In this document: positions 1 through 64,000 of the stretch, piece after piece
Layout of the letters: every line of letters starts with the position of its first letter
Numbering within the stretch: the stretch's first letter is position 1
Source of the DNA: Plumapathes pennacea
Taxonomy: Eukaryota > Cnidaria > Anthozoa > Antipatharia > Myriopathidae
Length of the DNA stretch: 64,000 bases
Direction of reading: 5' to 3'
Assembly (NCBI GenBank): GCA_964036295.1
Contig: OZ038469.1
Coordinates: 13,759,591-13,823,590, forward strand
The notes under the pieces: model-generated
What the model was told of the DNA's origin: nothing
Seen by the model: the letters and a program-made list of their open reading frames with translations, nothing else
Database searches by the model: none
Made by a program: the position numbers and the translations under genes

Positions 1-3000
1 ACTCCGCGACGCAGTCTCCACCATCAAGACTGGGTACCAGGAACATGACGGCTAGGAGTACGTTCCACAGCGGACAGACGCGGGAAAGACAGCGGGCTCA
101 GAACGGCCCCGACCGCCCGTACGACACGAACAGCCCAATGGCGGGAAGGCCATCCATTTTCAGCAAGTTGACGTCAAGGTTCAGCAAAAGGTAACTGGAT
201 TTGAAAGAATTCTGTTCTAAGGTAGTTTTGGTTTAACTTTTGGTAGTGACCGTTGAAATTCTAGTTGGTTAGAGAAGGAAGTTTTGTTTTATTGGTCAGT
301 ACTTACGGTCTGAAGTGAATCTCCACTAGCAAATGCCACTATTTTCGTCATTTTCTGATCAAATTTTAAAGTCACTGAAAAGTCATGGAAACATCGTGAA
401 ATTTTGTTCCAAAGTCTCTGTATGGACCCTTGTTCTGGATTTTAGTCTGATAAAATTCGAGGCACCTTGCAAGCTTGTTCTTCTAAGAAAATTTATTGCA
501 TTTTCCCCAGAACTATGGGCGAACCGCCCTCGAGGGAAGACGTCCATACTTCAAGGCCCGTGAACAAGCGCGAGCAGCGGGAACCGCGCAGCGCAGGCGC
601 TGGGTCAGGCTCCAATGAACCTTTACCGGTTTGGTCCAGGTAACGAGATATGATTTGTACACTTCATCTTTTCCCCATATTCCTCCTCGGGCTTGGCAAA
701 CTCAAGCTCATACTCAAACCAGTGTAGGGTGGGGTGGGTTTATGTGTTAGCAGAGGTACATTTGTTGTATGACTCGAAGCGTGGCTCAAGATGAATATTT
801 GTTGAGAAGTTTTCTTTAAACATCAGTGCTGATGGATAGTCTGTACAGTATATTAAACTATTAATATGACATTTTACCGGCATAATTTGTTTTAACTGCT
901 CTTCGTAAAAATGCACTGACTTTGCAAAATAAGACTTGTATGTAAATGTAATGAGAATAAAAATGACTCGTATTTAAGGTAGAGCGATCACTTTTGCCAT
1001 TTTCGTAAGTTATATGCAAAGTATGTGTTAAACCAACAGCACTTGCCTATGCTTGATAAAGAAGTAAAGTCGTATTAAATGCAAAAAAAAAAAAAAATTC
1101 TTAAAATTATTCATTCATTCTTAAAAAAAAAAAAGAAGAAAAAAACGAGAATGGAGCGACTAACTATTGTTTGTGTAAATCTTATTGGTGTTTGATCATA
1201 TTTATCGATTGGTATTTAAATTAAGCCCGGCTTTCATTGCATTGACACCACGCTGATTGTTCGATAGAAGGCGGCGCGATCTTGTTGTGTTATCTACATA
1301 GTCGATACTTTCACAAACGGGAACGATGTTTATTTGTCTCTAAAAGACTATTTTGAAATCAGCCGTCAATCTAATTGAATTATACGAGTAAAGCAAACTG
1401 CAGTCGCAGAAATAACAGACAGGTAGGTTTCTTAAGGTAAGAGTGCATCAACAGTATTGTTGACAGATGTGTTTCTTGCAAATAGAGATACTATCGAGTC
1501 AATTTGATAAATACAAAAGTAAATCTAATTTAAAGACCACCGGACGAGAGTTTAATTCCGAGTTTAATTTGTTTTAAAGTCTCTAAGTACCTGCTAAACG
1601 CTGTCTAAAAGCATTAATACATCAACGTAAGGTTGATATGTTTATGCTGTTTGGCTGCCGATTGTTGTTGTTGTTGTTGTTTGTTTGTTTGTTTGTTTGT
1701 TTGTTTGCGCTGACGAAGAGTAGACAATCGAAACGTCAGCCAACACTTTTTTACCGCGTTCAGCTTGTCCATGTCAACTTTATGTTGATACATCACAAGT
1801 TTTACTCTTCACATTTCTTCTTGCTGTAACTTTCTTCTCGTTTATTCGCTGGTCTTTCTGTAATTATGCAGTAGCTGTAGCAGAGATCTGTGGGCTTTCG
1901 TTTCAGTTTGACCATTTTTAATTTTTGATGAGAGTAATGTTATGATCAACAGCTTTTTGCAGAAGAATGCTGGCTTTACTTCTTTGGCATTTCTTGTCGT
2001 ATTTAATGTATTTTGGTGTAATTTGATGGGTGTTATGTGGTTTGACGCGATGCTATGTTATGCGATGGTGATGTGTGGGTGGTCAATTACGAGAAGGTCG
2101 TGCGTGTTGTAACGTGATGTGACGTAACGTTATGCGATGCATTGTATTATACTCATACCAAACGTAAACCTCTATCGACAGTCGATCCCCTGACAGACCA
2201 GGTTCAGCGTCTCAATATTTAACAAGCTGATTTTGCAGTATCCGCTGTGCATAAAATTAGTTTAACAGTTCTAATAAATCCGTCGAGAGGATGACTATAT
2301 AACGACTTAAAGATAATGCATGAGTTAATAATTAACTCTATCGTACGCCATTAGTGTCTCCAAACGGGCGTTACAGGGTCACGCGCGCGTGACCCAAGGT
2401 GCCTTAGAGAGGAAACACAACGTTTTCAAGCTTCTGCCATGACACTTCAAAAGAGCTCCAGACCCTTCGCCAACAAATCTCGCCGTCATCATGCCAAGCG
2501 GTTGCTAGGCGACACTTCTTTCTCCAAGTTGATGGAGGGGGGCAAAGGCTGTGTTGTTTTGACTTTTTTTTGTTTGTTTGTTTGTTTGTTTGTTAAATTT
2601 TAATGGTTAGGCTGCTTTTTAACGTTAAAGTGAGAGCGTTTGTCGAATATACCAAAGCATGTCTTCCTTCATTTACGACTTCATGTTAACTGCACTTGCA
2701 AGTTTGCCAGAGTTGTTTTCCGGTTGGTACACATTAACGTTTTTCTAATCGCTTTTTCACATAATGTGGCTAACATAAAAACTGATGCCCACTAACTATG
2801 AGCTAAAGCTAAGATTTCTTTTACCGCCATTCCACTCTGCTTGCTGGCATTCACTTTGCTCTTCACTTCACAAAGTGATGCGTGATGCTCCAATCAGATT
2901 GCACCTTAAAAAATACCGCACTTTTCGTACGTTTACTCTGATTGGCTCACAACAAAGAAGACGCAACCGAACTCGTGTGGCAGCCTTTGTGATGCCCGAA

Positions 3001-5460
3001 CAAGTATCTGTCAGCAGGCATTGGTTCCTTGTAAATCTAAACTAGGTGTTTTCGAGAAAGCTGAGATAGCTTGCACTGTACACGCAATCATTCATCATTT
3101 ACGCCAACATACGTGCGTCACGTCACATTGTCGGAATTCATTCATTTACTGTGCCGTTTTACTGTGCGTGCTTTTCATTGGTCCATCCATCGCATCGCAC
3201 CAAAATGTCTCAACACCTATTTCGCTTGTTGCATCAGTAGCTAACCTTGCACTTTTGGTCCCTTCAGTCTTGTTCTTTCTTGCGATGCCGGCTTTGGTTT
3301 TGTGTTCGAGCAATTCAAGCTAACGCATTTCGATTCTACAACCAAATTTGCAACAAGGTCACTCAGTAAATGTCTTGACACTTTAGATGCACGCCACCAC
3401 CAGGTGACTGATTTTTGGGATTTGCAAATGGAAAGCCCGCAAGAGTTCGATTTTGTGGCTTTATCTGAGAAAAGTGAAAATCGAATTTTCTTTTTTTGGA
3501 ACATACGGAGATACTAATCCATCGCACTTTCGAAGCATAGCTCAGCGCTCGAATCCAAAATAAAAGTCAGCAGCCGCAAAAGAGTAAATTCCACAGCCTT
3601 TGCCACCCCTCCATTCCATCACAACGCTCCGTCCAGGGTTCGTACAGTTTTGACTGAAAAACACTGAATTATAGCAGCAACCTTGGGGGAAACAACGACT
3701 TTGGTTAAAATCTTGTAATAAGGAGATAACCACCAAGCTACGTTAATCGATTTTTTTGTTTTTGTATTTTGAAGAAAATAAGAAAGGTGTACCCTGGTTG
3801 ATGGGGTAATTGCCATGTGCACTCGCGCGTATTGGTTTAGCTTTTCTTGAGAAGACGATTCGAAACGGTCTGCCACGGCTGTACGAACCCTGTTGGTCGG
3901 CAAGCGCTCCAAATCTCCATCGGGTCAGGCGAAGGGTCTACCTCTCATGAGCTGTTTTGTTGGTTTCATGGTAGGAGCCACGGTGGGCCGACAAAACCTG
4001 AGCCAAGCGATCCCAGGCGCAGGCGCAGGTCTGTGCGAGGAGCCTTAGCGCGACTCTCGTTCAGAAAGCGGAGAAGAAGGCAGGTGTACGACTTCCTCAA
4101 CTGATTTTGATTGGTGGAACGTATTCTTTTGGCTCTCGGCGAATAATTTGATTGGTGGAACTCGAACCCTTGCTCCAGACGAATAATTCGAATATCGAGC
4201 TTTCGCTTTACATAATTTTGATTAGAGACGGGTACGAGTTGATTGATGGATGTCAAACCCTTGCTCCGTGACGAGTAACTTGAAACACGTACGTTAGCTT
4301 TACCTGGCTTTGTCAAACGGTTGCGACACACTTAAAGGAGTACACTGTCAGTGAGAAGGGACTGCTTTTTAATGAGGCCTTTCGATACTAGTGCATGGAA
4401 GTAAATCGGTTCTCATCAAAGACTTCCTTCTTATTACATAGTAATATGCAATACTTGTCAGTCGTGACGTTTGATTGTACTTCATGAAGACCTTTCATAC
4501 GGAGCTTGTGCGTTGAATTTAGTGAAACAGTAAACGGGTTAACAAGCATAATTGACAAATTTATACTGCTCGAAGTAGTAGGAACTGGTCTGTTGTTTGG
4601 GGCGAGGAAAAACAGTGGGTTGAGACTTTCTTTGAAGAAAGGTGAATACTCGAAACTTGTCGTTTGTTGTTGATCTGTAGTTTTATCGCAGTTTTTGTCG
4701 GTAGAGAACAACGCTTGCATCTACTCATCCGGATGCGATCTCACTTCCCGTTTTTGCTGTTCACAAGAAAAGAGAACCAGAGTATTTCGAAAGGGTTTAG
4801 CCACTAGTAACTTTTGGTTAATGCATTCCCATTTGTCTTACAAGTGGGAGATGAAAAATCTAAAACCTCGAGACTCGTTTACCCATTCACTCCTGATTTC
4901 ATTGAAACGATGTATTGAGAATTAATAGTTTAGTCAGCTTGCATCTGAACAAGTATTCAGTTGCACAGTTCTCTACATAGATCTGGCGAACAACTGAAAA
5001 AGAGTCAAAGGGTTGAAGTGTTTGATGCGTGTTTTAATTGAGAATTTCTCTTTTGGTAGTAATATTGTGGAGTATCTATGTCCGTGTTCGACACGCACTC
5101 TAAACCTCCGCGTTTTTCCCGCCTTTTTTCCTCAGGCAAGTTAGTGACGCCTCGGACAAACCGCGTTCGCTGCGTTTCACGTGGAGTATGAAGACCACAA
5201 GCTCTATGGATCCCCAGGACATGATTGAGGAAATCAAGAAAGTGCTAGAGGTAAACAATTGCGACTACGATCACCGGGAGAAATTTATGTTATTCTGTTG
5301 CCATGGAAACCCTGCCGACACCAGTCACGTGCAGTGGGAGATGGAGGTGTGCAAGTTGCCGCGCCTGTCGCTGAACGGCGTCCGCTTTAAGCGCATCGCG
5401 GGCACGTCAATTAATTTCAAGAATATCGCCTCGAAAGTTGCCAATGAACTCCATTTGTAA
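1..5460 (+). CDS. MARK: MAP/microtubule affinity-regulating kinase (MARK/Par-1), C-terminal part
   Basis: Partial gene; the window opens inside an exon. Exons are <1-190, 511-639 and 5136-5460, with donors at 191 and 640, acceptors ending at 510 and 5135, and stop TAA at 5458-5460. Exon 1 (codons from base 3) encodes the MARK spacer hallmarks [15 protein letters not shown] and [12 protein letters not shown]. The last exon encodes [18 protein letters not shown], then the whole KA1 domain, including [20 protein letters not shown] and ending [12 protein letters not shown]. In this family KA1 binds acidic phospholipids and restrains the Ser/Thr kinase, which phosphorylates microtubule-associated proteins and sets cell polarity. 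The kinase and UBA domains lie upstream, outside the window. Both introns are phase 2. The second is about 4.5 kb and repeat-filled. Orthology to vertebrate MARK1-4 as a group is firm; one-to-one assignment is not possible. Confidence 0.95.
1616..1796 (+). repeat. Small inverted-repeat element, Penelope-like relic with a GAAACGTC motif
   Basis: Imperfect inverted termini (TACATCAACGTAAGGTTGAT near 1618 and GTCAACTTTATGTTGATACA near 1771) enclose a TTG/TTTG microsatellite (1666-1707). They also enclose a GCTGACG...CGTCAGC stem (1709-1715 with 1734-1740) around CGAAACGTC. The last motif resembles the hammerhead-type terminal motif of Penelope-like elements seen intact at 37.7 and 38.4 kb. The link to Penelope elements is inferred. 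Confidence 0.45.
2376..2395. other. Perfect 20-bp CG-rich palindrome
   Basis: GGGTCACGCGCGCGTGACCC is its own reverse complement. It lies in the MARK intron within otherwise AT-rich DNA and could bind a dimeric factor. No function is shown. Confidence 0.6.
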
Positions 5461-8191
5461 GGAGCGCCGAATCCTACTTGCTTTGGACCTCGGTGCGCTG
5501 GTGGGTCTTGCAAGAATAATCTTCAATGATTTTCTTTTTTTTTTTTTGGTTCACGAATTCTTTTCTTCTCCGCTTTGCACGGAAGAAAAGCTGCACCGCG
5601 TCCCGTGTACGGGAGCTAACCAAGCTGTATGCATGTTTTAGGAAAACGAGACATTTCATCGATGAACACCCGCCCGTGCTTATTATTTTAGACGTTTACA
5701 ACTGCTGATTTCTAAACACAACGAACCGAAACCACCAGAACGGGTGTCGTGCTACGTTGTGTTGCATTACGTTGGCTTGCACCAGGACTTTTGTTTAAAA
5801 GAACGAACTACGTGTACATCTGTGTAAATACTATAGGAATTATTTAATACTAATGGTGGGTATCCTGAGGATTGATCTATTCAATCTTCCCGTGATTTGT
5901 GTTTCGACCTCGTAATTCACCTGGCCTTTACATGTGGCCGGTCTTGTAGTTTATAAATGTTTAGTGTCTGAAACGAAAGTCTTCGGGCCAAGAGATGGAA
6001 CAAGAGGGCGTTTAGGGGAGGGAGGGAGGGATAAGGTGGATAGAGTTTGGGTGCATTTTTATCGCCAGTATTCCTTGTATTTTGAATTTAGCTGGCGCGT
6101 ATGAATAGGTGAAATGCGAGCCCTAAACTTGTTTTTCTTTGAATTATCAAGTTGTCGTTAGCGGTGAAGGTTCCGTTATACTTATTTTGTTCCTTTTTAG
6201 TTACCACTTTTGCAATAATTAAAAGCACGTGCTTTGGGCGAAGTAAGAGACGAAGCTGCTCGTCAGCTGCTCGGGTTTATTCGTCAGTTCTCGTGGGTCT
6301 TTGCCAAGGCACTCGATACGAGACGTTGGGTGTTGGGGAAATGGGTTACACTCAGTCAGGGATTAACGGGATGGGATGCATAACACTGAAAAGTATCGAA
6401 GACACTGTAAATTCTCTTAACACTGCTCACACGGGCTGGAAGAATTAGTGTCTTGAAGGAGTAGTTTAGAGCTTGTATTTCACCACATATAAGGACGTAG
6501 ACTACATTGCAACGCGCCAACTGGGATTTATGGCTCTTTTAACTCTTGCACTTAAGAAGTGATTAAGTTTCTCTTGGCTCTTGCTAGCTTGTTCAGATGA
6601 AAGTTTATTGAACTATCAATTCTCACTTCGTCACTCGTACATTTTCTTCTTGAATGGTTGGAAGAATCTGCCATGTGAACTTGGGAGTCTCCCTTGTGTA
6701 TTTATGAGCTGTGTAGGACTTGACTGATCCGTTTCTGGGACAAAATTTTGAATTGGTAAATTTTAAATTTCTAACAGTCTTCTAGCAGTAATTCTTTGTG
6801 CCGACTCAAAGAGGTTTCTGAGTCAGACCTTTTCACTGGCTTGTCGTTCTGCCCAAATTGAACCCAAAATTTGCACCCCAAGTCAACAACGATGTGAGAG
6901 CTGCTATTTGAATATGCACTCATTGTAAGCTTTCATTTGAGTGGTAACACCTTTTAGGTTTCATTTGACAGCTCAGGAGTTGGAAGTGAACACTGCTGTT
7001 AGAGTGTCACATTGAGAGCTTTCATTTGAGTGGTCACACTTTTTGGTTTCATTTGACAGTTTGTAGGTTGAGTCAAATCAAATTATGACAGTGAAAAGGT
7101 CATATTATGCTGAGACGTTTCACAAAGACGTTCAAAGGAAAGTTCAACACTTGTGGACACATTTGTGCAGTTTGTCTCGCGAAAAATGCAGTATTCTGCC
7201 CTGTGCAAGTTCAATTTTAAGGACTTTTCGTTGCATAACTGTGGAGCCGGTTTCTACTAAGCAACGCTCTTTTGGCTATTGAATATCTGGACGTGCTACA
7301 CACTTGGTAAATCTGCGTCGAGACGAATTGCTCGAATGTATCACTGACAAGTCCTCCTGGGTGCATGTGATGAAAATAGAGATTCTTGTTCCATTCTCTA
7401 AGCACATGTGTGATAAGAGTAACGAGAAGCTTGTATCCGACATCTCGTTCAGACAAAACTCGGTTCGCATCCATCTTCGTTCCCAGGCTCTTCTTTCTAC
7501 CCAGAGCATGGGGACGGGTATGGGTTCTTACCATATCATCAGTGATATAATGTGTATAGCTGGGGGAATTTAAATTACGATCTGTGGCCAGGTCTCTGTC
7601 TGGCCTGGTTTGATGTCTACACAGGACTTACACGAAATAAATTTTATGTCATTTGCTTAGAGGAAGTAATGTTAGGCTTAGGCATTTTTTGCAGTATTTT
7701 AGTCTAGATCTCATTTAGCTCTAATTCTACCCTGTTTCTGACATAATTAAGCTTTCAAAAAAGCGAAAAAGTAAAAAAAAAAAGATCACGTGCTGGACAG
7801 GCGTTCCGTGACAAACAATCGGACGAAGGGGGAGGGGGAAATGTACGCCCGCCGCAAGACTCTCGTACCAATATGCGTAGTTGCATGATTTAACGTTGAT
7901 CAGACCGTTCACAGACAAAGGCGTTTACACACATGCGTTTTCGTTTAAAAGCAATGCATTTCCATTTCCCGTTTTACACGAAAACGGATCAAAATTGTTC
8001 CCGAATTGTTATAAGCGATAAAAACGCATCGATTCAAAAACGCAACCAAAATTGGTTGTGTGAACAAAAAACAAAACAAAAACAAACAAACAAACAAACA
8101 AACAAACAAACAAACAACCAAAAAAAACGAGAGATGAAAACGCATCCATGCAAATAAAAAGGCATCCATGCAAACGCAGGCATAAATCCCG
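5461..8191. other. MARK 3' UTR and gene-free, repeat-bearing spacer
   Basis: The 3' UTR of MARK begins here; its end is unclear (an AATAAA lies at 7635-7640, an ATTAAA at 6218-6223). A decayed CTTTCACTCCC-family copy sits at about 6577-6692. Two tandem copies of a GCTTTCATTTGAGTGGT unit lie around 6928-7075 and recur near 48985 and 49290. At about 7900-8050 there is DNA of the CGTTTTCG...AAAACGCA repeat family, related to 14680 and 57270. No gene is supported. Confidence 0.5.
8085..8117. repeat. (AAAC)n microsatellite
   Basis: About eight AAAC units in a row, directly upstream of the homopolymer-bounded element. Similar TTTG/AAAC tracts occur at 1680, 2570 and 30773. Confidence 0.9.
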
Positions 8192-8639
8192 GGTGGTGGG
8201 GGGGGGGGGGGGGGGGGGGGGTACTCAAAGGACTTTTGTGCGGGGAGGCTCCGCCCGGACTGTCAACCCCTTACCCTTTAAAATGCCATCCTGGGGGCAA
8301 AATCGGGACCCTTTTATATACCTCCAGTACAAATGCACCCCTTTTTTATACCTTTGATGCGTCCGGCAGACGATTCCACGGCGGGGTGCTTCCCTCTTTT
8401 AACAAGGCGGTTCCGGTCTTCCGCCGTTTTTTTCCCCGGTTTTTCCTGGCGTTTTTCGTACCCCTTTAAAATACCAAAATCATTTCTTCACTCCACCTTT
8501 TTTATTGACCCTTTAAAATACCTAAAAAAAACGTCATTTTCTTATACCCTTTTTTATACCTCGATCGTAAAAATACACCCCTTTCGGGCGGAGCCTCCCC
8601 GTATAGCCGATCATAGGGAGTACCCCCCCCCCCCCCCCC
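8192..8639. mobile_element. Non-autonomous element bounded by G and C homopolymers, with a 13-bp target duplication
   Basis: The left end is a run of about 25 G followed by TACTC; the right end is GAGTA followed by a run of about 18 C. GGGGAGGCTCCGCCCG near the left is matched inversely by CGGGCGGAGCCTCCCC near the right. The 13-bp GGCATAAATCCCG is present on both sides (8179-8191 and 8640-8652), which fits a target-site duplication. The interior has repeated CCCTTTTTTATACC-type motifs and no credible coding frame. The class is unknown. Confidence 0.7.
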
Positions 8640-8777
8640 GGCATAAATCCCGCCATTTCACGTCGCGAGGTCGCGAGCTGGAGCTGGGAGCTGACATAGA
8701 ACTAGATTCCAGGTCCTTTCGTTCAACATGATCTGATTGTCACCCAGTCCTGTCCTTCTCCCCCGCGAGGAACAAAC

Positions 8778-11700
8778 ATGGAAGATTTTCTGGCAGGATG
8801 GTTTGGAGGTAAACTGACACACATATATATATATATACATATATTTCGATGATTGCGTTGATGTTTTAAAAGATCAGTGGACCTAGTGAAACCTAGTTGT
8901 TCGATATCTACCGCTTAATACACAAAAGCACTTGATAATATTGGTACATCCTGCGCTATTAATTAAGTTCACGACAGATCTTTGGAACCTGTGCGCCGGA
9001 TAAATTTCTTTCGTATAAATGATACGCTCCTTGATTTCTTCGTGTTAAATATATCGACTTCCGTTAACCGTGTGGAGGTTGATCCTCGTCAAAATTAATA
9101 CTAAGCCGTGTCGATCGCGCCTATAATAAAATATGCGTTGTTGCGCAATCCGACATGCAAGGAGTGACATCTCTCTGTAAAGGTGCAGTACGGGCAACAT
9201 TTTCAGTGCAACTTGTCGTGCAACGATGTTGCGTTGCAAGTTGTACCGTGATGTTGCGCGTATTACCACCGTGTTGCAAGTTGCAGCAACATGTTGCACG
9301 AAGTAGAAGTGGGTTCTACTTCGTGCAACATGTTGCTGCAACTTGCAACACGGTGGTAATACGCGCAACATTACGGTGCAACTTGCAACGCAACATTGTT
9401 GCATGACAAGTTGCACTGAAAACGTTGCCCGTATTACTTCACCTTAAAGGTGGACACCTTAGTGTGCGCCTCAGAGAAGTTTCCGCCTTAGAGAAAGTTT
9501 AGTTACAGAACAAGTGAAAATTGGCAAAGGCCAAATCTGCATGCTGTGTGCCTTAAGGCCTGTCCTCACTAGGGCATAAGCATAAGCATAAGAATAAGAG
9601 AGCTACAGTGGTGACATAAGCATAATGATCAAACACGTCCGTTCCTTATGCTAAATATGTCGCCACTGTCGCTCTCTTGCGCTCATGCTTATGCTTGTGC
9701 TTATGCACTAGTGAGGACCAGGCTTTAGAGAGCTGATGACTGCTTAGAGAGGTGTCCGCTTAGAGCTCGAGTAATTGACTGCATGTTATCTCACTAGATT
9801 TCTATGTTTTAAAATATTGTCCAGGAGTGTAGCTAATTTACTGTACCAAAGTCATTGTGTTAGTAATAATAATATTACTACATTCAATCACAAACCATCT
9901 GAAGCCATTGGTAAAAATTGGGTGCAAGTCACTGCCATCATCATTCCCACTTTTCAATTGACAAATAGCTATAGCAAAAATATTCATAAAATTAGAGCTG
10001 CCATCCCCCAAACATTGTCAGGCAGGAGATTTTGGCCAGATTTGTGAAATTATGTTCTTGATTGTGGGAAGTGGGAGATTTCAGATTTCTCACAGGAGAA
10101 TGTAGACTCGTGCAGAAGATCGACATGAGTTTGCTGGTGAGTGGAATGAGAGTTGGCAAGTCTGCACAATGTAACTTTTGACAGTCATCCAAAAAGTCTG
10201 CATGAACTGACTAAGAACTTTTATATTAGTTAACTCCTGGATGTCTTATGGTTATGGTTATGTTTTCAGGTTGTGCAGGAGTTATTGTTGGACAACCTCT
10301 TGATACAGTCAAGGTTAGATTTTGTAATTTTTCGACTGTGTGTGGTTGATCAATAATGCTGTTACCATATCCCATCTCCCTCTCCCCCTTCCCCACCCCC
10401 CTTCTTTTCTGGGCTGACAATTTCATTCTTTCTATCTATAACTCTCCTGATTCCTATGTTTTATATAAAACCCTTTGACTCCCAAACTCAAAATGCAGAT
10501 CCTTCTAACCTTCTAAGAAGAAACTGTATGAGTACAGATTGTAGTTTCATCTGAGCATTATCAAAAGCCAAGTTCTCCTTACTATATGATATATTTCTGG
10601 TACGAAACTGAAGGAGAAAATTGAAGTTGGTCATGCACTCCTGGGAGTGAATGGGTTCAGGTACACCTGGGTATTTCTCTATTGTGTACCTTGAGACACG
10701 GCAGGCATAGAAAAACATAATCAGTGACAACACTGTACCATGTTGGCAGACAATTAAAATAGGGGGGAGGGGGGGGGGGGGGGGTTTACCACTATTGCTG
10801 TTGTACTAAATTTTGCTTAAGTGTTGTTCACATTTAATTAGTGTTTAGACCAAGTTATTTATATTCCAGGGTCTGTTTCGTCTATTAATGGTCTTATTAT
10901 TGAGTGATCATTTGGTTGATTCGTCTTCTATTGCAGGTCAGACTTCAAACACATGCCTCTGCATCTGTTGGTAAATCATCCATGAATGCGCTGAAGTGTT
11001 TCACTGGGATTATCAAACATGAAACGGTGTGTATGTTACAAAGTGCTGTGCAACATATATGAAATTTGTACGTGATTCCATGTATCCCTAACCCTCTGAT
11101 GTAGAAAGGATTGAGATACACCACAGAATATGTTTTTTGGCCGTCTGCTCACCTAAATTTCAAGTCATCAATCATCACTCAAATATGTTTTTTGGCCGTC
11201 TGCTCACCTAAATTTCGAGTCATCAATCATCACTCAAATACGTTTTTGGTCATGTGCTCACCTAAATTTCGAGTCATCAATCATCACTCAAAACTTTGGA
11301 TTCAAGTGCAGATTTTGTAGTTCAATGTAATGCTCATAAAACCTTAAGACTTATTTAGCCAAGAAACTCAATTCGCCACTTTGGAAATGAAAATAGGACT
11401 GGGAATGAATGGAGTACCGAAAATGCTTCTGGGATCGTTTGGGGGGACACGTGTATGAAAAGCATGGTGGTAGCAAGTCACGGCTGTGCAATAAACTCTG
11501 GTATTATCTTTACTGAGGCAAGAGATCTTATCACTCTTCCAACCTGATACCACCTTGTGTTTTGTACACGCATCCCCCCAAACGATCCCAGAAGCACTTT
11601 TGGTACTCCATTCATTCCCAGTCCTATTTTCATTTCCAAAGTGGTGAATACTGGGACTGGATACTCAGCCATAAGTTAGTTTAATACATCATCTATAACT

Positions 11701-12406
11701 TAAGTTATGCACAAGGAAAATGAGGTCTGCAGACAATGTAAAATTTTACCTCCAATTAAAAGAAGTAAGAGATCAGCCATGGCGATTAACACTGACCAAC
11801 AGGAGTGATGTCAAGAACGTTGAGATGAGGAGTATGGGAGTCAGGTTGGGGGTATGCAGGATCCTATACCCCCTCCACTTTTCTAATGTTTTAAGGTGAT
11901 GTTACACTGGTCGATTTGCAACGACGATTTGCAATGATACAATGTTGCGCTAAAAATCGTTCAGGTGTAACACCCCATTGCGAACAATTTTTCGCGATGT
12001 TTGCAGTGCTGCAACGCGTTGCAAGTTTTTGAAAGCGATTCAAAAACTTGCAACACTGTTGCATGAATTTGAAGCAAATCGGCATTGCAAATTGACCAGT
12101 GTAACACCAGCTTTAGGGGGTGGCTACTCATGCCCTGAAAGGGCAACAAGTTATAATTTGCACAGGGTTTAATATTTTTTGGCATTGACAATCTGCACAT
12201 TGTGAATGGTTGTCGATGATCACATGATTAAATCATGTTTGTGAAAACGTGGGCGATTAAAATAATAGTTGTGTTGTTTGACTTAGTTGGCTCTGTGGAT
12301 TCTTTATTGGATTTTTCATAATACTTAGATACTATCTTGACAACTGTTCAAATACATTGATTTAATAATAACAATAATAATTATAATAATTATAATTATA
12401 TTTATG

Positions 12407-12479
<73 letters not shown>

Positions 12480-14558
12480 TAATAATAATAATAATAATAA
12501 TAATAAGTTACTATTATTATTATTATTTTGTATGATTCATGTAGTGAGAACTAATAGCTTAACCACGAACGTTAAACGGAGGGTACTCGAAACAGTTGTC
12601 CATCATATGGGGCCAGGAGAGAGGAACATTGCCGCAATAAAATGCTGTGATATTATCAGTAAGTTCTGTTTCTCCCATGCTAGGTGTTTGGTTTATACAA
12701 GGGAATGGCTCCACCATTAGCAGCTGTAGCTTTACAACACGCTACAATGTTTGGAGTGTACAGTAATGCCCTGAAGTTGTTTCCTGAGACACAGAATCGC
12801 TTGGTCTCTGCTTTGCACGTGGCTTTTGCTGGCGGTGCGGCGGGCCTCGCCCAGCTTTGGATCGTCTCACCCACCGAACTTGTCAAAATCAGACTACAAA
12901 TGCAAAATGAATGTAAGTGTTTAATAGAGTTTAAACCCAACATTACGTAGCTTGTCAAATACAATTAAAGCTCCCGTAAGCGGACACTCTTGGGAAGCTG
13001 AAAAAAGTCGGAGAATTTGTAAATACAAAGAGGTTATTACACGGGAAGGAGTGCAATACGGCGGAGTATTTTTACGAGTCGGTTTTATTTTTTCGAGCCT
13101 GCTTCAGGCGAGAAAAAATGAAACTGACGATTAAAAATACAGCCGTATTGCACGACTTTTCGTGTAATAAATTGTTTATTACACGACAAACGAAGCAGGG
13201 CAAACGTTCTCGCCGCGCGCAAAATGAAACAATAAAATGACGCGTTTGTAAACTTTGCTTGCGAAAGTTGATCGCGTAAGCTAATAAACCAGTTGATCTG
13301 GTTCCCGACGAGTGCAATACGCTCCCAGCTTTGCACTCGTTTTGGCCCGTATTTGCACTCGAAAATGTAAAGTCGTGTAATAAAGATTTTGACTGAGCCA
13401 GAGTTTAAACGGGGTTTGGTAAAGGCGTCCGTAAGTAGAGCTGTCCGATCACAAGAGTGTCCGCCCAGAGAGTTTTGACTGTACCAAAGATTGCCACTAA
13501 CCCCTCACTCACTCCTGAGAAGAATCAACTGCGATTTTATCAGTAGAGATAATGCACAGCTGAAGCTCCCATGAACGGACACACTTGAGAAGCAGAAAAA
13601 GTGTCCGCAACTAGAACTGTCCGCTGACGATAATGTGTAATGCAGAATTTTACTTAGTGTACTTAGAGTTAAAAACGGGTCCGTAAGCAGAGCTGCATGC
13701 CCACTCACGAGTGTCCGCCCAGAGAGCTTCGGCTGTATCAATTGGCGCTACCCATTTATTCATACAGCCAGTTTCTTATTTGAAAGTTGCATTTTGTGCT
13801 TGGGGTGAGAGAGTTAAAAAAAAAACAGACGGACGGACGGACAAACAGGACTGTTGCACAGACAGGCGTGGTCGCGTTACCGCTGGACTGAGAAACTACG
13901 GGCAAAAAGGGAGGAAGCGAGTGAGCTGAGAGACAAAGAAAATGAAAACACTGAGACACACAGCCTCACAGCCAGTCAAACAAAGTTAGAATGTGTGGCA
14001 CAGAGACAATTTTCATTTAATTTGTCCACGCTGACTTTTGCCCTTCTGTTTCAAAAAGCGCCAAAGGCCAGCCACCGCTCTCTCTACAAAGGACCAGTGG
14101 ATTGCGTCCGCAAAATTTACAACGCACGAGGATTTCGCGGACTCGGTCAAGGAATAACAGCCACCGCCTTGAGGGATATCCCTGGTTATCCAATTTACTT
14201 CGGCACCTACGAACTATTTGTCGACTTGCTCACTCCGACTGGAAAAAGTCGCCGAAATCTCGACGCGTTACGATTAATTCTGGCGGGAGGAATGGCGGGT
14301 ACCGTTTCGTGGGCTGTGTGTTTTCCGATTGATGTCGTCAAGTCGCGTGTCCAAGCCGACGGTGCGCATGGAAAATTTATATACTCAGGGATTCGAGACT
14401 GTATTGTGAGGAGCTATAAGGAAGATGGCTTGAGAGTTTTTACGCGTGGAATTTGGCCTACGGTCATTAGAGGATTCCCTACGAACGCAGCTATCTTCCT
14501 TGTGTACGAGTTCGTACTGAGAGCATTGTCAAATGACGTGCATTTACAGCCGCAATAA
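8778..14558 (+). CDS. Mitochondrial carrier, SLC25A45/SLC25A48-like
   Basis: Five exons (8778-8808, 10270-10313, 10937-11026, 12684-12912, 14059-14558) join to 894 bp and encode 297 aa, the usual SLC25 length. The three tandem carrier repeats show their signatures: PLDTVK (residues 20-25), PTELVK (118-123) and PIDVVKSR (221-228). Repeat 3 contains ILAGGMAGTVSW and DVVKSRVQADG, and the end has RGFPTNAAIFLVYE. This layout best fits human SLC25A48 and SLC25A45, inner-membrane carriers; SLC25A48 has been linked to choline import. In the second signature Glu replaces Asp, giving PTELVK. The start MEDFLAGWFGG matches the family N-terminus. All junctions obey GT-AG and keep frame. Substrate is inferred from family only. 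Confidence 0.9.
9189..9433. repeat. Near-perfect palindrome with 120-bp arms, MITE-like
   Basis: Arms 9189-9308 and 9314-9433 are inverted copies around a 5-base GTGGG centre. They are rich in GTTGCAAGTTGCA-type motifs. It lies in intron 1 of the mitochondrial carrier gene and would form a long hairpin in the pre-mRNA. Confidence 0.85.
9555..9726. mobile_element. MITE with CCTCACTAG..GCATAAGC termini
   Basis: The left end TCCTCACTAGGGCATAAGC is repeated inversely at the right end as GCTTATGCACTAGTGAGGA. The subterminal parts carry repeated CATAAG/CTTATG units. No coding capacity. Confidence 0.75.
10471..10656. mobile_element. CTTTCACTCCC-family MITE, copy in carrier intron 2
   Basis: Begins CCCTTTGACTCCCAAACTC and ends CTGGGAGTGAATGGG, so the termini are inverted repeats. 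Further copies lie at 30362, 36181, 41961, 54919 and 63884, with decayed ones near 4877 and 6577. Confidence 0.7.
11128..11291 (+). repeat. Three-copy tandem repeat, unit about 55 bp
   Basis: Three units beginning ATATGTTTTTTGGCCGTCTG (the last is ATACGTTTTTGG) start at about 11128, 11183 and 11238, and each ends near TCATCAATCATCACTCAA. It lies in the third intron of the carrier gene. Confidence 0.85.
11370..11649. repeat. Inverted-repeat element, arms about 85 bp
   Basis: The left arm (CGCCACTTTGGAAATGAAAA onward, 11370-11456) is matched inversely by 11567-11649 (ending CATTTCCAAAGTGGTGAAT). About 110 bp of unrelated sequence lies between. This is a MITE-like fold-back element. Confidence 0.8.
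11895..12112. mobile_element. MITE with GTTACACTGGTC termini
   Basis: GATGTTACACTGGTCGATTT at the left is mirrored by ATTGACCAGTGTAACACC at the right. The interior is rich in TTGCAACG/CGTTGCAA words, as in the palindrome at 9189, so the two may be related. Confidence 0.7.
12363..12527. repeat. (AAT)n microsatellite
   Basis: About 165 bp of nearly pure AAT/ATA triplets with a few interruptions, followed by an inverted ATT tract. Confidence 0.95.
12966..13483. mobile_element. Family-A MITE, interrupted by a family-B insertion
   Basis: The left part (AAAGCTCCCGTAAGCGGACA) and right part (GAGTGTCCGCCCAGAGAGTT, GACTGTA) match the two halves of the uninterrupted copy at 13555-13737. The 13034-13384 element splits this copy. 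Confidence 0.7.
13034..13384 (+). mobile_element. Family-B MITE with TTATTACACG termini, nested in family A
   Basis: About 350 bp starting TTATTACACGG and ending CGTGTAATAA. An inverted second copy lies at 32312-32627, colinear over almost its whole length (shared words such as GAGTGCAATACG and CCAGTTGATCTGGTTCC). No transposase is encoded. Confidence 0.8.
13555..13737. mobile_element. Family-A MITE, uninterrupted copy
   Basis: Begins CAGCTGAAGCTCCCATGAAC and ends GTGTCCGCCCAGAGAGCTTC plus GGCTGTA, giving imperfect inverted termini around ACAG-YYGAAGCTC. It serves as the empty reference for the nested copy just upstream. Confidence 0.7.
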
Positions 14559-14679
14559 GAATTTCATTTGTCCTTAGACGACTAGCTAGTTTTTATATGA
14601 GTTTGTCTTCTATCAGTGCAAGTGTCATGCTCGGTTAGTTTTTTGAAGTTATATAAAATGATACTTTATCGTAATATCA

Positions 14680-15038
14680 GGCCCCGTCTACACGTATCCG
14701 TTTTTCTACGAAAACGCAAACTTTTCTTTGCGGATTGGCCTTCCGTCCACACGTATCCGGTGAATACGGTCACGAAAACGGAAACTTTTGAAAACGCGCT
14801 CCAGAGTGGAAACTTTTGAATACGATCTTTATCCGTATACGAGTGGGCGGGTGAAAACGCAAACATTTCAAAGCGCCCGCCATATTTGCTTTCGCGTGGA
14901 CGGATAATTTCACTGAAAACGCAAACTTTTGAACACGGTTGTTCATCTGAAAACGAAGTCGCGTGGATGCAATACTTTTATTCCGTTTTCAGTGAAAGAA
15001 AACGTAAACTTTTGAAAACGCATCCGTGCGTACGGTGC
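14680..15038. repeat. Repetitive element with GAAAACGCAAACTTTTGAA units
   Basis: At least five copies of a GAAAACG(C/G)AAACTTTTGAA-like word in this stretch, with matching outer ends (CACGTATCCGTTTTT and GAAAACGCATCCGTGCG). Related fragments sit near 7930-8050 and 57265-57330. It lies just 3' of the carrier stop and may be transcribed as its 3' UTR. Confidence 0.65.
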
Positions 15039-15059
15039 TTGGATAAATTGTGCCGGTGT

Positions 15060-15140
15060 GACAGGAAATGTGTTCCCCCCGGAACACATTTCCTAGGATA
15101 TGTGTTCCCCCATCCGGAAATGTGTTCCCCCAGGAAACGT
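15060..15140. repeat. Cluster of GGAAATGTGTTCCCCC repeats
   Basis: Four GTGTTCCCCC words and the complement GGAACACATTTCC within 80 bp can form alternative hairpins. No function is evident. Confidence 0.6.
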
Positions 15141-15283
15141 TGAACATGCCGAAGGCATAATTGTGCCCTGCCCTTGTCAGGTATTCTGATGTCCAAAATT
15201 ACGACAATTCTCGATCAATTGTGACACTGCTTCTTTTGCATTGTGGGCTTATCTGCTCAAGACGCCTGTTTGTGTAGATACCA

Positions 15284-15289
15284 AATAAA
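15284..15289 (+). promoter_or_regulatory. Candidate poly(A) signal for the carrier gene
   Basis: AATAAA about 725 bp after the carrier stop codon, the first clear signal downstream. Confidence 0.4.
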
Positions 15290-15595
15290 TTACTCCACCG
15301 ATTTATGCACACTAGTTTTATTTATAACTGCAATTGGGAGTCTAGTATTGGCTCCATTAAACCGTAACATGATGTTCAGTCAGTTGTGTTTGCACGAGTC
15401 TCGGCGTCGGCGCATGTACTCGGGGCTAAAAGCTCCCAGACTTGAAACAAATGTTTATATACAGTCTACGGGTTATCAACTGTTTATCTCCGGCTGACTT
15501 TCTTGGGTGGCAGGCATGATCAGCAGAGCCGTTATTCATTATCGGTGGGAATTGAAGATAATTTCACGCATTTAACGTGATACGCACAAATCACA

Positions 15596-15721
15596 TCAGG
15601 GTCCAGTTGCATAAAAGATTAACGCCCGGTACCAGGCGTAAAAAACAATAGAAATATATTAAGTTCCATTGTTATAAACGCCTAGTCCCAAGCGTTAATA
15701 TTTTATGCAACTGGGCCCTGA
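15596..15721. mobile_element. Short MITE with TCAGGGTCCAGTTGCATAAA termini
   Basis: TCAGGGTCCAGTTGCATAAA at the left is mirrored by TTTATGCAACTGGGCCCTGA at the right. The 126-bp unit folds end to end. Confidence 0.85.
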
Positions 15722-16513
15722 TCATGCCATCATACGCCTCGGGTAGATGGCAGGTACAAAAGGTTTGAATCACCTACAGTTTGTGACTTCTTTGTCGCGG
15801 TTTAGGTGCTTTACGTGAACGGGGAAAGGCCGTGATTTCTTCGTTCTCTAGGCACTCAAGTAGGTGCACCCTCACCTTCACTTGATCAAAGTTTATATCT
15901 TTCAATAGTCTGTTTCCGCGTTCCTCTAGCGTCGACCTTCACTCTCAGAGATCTCTTTTCTTCTTTAGAGAACCTATCTGGATACTCTCCTCTTGCAACA
16001 TAATTATAGATAACACTATACTCCTTTGAATCCATCTTTGCTTCTACTCGCAGTTTACTGCTCTTCACTCCACAGAAACCCAATAACAATGTGTCAATCA
16101 TTGGCGTCATTACCTCACAACACAAAAGAAGGGATTTTATTCACGACACGGCGGGCTTTTTCAACGGGCAATTAATCTATACATTGTTAATTTGCATGCT
16201 TCAGATGATCAAGTCTTCCTTTGCTTAATGTTTTCATCTGTTATCGTTCTTTGTTTGAGGCGCGGTTTACACGGATGCATTTACACGGAAAAAGAAAAGG
16301 GGCCGTTTTCAAAACGGGGGAAAAGACCCCGCCCCACCCCCTCCCCCCGCCCCGTAATTTTGTCACTTGACCTCAGTCTCCCTTCTGCCATCAGTACAAA
16401 ATGGCGCCCGTGAACACCGTTCAACCGCATCGAATGAGACCGCCAGCTACGCAGGCTACCTGTGTCTTCGAATCGACGCAGTTTTATCACCAAACTTTTT
16501 CGTTTTTGTTTTC

Positions 16514-19500
16514 GTGTAGCCCTTACTATTTTCTCAAAATGCGGTCATTTTTCGCCCATCTCAGAATCACATGAAACTTTCAAGAATCGTTCCTGGGACT
16601 ATGCCGACGGGTTTTGCATAGTTTTTATAAACATTTAGAGCGCGCGTCGTGAAAAATTAGAGCAAATTACGGCAAATCGTGCACTAATTAAAACATCACA
16701 CCTTTCGAGCAAAGCAGCCAGATTCAAGCTGCTATATCTCGCCAACGGATGGAGATAGATAAAGCAAATGTATTGCAAAAAGTCTTCTTATAGTCCAATG
16801 AAGGTTTCCTGAAAGTTTCAAGAGTTTTCAATTTTTGGCCAAAATCGGCCAAAAACCCTGTGCTATAGCCTTAGTATTTTGTCAAAATTCCAAGATTTTT
16901 CGACCATCTCAGAATCGCATGAAACTTTCAGGAATCGTTGCTGGGACTATGCCGACGCTTTTCGCATAGTTTTTGTAAACTTTTAGACCGCGCGTCGTAA
17001 GATATTAAAGGAAATTAGAGCAAATCATACACTAATTAAAACATCACACCTTTCGAGCAAAGGAGCCAAATTCAAGCTGCTATATCTCGCCAACGGATGG
17101 AGATAGATAAAGCAAATGTATTGCAAAAACTCTTCTTATAGTCCAATGAAGGTTTCCTGAAAGTTTCAAGAGTTTTCAATTTTTGGCCAAAATCGGCCAA
17201 AAACCCTGTGCTATAGCCTTAGTATTTTGTCAAAATTCCAAGATTTTTCGACCATCTCAGAATCGCATGAAACTTTCAGGAATCGTTGCTGGGACTATGC
17301 CGACGCTTTTCGCATAGTTTTTGTAAACTTTTAGACCGCGCGTCGTAAGATATTAAAGCAAATTAGAGCAAATCATACACTAATTAAAACATCACACCTT
17401 TCCAGCAAAGGAGCCAAATTCAAGCTGCTATATCTCGCCAACGGATGGAGATAGATAAAGCAAATGTATTGCAAAAAGTCTTCTTATAGTCCAATGAAGG
17501 TTTCCTGAAAGTTTCAAGAGTTTTCAATTTTTGGCCAAAATCGGCCAAAAACCCTGTGCTATAGCCTTAGTATTTTGTCAAAATTCCAAGATTTTTCGAC
17601 CATCTCAGAATCGCATGAAACTTTCAGGAATCGTTGCTGGGACTATGCCGACGCTTTTCGCATAATTTTTGTAAACTTTTAGACCGCGCGTCGTAAGATA
17701 TTAAAGCAAATTAGAGCAAATCATACACTAATTAAAACATCACACCTTTCGAGCAAAGGAGCCAAATTCAAGCTGCTATATCTCGCCAACGGATGGAGAT
17801 AGATAAAGCAAATGTATTGCAAAAACTCTTCTTATAGTCCAATGAAGGTTTCCTGAAAGTTTCAAGAGTTTTCAATTTTTGGCCAAAATCGGCCAAAAAC
17901 CCTGTGCTATAGCCTTAGTATTTTGTCAAAATTCCAAGATTTTTCGACCATCTCAGAATCGCATAAAACTTTCAGGAATCGTTGCTGGGACTATGCCGAC
18001 GCTTTTCGCATAGTTTTTGTAAACTTTTAGACCGCGCGTCGTAAGATATCAAAGGAAATTAGAGCAAATCATACACTAATTAAAACATCACACCTTTCGA
18101 GCAAAGGAGCCAAATTCAAGCTGCTATATCTCGCCAACGGATGGAGATAGATAAAGCAAATGTATTGCAAAATGTCTTCTTATAGTCCAATGAAGGTGTC
18201 CTGAAAGTTTCAAGAGTTTTCAATTTTTGGCCAAAATCGGCCAAAAACCCTGTGCTATAGCCCTAGTATTTTGTCAAAATTCCAAGATTTTTCGACCATC
18301 TCAGAATCGCATGAAACTTTCAGGAATCGTTGCTGGGACTATGCCGACGCTTTTCGCATAGTTTTTGTAAACTTTTAGACCGCGCGTCGTAAGATATCAA
18401 ATGAAATTAGAGCAAATCATACACTAATTAAAACATCACACCTTTCGAGCAAAGCAGCCAAATTCAAGCTGCTATATCTCGCCAACGGATGGAGATAGAT
18501 AAAGCAAATGTATTGCAAAAACTCTTCTTATAGTCCAATGAAGGTTTCCTGAAAGTTTCAAGAGTTTTCAATTTTTGGCCAAAATCGGCCAAAAACCCTG
18601 TGCTATAGCCTTAGTATTTTGTCAAAATTCCAAGATTTTTCGACCATCTCAGAATTGCATGAAACTTTCAGGAATCGTTGCTGGGACTATGCCGACGCTT
18701 TTCGCATAGTTTTTGTAAACTTTTAGACCGCGCGTCGTAAGATAACAAAGGAAATTAGAGCAAATCATACACTAATTAAAACATCACACCTTTCGAGCAA
18801 AGGAGCCAAATTCAAGCTGCTATATCTCGCCAACGGATGGAAATAGATAAAGCAAATGTATTGCAAAAAGTCTTCTTATAGTCCAATGAAGGTTTCCTGA
18901 AAGTTTGAAGAGTTTTCAATTTTTGGCCAAAATCGGCCAAAAACCCTGTGCTATAGCCTTAGTATTTTGTCAAAATTCCAAGATTTTTCGACCATCTCAG
19001 AATCGCATGAAACTTTCAGGAATCGTTGCTGGGACTATGCCGACGCTTTTCGCATAGTTTTTGTAAACTTTTAGACCGCGCGTCGTAAGATATCAAAGGA
19101 AATTAGAGCAAATCATACACTAATTAAAACATCACACCTTTCGAGCAAAGCAGCCAAATTCAAGCTGCTATATCTCGCCAACGGATGGAGATAGATAAAG
19201 CAAATGTATTGCAAAAACTCTTCTTATAGTCCAATGAAGGTTTCCTGAAAGTTTCAAGAGTTTTCAATTTTTGGCCAAAATCGGCCAAAAACCCTGTGCT
19301 ATAGCCTTAGTATTTTGTCAAAATTCCAAGATTTTTCAACCATCTCAGAATCGCATGAAACTTTCAGGAATCGTTGCTGGGACTATGCCGACGCTTTTCG
19401 CATAGTTTTTGTAAACTTTTAGACCGCGCGTCGTAAGATATCAAAGGAAATTAGAGCAAATCATACACTAATTAAAACATCACACCTTTCGAGCAAAGGA

Positions 19501-22500
19501 GCCAAATTCAAGCTGCTATATCTCGCCAACGGATGGAGATAGATAAAGCAAATGTATTGCAAAAAGTCTTCTTATAGTCCAATGAAGGTTTCCTGAAAGT
19601 TTCAAGAGTTTTCAATTTTTGGCCAAAATCGGCCAAAAACCCTGTGCTATAACCTTAGTATTTTGTCAAAATTCCAAGATTTTTCGACCATCTCAGAATC
19701 GCATGAAACTTTCAGGAATCGTTGCTGGGACTATGCCGACGCTTTTCGCATAGTTTTTGTAAACTTTTAGACCGCGCGTCGTAAGATATCAAAAGAAATT
19801 AGAGCAAATCATACACTAATTAAAACATCACACCTTTCGAGCAAAGGAGCCAAATTCAAGCTGCTATATCTCGCCAACGGATGGAGATAGATAAAGAAAA
19901 TGTATTGCAAAAACTCTTCTTATAGTCCAATGAAGGTTTCCTGAAAGTTTCAAGAGTTTTCAATTTTTGGCCAAAATCGGCCAAAAACCCTGTGCTATAG
20001 CCTTAGTATTTTGTCAAAATTCCAAGATTTTTCGACCATCTCAGAATCGCATGAAACTTTCAGGAATCGTTGCTGGGACTATGCCGACGCTTTTCGCATA
20101 GTTTTTATAAACTTTTAGACCGCGCGTCGTAAGATATCAAATGAAATTAGAGCAAATCATACACTAATTAAAACATCACACCTTTCGAGCAAAGGAGCCA
20201 AATTCAAGCTGCTATATCTCGCCAACGGATGGAGATAGATAAAGCAAATGTATTGCAAAAACTCTTTTTATAGTCCAATGAAGGTTTCCTGAAAGTTTCA
20301 AGAGTTTTCAATTTTTGGCCAAAATCGGCCAAAAACCCTGTGCTATAGCCTTAGTATTTTGTCAAAATTCCAAGATTTTTCGACCATCTCAGAATCGCAT
20401 GAAACTTTCAGGAATCGTTGCTGGGACTATGCCGACGCTTTTCGCATAGTTTTTGTAAACTTTTAGACCGCGCGTCGTAAGATATCAAAGGAAATTAGAG
20501 CAAATCATACACTAATTAAAACATCACACCTTTCGAGCAAAGGAGCCAAATTCAAGCTGCTATATCTCGCTAACGGATGGAAATAGATAAAGCAAATGTA
20601 TTGCAAAAACTCTTCTTATAGTCCAATGAAGGTTTCCTGAAAGTTTCAAGAGTTTTCAATTTTTGGCCAAAATCGGCCAAAAACCCTGTGCTATAGCCTT
20701 AGTATTTTGTCAAAATTCCAAGATTTTTCGACCATCTCAGAATCGCATGAAACTTTCAGGAATCGTTGCTGGGACTATGCCGACGCTTTTCGCATAGTTT
20801 TTGTAAACTTTTAGACCGCGCGTCGTAAGATATCAAAGGAAATTAGAGCAAATCATACACTAATTAAAACATCACACCTTTCGAGCAAAGCAGCCAAATT
20901 CAAGCTGCTATATCTCGCCAACGGATGGAGATAGATAAAGCAAATGTATTGCAAAAAGTCTTCTTATAGTCCAATGAAGGTTTCCTGAAAGTTTCAAGAG
21001 TTTTCAATTTTTGGCCAAAATCGGCCAAAAACCCTGTGCTATAGCCTTAGTATTTTGTCAAAATTCCAAGATTTTTCGACCATCTCAGAATCGCATGAAA
21101 CTTTCAGGAATCGTTGCTGGGACTATGCCGACGCTTTTCGCATAGTTTTTGTAAACTTTTAGACCGCGCGTCGTAAGATATTAAAGCAAATTAGAGCAAA
21201 TCATACACTAATTAAAATATCACACCTTTCGAGCAAAGGAGCCAAATTCAAGCTGCTATATCTCGCCAACGGATGGAGATAGATAAAGCAAATGTATTGC
21301 AAAAACTCTTCTTATAGTCCAATGAAGGTTTCCTGAAAGTTTCAAGAGTTTTCAATTTTTGGCCAAAATCGGCCAAAAACCCTGTGCTATAGCCTTAGTA
21401 TTTTGTCAAAATTCCAAGATTTTTCGACCATCTCAGAATCGCATGAAACTTTCAGGAATCGTTGCTGGGACTATGCCGACGCTTTTCGCATAGTTTTTGT
21501 AAACTTTTAGACCGCGCGTCGTAAGATATTAAAGGAAATTAGAGCAAATCATACACTAATTAAAACATCACACCTTTCGAGCAAAGGAGCCAAATTCAAG
21601 CTGCTATATCTCGCCAACGGATGGAGATAGATAAAGCAAATGTATTGCAAAAACTCTTTTTATAGTCCAATGAAGGTTTCCTGAAAGTTTCAAGAGTTTT
21701 CAATTTTTGGCCAAAATCGGCCAAAAACCCTGTGCTATAGCCTTAGTATTTTGTCAAAATTCCAAGATTTTTCGACCATCTCAGAATCGCATGAAACTTT
21801 CAGGAATCGTTGCTGGGACTATGCCGACGCTTTTCGCATAGTTTTTGTAAACTTTTAGACCGCGCGTCGTAAGATATCAAATGAAATTAGAGCAAATCAT
21901 ACACTAATTAAAACATCACACCTTTCGAGCAAAGGAGCCAAATTCAAGCTGCTATATCTCGCCAACGGATGGAGATAGATAAAGCAAATGTATTGCAAAA
22001 ACTCTTCTTATAGTCCAATGAAGGTTTCCTGAAAGTTTGAAGAGTTTTCAATTTTTGGCCAAAATCGGCCAAAAACCCTGTGCTATAGCCTTAGTATTTT
22101 GTCAAAATTCCAAGATTTTTCGACCATCTCAGAATCGCATGAAACTTTCAGGAATCGTTGCTGGGACTATGTCGACGCTTTTCGCATAGTTTTTGTAAAC
22201 TTTTAGACCGCGCGTCGTAAGATATCAAATGAAATTAGAGCAAATCATACACTAATTAAAACATCACACCTTTCGAGCAAAGGAGCCAAATTCAAGCTGC
22301 TATATCTCGCCAACGGATGGAAATAGATAAAGCAAATGTATTGCAAAAACTCTTCTTATAGTCCAATGAAGGTTTCCTGAAAGTTTCAAGAGTTTTCAAT
22401 TTTTGGCCAAAATCGGCCAAAAACCCTGTGCTATAGCCTTAGTATTTTGTCAAAATTCCAAGATTTTTCGACCATCTCAGAATCGCATGAAACTTTCAGG

Positions 22501-25500
22501 AATCGTTGCTGGGACTATGTCGACGCTTTTCGCATAGTTTTTGTAAACTTTTAGACCGCGCGTCGTAAGATATCAAAGGAAATTAGAGCAAATCATACAC
22601 TAATTAAAACATCACACCTTTCGAGCAAAGGAGCCAAATTCAAGCTGCTATATCTCGCCAACGGATGGAGATAGATAAAGCAAATGTATTGCAAAAAGTC
22701 TTCTTATAGTCCAATGAAGGTTTCCTGAAAGTTTCAAGAGTTTTCAATTTTTGGCCAAAATCGGCCAAAAACCCTGTGCTATAGCCTTAGTATTTTGTCA
22801 AAATTCCAAGATTTTTCAACCATCTCAGAATCGCATGAAACTTTCAGGAATCGTTGCTGGGACTATGCCGACGCTTTTCGCATAGTTTTTGTAAACTTTT
22901 AGACCGCGCGTCGTAAGATATCAAAGGAAATTAGAGCAAATCATACACTAATTAAAACATCACACCTTTCGAGCAAAGGAGCCAAATTCAAGCTGCTATA
23001 TCTCGCCAACGGATGGAGATAGATAAAGCAAATGTATTGCAAAAAGTCTTCTTATAGTCCAATGAAGGTTTCCTGAAAGTTTCAAGAGTTTTCAATTTTT
23101 GGCCAAAATCGGCCAAAAACCCTGTGCTATAGCCTTAGTATTTTGTCAAAATTCCAAGATTTTTCGACCATCTCAGAATCGCATGAAACTTTCAGGAATC
23201 GTTGCTGGGACTATGCCGACGCTTTTCGCATAGTTTTTGTAAACTTTTAGACCGCGCGTCGTAAGATATCAAATGAAATTAGAGCAAATCATACACTAAT
23301 TAAAACATCACACCTTTCGAGCAAAGGAGCCAAATTCAAGCTGCTATATCTCGCCAACGGATGGAAATAGATAAAGCAAATGTATTGCAAAAACTCTTCT
23401 TATAGTCCAATGAAGGTTTCCTGAAAGTTTCAAGAGTTTTCAATTTTTGGCCAAAATCGGCCAAAAACCCTGTGCTATAGCCTTAGTATTTTGTCAAAAT
23501 TCCAAGATTTTTCGACCATCTCAGAATCGCATGAAACTTTCAGGAATCGTTGCTGGGACTATGCCGACGCTTTTCGCATAGTTTTTGTAAACTTTTAGAC
23601 CGCGCGTCGTAAGATATCAAAGGAAATTAGAGCAAATCATACACTAATTAAAACATCACACCTTTCGAGCAAAGCAGCCAAATTCAAGTTGCTATATCTC
23701 GCCAACGGATGGAGATAGATAAAGCAAATGTATTGCAAAAAGTCTTCTTATAGTCCAATGAAGGTTTCCTGAAAGTTTCAAGAGTTTTCAATTTTTGGCC
23801 AAAATCGGCCAAAAACCCTGTGCTATAGCCTTAGTATTTTGTCAAAATTCCAAGATTTTTCGACCATCTCAGAATCGCATGAAACTTTCAGGAATCGTTG
23901 CTGGGACTATGCCGACGCTTTTCGCATAGTTTTTGTAAACTTTTAGACCGCGCGTCGTAAGATATCAAAGGAAATTAGAGCAAATCATACACTAATTAAA
24001 ACATCACACCTTTCGAGCAAAGCAGCCAAATTCAAGTTGCTATATCTCGCCAACGGATGGAGATAGATAAAGCAAATGTATTGCAAAAAGTCTTCTTATA
24101 GTCCAATGAAGGTTTCCTGAAAGTTTCAAGAGTTTTCAATTTTTGGCCAAAATCGGCCAAAAACCCTGTGCTATAGCCTTAGTATTTTGTCAAAATTCCA
24201 AGATTTTTCGACCATCTCAGAATCGCATGAAACTTTCAGGAATCGTTGCTGGGACTATGCCGACGCTTTTCGCATAGTTTTTGTAAACTTTTAGACCGCG
24301 CGTCGTAAGATATTAAAGCAAATTAGAGCAAATCATACACTAATTAAAATATCACACCTTTCGAGCAAAGGAGCCAAATTCAAGCTGCTATATCTCGCCA
24401 ACGGATGGAGATAGATAAAGCAAATGTATTGCAAAAAGTCTTCTTATAGTCCAATGAAGGTTTCCTGAAAGTTTCAAGAGTTTTCAATTTTTGGCCAAAA
24501 TCGGCCAAAAACCCTGTGCTATAGCCTTAGTATTTTGTCAAAATTCCAAGATTTTTCGACCATCTCAGAATCGCATGAAACTTTCAGGAATCGTTGCTGG
24601 GACTATGCCGACGCTTTTCGCATAGTTTTTGTAAACTTTTAGACCGCGCGTCGTAAGATATTAAAGCAAATTAGAGCAAATCATACACTAATTAAAACAT
24701 CACACCTTTCGAGCAAAGGAGCCAAATTCAAGCTGCTATATCTCGCCAACGGATGGAGATAGATAAAGCAAATGTATTGCAAAAACTCTTCTTATAGTCC
24801 AATGAAGGTTTCCTGAAAGTTTGAAGAGTTTTCAATTTTTGGCCAAAATCGGCCAAAAACCCTGTGCTATAGCCTTAGTATTTTGTCAAAATTCCAAGAT
24901 TTTTCGACCATCTCAGAATCGCATGAAACTTTCAGGAATCGTTGCTGGGACTATGCCGACGCTTTTCGCATAGTTTTTGTAAACTTTTAGACCGCGCGTC
25001 GTAAGATATCAAAGGAAATTAGAGCAAATCATACACTAATTAAAACATCACACCTTTCGAGCAAAGCAGCCAAATTCAAGCTGCTATATCTCGCCAACGG
25101 ATGGAAATAGATAAAGCAAATGTATTGCAAAAAGTCTTCTTATAGTCCAATGAAGGTTTCCTGAAAGTTTGAAGAGTTTTCAATTTTTGGCCAAAATCGG
25201 CCAAAAACCCTGTGCTATAGCCTTAGTATTTTGTCAAAATTCCAAGATTTTTCGACCATCTCAGAATCGCATGAAACTTTCAGGAATCGTTGCTGGGACT
25301 ATGCCGACGCTTTTCGCATAGTTTTTGTAAACTTTTAGACCGCGCGTCGTAAGATATCAAAGGAAATTAGAGCAAATCATACACTAATTAAAACATCACA
25401 CCTTTCGAGCAAAGGAGCCAAATTCAAGCTGCTATATCTCGCCAACGGATGGAGATAGATAAAGCAAATGTATTGCAAAAACTCTTCTTATAGTCCAATG

Positions 25501-27245
25501 AAGGTTTCCTGAAAGTTTCAAGAGTTTTCAATTTTTGGCCAAAATCGACCAAAAACCCTGTGCTATAGCCTTAGTATTTTGTCAAAATTCCAAGATTTTT
25601 CGACCATCTCAGAATCGCATGAAACTTTCAGGAATCGTTGCTGGGACTATGCCGACGCTTTTCGCATAGTTTTTGTTAACTTTTAGACCGCGCGTCGTAA
25701 GATATTAAAGGAAATTAGAGCAAATCATACACTAATTAAAATATCACACCTTTCGAGAAAAGGAGCCAAATTTAAGCTGCTATATCTCGCCAACGGATGG
25801 AGATAGATAAAGCAAATGTATTGCAAAAAGTCTTCTTATAGTCCAATGAAGGTTTCCTGAAAGTTTCAAGAGTTTTCAATTTTTGGCCAAAATCGGCCAA
25901 AAACCCTGTGCTATAGCCTTAGTATTTTGTCAAAATTCCAAGATTTTTCGACCATCTCAGAATCGCATGAAACTTTCAGGAATCGTTGCTGGGACTATGC
26001 CGACGCTTTTCGCATAGTTTTTGTAAACTTTTAGACCGCGCGTCGTAAGATATCAAAGGAAATTAGAGCAAATCATACACTAATTAAAATATCACACCTT
26101 TCGAGAAAAGGAGCCAAATTCAAGCTGCTATATCTCGCCAACGGATGGAGATAGATAAAGCAAATGTATTGCAAAAACTCTTCTTATAGTCCAATGAAGG
26201 TTTCCTGAAAGTTTCAAGAGTTTTCAATTTTTGGCCAAAATCGGCCAAAAACCCTGTGCTATAGCCCTAGTATTTTGTCAAAATTCCAAGATTTTTCGAC
26301 CATCTCAGAATCGCATGAAACTTTCAAGAATCGTTGCTTGGACTATGGCGACGCTTTTCGCATAGTTTTTGTAAACTTTTAGACCGCGCGTCGTAAGATA
26401 TCAAAGGAAATTAGAGCAAATCATACACTAATTAAAACATCACACCTTTCGAGCAAAGGAGCCAAATTCAAGCTGCTATATCTCGCCAACGGATGGAGAT
26501 AGATAAAGCAAATGTATTGCAAAAACTCTTCTTATAGTCCAATGAAGGTTTCCTGAAAGTTTCAAGAGTTTTCAATTTTTGGCCAAAATCGGCCAAAAAC
26601 CCTGTGCTATAGCCTTAGTATTTTGTCAAAATTCCAAGATTTTTCGACCATCTCAGAATCGCATGAAACTTTCAGGAATCGTTGCTGGGACTATGCCGAC
26701 GCTTTTCGCATAGTTTTTGTAAACTTTTAGACCGCGCGTCGTAAGATATTAAAGCAAATTAGAGCAAATCATACACTAATTAAAATATCACACCTTTCGA
26801 GCAAAGCAGCCAAATTCAAGCTGCTATATCTCGCCAACGGATGGAGATAGATAAAGCAAATGTATTGCAAAAACTCTTCTTATAGTCCAATGAAGGTTTC
26901 CTGAAAGTTTCAAGAGTTTTCAATTTTTGGCCAAAATCGGCCAAAAACCCTGTGCTATAGCCTTAGTATTTTGTCAAAATTCCAAGATTTTTCGACCATC
27001 TCAGAATCGCATGAAACTTTCAAGAATCGTTGCGTGGACTATGCCGACGCTTTTCGCATAGTTTTTGTAAACTTTTAGACCGCGCGTCGTAAGATATTAA
27101 AGGAAATTAGAGCAAATCATACACTAATTAAAACATCACACCTTTCGAGCAAAGGAGCCAAATTCAAGCTGCTATATCTCGCCAACGGATGGAGATAGAT
27201 AAAGCAAATGTATTGCAAAAAGTCTTCTTATAGTCCAATGAAGGT
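16514..27245 (+). repeat. 348-bp satellite DNA array, about 31 monomers
   Basis: A tandem array of 10,732 bp. The landmark CTGGGACTATG recurs at 16593, 16941, 17289 and so on to 27033 (there GTGGACTATG), which is 30 exact periods of 348 bp with no net insertion or deletion. Most monomers differ by only a few substitutions; recurrent variable sites are AAAAAG/AAAAAC before TCTTCTT, GGAGCC/GCAGCC, and GATATTAAA/GATATCAAA. The first monomer is clearly diverged. The right edge is an abrupt break after AGTCCAATGAAGGT. Because 348 is divisible by 3, stops recur in every frame, and no long reading frame exists on either strand. Each monomer holds four inverted repeats (see findings). I do not recognise the family. 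Confidence 0.97.
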
Positions 27246-28390
27246 TATGAAGTTTCGCTTCATATGCACTTTAAGAGGGGATGTCGGTAAAAATCGTATG
27301 GTATGTCTGATTATCTCAGGTTCTCGTCATTTTCATCATTTTAGAAGACTGTAATTTTGTTTTAAGGGTAAGGTGGCGACTGTCTTTTCCGATTGTTTCG
27401 TTGTCGCCGGAGTGAGCAGTCCAGTGCGTGACCTTTGTCTGAGCTTGTAAATGTGTCACAAAAGTGTGGATTGAAAGGCGGAGGCATTTACAGCAGTGCC
27501 CGCTAAATTACCCAAAAGGTAAAGTATCGGTTTATTACTACTTAGTAAAACGCTAGTTCAGCTACAAATCATTCTGGAGGACGTTTCACCTCGCTAAAGT
27601 GGACGCTTTTCGCAATATATATGCAAATTTTTAACGTTTATTTACTATTACATCAGTTTTTTTTTTCAATAAAGAAAGATAGAGTTACCAAAGGTGTCAA
27701 AGTTTTGAGAGAAAGTGCTTAAAAGAAATACATTTGTGTAATCAGACTAACCACAGCCAAAATTTCATAGTATTTGAAGTACCCGCGCATGGTGAAAATT
27801 CGCTTCATTTTAGACAAATTATGACAATGAAATGTGACTGAAATATGACCTCCGTTATTAATTTACCACTAGTTCACAGATAATGGTATTCATTGAACGA
27901 TCTTCTGAGAAGAAAGTTAAATACCTATTTAATAAATAAACAACTAGTACAGAGCCCTTGGTGCATTTGTTTGTGAGAACGAGAGTGATTTTTTTGACCC
28001 TCGAGAATCGTTGTTTCCCCTGAGAATCGGCCAAATTACGTTATTCCAAATTTTCTCCCAAAGGAGGTGAAATCTGAACAAACCAACTACATCACGCTTT
28101 TTTACCTACTAATGCCTACAACTGACCAAAGTATGAGCGATTTCGATTTTTTGAGTTTGGCCGCCGATTGCCACATTTGTTCGATTTTTGCAGACATCCG
28201 CTCTTAAGTATGAATCGCAGTAAACAATTAGAAAAATAGGATAGTTTTATGCCGGATAACCCAAACAAAATACAGCACATTGGATCTCCACTGTTCACAA
28301 AGAAAAGTTATTTATCCAAACTATTTATATCTTTTGTAAAAAAAAAAAAAAAAAAAAATGAAAAAGAAATTTGAAGTTGACCACTTAATA
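27246..28390. other. Gene-free sequence right of the satellite
   Basis: No gene or known repeat recognised. It opens with a small ATGAAG-TTTCG-CTTCAT hairpin at the satellite edge and includes a run of about 20 A near 28338. Short open frames here lack any family motif. Confidence 0.5.
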
Positions 28391-28512
28391 GGGCCCAGGT
28401 CAAACGTCGAACTTCAAATGAGTCAAACTCAATGAAAATTAGCTAAAACAATGGGTTTTGCTCATTTATACCAAGTTATACTAATGTCGAGTTCGACGTT
28501 TGACCAGGGCCC
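28391..28512. mobile_element. Short MITE with GGGCCC-GGTCAAACGTCGAA termini
   Basis: GGGCCCAGGTCAAACGTCGA at the left is mirrored by TCGACGTTTGACCAGGGCCC at the right. Confidence 0.8.
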
Positions 28513-28745
28513 AAGGTATGTCGACTGTGTATTTATAGGCTGCGCAACGTGACTGACAGTGAGATATCTTACGAGTAACACGTGAAACAAAGTCGATAGT
28601 GAATTATATAACGGTATCCAAATTGCTTTGATCCTTTCAAAGTTCAGTATGGTGCAGAATAGTCGTACGTGGTGTACTATGGCACTGGTGACTAGCGGCG
28701 GTTCACACGTACGACGAAAGCGCAGTCTGGGAATGAGCATACTCC

Positions 28746-28882
28746 TTAGATGCCTGTTGTCGCGTTTCAAACCGAGGACTAGTGTAAAATCTTTCTTATG
28801 AGAATGAGTTTGATTTGCATGAAAACTAAGAGAAAGGATTCGCACTAGACCGCGTTTTGAAACAGAGGCAACAAGCATCTAA
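28746..28882. mobile_element. MITE with TTAGATGC termini and TTTCAAA..GAGG arms
   Basis: TTAGATGCCTGTTGTCGCGT is mirrored by the right end CAACAAGCATCTAA, with matching GTTTCAAA and ACTAGTGT/GCACTAGA parts. Related copies lie near 40578-40690 and 52693-52806. It overlaps a 138-codon minus-strand frame, which I treat as spurious. Confidence 0.7.
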
Positions 28883-29389
28883 AAAATGGTATTATGTTTT
28901 TGCTTCCATCGTCAAGTAGTTTTTCTTGTCCTTGCTCCTGTGTCGTCTGGTTCACACGTGACATAATAAGACACCGGTTTACGCGACACCGAAGGAAACG
29001 AGGTCAACTTACGTTTGAGTCAGCGGTCATTGCACAAAACTGTGGATTTAATGCAGATTTTGCAGTCCAGTTTACTCCTCGTAAAACTTCCAGATTAAGC
29101 CAAGAAATTCAACACTAGGACTCGATATTCAACCAATCTTGCCATGATGCGAAATTTGACTTCGAACTGAGAAGTCAGACTGCCTTGTCGACGAACGCTA
29201 ACAAACGGAAGTGACGTGAACAACGTGAACAAACGGAAGTGACGTAAAGAACGATTTACTGCGGTGTCGGTGTACGCGCATTTTTCTTGTGCTTGAGTTG
29301 TACGTGTAACCAGCCTTGAGAGAGGCCATATATAGCCTAACGTCGTCGCGTAGGGGACATATATGCTTGGTAGAACTTTACACCTATTT

Positions 29390-32300
29390 CTACACCATCA
29401 CGCCTCTGTCCGCTTCCCCGATAAGGGGTCGAGTTTCACTATTTCCAGACTCGCTGTCCGTTTCACTGTGAAAACTTTCTGAGCGAGACAGCGGGCTATG
29501 TTCGACGCCAGAGGTCGCAACCTGAACATGCGTAGTGTCACCACTATCGCCGTCCGCCAATGGATTACTTACGATATTGATCTGTCGCTCGGAGTCGCTC
29601 GACGGCTCGTACAAAGAACTGTCGACTGCTGCGATCGCGTTCGGACTGTCCCGAACACCGGCCGAGAGATCCTCGTTGACCGTCGCGTCATTGTTGTTAG
29701 TGTTCGTCGACCGCTCGGCTGCTTGCGGCACGACCAAGTCAAACGGTGGTGGTGATCGCTCCACTTGGCTCATCGCCTCGTCGTACGAAGGCAAAATGAA
29801 TTGCACGTCACTAGTGTACGCGGCGATGAATGCAATGCGGTCGTCGTCGCCATAGTGACGGCCGCGGGAGGAATGGTGACGCACTCGTCTCCGCCGTGCC
29901 AGCTTCTTCAGGCAAATAAGAACGGACAGTAGAATGACCAACGCACCCAGGGTTGAGCCCGCACTGGCAGTGACTATGGTCAGCGTGTCAAGGTCCTGGT
30001 TGCGACGGGGAGTTTCGCCTGTCACAAGGTCCGGCTCGTCTGTTGGCTCTGGCACACATCGAAGAGAGAACACTGGTATCAGCCGAGTGAGCAAAGACAA
30101 TTTTAAATACAATATGCTCGTTTAAAATCAGAGTACCGTAAATGCTCTAACAAGCCCCCTCTACAAGGTCAGTTTTCGAAATAAGCCCCATTTTTATGCT
30201 GCTGACTTTGAGCACCAAAATTAGTAGAGAAACAAAACAAATGACGCGCATCAGATGCTTGGTAATATATTTTTTAACTTTACATTTCCCACATCTAACT
30301 TCACACAGTATTTTGTTGACGAAGAGTAACCTCTTGTTGTCATCTCGTTTTGATTGAATTTGTTGATTTAACTATTAATTCTCAAAGCATCACTCATACA
30401 TTTTTCTCTTAAAAGGTTGGGAGAATCTTTGAACTTGGGAGTGAAAGGATTAAACAACTGGGCCGGGGAAAAACCATTATTAAACCTACCTTCACAATCT
30501 GGCTGATGGTTCTCGAACTTGAAAGTTTTGCCACGATCCTTGCAAAGTTCTTTATAGACAGACAGGGTGACACATTTCGGGATCGACGAACCATGCCAGT
30601 ACCCGCTGCCATCTTCAGTCGCCTTGCACGTTTGTTTTGCGGATTCCTCAAATATGTAGTACTGTGACTCGCAAGAATACTTTACCACTGTATTATACGG
30701 GTACCGACCGTGACTGGGTTGATCAAGGTGCCCGTGCGGTATACGCCATGGCTCCCCACAAACAACGGCTAAAACAAACAAACAAACAAACAAACAAACA
30801 AGTAAATAGACCAAAGATACCAAAGATATTTGTTCGGGTCGTTGCCGTTCGCCAAGTGTACACAGTGGAATCGTTCTGTACGTAACTCACAGCGTAACGC
30901 GTGGCCACTTACTAATATTAGACTTTTCATTCAGTGCGCATCACTTCTACTTTTGAACTTCTTATTCACTGCCCACTGCGTAGCCACTTGGCGATACAGC
31001 TTCTAGATCTAAACCTTTCATTCAGTGCGCATCACAGCTTCTTTTGAACTTCTTATTCACTGCCCACTGCGTAGCCACTTGGCGATACAGCTTCTAGATT
31101 TAAACCTTTCATTCAGTGCGCATCACAGCTTCTACTTTTGAACTTCTTATTCACTGCCCACTGCGTAGCCACTTGGCGATACAGCTTCTAGATTCAAACC
31201 TTTCATTCAGTGCGCATCACAGCTTCTTTTGAACTTCTTATTCACTGCCTACTGCGTAGCCACTTGGCGATACAGCTTCTAGATTTAAACCTTTCATTCA
31301 GTGCGCATCACAGCTTCTTTTGAACTTCTTATTCACTGCCCACTGCGTAGCCACTTGGCGATACAGCTTCTAGATTTAAACCTTTCATTCAGTGCGCATC
31401 ACAGCTTCTACTTTTGAACTTCTTATTCACTGCCCACTGCGTAGCCACTTGGCGATACAGCTTCTAGATTTAAACCTTTCATTCAGTGCGCATCACAGCT
31501 TCTACTTTTGAACTTCTTATTCACTGCCCACTGCGTAGCCACTTGGCGATACAGCGGCGTATTTTCCATATCCTCACTAGTGAAGATACCGTTGGCATCA
31601 TTTCCCGCTTTTGCACGGTTGTTTGTGCAATTTCTCGCAAAACACTCGTGTCTAATGTAATAAAAAGAAAATTACACAGCGGCTTGAAGATATTGATTTT
31701 ATTTTCTCGTGGTAAAAACAATATTTTACTCACTCACTCGCGAAGCGCTCGTTCGTAAAATATTGTTTTTACCACTCGAAAATAAAATTCATATCTTCGC
31801 GCCGCCGTGTAATATCCTCTATGTAAGTAACTTGTAAAACTAAGCTTAAATCTAAGAACACTTGCTTTCAGCCTAGAGGGGGAGGGGGAAGGGAGTGTTT
31901 AGCGGAGGGGGAGGGGAGTGTTGCACTTTCTGATGTAGTCCTCGAGAAGACTCTTCTTGTACGACTCTTGTACTTACCTTTACAATCAGGGTTTCTCATT
32001 CCAGACCAGCGTCCTGATGGCAGGCACGTCCTGCTGGAAGGGCCATTGAGGTGATATCCTTCATTGCATTCAAAAGTGACAAACGTGTAAATCCGGTTGT
32101 CCGATGTATTGGTCGTCTCACGACCATGACTGATGGGGAATTTTCCTGGGCGGCCGCAACCATAGATTTCTGCAGGGGGAAAGATGCAGAGAGAAAACAA
32201 GGGTTTCACTGGTCAGTATGCGGTCTGTTAATATTGTGATCTCACATGAAAATCACACCCTTATGCAGACCAAAACGACCAAATATTTGCCCCATGCAAC

Positions 32301-32658
32301 AATAAATGCAGTTATTACACGTCTTGACATTTTCGAGTGCAAATACGGGCCAAAACGAGTGCAAAGATGGGAACGTATTGCACTCGTCAGGAACCAGATC
32401 AACTGGTTTATTAGCTTACGCGATCAACTTTCGCAAGCAAAGCTTAACGCGTCATTTTTTGTTCCATTTTGCGCGCGGCGAGAATGTTTGCCCTGCTTCG
32501 TTTGTCGTATAATAAACAATTTATTACACGAAAAGTCGTGCAATACGGCTCTATTTTTACTCGTCAGTTTTATTTAAACCGACTCGCAAAAATACTCCGC
32601 CGTATTGCACTCCTTTCCGTGTAATAACCTCTTTTAAATGTAATGTTGGGAAAGCAAT

Positions 32659-32689
<31 letters not shown>

Positions 32690-35017
32690 GTCTAAATTTA
32701 CCATATTGTCAATTTGGAAATTAAACTACTGTACGACATAAAGGTGACAGGTCCTGACTGTCTACGTGCTAACAGTACCTGCACCTACATGCAGCACTCA
32801 ATACTATTTTGGAGCACGTCACATTTCACGCAAAATTCTGAGTACTGGGTAACTATTTCATTTTTGTCTTAAAATGTCCCTCGCCTACTTTTGCATTAAC
32901 CAAATTACTTGTTATGGCCTTAAAATTGTAGAAAGTTGTTCAACAATAAATTACTCATGATTATATGAAATTTTGTTTTTGTTTTTTGTTTTGGTTTTAG
33001 TTTCTTTGCACAATAAGCCACTTTTACAGTATTATGCACTGTTCATGAAGTGCAGATGTTCTGCCAGGCAATGAACCTGACAATAAAACTTGGTGCACAG
33101 TGGATAACTGGATAACTATTTCTTGGTGATAATGCAATTATGTAGAAACAAGACCAAGTTCTACTGAGAGATTTACTTAACAGACACTCACTTATATGGG
33201 GAGTAAAAAGATCTATTTGCTACTGTGCATGCATGATTGTTAAAGTGGCATATTACTACTCGAAATTATATAAATCACATAGATAATGTTGTTAAGTACA
33301 TGAAGTTTACATACCACAGGTTGGATTAACTCTTGACCACCTTCCATTCATTCCGCATGTTCTAGTGTGATCACCTCGAATTGTGTAGTTATCATCACAA
33401 TCAAAAGTTGCGACAGAACCAGGAGTTCGTCTAGATTGTGACAAGCTGATGCTTCCATGGTCTGGCTTTTTAAGAACAGGACAAGTAGCAACTGGAAAGA
33501 AAAAGAAAACATTTTGCTATTCAGCTAAGTACTGTACCTTACCCAACATAAAAAAATCCTAATATGCAATGGGCAATAGTCGGTATACATTCTAGAATTT
33601 CTTATCAAAACAGAAATACTTACCGCACTTGAAATTTGAAGGAAGCCACTGTCCAGAGGGTCGACAAGTTGCTGTCCTGGAACTTAAAGGAGATTCTTGA
33701 AAAACATATTCATTCTTACAAGTGTACACGGCTGTGCTGGAATAGTTCAATGAGCTGTATGTTACATTTGCATTATCTATCTTTGGTGGCTCTCCGCATG
33801 TCACCACTGCAATTTAAAAAAAGAACAGTTGATCTTATGTGAGTAAGACAGTATAATCTACTTTTATTTAAGACTGTGCAGGTATGTATTGTTTTCAAGC
33901 ATTTTAGTCTAAAATAGGGTATATATTTTTGTCATTTTAGTTTGAAATATGGTATAGATTTGGTCTTTTTGGTCTGGGAATAGGGTAGTAGATTTGGTCA
34001 ATCTAATATAGGGTACACAGTGCTCGACATTAAGGCTTTAGGTTGGTTGCCCTTCGAACTGTAGATTGACTTCAAGCAATAGAAAGTTTTATAATTTCTA
34101 GTTGCCCAGCCCTGAATTTACCTGCCCGACCAAAAGTTTTGGTTGCCCCGGGCATAGGGGACTCATAGAGGGAATTTACTTGAAGATATGTCATGGCATA
34201 CATTGGAAAATAGGCGATCTGTTCACAAAATAGTTATGATGTATAAAATTTTTAACAAGTTAGTTCCACCATACTTGTAGTCTATTTGTCCGAAACTAGT
34301 CAGTGAACGCACGTCATACTGTCTCCACTCGAGTGACAATCTTAGTTTGCCTCAGTCTCGTACTGAGGCAAACATTTATTCTACAATCCAATTATGGAAC
34401 AACCTGTTAGACAAAACACGTCAATGCTTATCACTAGCTTCTTTCAAAAAACAACTACTTAATGACAGCTTTCGTATATCACCGAGAAATGATTTATTCT
34501 ATGTTGGTGACCGATATCCTTCAATTCTCCATACTAGACTAAGATTAGGTAATAGTGCTCTCAACGCTCACTTATTCTTAAGGGGTTGCATTCCTTCGCC
34601 TTTATGTATCTGCGGAAAATCAAACGAAACTGTTGAACACTTTCTTTTGTTCTGTCCCCGATTTGCTGCTCTGCGTGATACGTTGTTTATCTTTGCTGCT
34701 CAGAATCTTGGCGGTAACTGGCTGCATTCAACTAAGGCTCAAAAGATTCATTGGTTTTTATATGGTTCTCCTCATATCGACTTTCAGACCAATGTAAACT
34801 TGTTCAAAGCAGTTCAATCTTATATCATGCAGTCTGCACGATTTACATCTTAGCATTTAATGGTAATTTGCTTTATTATTATTTTATTTATTTATTTATT
34901 TTTTGTCTGAAAACTCTGTTTCTATTTTGTGTCTGATATACGCCGGATGTATTAAATTTACATAAGCTCCCTCAATGAGCTTTAGCTCCTGGAGCAAATG
35001 TAACGCTCAAATATTGT

Positions 35018-35085
<68 letters not shown>

Positions 35086-38000
35086 AAAAAAAGGTATGGA
35101 AAATCTGTATATTTTGGTCCCCCACCCCCTGAACTTCATACAGTTGATGTAAGTGCCCACTAAGTACAGGCCCACTAAAAAAATACTTTGGGTATGGTCA
35201 AACTGGCAACAGGTTCTACAAAATAATGCAGCAAAGCAAACATTCTACTGTTCATTTGAAAAAATAATCATCTAGTAAAGGGATGCATGTTTGTGACGCT
35301 GCTGTCATGCACCAGACGCAACAGTATCTTCTTTTGATAGAGCGGTTTTTGGATGACTGTCGAAAGTAATTGTGTGATTGCTTTGGTTTTGTGTTTGCTT
35401 CGCTTTCGGATTGGTCCACATGAGTTTGTCAGCATACTCAGCCAATCAGGAACAAAACCAAAACAAAAACCAAACACTTCTCACGCAAGCGATGGCGTGT
35501 ACTCGCACTGCTGATTGGAAAGTAAAACCAAACGCAAGACCAAACGCAAATTACTTTGGCTTCCAATTGGCTGAACTGTTTTCTCTCAGTCTCTGTGATT
35601 GGCCTGTGTGATTACTTTGGTTTTGGTTTTCGACAGTCATCCGAAAACGGTTCTATTCAACATGGAAAATGTCAATTCAGGCTGTCCATTCAATACAGGT
35701 GACAAAAAAAAAATTCTCATTGGGACTATGAAAGGTGTCTGTGTCTGCTCTAATAGAGGTAAAGTATACAAAGTATCTCCTTGACTAGATTTTTGGCACT
35801 TTTGACAAAAATCTACTCAATACAAAGAGAAGTTCAATGTTCTTACTCTAATCGCAGCAGCATACCTTCACAGGTGACGTTGCCGGCCCAACCACCATCC
35901 TTTTCACAAATCTTCTCCAGTGATCCTACAGATATGTAGCCCGGCGCACAAGTATACGTCACTGATGTGCCAACAAAATGAGATGTCACACGACCCCGAG
36001 ATGCATTGGGTACAAGGGGTGGATCCTGACCACAACTTTTAGCTAGATATAATATGAAGAAATAAACAAGGCATCATGAAAAAGCTAAGTTCTTCTTACT
36101 GTATGATGTATACTTAATGAAAAACTTAAAGAGAAAATTAAATTGAAGTTTGAAAAATAAAGTTTTTAGGTTGACTGACTCTTTCACGCCCAAGCTCAAA
36201 ATGCAGATTCTCCCAACCTTAAGAATAAAATTTACAAGTAATGCAGAGAATTGATAATTGATAGTTTAATCAGCTTTCACTGAAGCGGATCAGTGGTTGG
36301 GAGTGAAAGGATTAAACTACCATTTCTCACAACATCACTCATACACATTGTACATCTTCTTGAAGAGTAGAGGTCAAGAGAATATGCATTTTGAGCTTGG
36401 GAGTGAAAAGACTATACTGTTCTAGACTACAGGAAGTCCCTCTGTTTCCCTCCAAGATTGTATTACGAGAGCTGTTGTGAGCACAGAAGAGTATGGCGCT
36501 AGCAACAGGGCCGGCTCTGGCAACACGATCTTGAAGGGAAAAGGAGGGACTGCTTGCAGTCTGCACTAATCTAATTTCACATTCCAAGTGCAAAGTATGC
36601 TTTTCCTGTATGTCTTGCTGTCTATGGTCTGACTACCACAACTATTTTGTATCTTTCCGTTCCTCTCTTTCTATCAATATCCCCTCTTCTTTTCTTGTCA
36701 TACCAATGCACTGTGGTATCTTTCCATTCCACTTTCCATCTTTATCACAATATAGTTTCTTTGCCCCTTCCAAATTGAAAGTGGGATCACAATCAAATCG
36801 CACATCTGAACCAGGTAGAAATGGGCCGGGACCAGCAGGGTTTCTTGATCCATTGGCAGGTGTACCAGGATCGCCACACTTTACTGAAGGTAACACATGA
36901 ACACAATATTACTGAATGGCAAAGTTTAATTAACTTATGTGCTCAGTTGTCCCAGGGACATCACAAGCCATGTTTTCACACACCCGATCCAATCATCATC
37001 ATGCAGCAATAAATAGCATTTTTTACCACAACCCACTAGTTTCTCGCTCTCTGATTGGTTGATTAACCGTGGTAAATAAGAGTCCAGACAACGATGTGAC
37101 GCCAGCGTGTCACTTTTTGCAGCGAAAATACAGCAAAATTTTCTTGTATATTTCTAAATAGTGTGGTAAAAAACAAATTTCCACTGGTTTGCCGTGGTGT
37201 GGACTCTTATTTACCACGATTTACGCCATCACAAGGTCAAAATTTGTTGTGGACTCACTCGGCAAAGCGCCTCGTGAGTCCACAACATTTTGACCATGTG
37301 AAGACGTAAATCATGGTAAATAAGAGTCCACACCACGGCAAACCAGTGGAAATTTATTAAATATCACTTATCTCAGTTGAGCCATTGTTTGTACAAGAAT
37401 CAAACAACCATTGTGAGACAACTGGACATGTGACCATTAATTTTGAACCCTGATTGTTAACACGACCATACTAATTACATCTTTTAGTAAATAGTCCTAG
37501 CCTGAGCTTAATAATTAACTGATCAATACATTTCAATTTTATCGTGTGGCCGTTCTTACCATGGTCTGTACAATTATGTATCATGGCAAATGGTTTGAAC
37601 CCAGGAGTGTGAACAGTAGGTTGGTTGTGATCGTCCGGGTTAGAGTAGTCTCCAGAAAGACTGTTGTTGGTGACTGATGTTTCGACTACCTGAGCGGAAG
37701 TCATCTTCAGAGTCAAGTGGAAAGTATTCGTCAGATGGCGGTATATGTGTCTCTGGTTGTTGAAGTGATTGGTCCGTTATGTCGGCCTATGGTTGGTCAA
37801 GTCGGCTTGGTTGTGTTTCGTTATTGGTCAGTTGATGTTCTTTTGTCCTGTTGATTAGTCTATTGTTTGTTCGGTTGCATTTGATGTCATCTATCAGTCA
37901 TTTGTAAGGTGCCGGTAATTGTTGGCATCTGTTGAGTGGTTTCCGTTCTAAGTTTGTGTACCAACTTTCCAGTGTAAGTCGTTGGCAGTAGTTGGTACTG

Positions 38001-39832
38001 TGGCTGATGCATTCAGCAAAGTCCCAGTTGATGTCGTGTTTAGTCTGTTGGTGGTGTTCAGAAATGTGATTTCTGATGTCGCCGTTTCTGGGAGCTCGTT
38101 TGTGTTCAGTAAGTCTCATGTTCAGGTTTCTGCCAGTTTCACCGATGTAGGTGGCTTTGCAGTCAGTACAAGATATTCTGTATACTGTTCCCTGTCTGTT
38201 GATGGGTTCTTCTTTGTCCTTTACGTTGGTCAGTAAGTTGCGTAGAGTCGTGATGGGTTTGTGGGTTTGTGCTTCAACTGACCAATAACGAAACACAACC
38301 AAGCCGACTTGACCAACCATAGGCCGACATAACGGACCAATCACTTCAACAACCAGAGACATATATACCGCCACCTGACGAATACTTTTCACTTGACTCT
38401 GAAGATGACTTCCGCTTAGGTAGTCGAAATGTCAGTCACCAACAACAGTCTTTCTGGAGACTACTCTAACCCGGACGATCACAACCAACCTACAATTATG
38501 TTATCCTATAATATGGCAAGATATTAATTTGATAGCTATGATCTCTAGCTTGTAGATACATGAAGCCACTTCACATCAGGGCATGCCTTTAACTGAACCC
38601 CTCCCAGAGCCCCAACCCCGAGAGAGACATCCGTGATTTATAAAAATCCCATTCTCGGGAGCTCAATCAGAGGTATCCTAATGTGAAGTGGCAATAATTC
38701 ACAAGCATTAGCTACAATCATGGTCAAAGGTCACTGAGCATATGAGTAGAGAAACCCATAGGGAGTTCATATTCCTTGGTTTAACTGGCCTCTCCCCTCT
38801 ATTCAATGTTGGAAAAGGATGAACATCAGGATGGGAAAAGAGGAGAGGTAAGTGGTGGGGGGGGATTAATTTGTAATCGATCCCAACAAGTTTGATTGAC
38901 CATGATTGTAGGTTTCTCATATGCATGAAAGCTGAATTAAACACTTAAATCTGGTTCACATGACATGTAAATGTCTTGCATGTGCAAGAAAAATGAAAAA
39001 GCTTACAATAATTCTCTTTTATTTCACAAATTGACATGAGTATTTCTTGCATTTTGTACCTACTCTATAGATATGTGTTTGCACTAGCTATAGGTGTTTA
39101 ACAAATGTGAGCCATATATCTATGCAGCCTAGCTTAGTGTAACATTCTTACTGCCTAGTATGCATCTTCCAAACAAATGGGCATGAAAATTTAAAGAATC
39201 AACTTGAAAGACAATGAAAAGCATCTGATGCCCATTTCCTGACCACAGCCTAATCTTGGGCAACTTTAAGGAAGCTTGCCACACAATAAATTTAAATATT
39301 GTTTGAGCTGTTAAACACACTATTAGATAATGCTGTACAAAATCATGTACAAACTTCAAATCCCAAACTTATAGCCTTTTTATCAAATCAAGCAGCAATC
39401 TGTTATATTCTTAGGATTAAATTTGAGAGGTTTCAGTCAAAATTAAGGCCTTCATGTACGTATAATTAGAAGCTGCGTTATTTGTTTAGCATAAAAAGTC
39501 GTACAAAACAGTAAGTACCTGTCACGAACTAACACATCACTATGAACATGGTTACAATACTTCGATGACTTTTTCGACGACTCAATCGCAATATAAAAGG
39601 CACAAAGAGTATGTTCTTCGCTAAGGTACAAGGCTGTATTCGAGAATTTCTCGAGTAAACGAGGTTTCAACTCGTAAAACGATACTACGGCCATGTACCC
39701 GGTATATACGCAGTACAATCAAATATAATGAATCCTTACATGCATCTATCACTTACCAGAATCGCCACCACCAACTTGGGACAAGAAACAAAGAAATGGC
39801 ACCAAGAGCGACTGTTTGAGAGAACCATCCAT
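29390..39832 (-). CDS. Type I membrane protein with six sushi (CCP) domains, SUSD-like
   Basis: Eight exons on the minus strand: 39832-39757, 36883-36704, 36042-35866, 33806-33624, 33491-33315, 32169-31978, 30768-30490 and 30048-29390. They give 1923 bp and 640 aa. Residues 1-25 form a signal peptide (MDGSLKQSLLVPFLCFLSQ). Exons 2-7 each encode one sushi domain with four cysteines, and every intron is phase 1, as is typical of sushi exons. Exon 7 adds a second pair of cysteines after its sushi. A transmembrane helix (about 446-468, LGALVILLSVLICL) is followed by RRRR and an acidic, Ser-rich tail of about 170 residues with LPSYDEAM (507-514), a possible WW-domain/NEDD4-binding motif. Sushi domains bind complement or other ligands, and SUSD4/SUSD6 have comparable layouts, but orthology is not proven. 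The role is probably cell-surface recognition. Confidence 0.88.
30362..30450. mobile_element. CTTTCACTCCC-family MITE, partial copy
   Basis: A one-ended copy with TTAACTATTAATTCTC and, at the end, GAACTTGGGAGTGAAAGG, in the last intron of the sushi gene. Confidence 0.6.
30773..30801. repeat. (AAAC)n microsatellite
   Basis: AAACAAAC tract directly beside the acceptor of sushi exon 7. On the coding strand it supplies the TTTG-rich polypyrimidine-like region before the TTTTAG acceptor. Confidence 0.85.
30927..31555 (+). repeat. Minisatellite, 91/94-bp unit, about seven copies
   Basis: The word CATTCAGTGCGCATCAC recurs at 30928, 31019, 31110, 31204, 31295, 31386 and 31480. Units are 91 bp, or 94 bp when CTTCTTTTG is extended to CTTCTACTTTTG. 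It lies in a sushi-gene intron. Copies are almost identical, so the array is young. Confidence 0.95.
31668..31813. mobile_element. Inverted-repeat MITE joined to the minisatellite
   Basis: AAATTACACAGCGGC at the left is mirrored by GCCGCCGTGTAAT at the right, with internal AAAACAATATTTTAC matching GTAAAATATTGTTTT. A GCGGCGTATTTTC fragment precedes it at the minisatellite end (about 31554). Confidence 0.7.
32312..32627 (-). mobile_element. Family-B MITE, second copy (inverted)
   Basis: The reverse-orientation copy of 13034-13384, starting TTATTACACGTC and ending CCGTGTAATAA. It lies in a sushi-gene intron. It has a few indels relative to the first copy. Confidence 0.85.
33003..33232 (+). repeat. 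Diverged interspersed repeat, copy 1 of 2
   Basis: Similar over about 200 bp to 58225-58432. Shared words include TTACTTAACAGACACTC, GGAGTAAAAA and TGCTACTG/CGCTACTGCGCATG. The class is unknown. Confidence 0.5.
33886..34020. repeat. Degenerate tandem AATAGGGTATAGATTTGGTC repeats
   Basis: Three or four imperfect copies of a unit of about 35-45 bp built on TAGTC(T)GAAATAGGGTATAGATTTG. Intronic. Confidence 0.5.
34170..35092 (+). mobile_element. LINE (non-LTR retrotransposon) 3' fragment with (TAAA)n tail
   Basis: The open stretch to 34853 reads as the C-terminus of a LINE reverse transcriptase: an IQLWNNL region, then the zinc-knuckle-like CICGKSNETVEHFLLFCPRF. Similarity continues upstream (VMMYKIFNKLVPPYL) past an in-frame stop near 34279, so the copy is dead. 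After about 170 bp of 3' UTR it ends in about 17 TAAA/AATA units (35022-35092), a typical LINE microsatellite tail. 5'-truncated; it lies antisense in a sushi-gene intron. The clade is not determined. Confidence 0.8.
35337..35656. mobile_element. MITE with ATAGAGCGGTTTTTGGATGA termini
   Basis: The left terminus (ATAGAGCGGTTTTTGGATGA, then CTGTCGAAA) is mirrored by the right TTTTCGACAGTCATCCGAAA plus ACGGTTCTAT. Subterminal CCAATCAG/CTGATTGG words recur inside. 320 bp, no coding capacity. Confidence 0.85.
36181..36410. mobile_element. CTTTCACTCCC-family MITE, full copy
   Basis: Begins CTTTCACGCCCAAGCTCAAA and ends TTGAGCTTGGGAGTGAAAAG, in a sushi-gene intron. Confidence 0.75.
37036..37360. 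mobile_element. Fold-back MITE with AAACCAGTGG/CCACTGGTTT arms, copy 1
   Basis: Inverted arms of about 80 bp (37185-37265 and 37275-37357) carry CACTGGTTTGCCGTGGTGTG and its complement. An adjoining 150-bp module begins ACTAGTTTCTCGCTCTCTGA. A second copy in the opposite orientation is at 45612-45890. Confidence 0.8.
37671..37715 (-). ncRNA. Hammerhead-type ribozyme motif in the 3' Penelope terminal repeat
   Basis: On the minus strand, stem I TGACT/AGTCA flanks the core CTGAAGA. Stem II is GACT/AGTC, then GAAA, and the cleavage triplet position reads ATC. Stem III is only GAAAC-ATC, where GAAAC-GTC would be expected. Penelope-like elements are known to carry such minimal type I hammerheads. 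The G-to-A change probably weakens stem III. Confidence 0.6.
38394..38438 (+). ncRNA. Hammerhead-type ribozyme motif in the inverted 5' terminal repeat
   Basis: The mirror copy on the plus strand has the same stem I TGACT/AGTCA, core CTGAAGA, stem II GACT/AGTC and GAAA. Here stem III reads GAAAT-GTC. It is the inverse-repeat partner of 37671-37715. Confidence 0.6.
38563..38695. mobile_element. Short MITE with GCCACTTCACAT termini
   Basis: GCCACTTCACATCAGG at the left is mirrored by CCTAATGTGAAGTGGC at the right, 133 bp. Confidence 0.75.
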
Positions 39833-40577
39833 ATCGAAGGTGACGAGGAAAAAGCACAAACGAAGCCAACAATAAACACTGACCACACGAAATATATCCG
39901 ATGAGATCAAACAGCAGCCAATATTCGATATTTTTCCCTTTTGGGAACTTCTTGAGTCTTTAAGCTAGCGGAATGCTGATAGAACAGACGAAAACAGTGA
40001 GAGTATGAGGAATGACGATGGGCATTTCCCCAAACACATAAATGTAAACCTTCACTTCCGTGGAACTAGCCGAGTCGAGAGGGCGTGGGTACACTGGAAC
40101 CCAGACCTCTGAGAATGCTCACAGACGTCATATGACGTGCAGGAAACAGAATTTCCGTAGTCGCTGAGAGCTTTGTTTGGAGACTCAGGTTTTATTTAAC
40201 GGTTCAGACACTTCAACTTTTGTTGAGTTATTTTCTTCATCCATTCGGAGTGAGGATTTGAACAGCTCCTTTTAACACCCTTCCCTGTTTCGGCTGACCA
40301 GTGAAAAATTTCCGACAGACCGATGACTAGAACTAATCACACTCTTGATGTTTCCTGTTTATTTATTTGAGCATGACATTCCCCGCCTTACGGCAACCCG
40401 GAACAAACGCCTAGTCATTTTCTTATCTGCGGTTATGTCCCGATGGGGCCGTATTAACAAGGTTTACCATTATGCATTTTGTTCAGCCTCGCTCCCGTTG
40501 ACTATGGTCTCTTGATGTGATTTATTTTCAGCTTTAGATGTTGTCAGCCAAACAAGCATGCGATGCATCATGGAAAA

Positions 40578-40690
40578 CACTGATCAAGGACATAGATGCC
40601 TGCTGCATGCATCTGTTTCAAAACCATGCCTAGTGTGAAAGTGAATGATTTGCATAAGTGAAAGGTTCGCACTGTATCTGTTTAGAAATT
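40578..40690. repeat. Decayed copy of the TTAGATGC/TTTCAAA MITE
   Basis: ATAGATGCCTGCTGCATGCA, CTGTTTCAAAACCATGCCTA and GTTCGCACTG resemble 28746-28882 in order. Upstream (3') of GSTZ1. Confidence 0.5.
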
Positions 40691-40711
40691 GAAATAGTTG
40701 AAGGCAATGAT

Positions 40712-40731
40712 TTTATTAAATTAGGTTTATT
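40712..40731 (-). promoter_or_regulatory. Two candidate poly(A) signals for GSTZ1
   Basis: AATAAA on the minus strand at 40717-40712 and 40731-40726, about 140-155 bp downstream of the GSTZ1 stop. Confidence 0.6.
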
Positions 40732-40867
40732 CGTTAACTGCTTTCCCTTTTTTTCTTAAAAATTGGTTGAAAATAAATTTAACCCCACGACAAACTGGGC
40801 GACAAACTCCCCTGCCGTCCCCTCCCATCCTGAAGTTCACCCGCCCGTTGTGACGTCAAAAACATGG

Positions 40868-43800
40868 TTAGGACCTCAGTTCCGCTGGGCAGTCTGGCTG
40901 CTGTGACGGGTGAGCCGCCTTGAATGCGTCGATCTGGAGCAGAGCCTCATTTATTCTGGAGATAATGGGGAACTGCGCCATGTCCACTTTGAACCTAAAA
41001 AAAAAAAAAAAAAAAAACTATAAATGCTGGGCTAACTCACGTGAAATGTCAGCTAACACATTCGTTACCACGTCTAGCATATCCACATCAACTGACGCAG
41101 GCCAAGACCTGCAAAACTAGTTCTCAATGTAACTAACTGACTGATTATTAAAGGTCGGGATATATGGTTGCACTATTGCACGTATTGTTGCAAAAGTAGA
41201 ATTATGGCCTCTATTATTTGCAACAATTGTACCGTGTGTCTACACGCGTGTACGTAACAATGAGCGCAATGTTGCTCCATGGAGAGAATGAGTGAGCATG
41301 CAAATAAATCATTTATTCACCCTGTCAAAAGAGTTGGTCAGACAACGATCAATCAGCGACAGTTTGTCATTGAGTGACAGCATGTCAGTCAATGAAGCCA
41401 GTGAGTAAACGACATGATTATTTTTTGTTGGTACTTTCACGTTTCCTTACCTGTTCGCGTTGTAAACTTGAGGAACCAGACACAAGTCGGCCATAGTTAC
41501 CTGCGGATGGTCAGAATTAGATCTTTAACACATTTTCTCCTTACTACCTCAGATCAGGAACATTCAGTACAGTATGGAGAAGTTAGCATCTGATCGCTTG
41601 CACAGCAGGCAGCTGATCTAAATATGAATTCTCTTTGTATCATCCATACTGTCTCTTCATGAATGGTATGGAGAATTTCAGTCTATATCTGAGTATCTAG
41701 TATCTATCTTGTGTCTGTCTGTCGGTCTCTTGTCTCCCTCTTCTTCTCATTATCTCTCTATGATTTTACGTGCCTCTGTGTCAGTAAATCTCCTTGGCTG
41801 TCATGGTCTAGTTATAGCTAAAGTGTGTTTACCTCATCTCCAACACAGTACTTGCCGGCAGACTTTTGAAGAATCTTCTCGAGACCTGACACAAAAACAT
41901 TTTGTGACAAACAACTCAGATAAATGGCAAAAATATTATTAACATCTCCACGCAGTTGATCCTTTCACTCCCAAACTCAAATACAAATTCTCAAGTTCCT
42001 TAACACTTTCACTCCCAAGAGTGATCAAGTTCAATTTTCTCCTTTAGTTTGGCAGCACAAATATATCATACAGTAAGGAGAACTTGGCTTTTGATACCTT
42101 GCTATGATGATAGCTGATTAAATTATCAATTCTCAACTAAATCCCTCATGCAATTTCCTTTTAAAAGGCTGGGAGAATCTGCATTTAGAACTTGGGAGTG
42201 AAACTCTTAGATGTACACCACAAAGTCATATCCAGGCACTGTACAGGGAGAAGGCGTGGGGTGGGTGGTTAAAAAATATACCACATCAGTTATGAGCGGA
42301 TTTGATAAACAACAAATGACAGATTTTCTCGAATGTCCCGCACCAAACGCTGACACACAAGGTTGTGGTGCGGGTCTAGCAGACGCAGACACAAGCCCAT
42401 TTAATCATATTCATTATCCTCTGTACATGTACTTTTTCAGCTGAAACAAGAAAATTAAATTGAACCTGTCTGCTTTGAGTAGGTAGACCACAGTGACTCT
42501 CTTAACCTTAATCATCTCTAATATACTAGCATCCTTATATGCACGCCTATGCATACCGCAAATATTTACACAAGCTTAAACACATCTCTGCACTAAGTAT
42601 TTGCACACATTCTGTCCTCTTGTTTGGGAATTCGAGAAACTATTTATCATCTGTTTCGTTACGCTTTGCTCCACTCAGCCGAAGATAAATCATCCATTAA
42701 AACAAAGCAAGCAACATACTTTCAAATCCTCTGTTGATCCAGTAATGTCCCCACTCCATCTTTTTCTCATCTCCGATGTACCTGAGCACCCGGAGGTTCT
42801 GGATTGGCTGGATCCCGCTTGCAATACACCCACTCACCTGCCTGACCTGTGGTACACGAGGACTCAGTATCAAAACAAAAACAAACATACATACATACAT
42901 GCATGCAAACAACAAAACAGAGCTCCATTCGGAACCTACCATGGCCCGTTTGACAGGATCCTCTCTTGGTAACAAGGGAGGGTCTGGCACAGTTTCATCG
43001 AGATATTCGATTATGGCAAGCTACGTAGGGTAGAGAAAATATCCATTTATTTTATACACTCTATATAACATAAGGTAATCAATGTACAGTAGACTGACAA
43101 TCTCTGTGGAAGTGACAAATCTAGAACTAGTTGCTTTAAATTCCCTTGCTTCTAACTTTTGCTGTACATAGGCCCATATATATAATAACAGCTAGATTTG
43201 GTCATTTTAGTCCTATTACCATTTTGGCATTAGTGTATTACATACTTCTTGATTTAGTAATCAGCACATACCGATTGTGTGAGAGTGTGGCCATCAATTT
43301 CAAGAGAGGGAACCTTTGACTCAGGATTCAATTCTGAGTATTCAGGCGAAAACTGCAACAAATACAATAAACATCTCACAACAATAAGAGTGCACCACCT
43401 GTTTATCTAAAGATAGGGGCCTCTCACCCACAGCCCTTTGCATGCCAAAATTCTTGATCTGCCATTTTTAGGGCCTGGCCGAACGTCAAAAGATGAATAG
43501 CAATCCACTTCCACCGACTTGTTTGAGCAAAATATTAGTAACTCTTTTGACCTAAAAGTGCTACTTGCCTATTTTTCTTTTTATTTTATTACGTTATTTC
43601 ATGTTAGAAACCAAAATTCAGCCTGATTTTTAAAATACATTTCTAGATGTAAACAAAAACATTGAATTGGCTGAGAGGCACCCCTTTAACAAGTTGTAAA
43701 GTTTGCTTCTCATCATGCACTTGTGGGCCTGTGTGTGATTACATCATGGACTATTCCATGCATATTTTAATCCAACATTAGACTGACCTGCTGCCCTCCG

Positions 43801-44218
43801 TCCTTCACCAGGTGAACTGCTCGTGTCTCATACTCAATTCCTTTAAAAGCCAGAGCTAAAAAAGTATCGGAGGGAAACAATAGTTACAGAAGTTCTGAAG
43901 CTACGTTCCCTTGTTTCTTTATACTCATGCCTGATGTGGATATTTTCTCCATGCAGACAAAATGAACCAATAATTGGTTTTTAATTAATTATTAATCTTC
44001 TCACTCCAAAAAATAAATAAATAAATAAATAAATAAAACATGAATTATATTAGACTTCATCAAGAGCCATATAATATTGTCTTCCATCAACCTGTTAGTA
44101 TATCATGTACATCTTTGGTGAGAGACTAAAAAAGAAAGCTAGTTTGCATATTTCTGCATAAAATATTTTCATACAAATTGCAAAGAGGGATGTAGACGAA
44201 ATGGTTGTCATGAGCATT

Positions 44219-44287
<69 letters not shown>

Positions 44288-45365
44288 GGTTGGGAGGAGG
44301 ACAAATTGGCATTACGTGTGTCAACTGGTTCTGTACTCTGTATTTCAGCCAATATATCTTGCACATACCAGTCCTGACTCTCCACGAGCAAGAACTTCGA
44401 AAATAGGAATACAGGATTGGCTGCAAAGAAAAAAAATCGTGAGCAAGTTTCAGTGATCATAGCAACTCCAAAAAATCCTTAGGTGGGTGCAGTCGACTTA
44501 TTTCACCCCAAAATCACAAAATGGAAATAGCAATATATATATACGAGTGTTTTCAAATTAGGAAAAAAAATATAGCTTTTACAAATTTATCATCATACAC
44601 ATAGCTAATGTTACGTAATACTACCTATACTATTAGAGAAAAAAAAACCTACATACAGTCAATCACATGGTTCTCTAATAAAAAAGTTGTCTTGTCTTGT
44701 CTTGTCTTGTCTTGCAGTCAAGGGGGGGGGGGGGGGGGGTTGCTTGGTTTGGTGAACTGACATTTGGAACTGAAGCCAAGCTTTGACCAAAAAAATATCA
44801 AATTGATCTTTTTTTCGGAATTTCTTTTTATAAAAGATCTAATCAGTCCTGTCAAAGCTTTGACATGTATAAATGGAATAAGGGATAACCGTCACTATAA
44901 TCAATAAATTAAAGAGCGGGAGATCGACGCGAGTCCTCGGAGACGTGAAATTTTTACATCCTCGATATTTCGTTTCTGCATTTTCAATTAAATCCCGGTG
45001 ATCTAACCTTTGACAAATTTGACAACCAGCCGGACATACTCATTTTAAACACAAAACACTGTCCAAATATCACGAGGATGACTTGGCAAAAATTCAGACA
45101 CGTCGGGCGAATACAAGACACGATCCCCAGCCAAGGCCTTGAAAATGTTTATATAGTACAATTTGCACCAAGCTTTTTTCGTTTGTTTAAATACAGCAAG
45201 GACTCGTAATGTGGTAAATGTAAATTATGCCCCTGAATCTGATCAAAAACTACAAATTTTTGACACGTGGCTATGTTTATGAAACTCGTTTCAAGAAAAA
45301 CTCGAAAATCAAATAGAAGATCTGTACAGCTAAATAGCCCTAAAGACATCTCTCACCTTGGACAT
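40868..45365 (-). CDS. GSTZ1: Maleylacetoacetate isomerase / glutathione S-transferase zeta
   Basis: Nine minus-strand exons: 45365-45357, 44420-44369, 43855-43788, 43352-43272, 43020-42940, 42837-42720, 41885-41833, 41500-41451 and 40994-40868. They total 639 bp and 212 aa (human about 216). The thioredoxin-fold half opens MSKPILYSYF and has the zeta-class active-site motif SSCSWRVR (near residues 12-19), then DGGQQ and a glutathione-site stretch ending GHTLTQSLAIIEYLDE. The helical half has [32 protein letters not shown] and the end CPAELRS. The enzyme uses glutathione to isomerise maleylacetoacetate to fumarylacetoacetate in tyrosine and phenylalanine catabolism (cytosol or mitochondria). 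Exon 1 codes only Met-Ser-Lys. All introns obey GT-AG and close in frame. Confidence 0.95.
41961..42205. mobile_element. CTTTCACTCCC-family MITE in a GSTZ1 intron
   Basis: Begins CCTTTCACTCCCAAACTCAA and ends GAACTTGGGAGTGAAAC. An extra CACTTTCACTCCCAAGAGTG at about 42004 suggests a nested or rearranged half copy. Confidence 0.75.
44013..44038. repeat. (AAAT)n microsatellite
   Basis: Six AAAT units in a GSTZ1 intron. Confidence 0.8.
44219..44284. repeat. (TG)n microsatellite
   Basis: About 33 TG repeats in intron 2 of GSTZ1. Dipeptide-repeat open frames over it on both strands are artefacts. Confidence 0.98.
44693..44740. repeat. (TTGTC)n followed by a G homopolymer
   Basis: Five CTTGT units, then a run of about 18 G, in intron 1 of GSTZ1. 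Other G or C runs occur at 10770, 32661 and 46108. Confidence 0.85.
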
Positions 45366-45611
45366 CTTGGTGAAAACCTGAGCTCGCAACAAAAGGCGAG
45401 CCGAAGACGAGAAGTACAAGGCGTTCTTTGCAACGCCCGACCCATTCCCCACCCACCCTTTATTCGACTAGGCTTCAGTTCCCGCTCGGCAAAAATAACT
45501 GGCCTGGTAAAGAGGCGGCCTCGTGGTTTCCTTTCGCTACTCTCGTGTTCTCCCAACTTCCCGCGTGTTTAGATGAGGCTATATTACACGGTGACGCGTT
45601 ATATATTTCTT

Positions 45612-45890
45612 AAATCTCCACTGGTTTGCCGTGGTGTGGACTCTTATTTACCACGATTTACGTCATCACATGGTCAAAATGTTGTGGACTCACGAGGCGC
45701 TTCGCCAAGTGAGTCCACAACTAATTTTTAACTTGTTTTTTTTTTTTACCACAATATTTAGAAATATAAAAGAAAGTTTCGTTGTATTTCGTTGCAAAGC
45801 CTGACACGCTGGCGTCAGCTGGCGTCACATCGTTGTGTGGACTCTTATTTACCACGTTTAATCGACCAATCAGAGAGCGAGAAACTAGTG
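45612..45890 (-). mobile_element. Fold-back MITE, copy 2 (inverted relative to 37036)
   Basis: CCACTGGTTTGCCGTGGTGT, ATTTACCACGATTTACG and the end CAGAGAGCGAGAAACTAGT match copy 1 in reverse order. It lies between the GSTZ1 start and the TRIM-NHL stop. Confidence 0.8.
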
Positions 45891-46005
45891 TGTTGTGGTG
45901 AAATTTATCTTGGATATCACCATGGCTAATCATGCCCCATGCCACAGTAGCAATTTTGCCCTGAATAAGCAGCTTATAATTATCAACAAAATTTACAATT
46001 TACTA

Positions 46006-46011
46006 TTTATT
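46006..46011 (-). promoter_or_regulatory. Candidate poly(A) signal for the minus-strand TRIM gene
   Basis: AATAAA on the minus strand about 240 bp after the stop codon. Confidence 0.45.
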
Positions 46012-46247
46012 TACAAACTTTTTTCAAACTTGACTGGCCACAGGCTTCAATGATTAGATTGCACCCGGTTCCCCTGTAAAGGGGAGGAGGGGGAGGGGTT
46101 TTTTTTTGGGGGGGGGGGGGGGGGATTCACACAAGAAACCTTACGCACTCAGCCTAACAAACTCTCGATTCTCGTCACATCACCGCGCATTTTTCTACAG
46201 AAGTGTTTGGGACAATTTTGTGTCAGCTAGTTAGAAATGTACCGGGG

Positions 46248-48515
46248 TCAATGGGAATAAGGTTCAACAGAGAAAATCTGAATGCGATCGTTCCCCCAAT
46301 CACTGACGACTATCTGATCCTCTTTCAAGATGGCCACTCCCATAGGATTGGAGAACTGACCAAGTGCGCTACCCTTGGAGCCGAAAGAATTCAAGCAAGT
46401 TCCATCAAAGTCGAAAAATTGCAGCCGATGGTTATCCAGGTCGCACAAAATGATGCGGTCGTCTGCATCGACGACAAGTCCACGGGGACTAAACATCTCT
46501 CCCTTTTTCGCGCCAGGTCTACCGATCGTCCTCACGTAATCGCCCTGGGCGTCGAATACTTTTAGGACGTTGTTGCCCGTATCTGAGACGACGAAGCGTT
46601 TTGTCTTTTCGTGGAAAATCGCGTCCCTCGGGTGCTTTAGCTTCTCTCTGGACAGATCGCCAAACACGAAGAGAAACCTTCCCTCAGCCGAGAACACCTG
46701 AACGCGGTGGTTATTCCAGTCCGTCACCACAATGCGACCCTTCGGGTCCACGAAAACGCCCGACGGACCATCGAACTCTCCGTCGTTGCGGCCTCGGGTG
46801 CCGAACTTTCTCTTCATCTTGCCGTTCTTGCGGCTGAAGATCTGGATTCTGTGGTTGTCCCTGTCCGCCACCACGATGTGTTTCTCGCTCTTGTCAAAAG
46901 CCACCCCACCCGGGTAGTTCAACTGCCCATCTCCGCACCCCTCCCCTCCAATGTCCATCACGCTTCTTCCACAGGGGTCGAGCAGGTGAATGCAGTGTTT
47001 GCGCGTGTCCGAGATGGCGATTTCGCCGGTGCTGCTCACTGCTATACCACGTGGTTGTGTGAACAGCCCTGCGCCTGCGCCGTGGCGTGATTCGTAAGCT
47101 TTCACCGGAACCAGAACTTGAGGCATAACCGACAAGCAGTGCGGGCTCTGACGAATTTCTTTATTACCGACCCGGATGCAGACTGTGTACTGTCCTGCCA
47201 CGTGAGGGGTATATACCACGTCATAAATGCCATTCTCGTTGTCCCTAATATCACTGCTGATTATGGTTCCGTCTGTCTTCGATATCTTCACGCTAGGACG
47301 GTCAATGCTGCTGTAATACGCGTTGCCGTTCTTGTCGCGTGTCGTCAACGTAAAAATCGTTTCCTCCCCGACGTACGATTTACTGACACCTTCGCCCTCG
47401 GCGGACGTTGACTGTGGGTCCGTGTTGCTCATGGCAATGTAACCAAACGAACAGCACTCTAAAGTACTCACCGTCTCGAGGTTTGGCATGTATTCTACGC
47501 ATGTGCTTTGCCCAATATTAGTGTCGATCTTCAGCTGACCTAATTCTTGAAGCCGCAGGCTCACATGGTTCGTGAGGGACAGAATTTCAGCGGGAAAACT
47601 CCTTTCCAAAAATGGGTTGGTGAAGCCTAAGGCGCCCTCAGCTTGAGAGAGCAAGAACTCAAACGTGTTTCGCTGAGACAGAAGCTCCTCGGTTTTTTCG
47701 CGGCGCATAGTCTCCAGCTGGTCTGTCATCTCCTTCTCGTGATCTTGAATGATCTTGATCATTCGCTCAACTTTGAGGCTGAGCTGTCTCTTGACCGAGT
47801 CAATCCTGTTATCAACCTCGCTGATCTTATCTGACAGGTTCTTCATTCCAGTTTGAATAGCAAGGACCCGCTCTTGGACTTTAGCCGACTCTTTTTTGAT
47901 TGACAACCTCTTGGCTTCAACCACCTCTGAGATACCCACAGTTGAGTGCATATCTTCCTCCGCCATATTGCACAGACCGCAGACAAATTTGTCGCAGTCC
48001 GTGCAATAAAATTCCACTTCCTCCAGATCTTCCCGCTCGTGTTCACAGTACTTAGGTCTGGCGTACAGTTCGTCGTAATCTTGGTTCTCAAACTCGCGGA
48101 GTTTCCTGGCTCTGTGATGACTCATATCCAACATGCGGCCGTGTGCATCCATGCATCTTGAACACATAAACATGTCGCAGTCAAAGCAGAAGGCAGACGG
48201 CTTGACGATTTCGTGACATTTTCCACACTCGTACTTACGCCGTTCGAAGTTTCTGCTCACGTAAACGTCCAACAGCCGATTGAGATGGAAAGCGGGTGGG
48301 AACTGCGAACAGTCCTCGACTCGTTCTGGTTTGGATGCTTCGGCTTGACACACTGGACAAACGAAACTGTCTCTTGATGGATATTCCTTCACCAACTTTT
48401 TTACGCAGTGCATAGAGAGACTGTGCAAACAAGGCAAAAGTCTGGGATCAGTGAAAACCTTGGCACAGTCCGGGCATTTGATTTGTTCCTCTAAGGTCTC
48501 TGACCATTCATTCAT
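46248..48515 (-). CDS. TRIM-NHL protein, TRIM71/LIN-41-like, intronless, atypical RING
   Basis: 755 aa in one exon. Order: RING (14-57), B-box 1 (about 96-135), B-box 2 (about 156-196), coiled coil (about 200-300), filamin/Ig-like domain (about 370-475) and six NHL repeats (about 478-755; e.g. GRIVVTDWNNHRVQVFS). Two B-boxes plus filamin and NHL match the TRIM71/LIN-41 layout; family members are E3 ubiquitin ligases and mRNA-binding repressors. The fifth RING zinc ligand is Ser34 (PCLHSLSMHC, against PCLHTFCCEC in the paralogue at 53533), so ligase activity is doubtful. The first Met gives the normal N-terminus directly before the RING. It is head-to-head with the paralogue at 53533-56303. 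Subfamily assignment is by architecture; such genes are often expanded in cnidarians. Confidence 0.93.
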   Translation of the reverse strand: MNEWSETLEEQIKCPDCAKVFTDPRLLPCLHSLSMHCVKKLVKEYPSRDSFVCPVCQAEASKPERVEDCSQFPPAFHLNRLLDVYVSRNFERRKYECGKCHEIVKPSAFCFDCDMFMCSRCMDAHGRMLDMSHHRARKLREFENQDYDELYARPKYCEHEREDLEEVEFYCTDCDKFVCGLCNMAEEDMHSTVGISEVVEAKRLSIKKESAKVQERVLAIQTGMKNLSDKISEVDNRIDSVKRQLSLKVERMIKIIQDHEKEMTDQLETMRREKTEELLSQRNTFEFLLSQAEGALGFTNPFLERSFPAEILSLTNHVSLRLQELGQLKIDTNIGQSTCVEYMPNLETVSTLECCSFGYIAMSNTDPQSTSAEGEGVSKSYVGEETIFTLTTRDKNGNAYYSSIDRPSVKISKTDGTIISSDIRDNENGIYDVVYTPHVAGQYTVCIRVGNKEIRQSPHCLSVMPQVLVPVKAYESRHGAGAGLFTQPRGIAVSSTGEIAISDTRKHCIHLLDPCGRSVMDIGGEGCGDGQLNYPGGVAFDKSEKHIVVADRDNHRIQIFSRKNGKMKRKFGTRGRNDGEFDGPSGVFVDPKGRIVVTDWNNHRVQVFSAEGRFLFVFGDLSREKLKHPRDAIFHEKTKRFVVSDTGNNVLKVFDAQGDYVRTIGRPGAKKGEMFSPRGLVVDADDRIILCDLDNHRLQFFDFDGTCLNSFGSKGSALGQFSNPMGVAILKEDQIVVSDWGNDRIQIFSVEPYSH

Positions 48516-50572
48516 CTTGACACGCGTGTGGGATTAAACGAGACTTCGATAGGGCAGGGCTAAATGCGAGACCGCTGTGAATAATTCATAGCATTCTGAA
48601 CATTATATCGGTGGAAAGATTAGTGTCGGCACATTTGGCTTCGGCATGAAAGATCGTAAAAACGAGTGGCCCGGAAGAAAACAATATTATGCCACAGCGT
48701 TGTGTATTGAAAATGAAGTAGACAAGATTCGAGTGCTGCGAAAACAGCTGTCATTTCAGTAGTATCTCGCGTGACTCGCATACAAATTCAATGCACGCCA
48801 AAAATTCCAAAATGCCTTACGTCACTTGTGATGTTATGCGGACGAATCTCGTGAATAAAAGCAAGATATTCACTCGTTTCGGCCAAACTCACACGCCTCG
48901 AGGCGATCGAGTTACTGCAGTTTTCCTGTCCAAATTATTAAAAAAAAAAGCCCCGGTAACACGAACACTGCTGCTAGAAAATACTAGAGAGCTTTCATCT
49001 GAGTGGTCACAGCTTTTCCATTGGACAGTTCAGGAGCGGAACTGTAAACACTGCTATTTTAGGGCCTGATTATATGAGCCGGGCTGGCCCGGTTCATGCG
49101 ATTACATGGAAAAATGTCAGCCCAGTCAGCCGGGATCCCGGTGGCTCAGAGCCGGGATCCCGGCTTTCCGGGCTGGCCCGGTTCTCATGTAATCGCGTAG
49201 TCGATTTTTGGTGTGTTTCAAAGCCATGCCGGGATCTCGGCAAACCGCCCAACCGGCCTAGCCTGGCTCATATAATCAGGCCCTTAGCGTGCACTCACGG
49301 CGAGCTCTTGTGTGAGTGGTCACACTTTGAGGAATTTTGACAGCACAAAATTTGGGAGTTTTCACGGTTGAGTCAAATTGAAAGGGTTTATGCCGAGAGG
49401 TCCGGCCTACCCTGGTGTTGTTTAATATTTGAGAGATTCAGCTTTGTAAACGTTAACTTATGTAAAGTAAAACGGAATATATCAGTTACGATCCAATTAA
49501 AAATATATAAAATTAAGTACATGCAGCTTTATACAAATTTGACTTACGTCAGAAAAGAGATACCGAGACAGGGGGAGGAGGAGGGTTGTATTGCGCCATT
49601 TCTCGACTAGATTTCAGAAATTTCTTTTCTTGTCAAACTGTGTATAACCATTGCCCAAGAGAGAACTCATTGCACCATAGATTCTCAGCGAAATGTACAG
49701 AAGCAACGTAGAGTAAACGATTCAGGACTGAGCTAAGGTACAATATTGCACGCAACTGTGACGCGCAATGAAATTTCACACACGCAACTCCCAGTGCACC
49801 GTGTGTCAACCCGATAGTTTCGTGTGTCCACGGGGGTGCTTCTCATAATCTTGGGTGGGCCGGGAGTGTGCCGCCCGGCTCTGAAATCCCGTTTGCCCTA
49901 TTTTAGACCCGCAAAAATGTGCACCGTAAACTAAAAAAAAAAAACACCCTTTGGAGCGGCACATACCTACATATGACTTATATATGGGAGTCTCTCCCCG
50001 TGACCCCCGAGTGTGCGGCCGACCACAGTTTAAGTGTCCGACAGTCACTGCATTTAGCAAGAGTGTGAATCTACGTTTAACAGATTCAGTTTTTATCTTT
50101 TGTTATTATTTAGTCTTTCGTATTTGTTTTTTTGTTTTTGTTTAATTTGACACCCTAGTCAGTCAAAACTTAGCTAAATGGTGCAAAAACATCCGGCCCG
50201 AACTTGAGCCTATAACTCTTACTCAAGAATCACATTCTCCAGGAGTAAGTTCTTGCGCAGTTTTTCGTTCATTCATTTTTTAAACTGGCTCGGCAATTAG
50301 GCAATTGCTGAAAATGATCGATGAACATCATATCGCATATCAAAATGGCTGGATGAATTTGTTTGAAGCACCTCGGACCAAAATGTCGTAAATGCAAATC
50401 CAACCTGTTTTGCGCACCATTTACACTAATTACACCGGAAATAGCAACCAAGTTAGGCGAGCGAAGATAACTAAGCATTAGTACAGACCAATCACAGCTA
50501 GCCAAAGTGACACACTTGTCAAAATCATATCCAGCTTATCTAGCTAAAAGAAACAGGCAATCCGGTGGGGCA
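48516..50572. other. Intergenic spacer with repeats
   Basis: Upstream region shared by the minus-strand TRIM and the plus-strand Myb gene. It contains two pieces of the GAGCTTTCATYTGAGTGGTCACA repeat (about 48985-49061 and 49284-49390) split by a MITE. It also has GC-rich repeat-like DNA around 49825-50040. No gene supported. Confidence 0.5.
49062..49283. mobile_element. Harbinger-like MITE with GGGCCTGATTATATGAGCC termini
   Basis: GGGCCTGATTATATGAGCC at the left is mirrored by GGCTCATATAATCAGGCCC at the right. TTA precedes the left end and follows the right end, the 3-bp target duplication typical of PIF/Harbinger transposons. The interior is rich in CCGGGATCCCGG and related palindromes. 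It splits another repeat. Confidence 0.8.
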
Positions 50573-51789
50573 ATGGACGACGACTTAATATCACCAAGCT
50601 GTTCAACTAATTCATCTGCAAGGTATGACTTAATGCTTCGAGTTTGGTCGATTCCGTTCTGAAACCAATAGATTGACAAATATACCGTCCCGTTTGTTGC
50701 AGCAACCATCATACGCCGCCGGTTGAACAGATCGCTGTTCCTCGGGAAGGGCCCTTTTTAGTTCGGCTTTGCGCCGGTCCGCCGAAGATGTCTGAAAAGT
50801 ACCACCCCGTGATTTGCAGCGGTCAAAGTGCCCCTCCCTTTGTTTGGGCCTCTAGCATGCCCGCACTAAGTGCTGCAGTCGTTGGCGATGGTTCCACTGT
50901 GGCTCGGATATCGGAAGACGCCAGCATAATCAACGAGAGCCAAAACCGCAGTCGGGCCCCAAACTGGTGCGACGCCGAGACAAGATTTCTCTTGGAATTG
51001 TGGCGCGATAGATTACCTATCAGCAAGCGAAGGAATAGCAGCGCTTGGGCTTCCATCGCCAAACATTTCAACAAAATGTTAGCGAAACATGGTTTGTCGA
51101 ATTTCCGAAGTGGTGTACAATGCAAAGCTCGAATGAAGTATCTTGAAGACGAATATAAACGAGCAAATGCAAACAAGGGCCGGAGTGGCGCAAACAAACC
51201 TGAAGCTCCCTTTGCTTATCTTGAAGAAATGGATGCCGCGCTGAGCCAGAGCAATAAGCCGCAAACTAACCCGATTAAAGTCGTTCGCATTGCGCCGAGA
51301 TCTTTTGAGGAGCATCCAGTTACGTTGGTTCCGACCCCAGTAGTCGTATGTCAGTCAGCAGCGCCTGTAGCGACCGGATTAAACCCGACTACTGCTGTTT
51401 TTTCGACAGCAAGCGAGGAGCAACCCCCGCCGATTTCTACCCCTTCAATTTTACCACTTCCTGAAGCAGAGTTCATCAACAGCGCCACACAGTCGAGAGC
51501 TTCGGATGTCGAGGAGGAGGCACCGTTGACAAAGTCTGTCCCAAGGGAGAAGGAAGAAGCTGTGGTGACGCAACACACAGGGCCTTCCGCCAAAACGGTC
51601 GCCACAATTTCCGGAGAGCGCAGTTTTGCATTGTCTGACTTCACAAAGTTCTTGGAGCAAAGCCAGAAGCGTGAGCACGAGTTTTTCCAAATGTTGATGG
51701 AGAAGGAGGGCGAGCGTGAGTTGCAGAGACAGAAGATGATGGTTGATATGGTGAAAGAAGTCGCCAAAATTATCAAGGGAGACAAGTGA
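50573..51789 (+). CDS. Myb/SANT-like (trihelix) DNA-binding domain protein
   Basis: The secure part is 50788-51789 (333 aa from MSEKYHP). Residues about 59-152 of that form a Myb/SANT-like domain (NWCDAETRFLLELWRDRL, then AWASIAKHFN, CKARMKYLEDEYKRA), a helix-turn-helix fold found in transcription factors and transposase-derived proteins. A Pro/Thr/Val-rich linker follows, then a charged C-terminal helix (KREHEFFQMLMEKEGERELQ) likely to self-associate. I extend it upstream: ATG at 50573 (exon 50573-50622), an 80-bp GT-AG intron, and an acceptor ending at 50702 join in frame with no stop, giving 378 aa. The extension is inference; the conservative start is 50788. No transposase domain is present. 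Confidence 0.8.
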
Positions 51790-51944
51790 CTATAAAACCC
51801 AAATAAGATGTGAGCAATTGTTTTAGTTCTGACAGTCATAGATTCCGCGTATTAATCCTGACACCTTATGTTATATAGAGCGAATTGCCCCACGATAACC
51901 CTGTGTATAAGAGGACAATAGCGCTTTTACTTACAGTCACACAT

Positions 51945-52124
51945 ACAGTACAACCCCGCTAACAGTCGAACTCGGTTAACGCGAACTCCCCGTCATCTCA
52001 AACTCAAACCCAATTTCCTTGGATTTCCCTTTCAGTCATTTACTATCGGCTAACTTGAACTTCCACTAACTCGAACTATTTCTCGTATCACTTGGGAGTT
52101 CGATTGTAGCGGGGATCTATTGTA
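51945..52124. mobile_element. MITE with ACCCCGCT..CGAACTC termini
   Basis: ACAACCCCGCTAACAGTCGA at the left is mirrored by GAGTTCGATTGTAGCGGGGA at the right. Internal TCGAACT/AGTTCGA-type words recur. Confidence 0.7.
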
Positions 52125-53532
52125 TTTCTAAGAAGTAGCATAATACCTTTACGTTAAAATTGAAAATGTAAAAAAAAAAAAAAAAGGTAGTTCGTTGTTT
52201 GCATTCTCCGTGACCGGTCTCCGTACGAAATGTGTGTTGACCAAAATGTAATGAAAGTCTCTATTAAAGGTATTGAAAATATTGCCGTTTTAGATTTAAC
52301 CTCCCTCCGGCCCTTTTGACATGAACTTCTTTGTCGGCTTGGATAGTAGATTCTGTGGCGGGTTACTTACTGGGCAGTATCTTTCTGGTTCCGTATGAAA
52401 ATTATATTAATCATTGTTTCTGTTAAGATAAAACAATCCTGAACTTACTTTCATGTTATGGCCGTTTCGTTGCGTGGTTTAGACTGGTGTCTTCGAGTGT
52501 CAACTCTAGCTGGCTTTACCAAATTTCTTTCTTGTGTTGTCCGCTTGTCTCGCCTCGGTGGTTGCCGTTTACGGGGAAAGCTCGAATGACCTTCTCTCAA
52601 TCCCTGAAAGTCAGAAGACTGTGAGGAAACAGCAGCGTGCAGTGAGAGACTGGGTCGGCAAGGACCCCTTCAACCCCTGCCTAGTTGTCAAATGTTCAAT
52701 GCTGCCTCGGTTTCAAAGCGAGGTCAAGTGCGAAATTTCTAGGACTGAGTTGATCATTTGCACACTGGGCCTCGCTTTGAAACAGAGGCTGCATGAGACT
52801 CTCGTGCTTGCGGCCATGTCGTTCACTAGGGTTTTTTTTTTAGCTAGCACAAATTCACGCCCTGTTTATTTGTTTTTCTGTTTAAGTATACCGCTTTATC
52901 ATCAGGTTTATACAGACAATGAGCTAACAAATAAAATACAAAGGAACCGATATGAACTGAAGGCCTGAAACTCGATTCCCAAAACTACTTTCCTGATAAG
53001 ATGGGTTTCATACAGATAAATGGCCTAAAGTGCATGGAGTGTCGCAGTACAATAAGCGAACCATTGTTATATTACATTTTCATTATTTCTCGCTATTTTT
53101 ATAGGATCAAGTTTGCGCTCAATTGCTGTCTTGTCTTGTTATCGAACAGCGTACAAACAGATTGTAAAAACGAGATAAAAGTTATTTCCAATAGATATTT
53201 GACCTCTTGCAACAAAATCTCTTGCTACATTTCTATCCCTCATATCACTATATTGACCAAGTATTTTAAATACAATTCATCGACATTTAAATGGTTTCTT
53301 TACTTAGGTATTACGAAAAGTGACGTGAATCTCTCAATACGAGTTAAATTAAAGCACTTGGCGTTTAATAATAATACCCGCTGGCTCACGAACAAATATT
53401 TTAAATACTAATCAACACTGCCCCGAGGCTTGAATTTAAATGAGACGGGTCCGTTTACGTGTTGTGTTGAAACTTGATCTTTCACATCTGCCGATCGCGC
53501 CTTTGTCACTCCGCTCGTTTAAGTTTGTAACC
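52125..53532. other. Spacer upstream of the plus-strand TRIM gene
   Basis: It holds an A run (52171), a MITE of the TTTCAAA family (52693-52806) and AT-rich DNA. Two frames of 144 and 136 codons lie here; neither shows a family motif, and the first runs through the MITE. Promoter elements for the TRIM gene are probably within the last few hundred bases but are not identifiable. Confidence 0.45.
52693..52806. mobile_element. MITE with GCCTCGGTTTCAAAGCGAGG arms
   Basis: GCTGCCTCGGTTTCAAAGCG is mirrored by CGCTTTGAAACAGAGGCTGC. Related to 28746-28882 and 40578-40690. Confidence 0.75.
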
Positions 53533-56303
53533 ATGGACGTACGAAATCTGTTGCAGAACCTCGAAGAACTAGTCACTTGTCAACGCTGTTTTAACGTCAT
53601 TCGTAACCCAAAGTTAACCCCCTGTCTTCACACGTTCTGCTGCGAATGTTTGAATGACATTGCCAGGAGTAGACCGCATCAGACATACATCGCGTGCCCT
53701 CAATGCCAGTGCGAGATTCGCAAGCCGTTGGGAGATCAATTCGAAGCCCTGCCATCGAATTTCTACACCGGCCGACTGCTAGATCTCCTCGCTGCGAAAA
53801 GACGAAGCCATCCCGATGTAGCCTGTGGTAACTGCAAGAAGAAAGTGATTCTGAGTGCCTTCTGCTTCGCGTGCGACTCATTCATGTGCGAGGGATGCTT
53901 GAGTGCACATAATAATGCGCTTTCAAGGGGCGACGCTCATAGGATTACGGTTCTGGGCCAGTTCAAGCAACGGGACTACGAAGACCTGCTACGAAGGCGA
54001 TCTTTCTGCGGCCACAAATTCAAAGAGAGGGGAAACGTGGAGTATTTCTGCTTTGATTGTGATACGGCGGTGTGCCACATCTGCAACATCGCGATTCAGC
54101 ATTCCCATCGCATCGTTGATATTCACGACGCGGCAAACGAGCAGAAACTAAAGTTTCGAGAAGCAAATATGAAGCTTCGAGAAAAGATGCAGGCCATGGA
54201 AACCGGAGTCCACAATATCGAGCACCGAATCATGGAAGTGCAAGAACACTCAGAATATCTGAAAAACGATATCACCGACAAAATGGACAAGCTGGTCGCC
54301 ATCATCAGAAGCCACCAATCGGAAATGCTGCGACAGCTGGAGAACATACGAAAAGATAAACACGAAAACCTGACGTGCCAACTACAGATGTACGAAACCA
54401 TGCTAACACAAACACGCGCTTCCTTTACGTTCATCGAGGAGCTTCTCCAAAGGAACATAAGTGAAGAAATACTCACCGTCAAGAATCACGTGTTTAAACA
54501 AGCCGGAGAGCTTGGGAAGATCGTGGTAGGCACGACGCCAGCCGAAAATGAGCGCGTCGGCTACGTGCCGAACTCGGAGCTCTTCGGAAGTTTGCAAAGT
54601 TCGGCTTTGGGCGAAGTCGTCACGAGTCTTACCGAGCCTTCCATGTGTAGCACTTACGGAGATGGTGTGACAGATGTATCGGCCGGCGAAGAGGCGACGT
54701 TCGTTATCACGACGCGTAACGCACAGGGAGAGGTGAGCTACAGCGACATTGATCACGTGATCGTGGAAGTGAAGTCGTCCATGTGGGGCCTGGTGGAGAC
54801 GGTCGTCAAGAACTACAAGAACGGGACCTATGACGTCAGCTATGTCCCGCGGGTTCCTGGCCCGCATAAAGTACAAGTGGAAGTGGGCGGTAACTTGATA
54901 CAGGTACAGTGGTATTTAACCCTTTCACTCTCAGATTCATAATGCAGATTCTCCCAACCATTGAAGAGTAAATGTATCGGTGATGTAGTGAGAATCGATA
55001 GTTAAATCAGTTAAAGCCAAGTCTCTGGTGAGAGACTAAAAGAGAACTATAGTTGAAGTTTATCTGCACTCTTAGACGCGTAAGGTTTATAAACTAAGTT
55101 GAGCAAATTGACAGTACCCTATGAAAACAGCTATACCTCCTATTACACTACCCTGCTGACAAGTGTATTGGATGGCCAGCTTCAAATCTTGTTCCCAGAG
55201 CCTTCTAGCTTCTTGTGGTGCAGGCTGGTTCTGGCCGGATTGATTGCTTGTATTTCCCATAGCCGATCTGAATCACCCCTCAAACGAACTCTCTTTCGTT
55301 GAACATATGCCGTATTACGTTAGCAGTGCACATTTTCAATCTCCTGCCTTCCCTTGTTCGAATAACACGTATAGCTAAAACCTAATATGGTGTTCTTTTC
55401 CAGGGAAGCCCCTTCACGGTGGATGTGAAGCACCCAATCCTGACACCTGTCAAGTCGTTCGGTTCACACAGCCAAGGAGACGGTAAATTCGCGCAGCCTC
55501 ACGGCCTGGCAGCGGCGAGGAGCGGCGAGATCGTAGTGTCCGACAGCCTCAAGCACCATATCTACGTCTTGAACGCGGACGGTACCGTCATCCGGGACTT
55601 CGGCAGAGAAGGCACGGGCGACGGCCACCTCTTCCACCCAATGTCGGTCGCGTTCGACAACTCCGAGCAGCACGTGCTGGTGGCCGACAGCGACAACAAC
55701 CGAATCCAAGTGTTCGACGTGAAGTCGGGAAAACTCGTGAGAAAGTTCGGTAAAGAAGGCACGGGCACCGGCTTGTTCAACGGACCATGTGGCGTGGCAG
55801 TCGACGCACGTGACCGTATCATCGTCACAGACTGGAACAACCATCGCATCCAGGTGTTCAGCCCCCAGGGAAGATTCCTGTTTGAGTTTGGTGAAAACGG
55901 CGACGATCGTCTCATTCACCCGAGGAACGCCATCTTTCACGAGTCGGCCGAGTGCTTCGTCGTGTCAGACACCGGAAATGACGTCATAAAAGTCTACGAC
56001 AGGGAAGGGGAACTGTTGCGCGTCATAGGCAGACCGGGCAAGAATAAAGGTGAGTTCTGTGGCCCTCGTGGATTAGCGGTGGACAGGAATGGTCATTTGA
56101 TCGTATGCGACTTCGAGAACCACAGGCTTCAGTTTCTGCGTCTGGATGGCACCGTAGTGAACACTTTTGGGACTAACGGTAAGGGTATCGGACAGTTCGC
56201 GTTTCCTATGAGTGTGTCTGTCATGGGAGATTCCAGAGTCGTCGTTAGCGACTGGGGAAACAACAGGATTCAGATATTTAAATGTAGGGACCTGGACGGT
56301 TAA
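53533..56303 (+). CDS. TRIM-NHL protein, TRIM71/LIN-41-like, one intron
   Basis: Two exons, 53533-54903 and 55404-56303, joined in phase 0 inside the filamin domain (GGNLIQ then GSPFTVDVKHP), encode 756 aa. I start at ATG 53533, in good Kozak context (ACCATGG), just before the RING; an in-frame ATG at 53440 would add 31 atypical residues. RING ligands are all present (C16, C19, C31, H33, C36, C39, C55, C58). Two B-boxes, a coiled coil (about 195-300), a filamin/Ig-like domain and six NHL repeats follow (e.g. DRIIVTDWNNHRIQVFS). Such proteins ubiquitinate targets and bind mRNA 3' UTRs in development. The intron carries a CTTTCACTCCC-type MITE. It is a close paralogue of the minus-strand gene at 46248-48515. 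Confidence 0.93.
54919..55070. mobile_element. CTTTCACTCCC-family repeat inside the TRIM intron
   Basis: Begins AACCCTTTCACTCTCAGATT with the family's GCAGATTCTCCCAACC body. It fills about a third of the only intron of this gene. Confidence 0.6.
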
Positions 56304-56699
56304 CAACTTTCACTGCAAAAGGAGAATTCAGTTGACTCAACCGTCCAACTCCAAGTGAAACCACAAGGTGTGACCAAGTAGACAAATTGGGAAAGGAACT
56401 CAAAATTAAAACACTCAAGTGCTTAGTTCAATACATCTTCTATGACATAAGTTGTGAACAAGAAAAACGGGGCCTGCACACGATGTGAAATATGAGAAGT
56501 TAGATAGCCATGGCGACGAACGCTGACCAACGGAAGTGACGTCACGAACGTATTTTCCGCGGTGCCGAGAAACATGTAGTGAAAGAGTTATTAAGAATTT
56601 ATCGATAGTGTGTTATGATAAGGCCGTGACCTAACATCAACCCAGAAGGGACAGGAATGAAGTACCCCTCCCCCCTTCCCTTTGAGGGCCTGATACTCG

Positions 56700-56940
56700 G
56701 GTTAGCCCAAAGGAGGATATTCACCCTTCCCAGAATACGTCGCGACCATTGGTTAGCCCAGAGTTGTCACTGCAGAGTTCGTAGAGTATTGGACAGCCTT
56801 TGAGCCAATGTAACTGGGTCTATATAAAGTGCGCAAGTTTAGCTATTGCCGTTTTAAAATCCTCACAAAACTATTCCTTTAAAATCCGTCGCATTTTATT
56901 CCCTCGCTCTGTTAGATACTAACCATGACGCTACAGTATG
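56700..56940 (+). promoter_or_regulatory. Candidate TATA promoter of an unidentified transcript
   Basis: CCATTGG (56749 region), ATTGG and GCCAATG elements precede an exact TATATAAA at 56821-56828. The first ATG (56925) is in ACCATGA context and is followed by ACA|GTATGT, a possible donor. No coding exon that would follow is recognisable, so this could serve a non-coding or distant 5' exon, perhaps of the Ly6 gene. Inference only. Confidence 0.3.
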
Positions 56941-57366
56941 TGTTGCGCCCTATAGATTTTGGGAATTCTTTCAGTCGTTGAGTTAGCTTAGATATAATCA
57001 TTTATTTAGGAGGCCAATCTTATGCACCCGAAAGTCAAAAGGGTCCTGGATACTATAGAGAAAGTTATGGTTAGAATAATGTTTAGAACAATGTTTATAA
57101 TAACGTTTACAATGATGACATAATATTGATATTGATAATGATAATAGAAAGCCTATCTTGTAAACTTTAGGGAAAATTGAAATGATTAGAAACATAATTA
57201 TGTAATAAGATCGTTCGTGCAATATCTATAAGATACAACTGAAGTTTGCGTCTTGAAGACGATCCAATTTTGGCTGCGTTTTTGAATCAATGCGTTTTTA
57301 TCGCCGAGTTTGATCGTTTTCGTGTGGACGTAAGGTTAATACGAATCCGTGTTATACGGCAGATTT

Positions 57367-57642
57367 ACACCTTGGCTCGGTTGTTCGAAGCTTGGTTAGG
57401 ATAACCTCAAGTTAACTCTCTTCTTCAGCCTAAAAATGATAAGTTTTTCCTCACAAAACGTCCTTCCACGCTACGTTTTTGAGCCAAAACAAACTTTCTG
57501 TGTTGTCTTTATCAAAACTCTGCAGTTTGCTGGCCAAAAGTACGAGAGAAACAATTTTTGAACAATTATTGAACAATTATTATTCAATTATTGATTAACC
57601 GAGTGGGTTAGCTTAATCGAGCTTTGAACAACCGGTGTAAAG
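57367..57642. mobile_element. MITE with TTTACACC..GGTTGTTCGAAGCT termini
   Basis: TTTACACCTTGGCTCGGTTG and TTCGAAGCTTGGTTAG at the left are mirrored by AATCGAGCTTTGAACAACCG and GTGTAAA at the right. Confidence 0.65.
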
Positions 57643-58224
57643 CATTTTTGTAAATCGCATCATTTGAAGTTATATAAATATTTTATATTAAAGAATTACG
57701 TACGGAACTGGAAGTAAACTGATCCAAACGGTCACTTGGTTGACAGAAAGCAACTCTACTGAATGGGATGTGATGTTTCATTGTTAATATGTAATCCAAT
57801 GGGGAAAAATACAGAGTATATTAGCCAGGTTTGTAGAAATCTTGTATTATTTTAGATTTAGTCATTACGGCAAATGAATAAACGAGTCCGTTGATTACAT
57901 GTGACCAGTGCTTGAAAAGAAATTCATATGCGTTTTATGCACTTATTTCGCAATAAACCTTTCCGAATCTGACGAAAAAACGTTCGGAAAGACGTTTAAT
58001 ACAAAACCAGATTGAAGTTTAGAAAAATTGTGGTCAGATATTGGAAAGAAGAAATTTAAGACCGAATTCGATTCCAGAGTGTTGTAAATATAAATCGATA
58101 GAAATTCTAATTTCTGGCATCACTTCGTACACGTCAATCTATGAAAGTTAGATACTCGATATTCAATAAGCCACTTTCTGTACGGTCAAATCCTCGGGCG
58201 ATATTTTCTCCGTACAGACCTCAC

Positions 58225-58432
58225 ACTCGGTCAATAAGAAGTATTACACAGTCATGCCCAGTTCGTGAAGCGCATGTTCTGGCGGGCCACGATGAAACTT
58301 GGAGGGCAGAGTGAGTAACTGATTCTTTGGTCATAATGTAATTATAACAAGCAAGCTCGGGAGAGTTTTACTTAACAGACACTCGCTTATGTGCGGAGTA
58401 AAAACTGCTATTCGCTACTGCGCATGAAAGCC
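58225..58432 (+). repeat. Diverged interspersed repeat, copy 2 of 2
   Basis: Pairs with 33003-33232; see shared words there (TTACTTAACAGACACTC). It lies upstream of the Ly6 gene. Confidence 0.5.
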
Positions 58433-58744
58433 TTTCCGGTTTTGTAGATGGCCGTTTTTATTTCCGTTTTATTCAATGGACGAAAAGTACAATTTTTTAA
58501 GCGAGTTTTTTAAACTATGCCGATAATTAGCTGTTCACACCTGTCCGAAAATGTCAGAACAGGGATGGTAGCTACGAAAACTGTCATTATCTACAGCATT
58601 TGATTGGTCAAACGTGTGTTTTCTTTTTTTTGTGTGTGTGCGGCTCAATATTGCTTGATGGTTTGGAAAACAACATCTTCTATTGCGATCTCGAAGCCGT
58701 TGTTTGTTTTGTGATATCTGCTCCACTTTAGACCGTGCCAAGCT

Positions 58745-59325
58745 ATGAGGTCTCTCGTTTTTCTCGTCGTCTTGATTGCCATCCCGGCTGGTAAGCTTCT
58801 ATTCACGTTCTTGGTGTTTTTGTGGCGAAATTTAGAGCTACCGTGAATTGATAATGCTACTGAGCCAACGCCCACAAAATCTATAAAGTCCGTCAACCGT
58901 TTTTTGTTCTGGAGCAAGGTTTTGCTTAAAGTGCAACGCAGCGACACGAGGAAGACGCTATAAGAAACGTATAATTCACGTAATTTCCTCTCTTCATTTC
59001 AGCTTTGTCGCTCAAGTGCTACGTTTGTAGTGACTGCGGCGACAAGAATGGAGACGAGACATTATGTCCGTCTGGCAAAGACAAATGCGGGAAGGTCTAC
59101 ATGAAAACCAACGACACAGTGAAGATCGGCCGCAACTGTGCAAACCAAGCCATTTGTGACGTGGGCGTATCACTCTGCGATGCTCAGAAGAAAGCACGCA
59201 GCGACGTCGAGTGTGATGCCGCCTGCTGCGACTCTGATCTGTGCAACTCTGGAGCCGCGCCTTCCTTTAGCGTTTTGCTTGTCTCTCTGTTCTCCCTGCT
59301 CGCTGTGGTCTTGATGTTCAAGTGA
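58745..59325 (+). CDS. Ly6/uPAR (three-finger) domain, GPI-anchored surface protein
   Basis: Two exons, 58745-58790 and 59003-59325, with a phase-1 intron, encode 122 aa. Signal peptide: MRSLVFLVVLIAIPAALS. The mature domain starts LKCYVCSDC and ends with the Ly6 hallmark CCDSDLCNSG. It has 12 cysteines (21, 24, 27, 37, 44, 61, 67, 74, 86, 90, 91, 96), one pair more than the usual ten. A hydrophobic C-terminus (FSVLLVSLFSLLAVVLMF) after small residues N97-S98-G99 fits a GPI-anchor signal. Members act as receptor modulators or adhesion and immune surface proteins; the ligand here is unknown. A phase-1 intron after the signal peptide is usual in this family. Confidence 0.9.
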
Positions 59326-59454
59326 CAAGCTAATGCCAGTCAACAGAGGATAAACATCCAGAAGGTTCTATGTTCAAAATGTGGTTAGCTTTCGTTTTAT
59401 AAACAACTTACTCGTAGGTTCGATTAGATATGCAAACGTAAAAATAAGACAAAC

Positions 59455-59460
59455 AATAAA
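59455..59460 (+). promoter_or_regulatory. Poly(A) signal of the Ly6 gene
   Basis: AATAAA 130 bp after the stop codon. Confidence 0.7.
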
Positions 59461-60035
59461 GTTGTATCCGCAAATGTGGTACACTGTCAGAGTTAGCAGT
59501 CCTCCTGTACTTATAAATTTTTATTCAGCCGGACACTAATTGTCAAATATCTGGGGGGTGGGGTGGGGAGATGAAAGAGAAAGGGCTTCTTTGAGGGTAA
59601 AATCTTACGATAGGAAGGAAAAGAAACGAAGAAGGAAAGAAAGAAAGATCAAGAAAATAGAGAGTAAGCATTCAGTATTCGATTGTTTAGTTCTAAAATC
59701 TCGATCTGATGTTTAACAAAACTTTAAGGGACTATCACCATCATGCTTCCATTCTTCGCTGATACTCAGATAAGGTGTGCTGGCCGCCTTGTCATTTTGA
59801 AAAATGGCTTGAACCCAATTGCATCAGCTTTTCGTTTAATGTGATTGTCCGAGAGAGAGAGTAGCCTTGTACCTGAGCCGTGATCATCTTCAGATGCAAG
59901 TGAAGAGTCAGATGAGGTAATTATGGAAATGCTGAACGCCACGTAAAAAAAATATGGTAATTAAGCTTCTACTAGTCTAGTGTTTTGTATTCAATTCTAC
60001 CCAGTTCAAGCGTCTGACAATGTTTCCGTGAAGAA

Positions 60036-60041
60036 TTTATT
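60036..60041 (-). promoter_or_regulatory. Poly(A) signal of the GPCR gene
   Basis: AATAAA on the minus strand about 55 bp after the GPCR stop codon. Confidence 0.55.
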
Positions 60042-60093
60042 ATCAATCAGTTTACACAGAGAAATCTCTCCTACAACCGACAACGCGTTGTTG

Positions 60094-61116
60094 CTAACCG
60101 TTTGCTTCGTTGGAGTTGGCCGTGTTCTCCGTCGAGCCAGTTTCACATCCGGGTCCGTTTCCACTTGGCCAGACCTGCGCCGACAGTCTACAGACCAGCA
60201 GTCGTTTTACCTCCTGTCGGAAGGTGCCGTTCATGCCGGCGTATATGAAGGGGTTGATGCAGTTGCTGGAGAAGAAGAGGAATGTGCAGAGCAGTGTTGC
60301 GTTGCGCGGTATCGGGTCGACCAACTTGTATCGGTACAAGGCAACGACGATCCATGTTGGAACCCACGAAATGATGAAGAAGAACACGACCACGAAGAGC
60401 GAGCGACTGATCTGTATCTCGTTCACGCTTATCCTTTGCGATCTGTTGTCATTGCGCAGGGAAGCCGCTGTGGCAAGGTTGTGTCGTTGGATCGTCTTGG
60501 ATATCCTGTAGTAGCAGACGGAGGCAAGGACCAAAGGAAAAACCACGAATCCACCAATCACGATCGTGTAATGGGCCACGTATGCGCCGCTACCGGGCTT
60601 GAAGGCCGCGAGACAAACAACATGCCCCGGATGAAACTTGAACTTCGCCCATCCGGCCAGTTCTGGGATGATGACGTAAGCAGCGACCAGGCTCCACGCA
60701 CAGGCCAAGTACAGGGTGCTCAGTTTCTCTGTGAAGACGACTCGGTATCGATTGGGCTTGACTATTTTGAAGTAGCGATTGATGGCCGTCAAAGCTAACG
60801 TGCAAGCTGAGGCATACAGGCAGAAATGCATCATGAAGGCGTGTACACTTATACCGAAGTCACCAAATATCCACTGGCCTGTTATCAGAGTTATGCCCGT
60901 CAGAGGCATGAGAACGGTCGCGGAGAGAAGGTCGATGATGGCTATCGCTGTAATGTAGCGATTGGTGATGGTACGAAGTCGCGCGCTCTTGTGCATCAGC
61001 AACAGCACCACAGTGTTGCCGACAAGGGATACGACGTTTAAAATTAAGCAAACCGCGCTCTCTACAGCGGTCAGTGCGAGACTTCGGGCCGGTAGGACTG
61101 CTGGCATAGTGTCCAC
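60094..61116 (-). CDS. Class A (rhodopsin-like) G protein-coupled receptor, melatonin-receptor-like, orphan
   Basis: 340 aa, one exon, seven hydrophobic segments. Class A landmarks: GN in TM1 (N34), D62 in TM2, NRY at 113-115 in place of DRY, W141 in TM4, SWVP at 250-253 in place of CWxP, and NPFIY at 288-292 in TM7, followed by helix 8. The usual Cys at the top of TM3 is Ile89, while Cys168 in extracellular loop 2 remains, so the canonical disulfide is missing. The INRYFKIVKP stretch recalls melatonin-receptor-like receptors, a group expanded in cnidarians. The ligand is unknown. Membrane receptor, presumably G-protein coupled. The 20 residues before TM1 lack a signal peptide, as is usual. 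Confidence 0.88.
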   Translation of the reverse strand: MDTMPAVLPARSLALTAVESAVCLILNVVSLVGNTVVLLLMHKSARLRTITNRYITAIAIIDLLSATVLMPLTGITLITGQWIFGDFGISVHAFMMHFCLYASACTLALTAINRYFKIVKPNRYRVVFTEKLSTLYLACAWSLVAAYVIIPELAGWAKFKFHPGHVVCLAAFKPGSGAYVAHYTIVIGGFVVFPLVLASVCYYRISKTIQRHNLATAASLRNDNRSQRISVNEIQISRSLFVVVFFFIISWVPTWIVVALYRYKLVDPIPRNATLLCTFLFFSSNCINPFIYAGMNGTFRQEVKRLLVCRLSAQVWPSGNGPGCETGSTENTANSNEANG

Positions 61117-63883
61117 GGCTTATATCACTAGAAACCCTACATAGAACGAAAAACAGTTTGCTTAGCCAAGACCTGTGTTCATGGCTCGTGCTGTTACTTA
61201 AGCCTGGTTTTCACGAGCGACGGAAACGCAAGCACAGAATTCTTATTTCACAGCGAAAAGCGGCTTGACGCAGGTGCAAGTACAAGAACGCAAGCAGTCG
61301 CAAGCACAGGGAGAGATCAAAATATTGAAATGAATAAATACAAATGTTCAGTCTTGCCCTGAAATGAAATAATGTAACCACCTTACAATAGACTGGAAGA
61401 AAACGATATATATCGAGCAAAGAATACAGTTAGGTTATCACATTCTCGTCAGCTTTTACTTGAAAACTCAAAGAAGTTGACAGTATGATTGGCCAAGTAA
61501 AACAAAACTTGTATTAGGACTGCGATGGGTCGGATCGACTCGTTCTTGAAGTGATTTTACCGTGTTCAATGTCTGACAGTTCCTTGGCCCCATTTCCAGC
61601 CTGAACAACACGACTTTGTGATCGACTAAAGTATTAGACCGCAACTGATAAATAAACTCCAACAATCACCAGTAATATTTATGAAAATCTCTTTTTGACA
61701 TACCTATCGTCGTCGGCGATAAGGACGGTAAGCTAATCGCCTTGTCTCTTCATAAATTCTTCACTTTCAAGCCAACTTTGCCTGAACAACACACCGTCTG
61801 TTTGTAGTCGCGATGCGAACTGCTTCGAGTATATATCACTGATTAAAACAGCAATTAAATTTGATTAGAGATGTAATTTTGTAGCTTTGTCGCTTTCGCG
61901 AGGGAACAGGAAATGGTTACTTCTATTTGCTCTTATTAGCGAAACTTATGAATAAGTTGCGGTCGTTCCAAACAAGCTGCTATTGTTTAAAAATAGTGAT
62001 TGCTTTACCTTTGTTATCACTTCGCTTCCACAGAAAGAATCAAAATACAACAAGGATCAAACTGGATTACAACAAAAACGAATCATCAATTTTTTTGACA
62101 TTTTCGATATTGATTTTGCAGTTAGTAGTGTATACTCATTTGCCAGAAGAACATCAGTAAGGAGGTGCTGCTCGCGAGGCATTAGTTCTGGTGTCATATA
62201 GTGCAAATAGGTCCACAAATAACCATTAAGTGTAATAACTATAGTCCAACCCTTTATTTTCGTTTTACCGAGAACTTTCATTTTCGCCCGAAATGATAAG
62301 GTACCAGATAGAATATGAAGTGGATATTACCAGAACTATTCCGCCGTTCCCTGTTGGACTTGGTATAGTTAATAATATCTACGTCACTCTATACATCTAG
62401 GTATAATTAATAACAATTTGCAAACGAACTGACGAAAAAAAAAAATGCTCACGTTAAAATGTTGTAATGTCAACATTATTTTCGTAAAATTTCACAAGTC
62501 CAAACGGGTACTAATTCTAAAACTAAATACAAACTATAATGAACGGATTAGATGTAGTTATTCAAACACGAAGTTTGAATTAAGAAAATCATTTTTTTGG
62601 ATTATTCATACCGAGAAAAAAACAAGTATTTATTTCTCTAATGATATATGCAGATAAGCATGCATTATTCAGTTATACTGATCAGATATATTATTCTTGA
62701 TACGTGTATATTGGTTGTACGCTAATTATTTTTCATTCAATTCACCGAAATTCATTATGGTTGATTCCTATCAGTGATAAATAACCTTTGAGCCATACGT
62801 TCACTGCTTTGGCGACTGAAGAGCTAAAGCGTACGCTCGAAACGTACGTCAGTTGACTGCATGCACTAATCAGGCCAAGCCGAGCCAATATGAAGTAAAA
62901 CAAGACTGGAACTCGCCAGTGTACGGCAGGCCGGTCCCAAGTATATAATGTTATTTGGCGCTACGTGCTACTATAATCTCAACACTCTGAAAAACGCAGC
63001 ATCTTTATACTGTGTAGCGTTTCGGGCGTTGCTGACTTAAAGCTTATTTTTATCCACATAAGCCTTTTATTGTAACGAAGTCCTAACAAATTAACACACA
63101 CGGCAAATGTTTCATGCACTGAAATATCGAAATGCATTTTTTTTTTATCCGACACTTAGACTGAGTCACCTTCGAGTTGCAAGTTGCAGCTTCTAATCAA
63201 ACTCTCGTCAACATATTCCTGTTTTGCTGCTCGGATCACCACAAATTACTTTTTCATTACCGATTTGACGGCATTGTTATTGGTTTTGGGTCGTTTACAC
63301 CGGCAATTAAGAAAATATGTCAAAATGATTCTTTACGTGCTTTGCGTCTTAGCTTTATATATACAATTAATATACAAACATTACAAACCATGACCATATG
63401 TATAACCAAATGTCACACTTCCGTCTCTTCTTCAGCAGGAAAAAAAGAAGAGCGCTAATAAATTTCAACAATTTACAACGTATTGTCCACATGGCTCGGT
63501 TGCCACCGAGTCAGCGAATCAAAAACTTTACAGTTATCAAATATATATCCAATTATGCCACAAACAAGTCTTTCAATTATAGTTTCTATTTATTTTGATT
63601 TATTATTATCATTTGTTTTTGCAATCACACAAAACTTATGAGGCAGATATAATTACTTTTTCATTTCGAGGAAATCACTTGTGAGATTGCTATCAAAATT
63701 GTCCCTAATAACAGATGTACATGCATTTGCCACTTTCAAAACAATAATTCATTTGGATCTGGACGACGCCAATATTGAAAAATTCAACCTTAGCCGGCTA
63801 CCATAGCTTGCCTTTTCAATTTACGACCGAGCTGACGTCAAATCCACTTAACATTGCCCAATTGAAGAACGGAAGGACTCATT
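61117..63883. other. Gene-free AT-rich terminal region
   Basis: No gene supported. A repeat-like GCGACGGAAACGCAAGCA / ACGCAAGCAGTCGCAAGC stretch lies at about 61210-61310. A hammerhead-like CTGAAGA...GAAACG relic lies at 62816-62850. Open frames here are short and AT-rich without family motifs. Confidence 0.5.
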
Positions 63884-64000
63884 AACCCTTTCACTCCCAA
63901 GTTAAAAATGCAGATTCTCCCAACCTTTTAAGAGGAAATGGTATGAGTGATGTAATGAGAATTGATAGTTTAATCAGCTATCATCTGAGCAAGGTATCAA
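63884..64000. mobile_element. CTTTCACTCCC-family MITE, cut by the window end
   Basis: Begins AACCCTTTCACTCCCAAGTT and continues with the family's AATGCAGATTCTCCCAACCT and TTGATAGTTTAATCAGCTA until the last base. Confidence 0.7.

Follow-up and report, generated by a model that had tools for sequence, protein, structure and literature searches.

Background

Satellite DNAs are often centromeric or pericentromeric, and retrozymes occur in tandem form. Among the closest described systems to the array reported here, TCAST1 of Tribolium and the 1.688/359-bp repeats of Drosophila are satellites with repeats also reported outside heterochromatin. A review (PMC10048060) describes short Drosophila satellite arrays in such locations, and states that homogenisation is reduced at the ends of satellite arrays. 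Tandem repeats inside transposable elements are known as well, in the HINEs of the oyster (PMC7492417).

The window, that is the whole stretch of 64,000 nt that was analysed, corresponds to C8:13759591-13823590 of an assembly of 290 Mb in 24 contigs, which was searched. The tandem array it contains falls into the familiar category of dispersed satellite DNA and is ordinary apart from one minor oddity, a cryptic 11-bp periodicity. Very probably it is one of many arrays belonging to a non-coding satellite family that is spread over the chromosomes, formed locally by an illegitimate join with subsequent amplification and homogenisation. The subfamilies of this dispersed satellite differ in unit length; a description of this family was not found in the literature searched, repeat libraries (Dfam, RepBase) lying outside that search.

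Structure of the array in the window

The array and its parts were delimited as follows.

16521-27246, forward strand: tandem satellite array (TRF); cut in register, it yields 30 complete monomers of 348 bp and a remainder of 286 bp
16521-16868, forward strand: first monomer (monomer 0), diverged; 30 substitutions and 0 indels relative to the consensus
16869-26960, forward strand: 29 homogenised monomers (monomers 1-29), mean pairwise difference 1.39%
26961-27246, forward strand: last monomer, partial, monomer positions 1-286

TRF analysis of the array returned a period of 348 with 30.8 copies, 98% matches and 0% indels, and the GC content was 0.37-0.38. An earlier note on this DNA had placed the start of the array at 16514; the array itself is real, and its start is better set at 16521 (TRF). 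The same note had described a perfect 348-bp register, with point substitutions and no indels even across a diverged first monomer, and all of this was borne out. The interval from 16593 to 27033 equals exactly 30 × 348 bp, and gaps were absent from all monomers and from the 286-base tail when these were cut in register from 16521. Relative to the consensus of monomers 1-29, those monomers carried 1-6 substitutions each, monomer 0 carried 30 and the tail 5. A 33-nt core had 25 exact occurrences in the window (0 in 100 shuffles). The head-to-tail, non-coding organisation of the repeats is that of satellite DNA, and the identification as a satellite array is supported by TRF and the in-register monomers.

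In all six frames the consensus was interrupted by stops, 3-7 per frame, and had no long ORF; a coding monomer was thus rejected, and the divisibility of 348 by three, pointed out earlier, has no coding meaning. An inverted pair of 31 bp was present (monomer positions 52-82 with 270-300, 84%). A palindrome spanning the whole monomer was not supported (local score 24, where 300 shuffles averaged 14.9 and reached at most 29; global score 35 versus 21.6, sd 9.3, in 40 shuffles). No Rfam family reached its gathering score over the window, the only matches at 16500-17600 being three sub-threshold ones to snoZ163 (E 0.32, 4.1 and 4.1), and a tRNA search returned none.

Protein-coding ORFs were located on both sides of the array, as had been claimed. 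Further along the window, a 91-bp minisatellite of ~7 copies (30918-31555) adjoins a sushi-domain ORF and shows small indels, unlike the 348-bp array. A 220-bp inverted repeat (37616-38493, 97%) overlaps an ORF with a GIY-YIG domain and is possibly part of a mobile element. TRIM-like coding sequence was seen at 46248-48515 and 53440-56303. One ORF of 755 codons matches filamin and NHL and, more weakly, RING and B-box; two further, neighbouring ORFs carry RING/filamin and NHL.

The satellite family in the assembly

A 38-nt monomer core, allowing up to 3 mismatches, matched the assembly 4998 times (0 matches for the reversed-pattern control), a high copy number as in satellite DNA. The "single array" of the earlier note is therefore single within the window, and not genome-wide. 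At one core match per 348 bp, the family would amount to ~1.7 Mb, or 0.6% of the genome.

Searching the whole assembly with the monomer revealed full-monomer relatives of 82-96% identity on C3, C5, C6 and C9 (best 30 of 1037 candidates), while an array on C2 was ~80-83% identical to the window monomer. A 334-bp subfamily was found on C4, C5, C6, C7, C8 and C10, with monomers 97-99% identical to the query (best 39 of 418 candidates); its likeness between chromosomes was about the same as within arrays. Another search recovered monomers of 338 bp, on C3 and C5, along with 348-bp relatives on C10 (best 36 of 811 candidates), and a further pattern used for sampling arrays had one match, on C4. When the prokaryote and viral collections were searched for relatives with exact patterns of 24-26 nt, there was no hit. 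Two C9 loci (C9:16009001-16013000 and C9:16473001-16477000) carry mirror-image satellite arrays, arranged head to head with the same turning point (monomer positions 287-288/324). More diverged satellite-like sequence adjoins several arrays (loci L022, L023, L066 and L070), which suggests an older superfamily.

Homogenisation within the array

Monomers of the window array differed from one another by 1.39% on average, compared with ~80-96% identity to other arrays, as is characteristic of concerted evolution. Genome-wide, a diagnostic variant gave 23 exact matches, every one inside the window array; with one mismatch there were 42, distributed between the window array (7), an array at C3:17.4 Mb (20) and other places (15). 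This array at C3:17.40 Mb was the nearest relative among the matches listed (full monomers 91-96%). In an 11.7-kb stretch at that locus nothing matched the parts of the window that lie beyond the array, a weak comparison given that the C3 flanks are mostly satellite (361/700 and 686/700 bases).

The four-gamete test failed in 28/91 site pairs within the window array, and the similarity of monomers was independent of the distance between them (lags 1-14, largest |z| 1.96 at lag 9). Free exchange between monomers would produce both results; the four-gamete failure may also stem from recurrent mutation. No lag from 1 to 14 stood out, and a higher-order, multi-monomer period was rejected. The longest run invariant between arrays measured 23 bp, which lies between the permutation 95% and 99% levels (21 and 25) and is a weak signal.

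At the 30 sites where monomer 0 differs, the consensus of nine other arrays was matched by monomer 0 at 10 and by the interior at 19; some of the monomer 0 states (positions 23-26) recurred in at least two of these nine arrays. As judged from these sequence states, monomer 0 is in part of another or older type and in part decayed, and not simply an ancestral relic. Taken together, the confinement of the exact variant to the window array, the mixing of variants and the diverged first monomer fit local homogenisation.

Flanking elements and proposed origin of the array

Three dispersed elements border the array.

15048-16519, forward strand: element A, a dispersed repeat cut off at the array start, with roughly its last 230 bp missing
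16316-16459, strand unassigned: dispersed repeat of 144 bp, an insertion within element A
27271-28207, strand unassigned: non-autonomous DNA element of 937 bp, TTAA-flanked, with short terminal inverted repeats (TTAA element)

Parts of element A matched copies elsewhere at ~85-97%, and its missing ~230 bp were not found to the right of the array up to 29500. The TTAA element begins 24 bp past the array end, lacks ~130 bp near 27740 that other copies carry, and has dispersed relatives elsewhere in the genome.

We propose that the satellite arrived here through illegitimate joining inside element A, whether as an array fragment, as a circle or through break repair, and that one derived monomer would then have been amplified. 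Unequal exchange and gene conversion would keep the array interior alike. Such whole-unit processes would preserve unit length without selection and would act least strongly at the edge of the array. A function encoded in the sequence would not be needed, any effect being presumably passive, via local chromatin.

A broader alternative is that the satellite superfamily goes back to an 11-bp unit, now decayed, and that blocks of array edge and TTAA element were copied between chromosomes, the interior of each array later being replaced by a new subfamily (334, 338 or 348 bp). The left end of the TTAA element was present at a minimum of five loci including the window (best 40 of 115 candidates in one search, 4/4 in another), and satellite lay directly to the left of 5/5 copies found with that end. 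The satellite broke off near monomer position 204-208 at three of the five loci, at 44 in one and at 286 in the window. Relatives of the element without this left end had satellite nearby in 1/16 compared (C1:19.77 Mb). The junction shared by three edges suggests that at least these were copied as one piece. This counts against the proposed join: arrays and TTAA element may have been copied together rather than joined at random.

As to the 11-bp unit, identity at an 11-bp shift within the monomer (16869-17216) was 38%, above the best shift of all 400 shuffles, and the periodicity was present in monomer positions 31-120 (P = 0.002) and 241-348 (P = 0.014) and not in 121-240. In six related diverged stretches, lag 11 was the best in 3/6 (P = 0.2, 0.02 and 0.007) and lag 22 in 2/6. 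At lag 11, one of 137 other window segments attained 0.377; a high value there (0.349) was also seen for the 91-bp minisatellite. A common 11-bp ancestral unit is therefore not demonstrated: a unit derived from one monomer region did not predict the second (P = 0.25), and near 11 bp the power of AA/TT did not exceed that of shuffles. We consider this broader history unlikely; if true, it would mean a satellite family renewing itself from shared edges.

It is also quite improbable that the array is an internal tandem repeat of a transposable element of the Helentron type (HINE) and moves with it. The oyster precedent speaks for such a carrier, as do the five loci where this TTAA element borders satellite, three of which have one junction in common. 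Against it, arrays end at many different monomer positions (e.g. 1, 44, 58, 105, 204, 223, 246, 269, 286 and 317; BLAST ends), and the TTAA element possesses two ends of its own, with the array outside it. The common left and right flanks of HINEs and Helentrons were not seen among 17 flanks compared, the TTAA element occurring on one side only, at five loci. With that element set aside, these flanks, which came from eleven arrays and covered the two sides of only six, shared nothing beyond satellite-like sequence, one 32-bp match and one repeat of two C9 loci.

Distribution along the chromosomes

The earlier note had raised the possibility of a centromeric or heterochromatic outpost, and dense satellite clusters on C9 and C7 would suit an array belonging to centromeric or pericentromeric heterochromatin. 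However, among the matches listed the family occupied at least 49 places on at least 10 contigs, 14 of them on C3, and 30/49 places fell in the outer 40% of their contig; C11 and C12 were absent. These places are matches listed by several searches and merged within 100 kb; some are single matches, so that not each need be an array, and they are biased toward relatives of the query sequences. Among them, the one main location per chromosome expected of a centromeric satellite was not observed, and the window array itself has protein-coding ORFs on both sides. A centromeric or pericentromeric setting is thus not supported and appears very unlikely.

Unit length

The earlier note had further suggested that length is more constrained than sequence, and that 348 bp is near two nucleosome repeats; neither idea gained support. 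Related arrays have units of 334, 335, 338 or 348 bp with indels present, and 111 full monomers from nine other arrays were mostly 348, 334 or 335 bp long, the others ranging from 324 to 350. In terms of distinct changes, the window array (32 substitutions, 0 indels) did not differ from six of the nine other arrays (254 and 13; Fisher P = 0.37, or P = 0.14 with the 30 substitutions of monomer 0 added), two of which, C3:1.02 and C3:17.24 Mb, entered by their homogeneous part only; window monomer 0 was included only in the second version. Amplification and exchange in whole units would keep the register by themselves, without selection, so that a perfect register across 30 units requires no length constraint. 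Selection on unit length, e.g. for nucleosome phasing or protein spacing, can be drawn from the 0 indels in 30 units and the cryptic 11-bp periodicity, but is hardly credible in view of the other unit lengths and their indels, of a 174-bp shift identity (25%) equal to background, of a 10-10.6 bp AA/TT/TA signal equal to the shuffle mean, and of an AA/TT power that, around 11 bp, stayed under the 95% level of shuffles.

Comparison with known systems

Like the window family, retrozyme-type repeats are short, non-coding and found in animal genomes (PMC7229834). They carry hammerhead ribozymes, whereas in the window array Rfam identified no hammerhead, either at gathering score over the window or at E up to 5 in 16500-17600. 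The central repeats of Cg_HINE in Crassostrea gigas also form satellite-like arrays dispersed along chromosomes; they have element-specific flanks on both sides, units of mostly 140-180 bp and short arrays (PMC7492417), while no common two-sided flanks were found for the window family among the flanks compared.

Further parallels are TCAST1 in Tribolium and the 1.688/359-bp satellite in Drosophila. No large heterochromatic block was identified for the window family, and the likeness is one of description rather than of compared sequence: in all three, satellite repeats are dispersed near genes and, for the window family presumably, outside heterochromatin.
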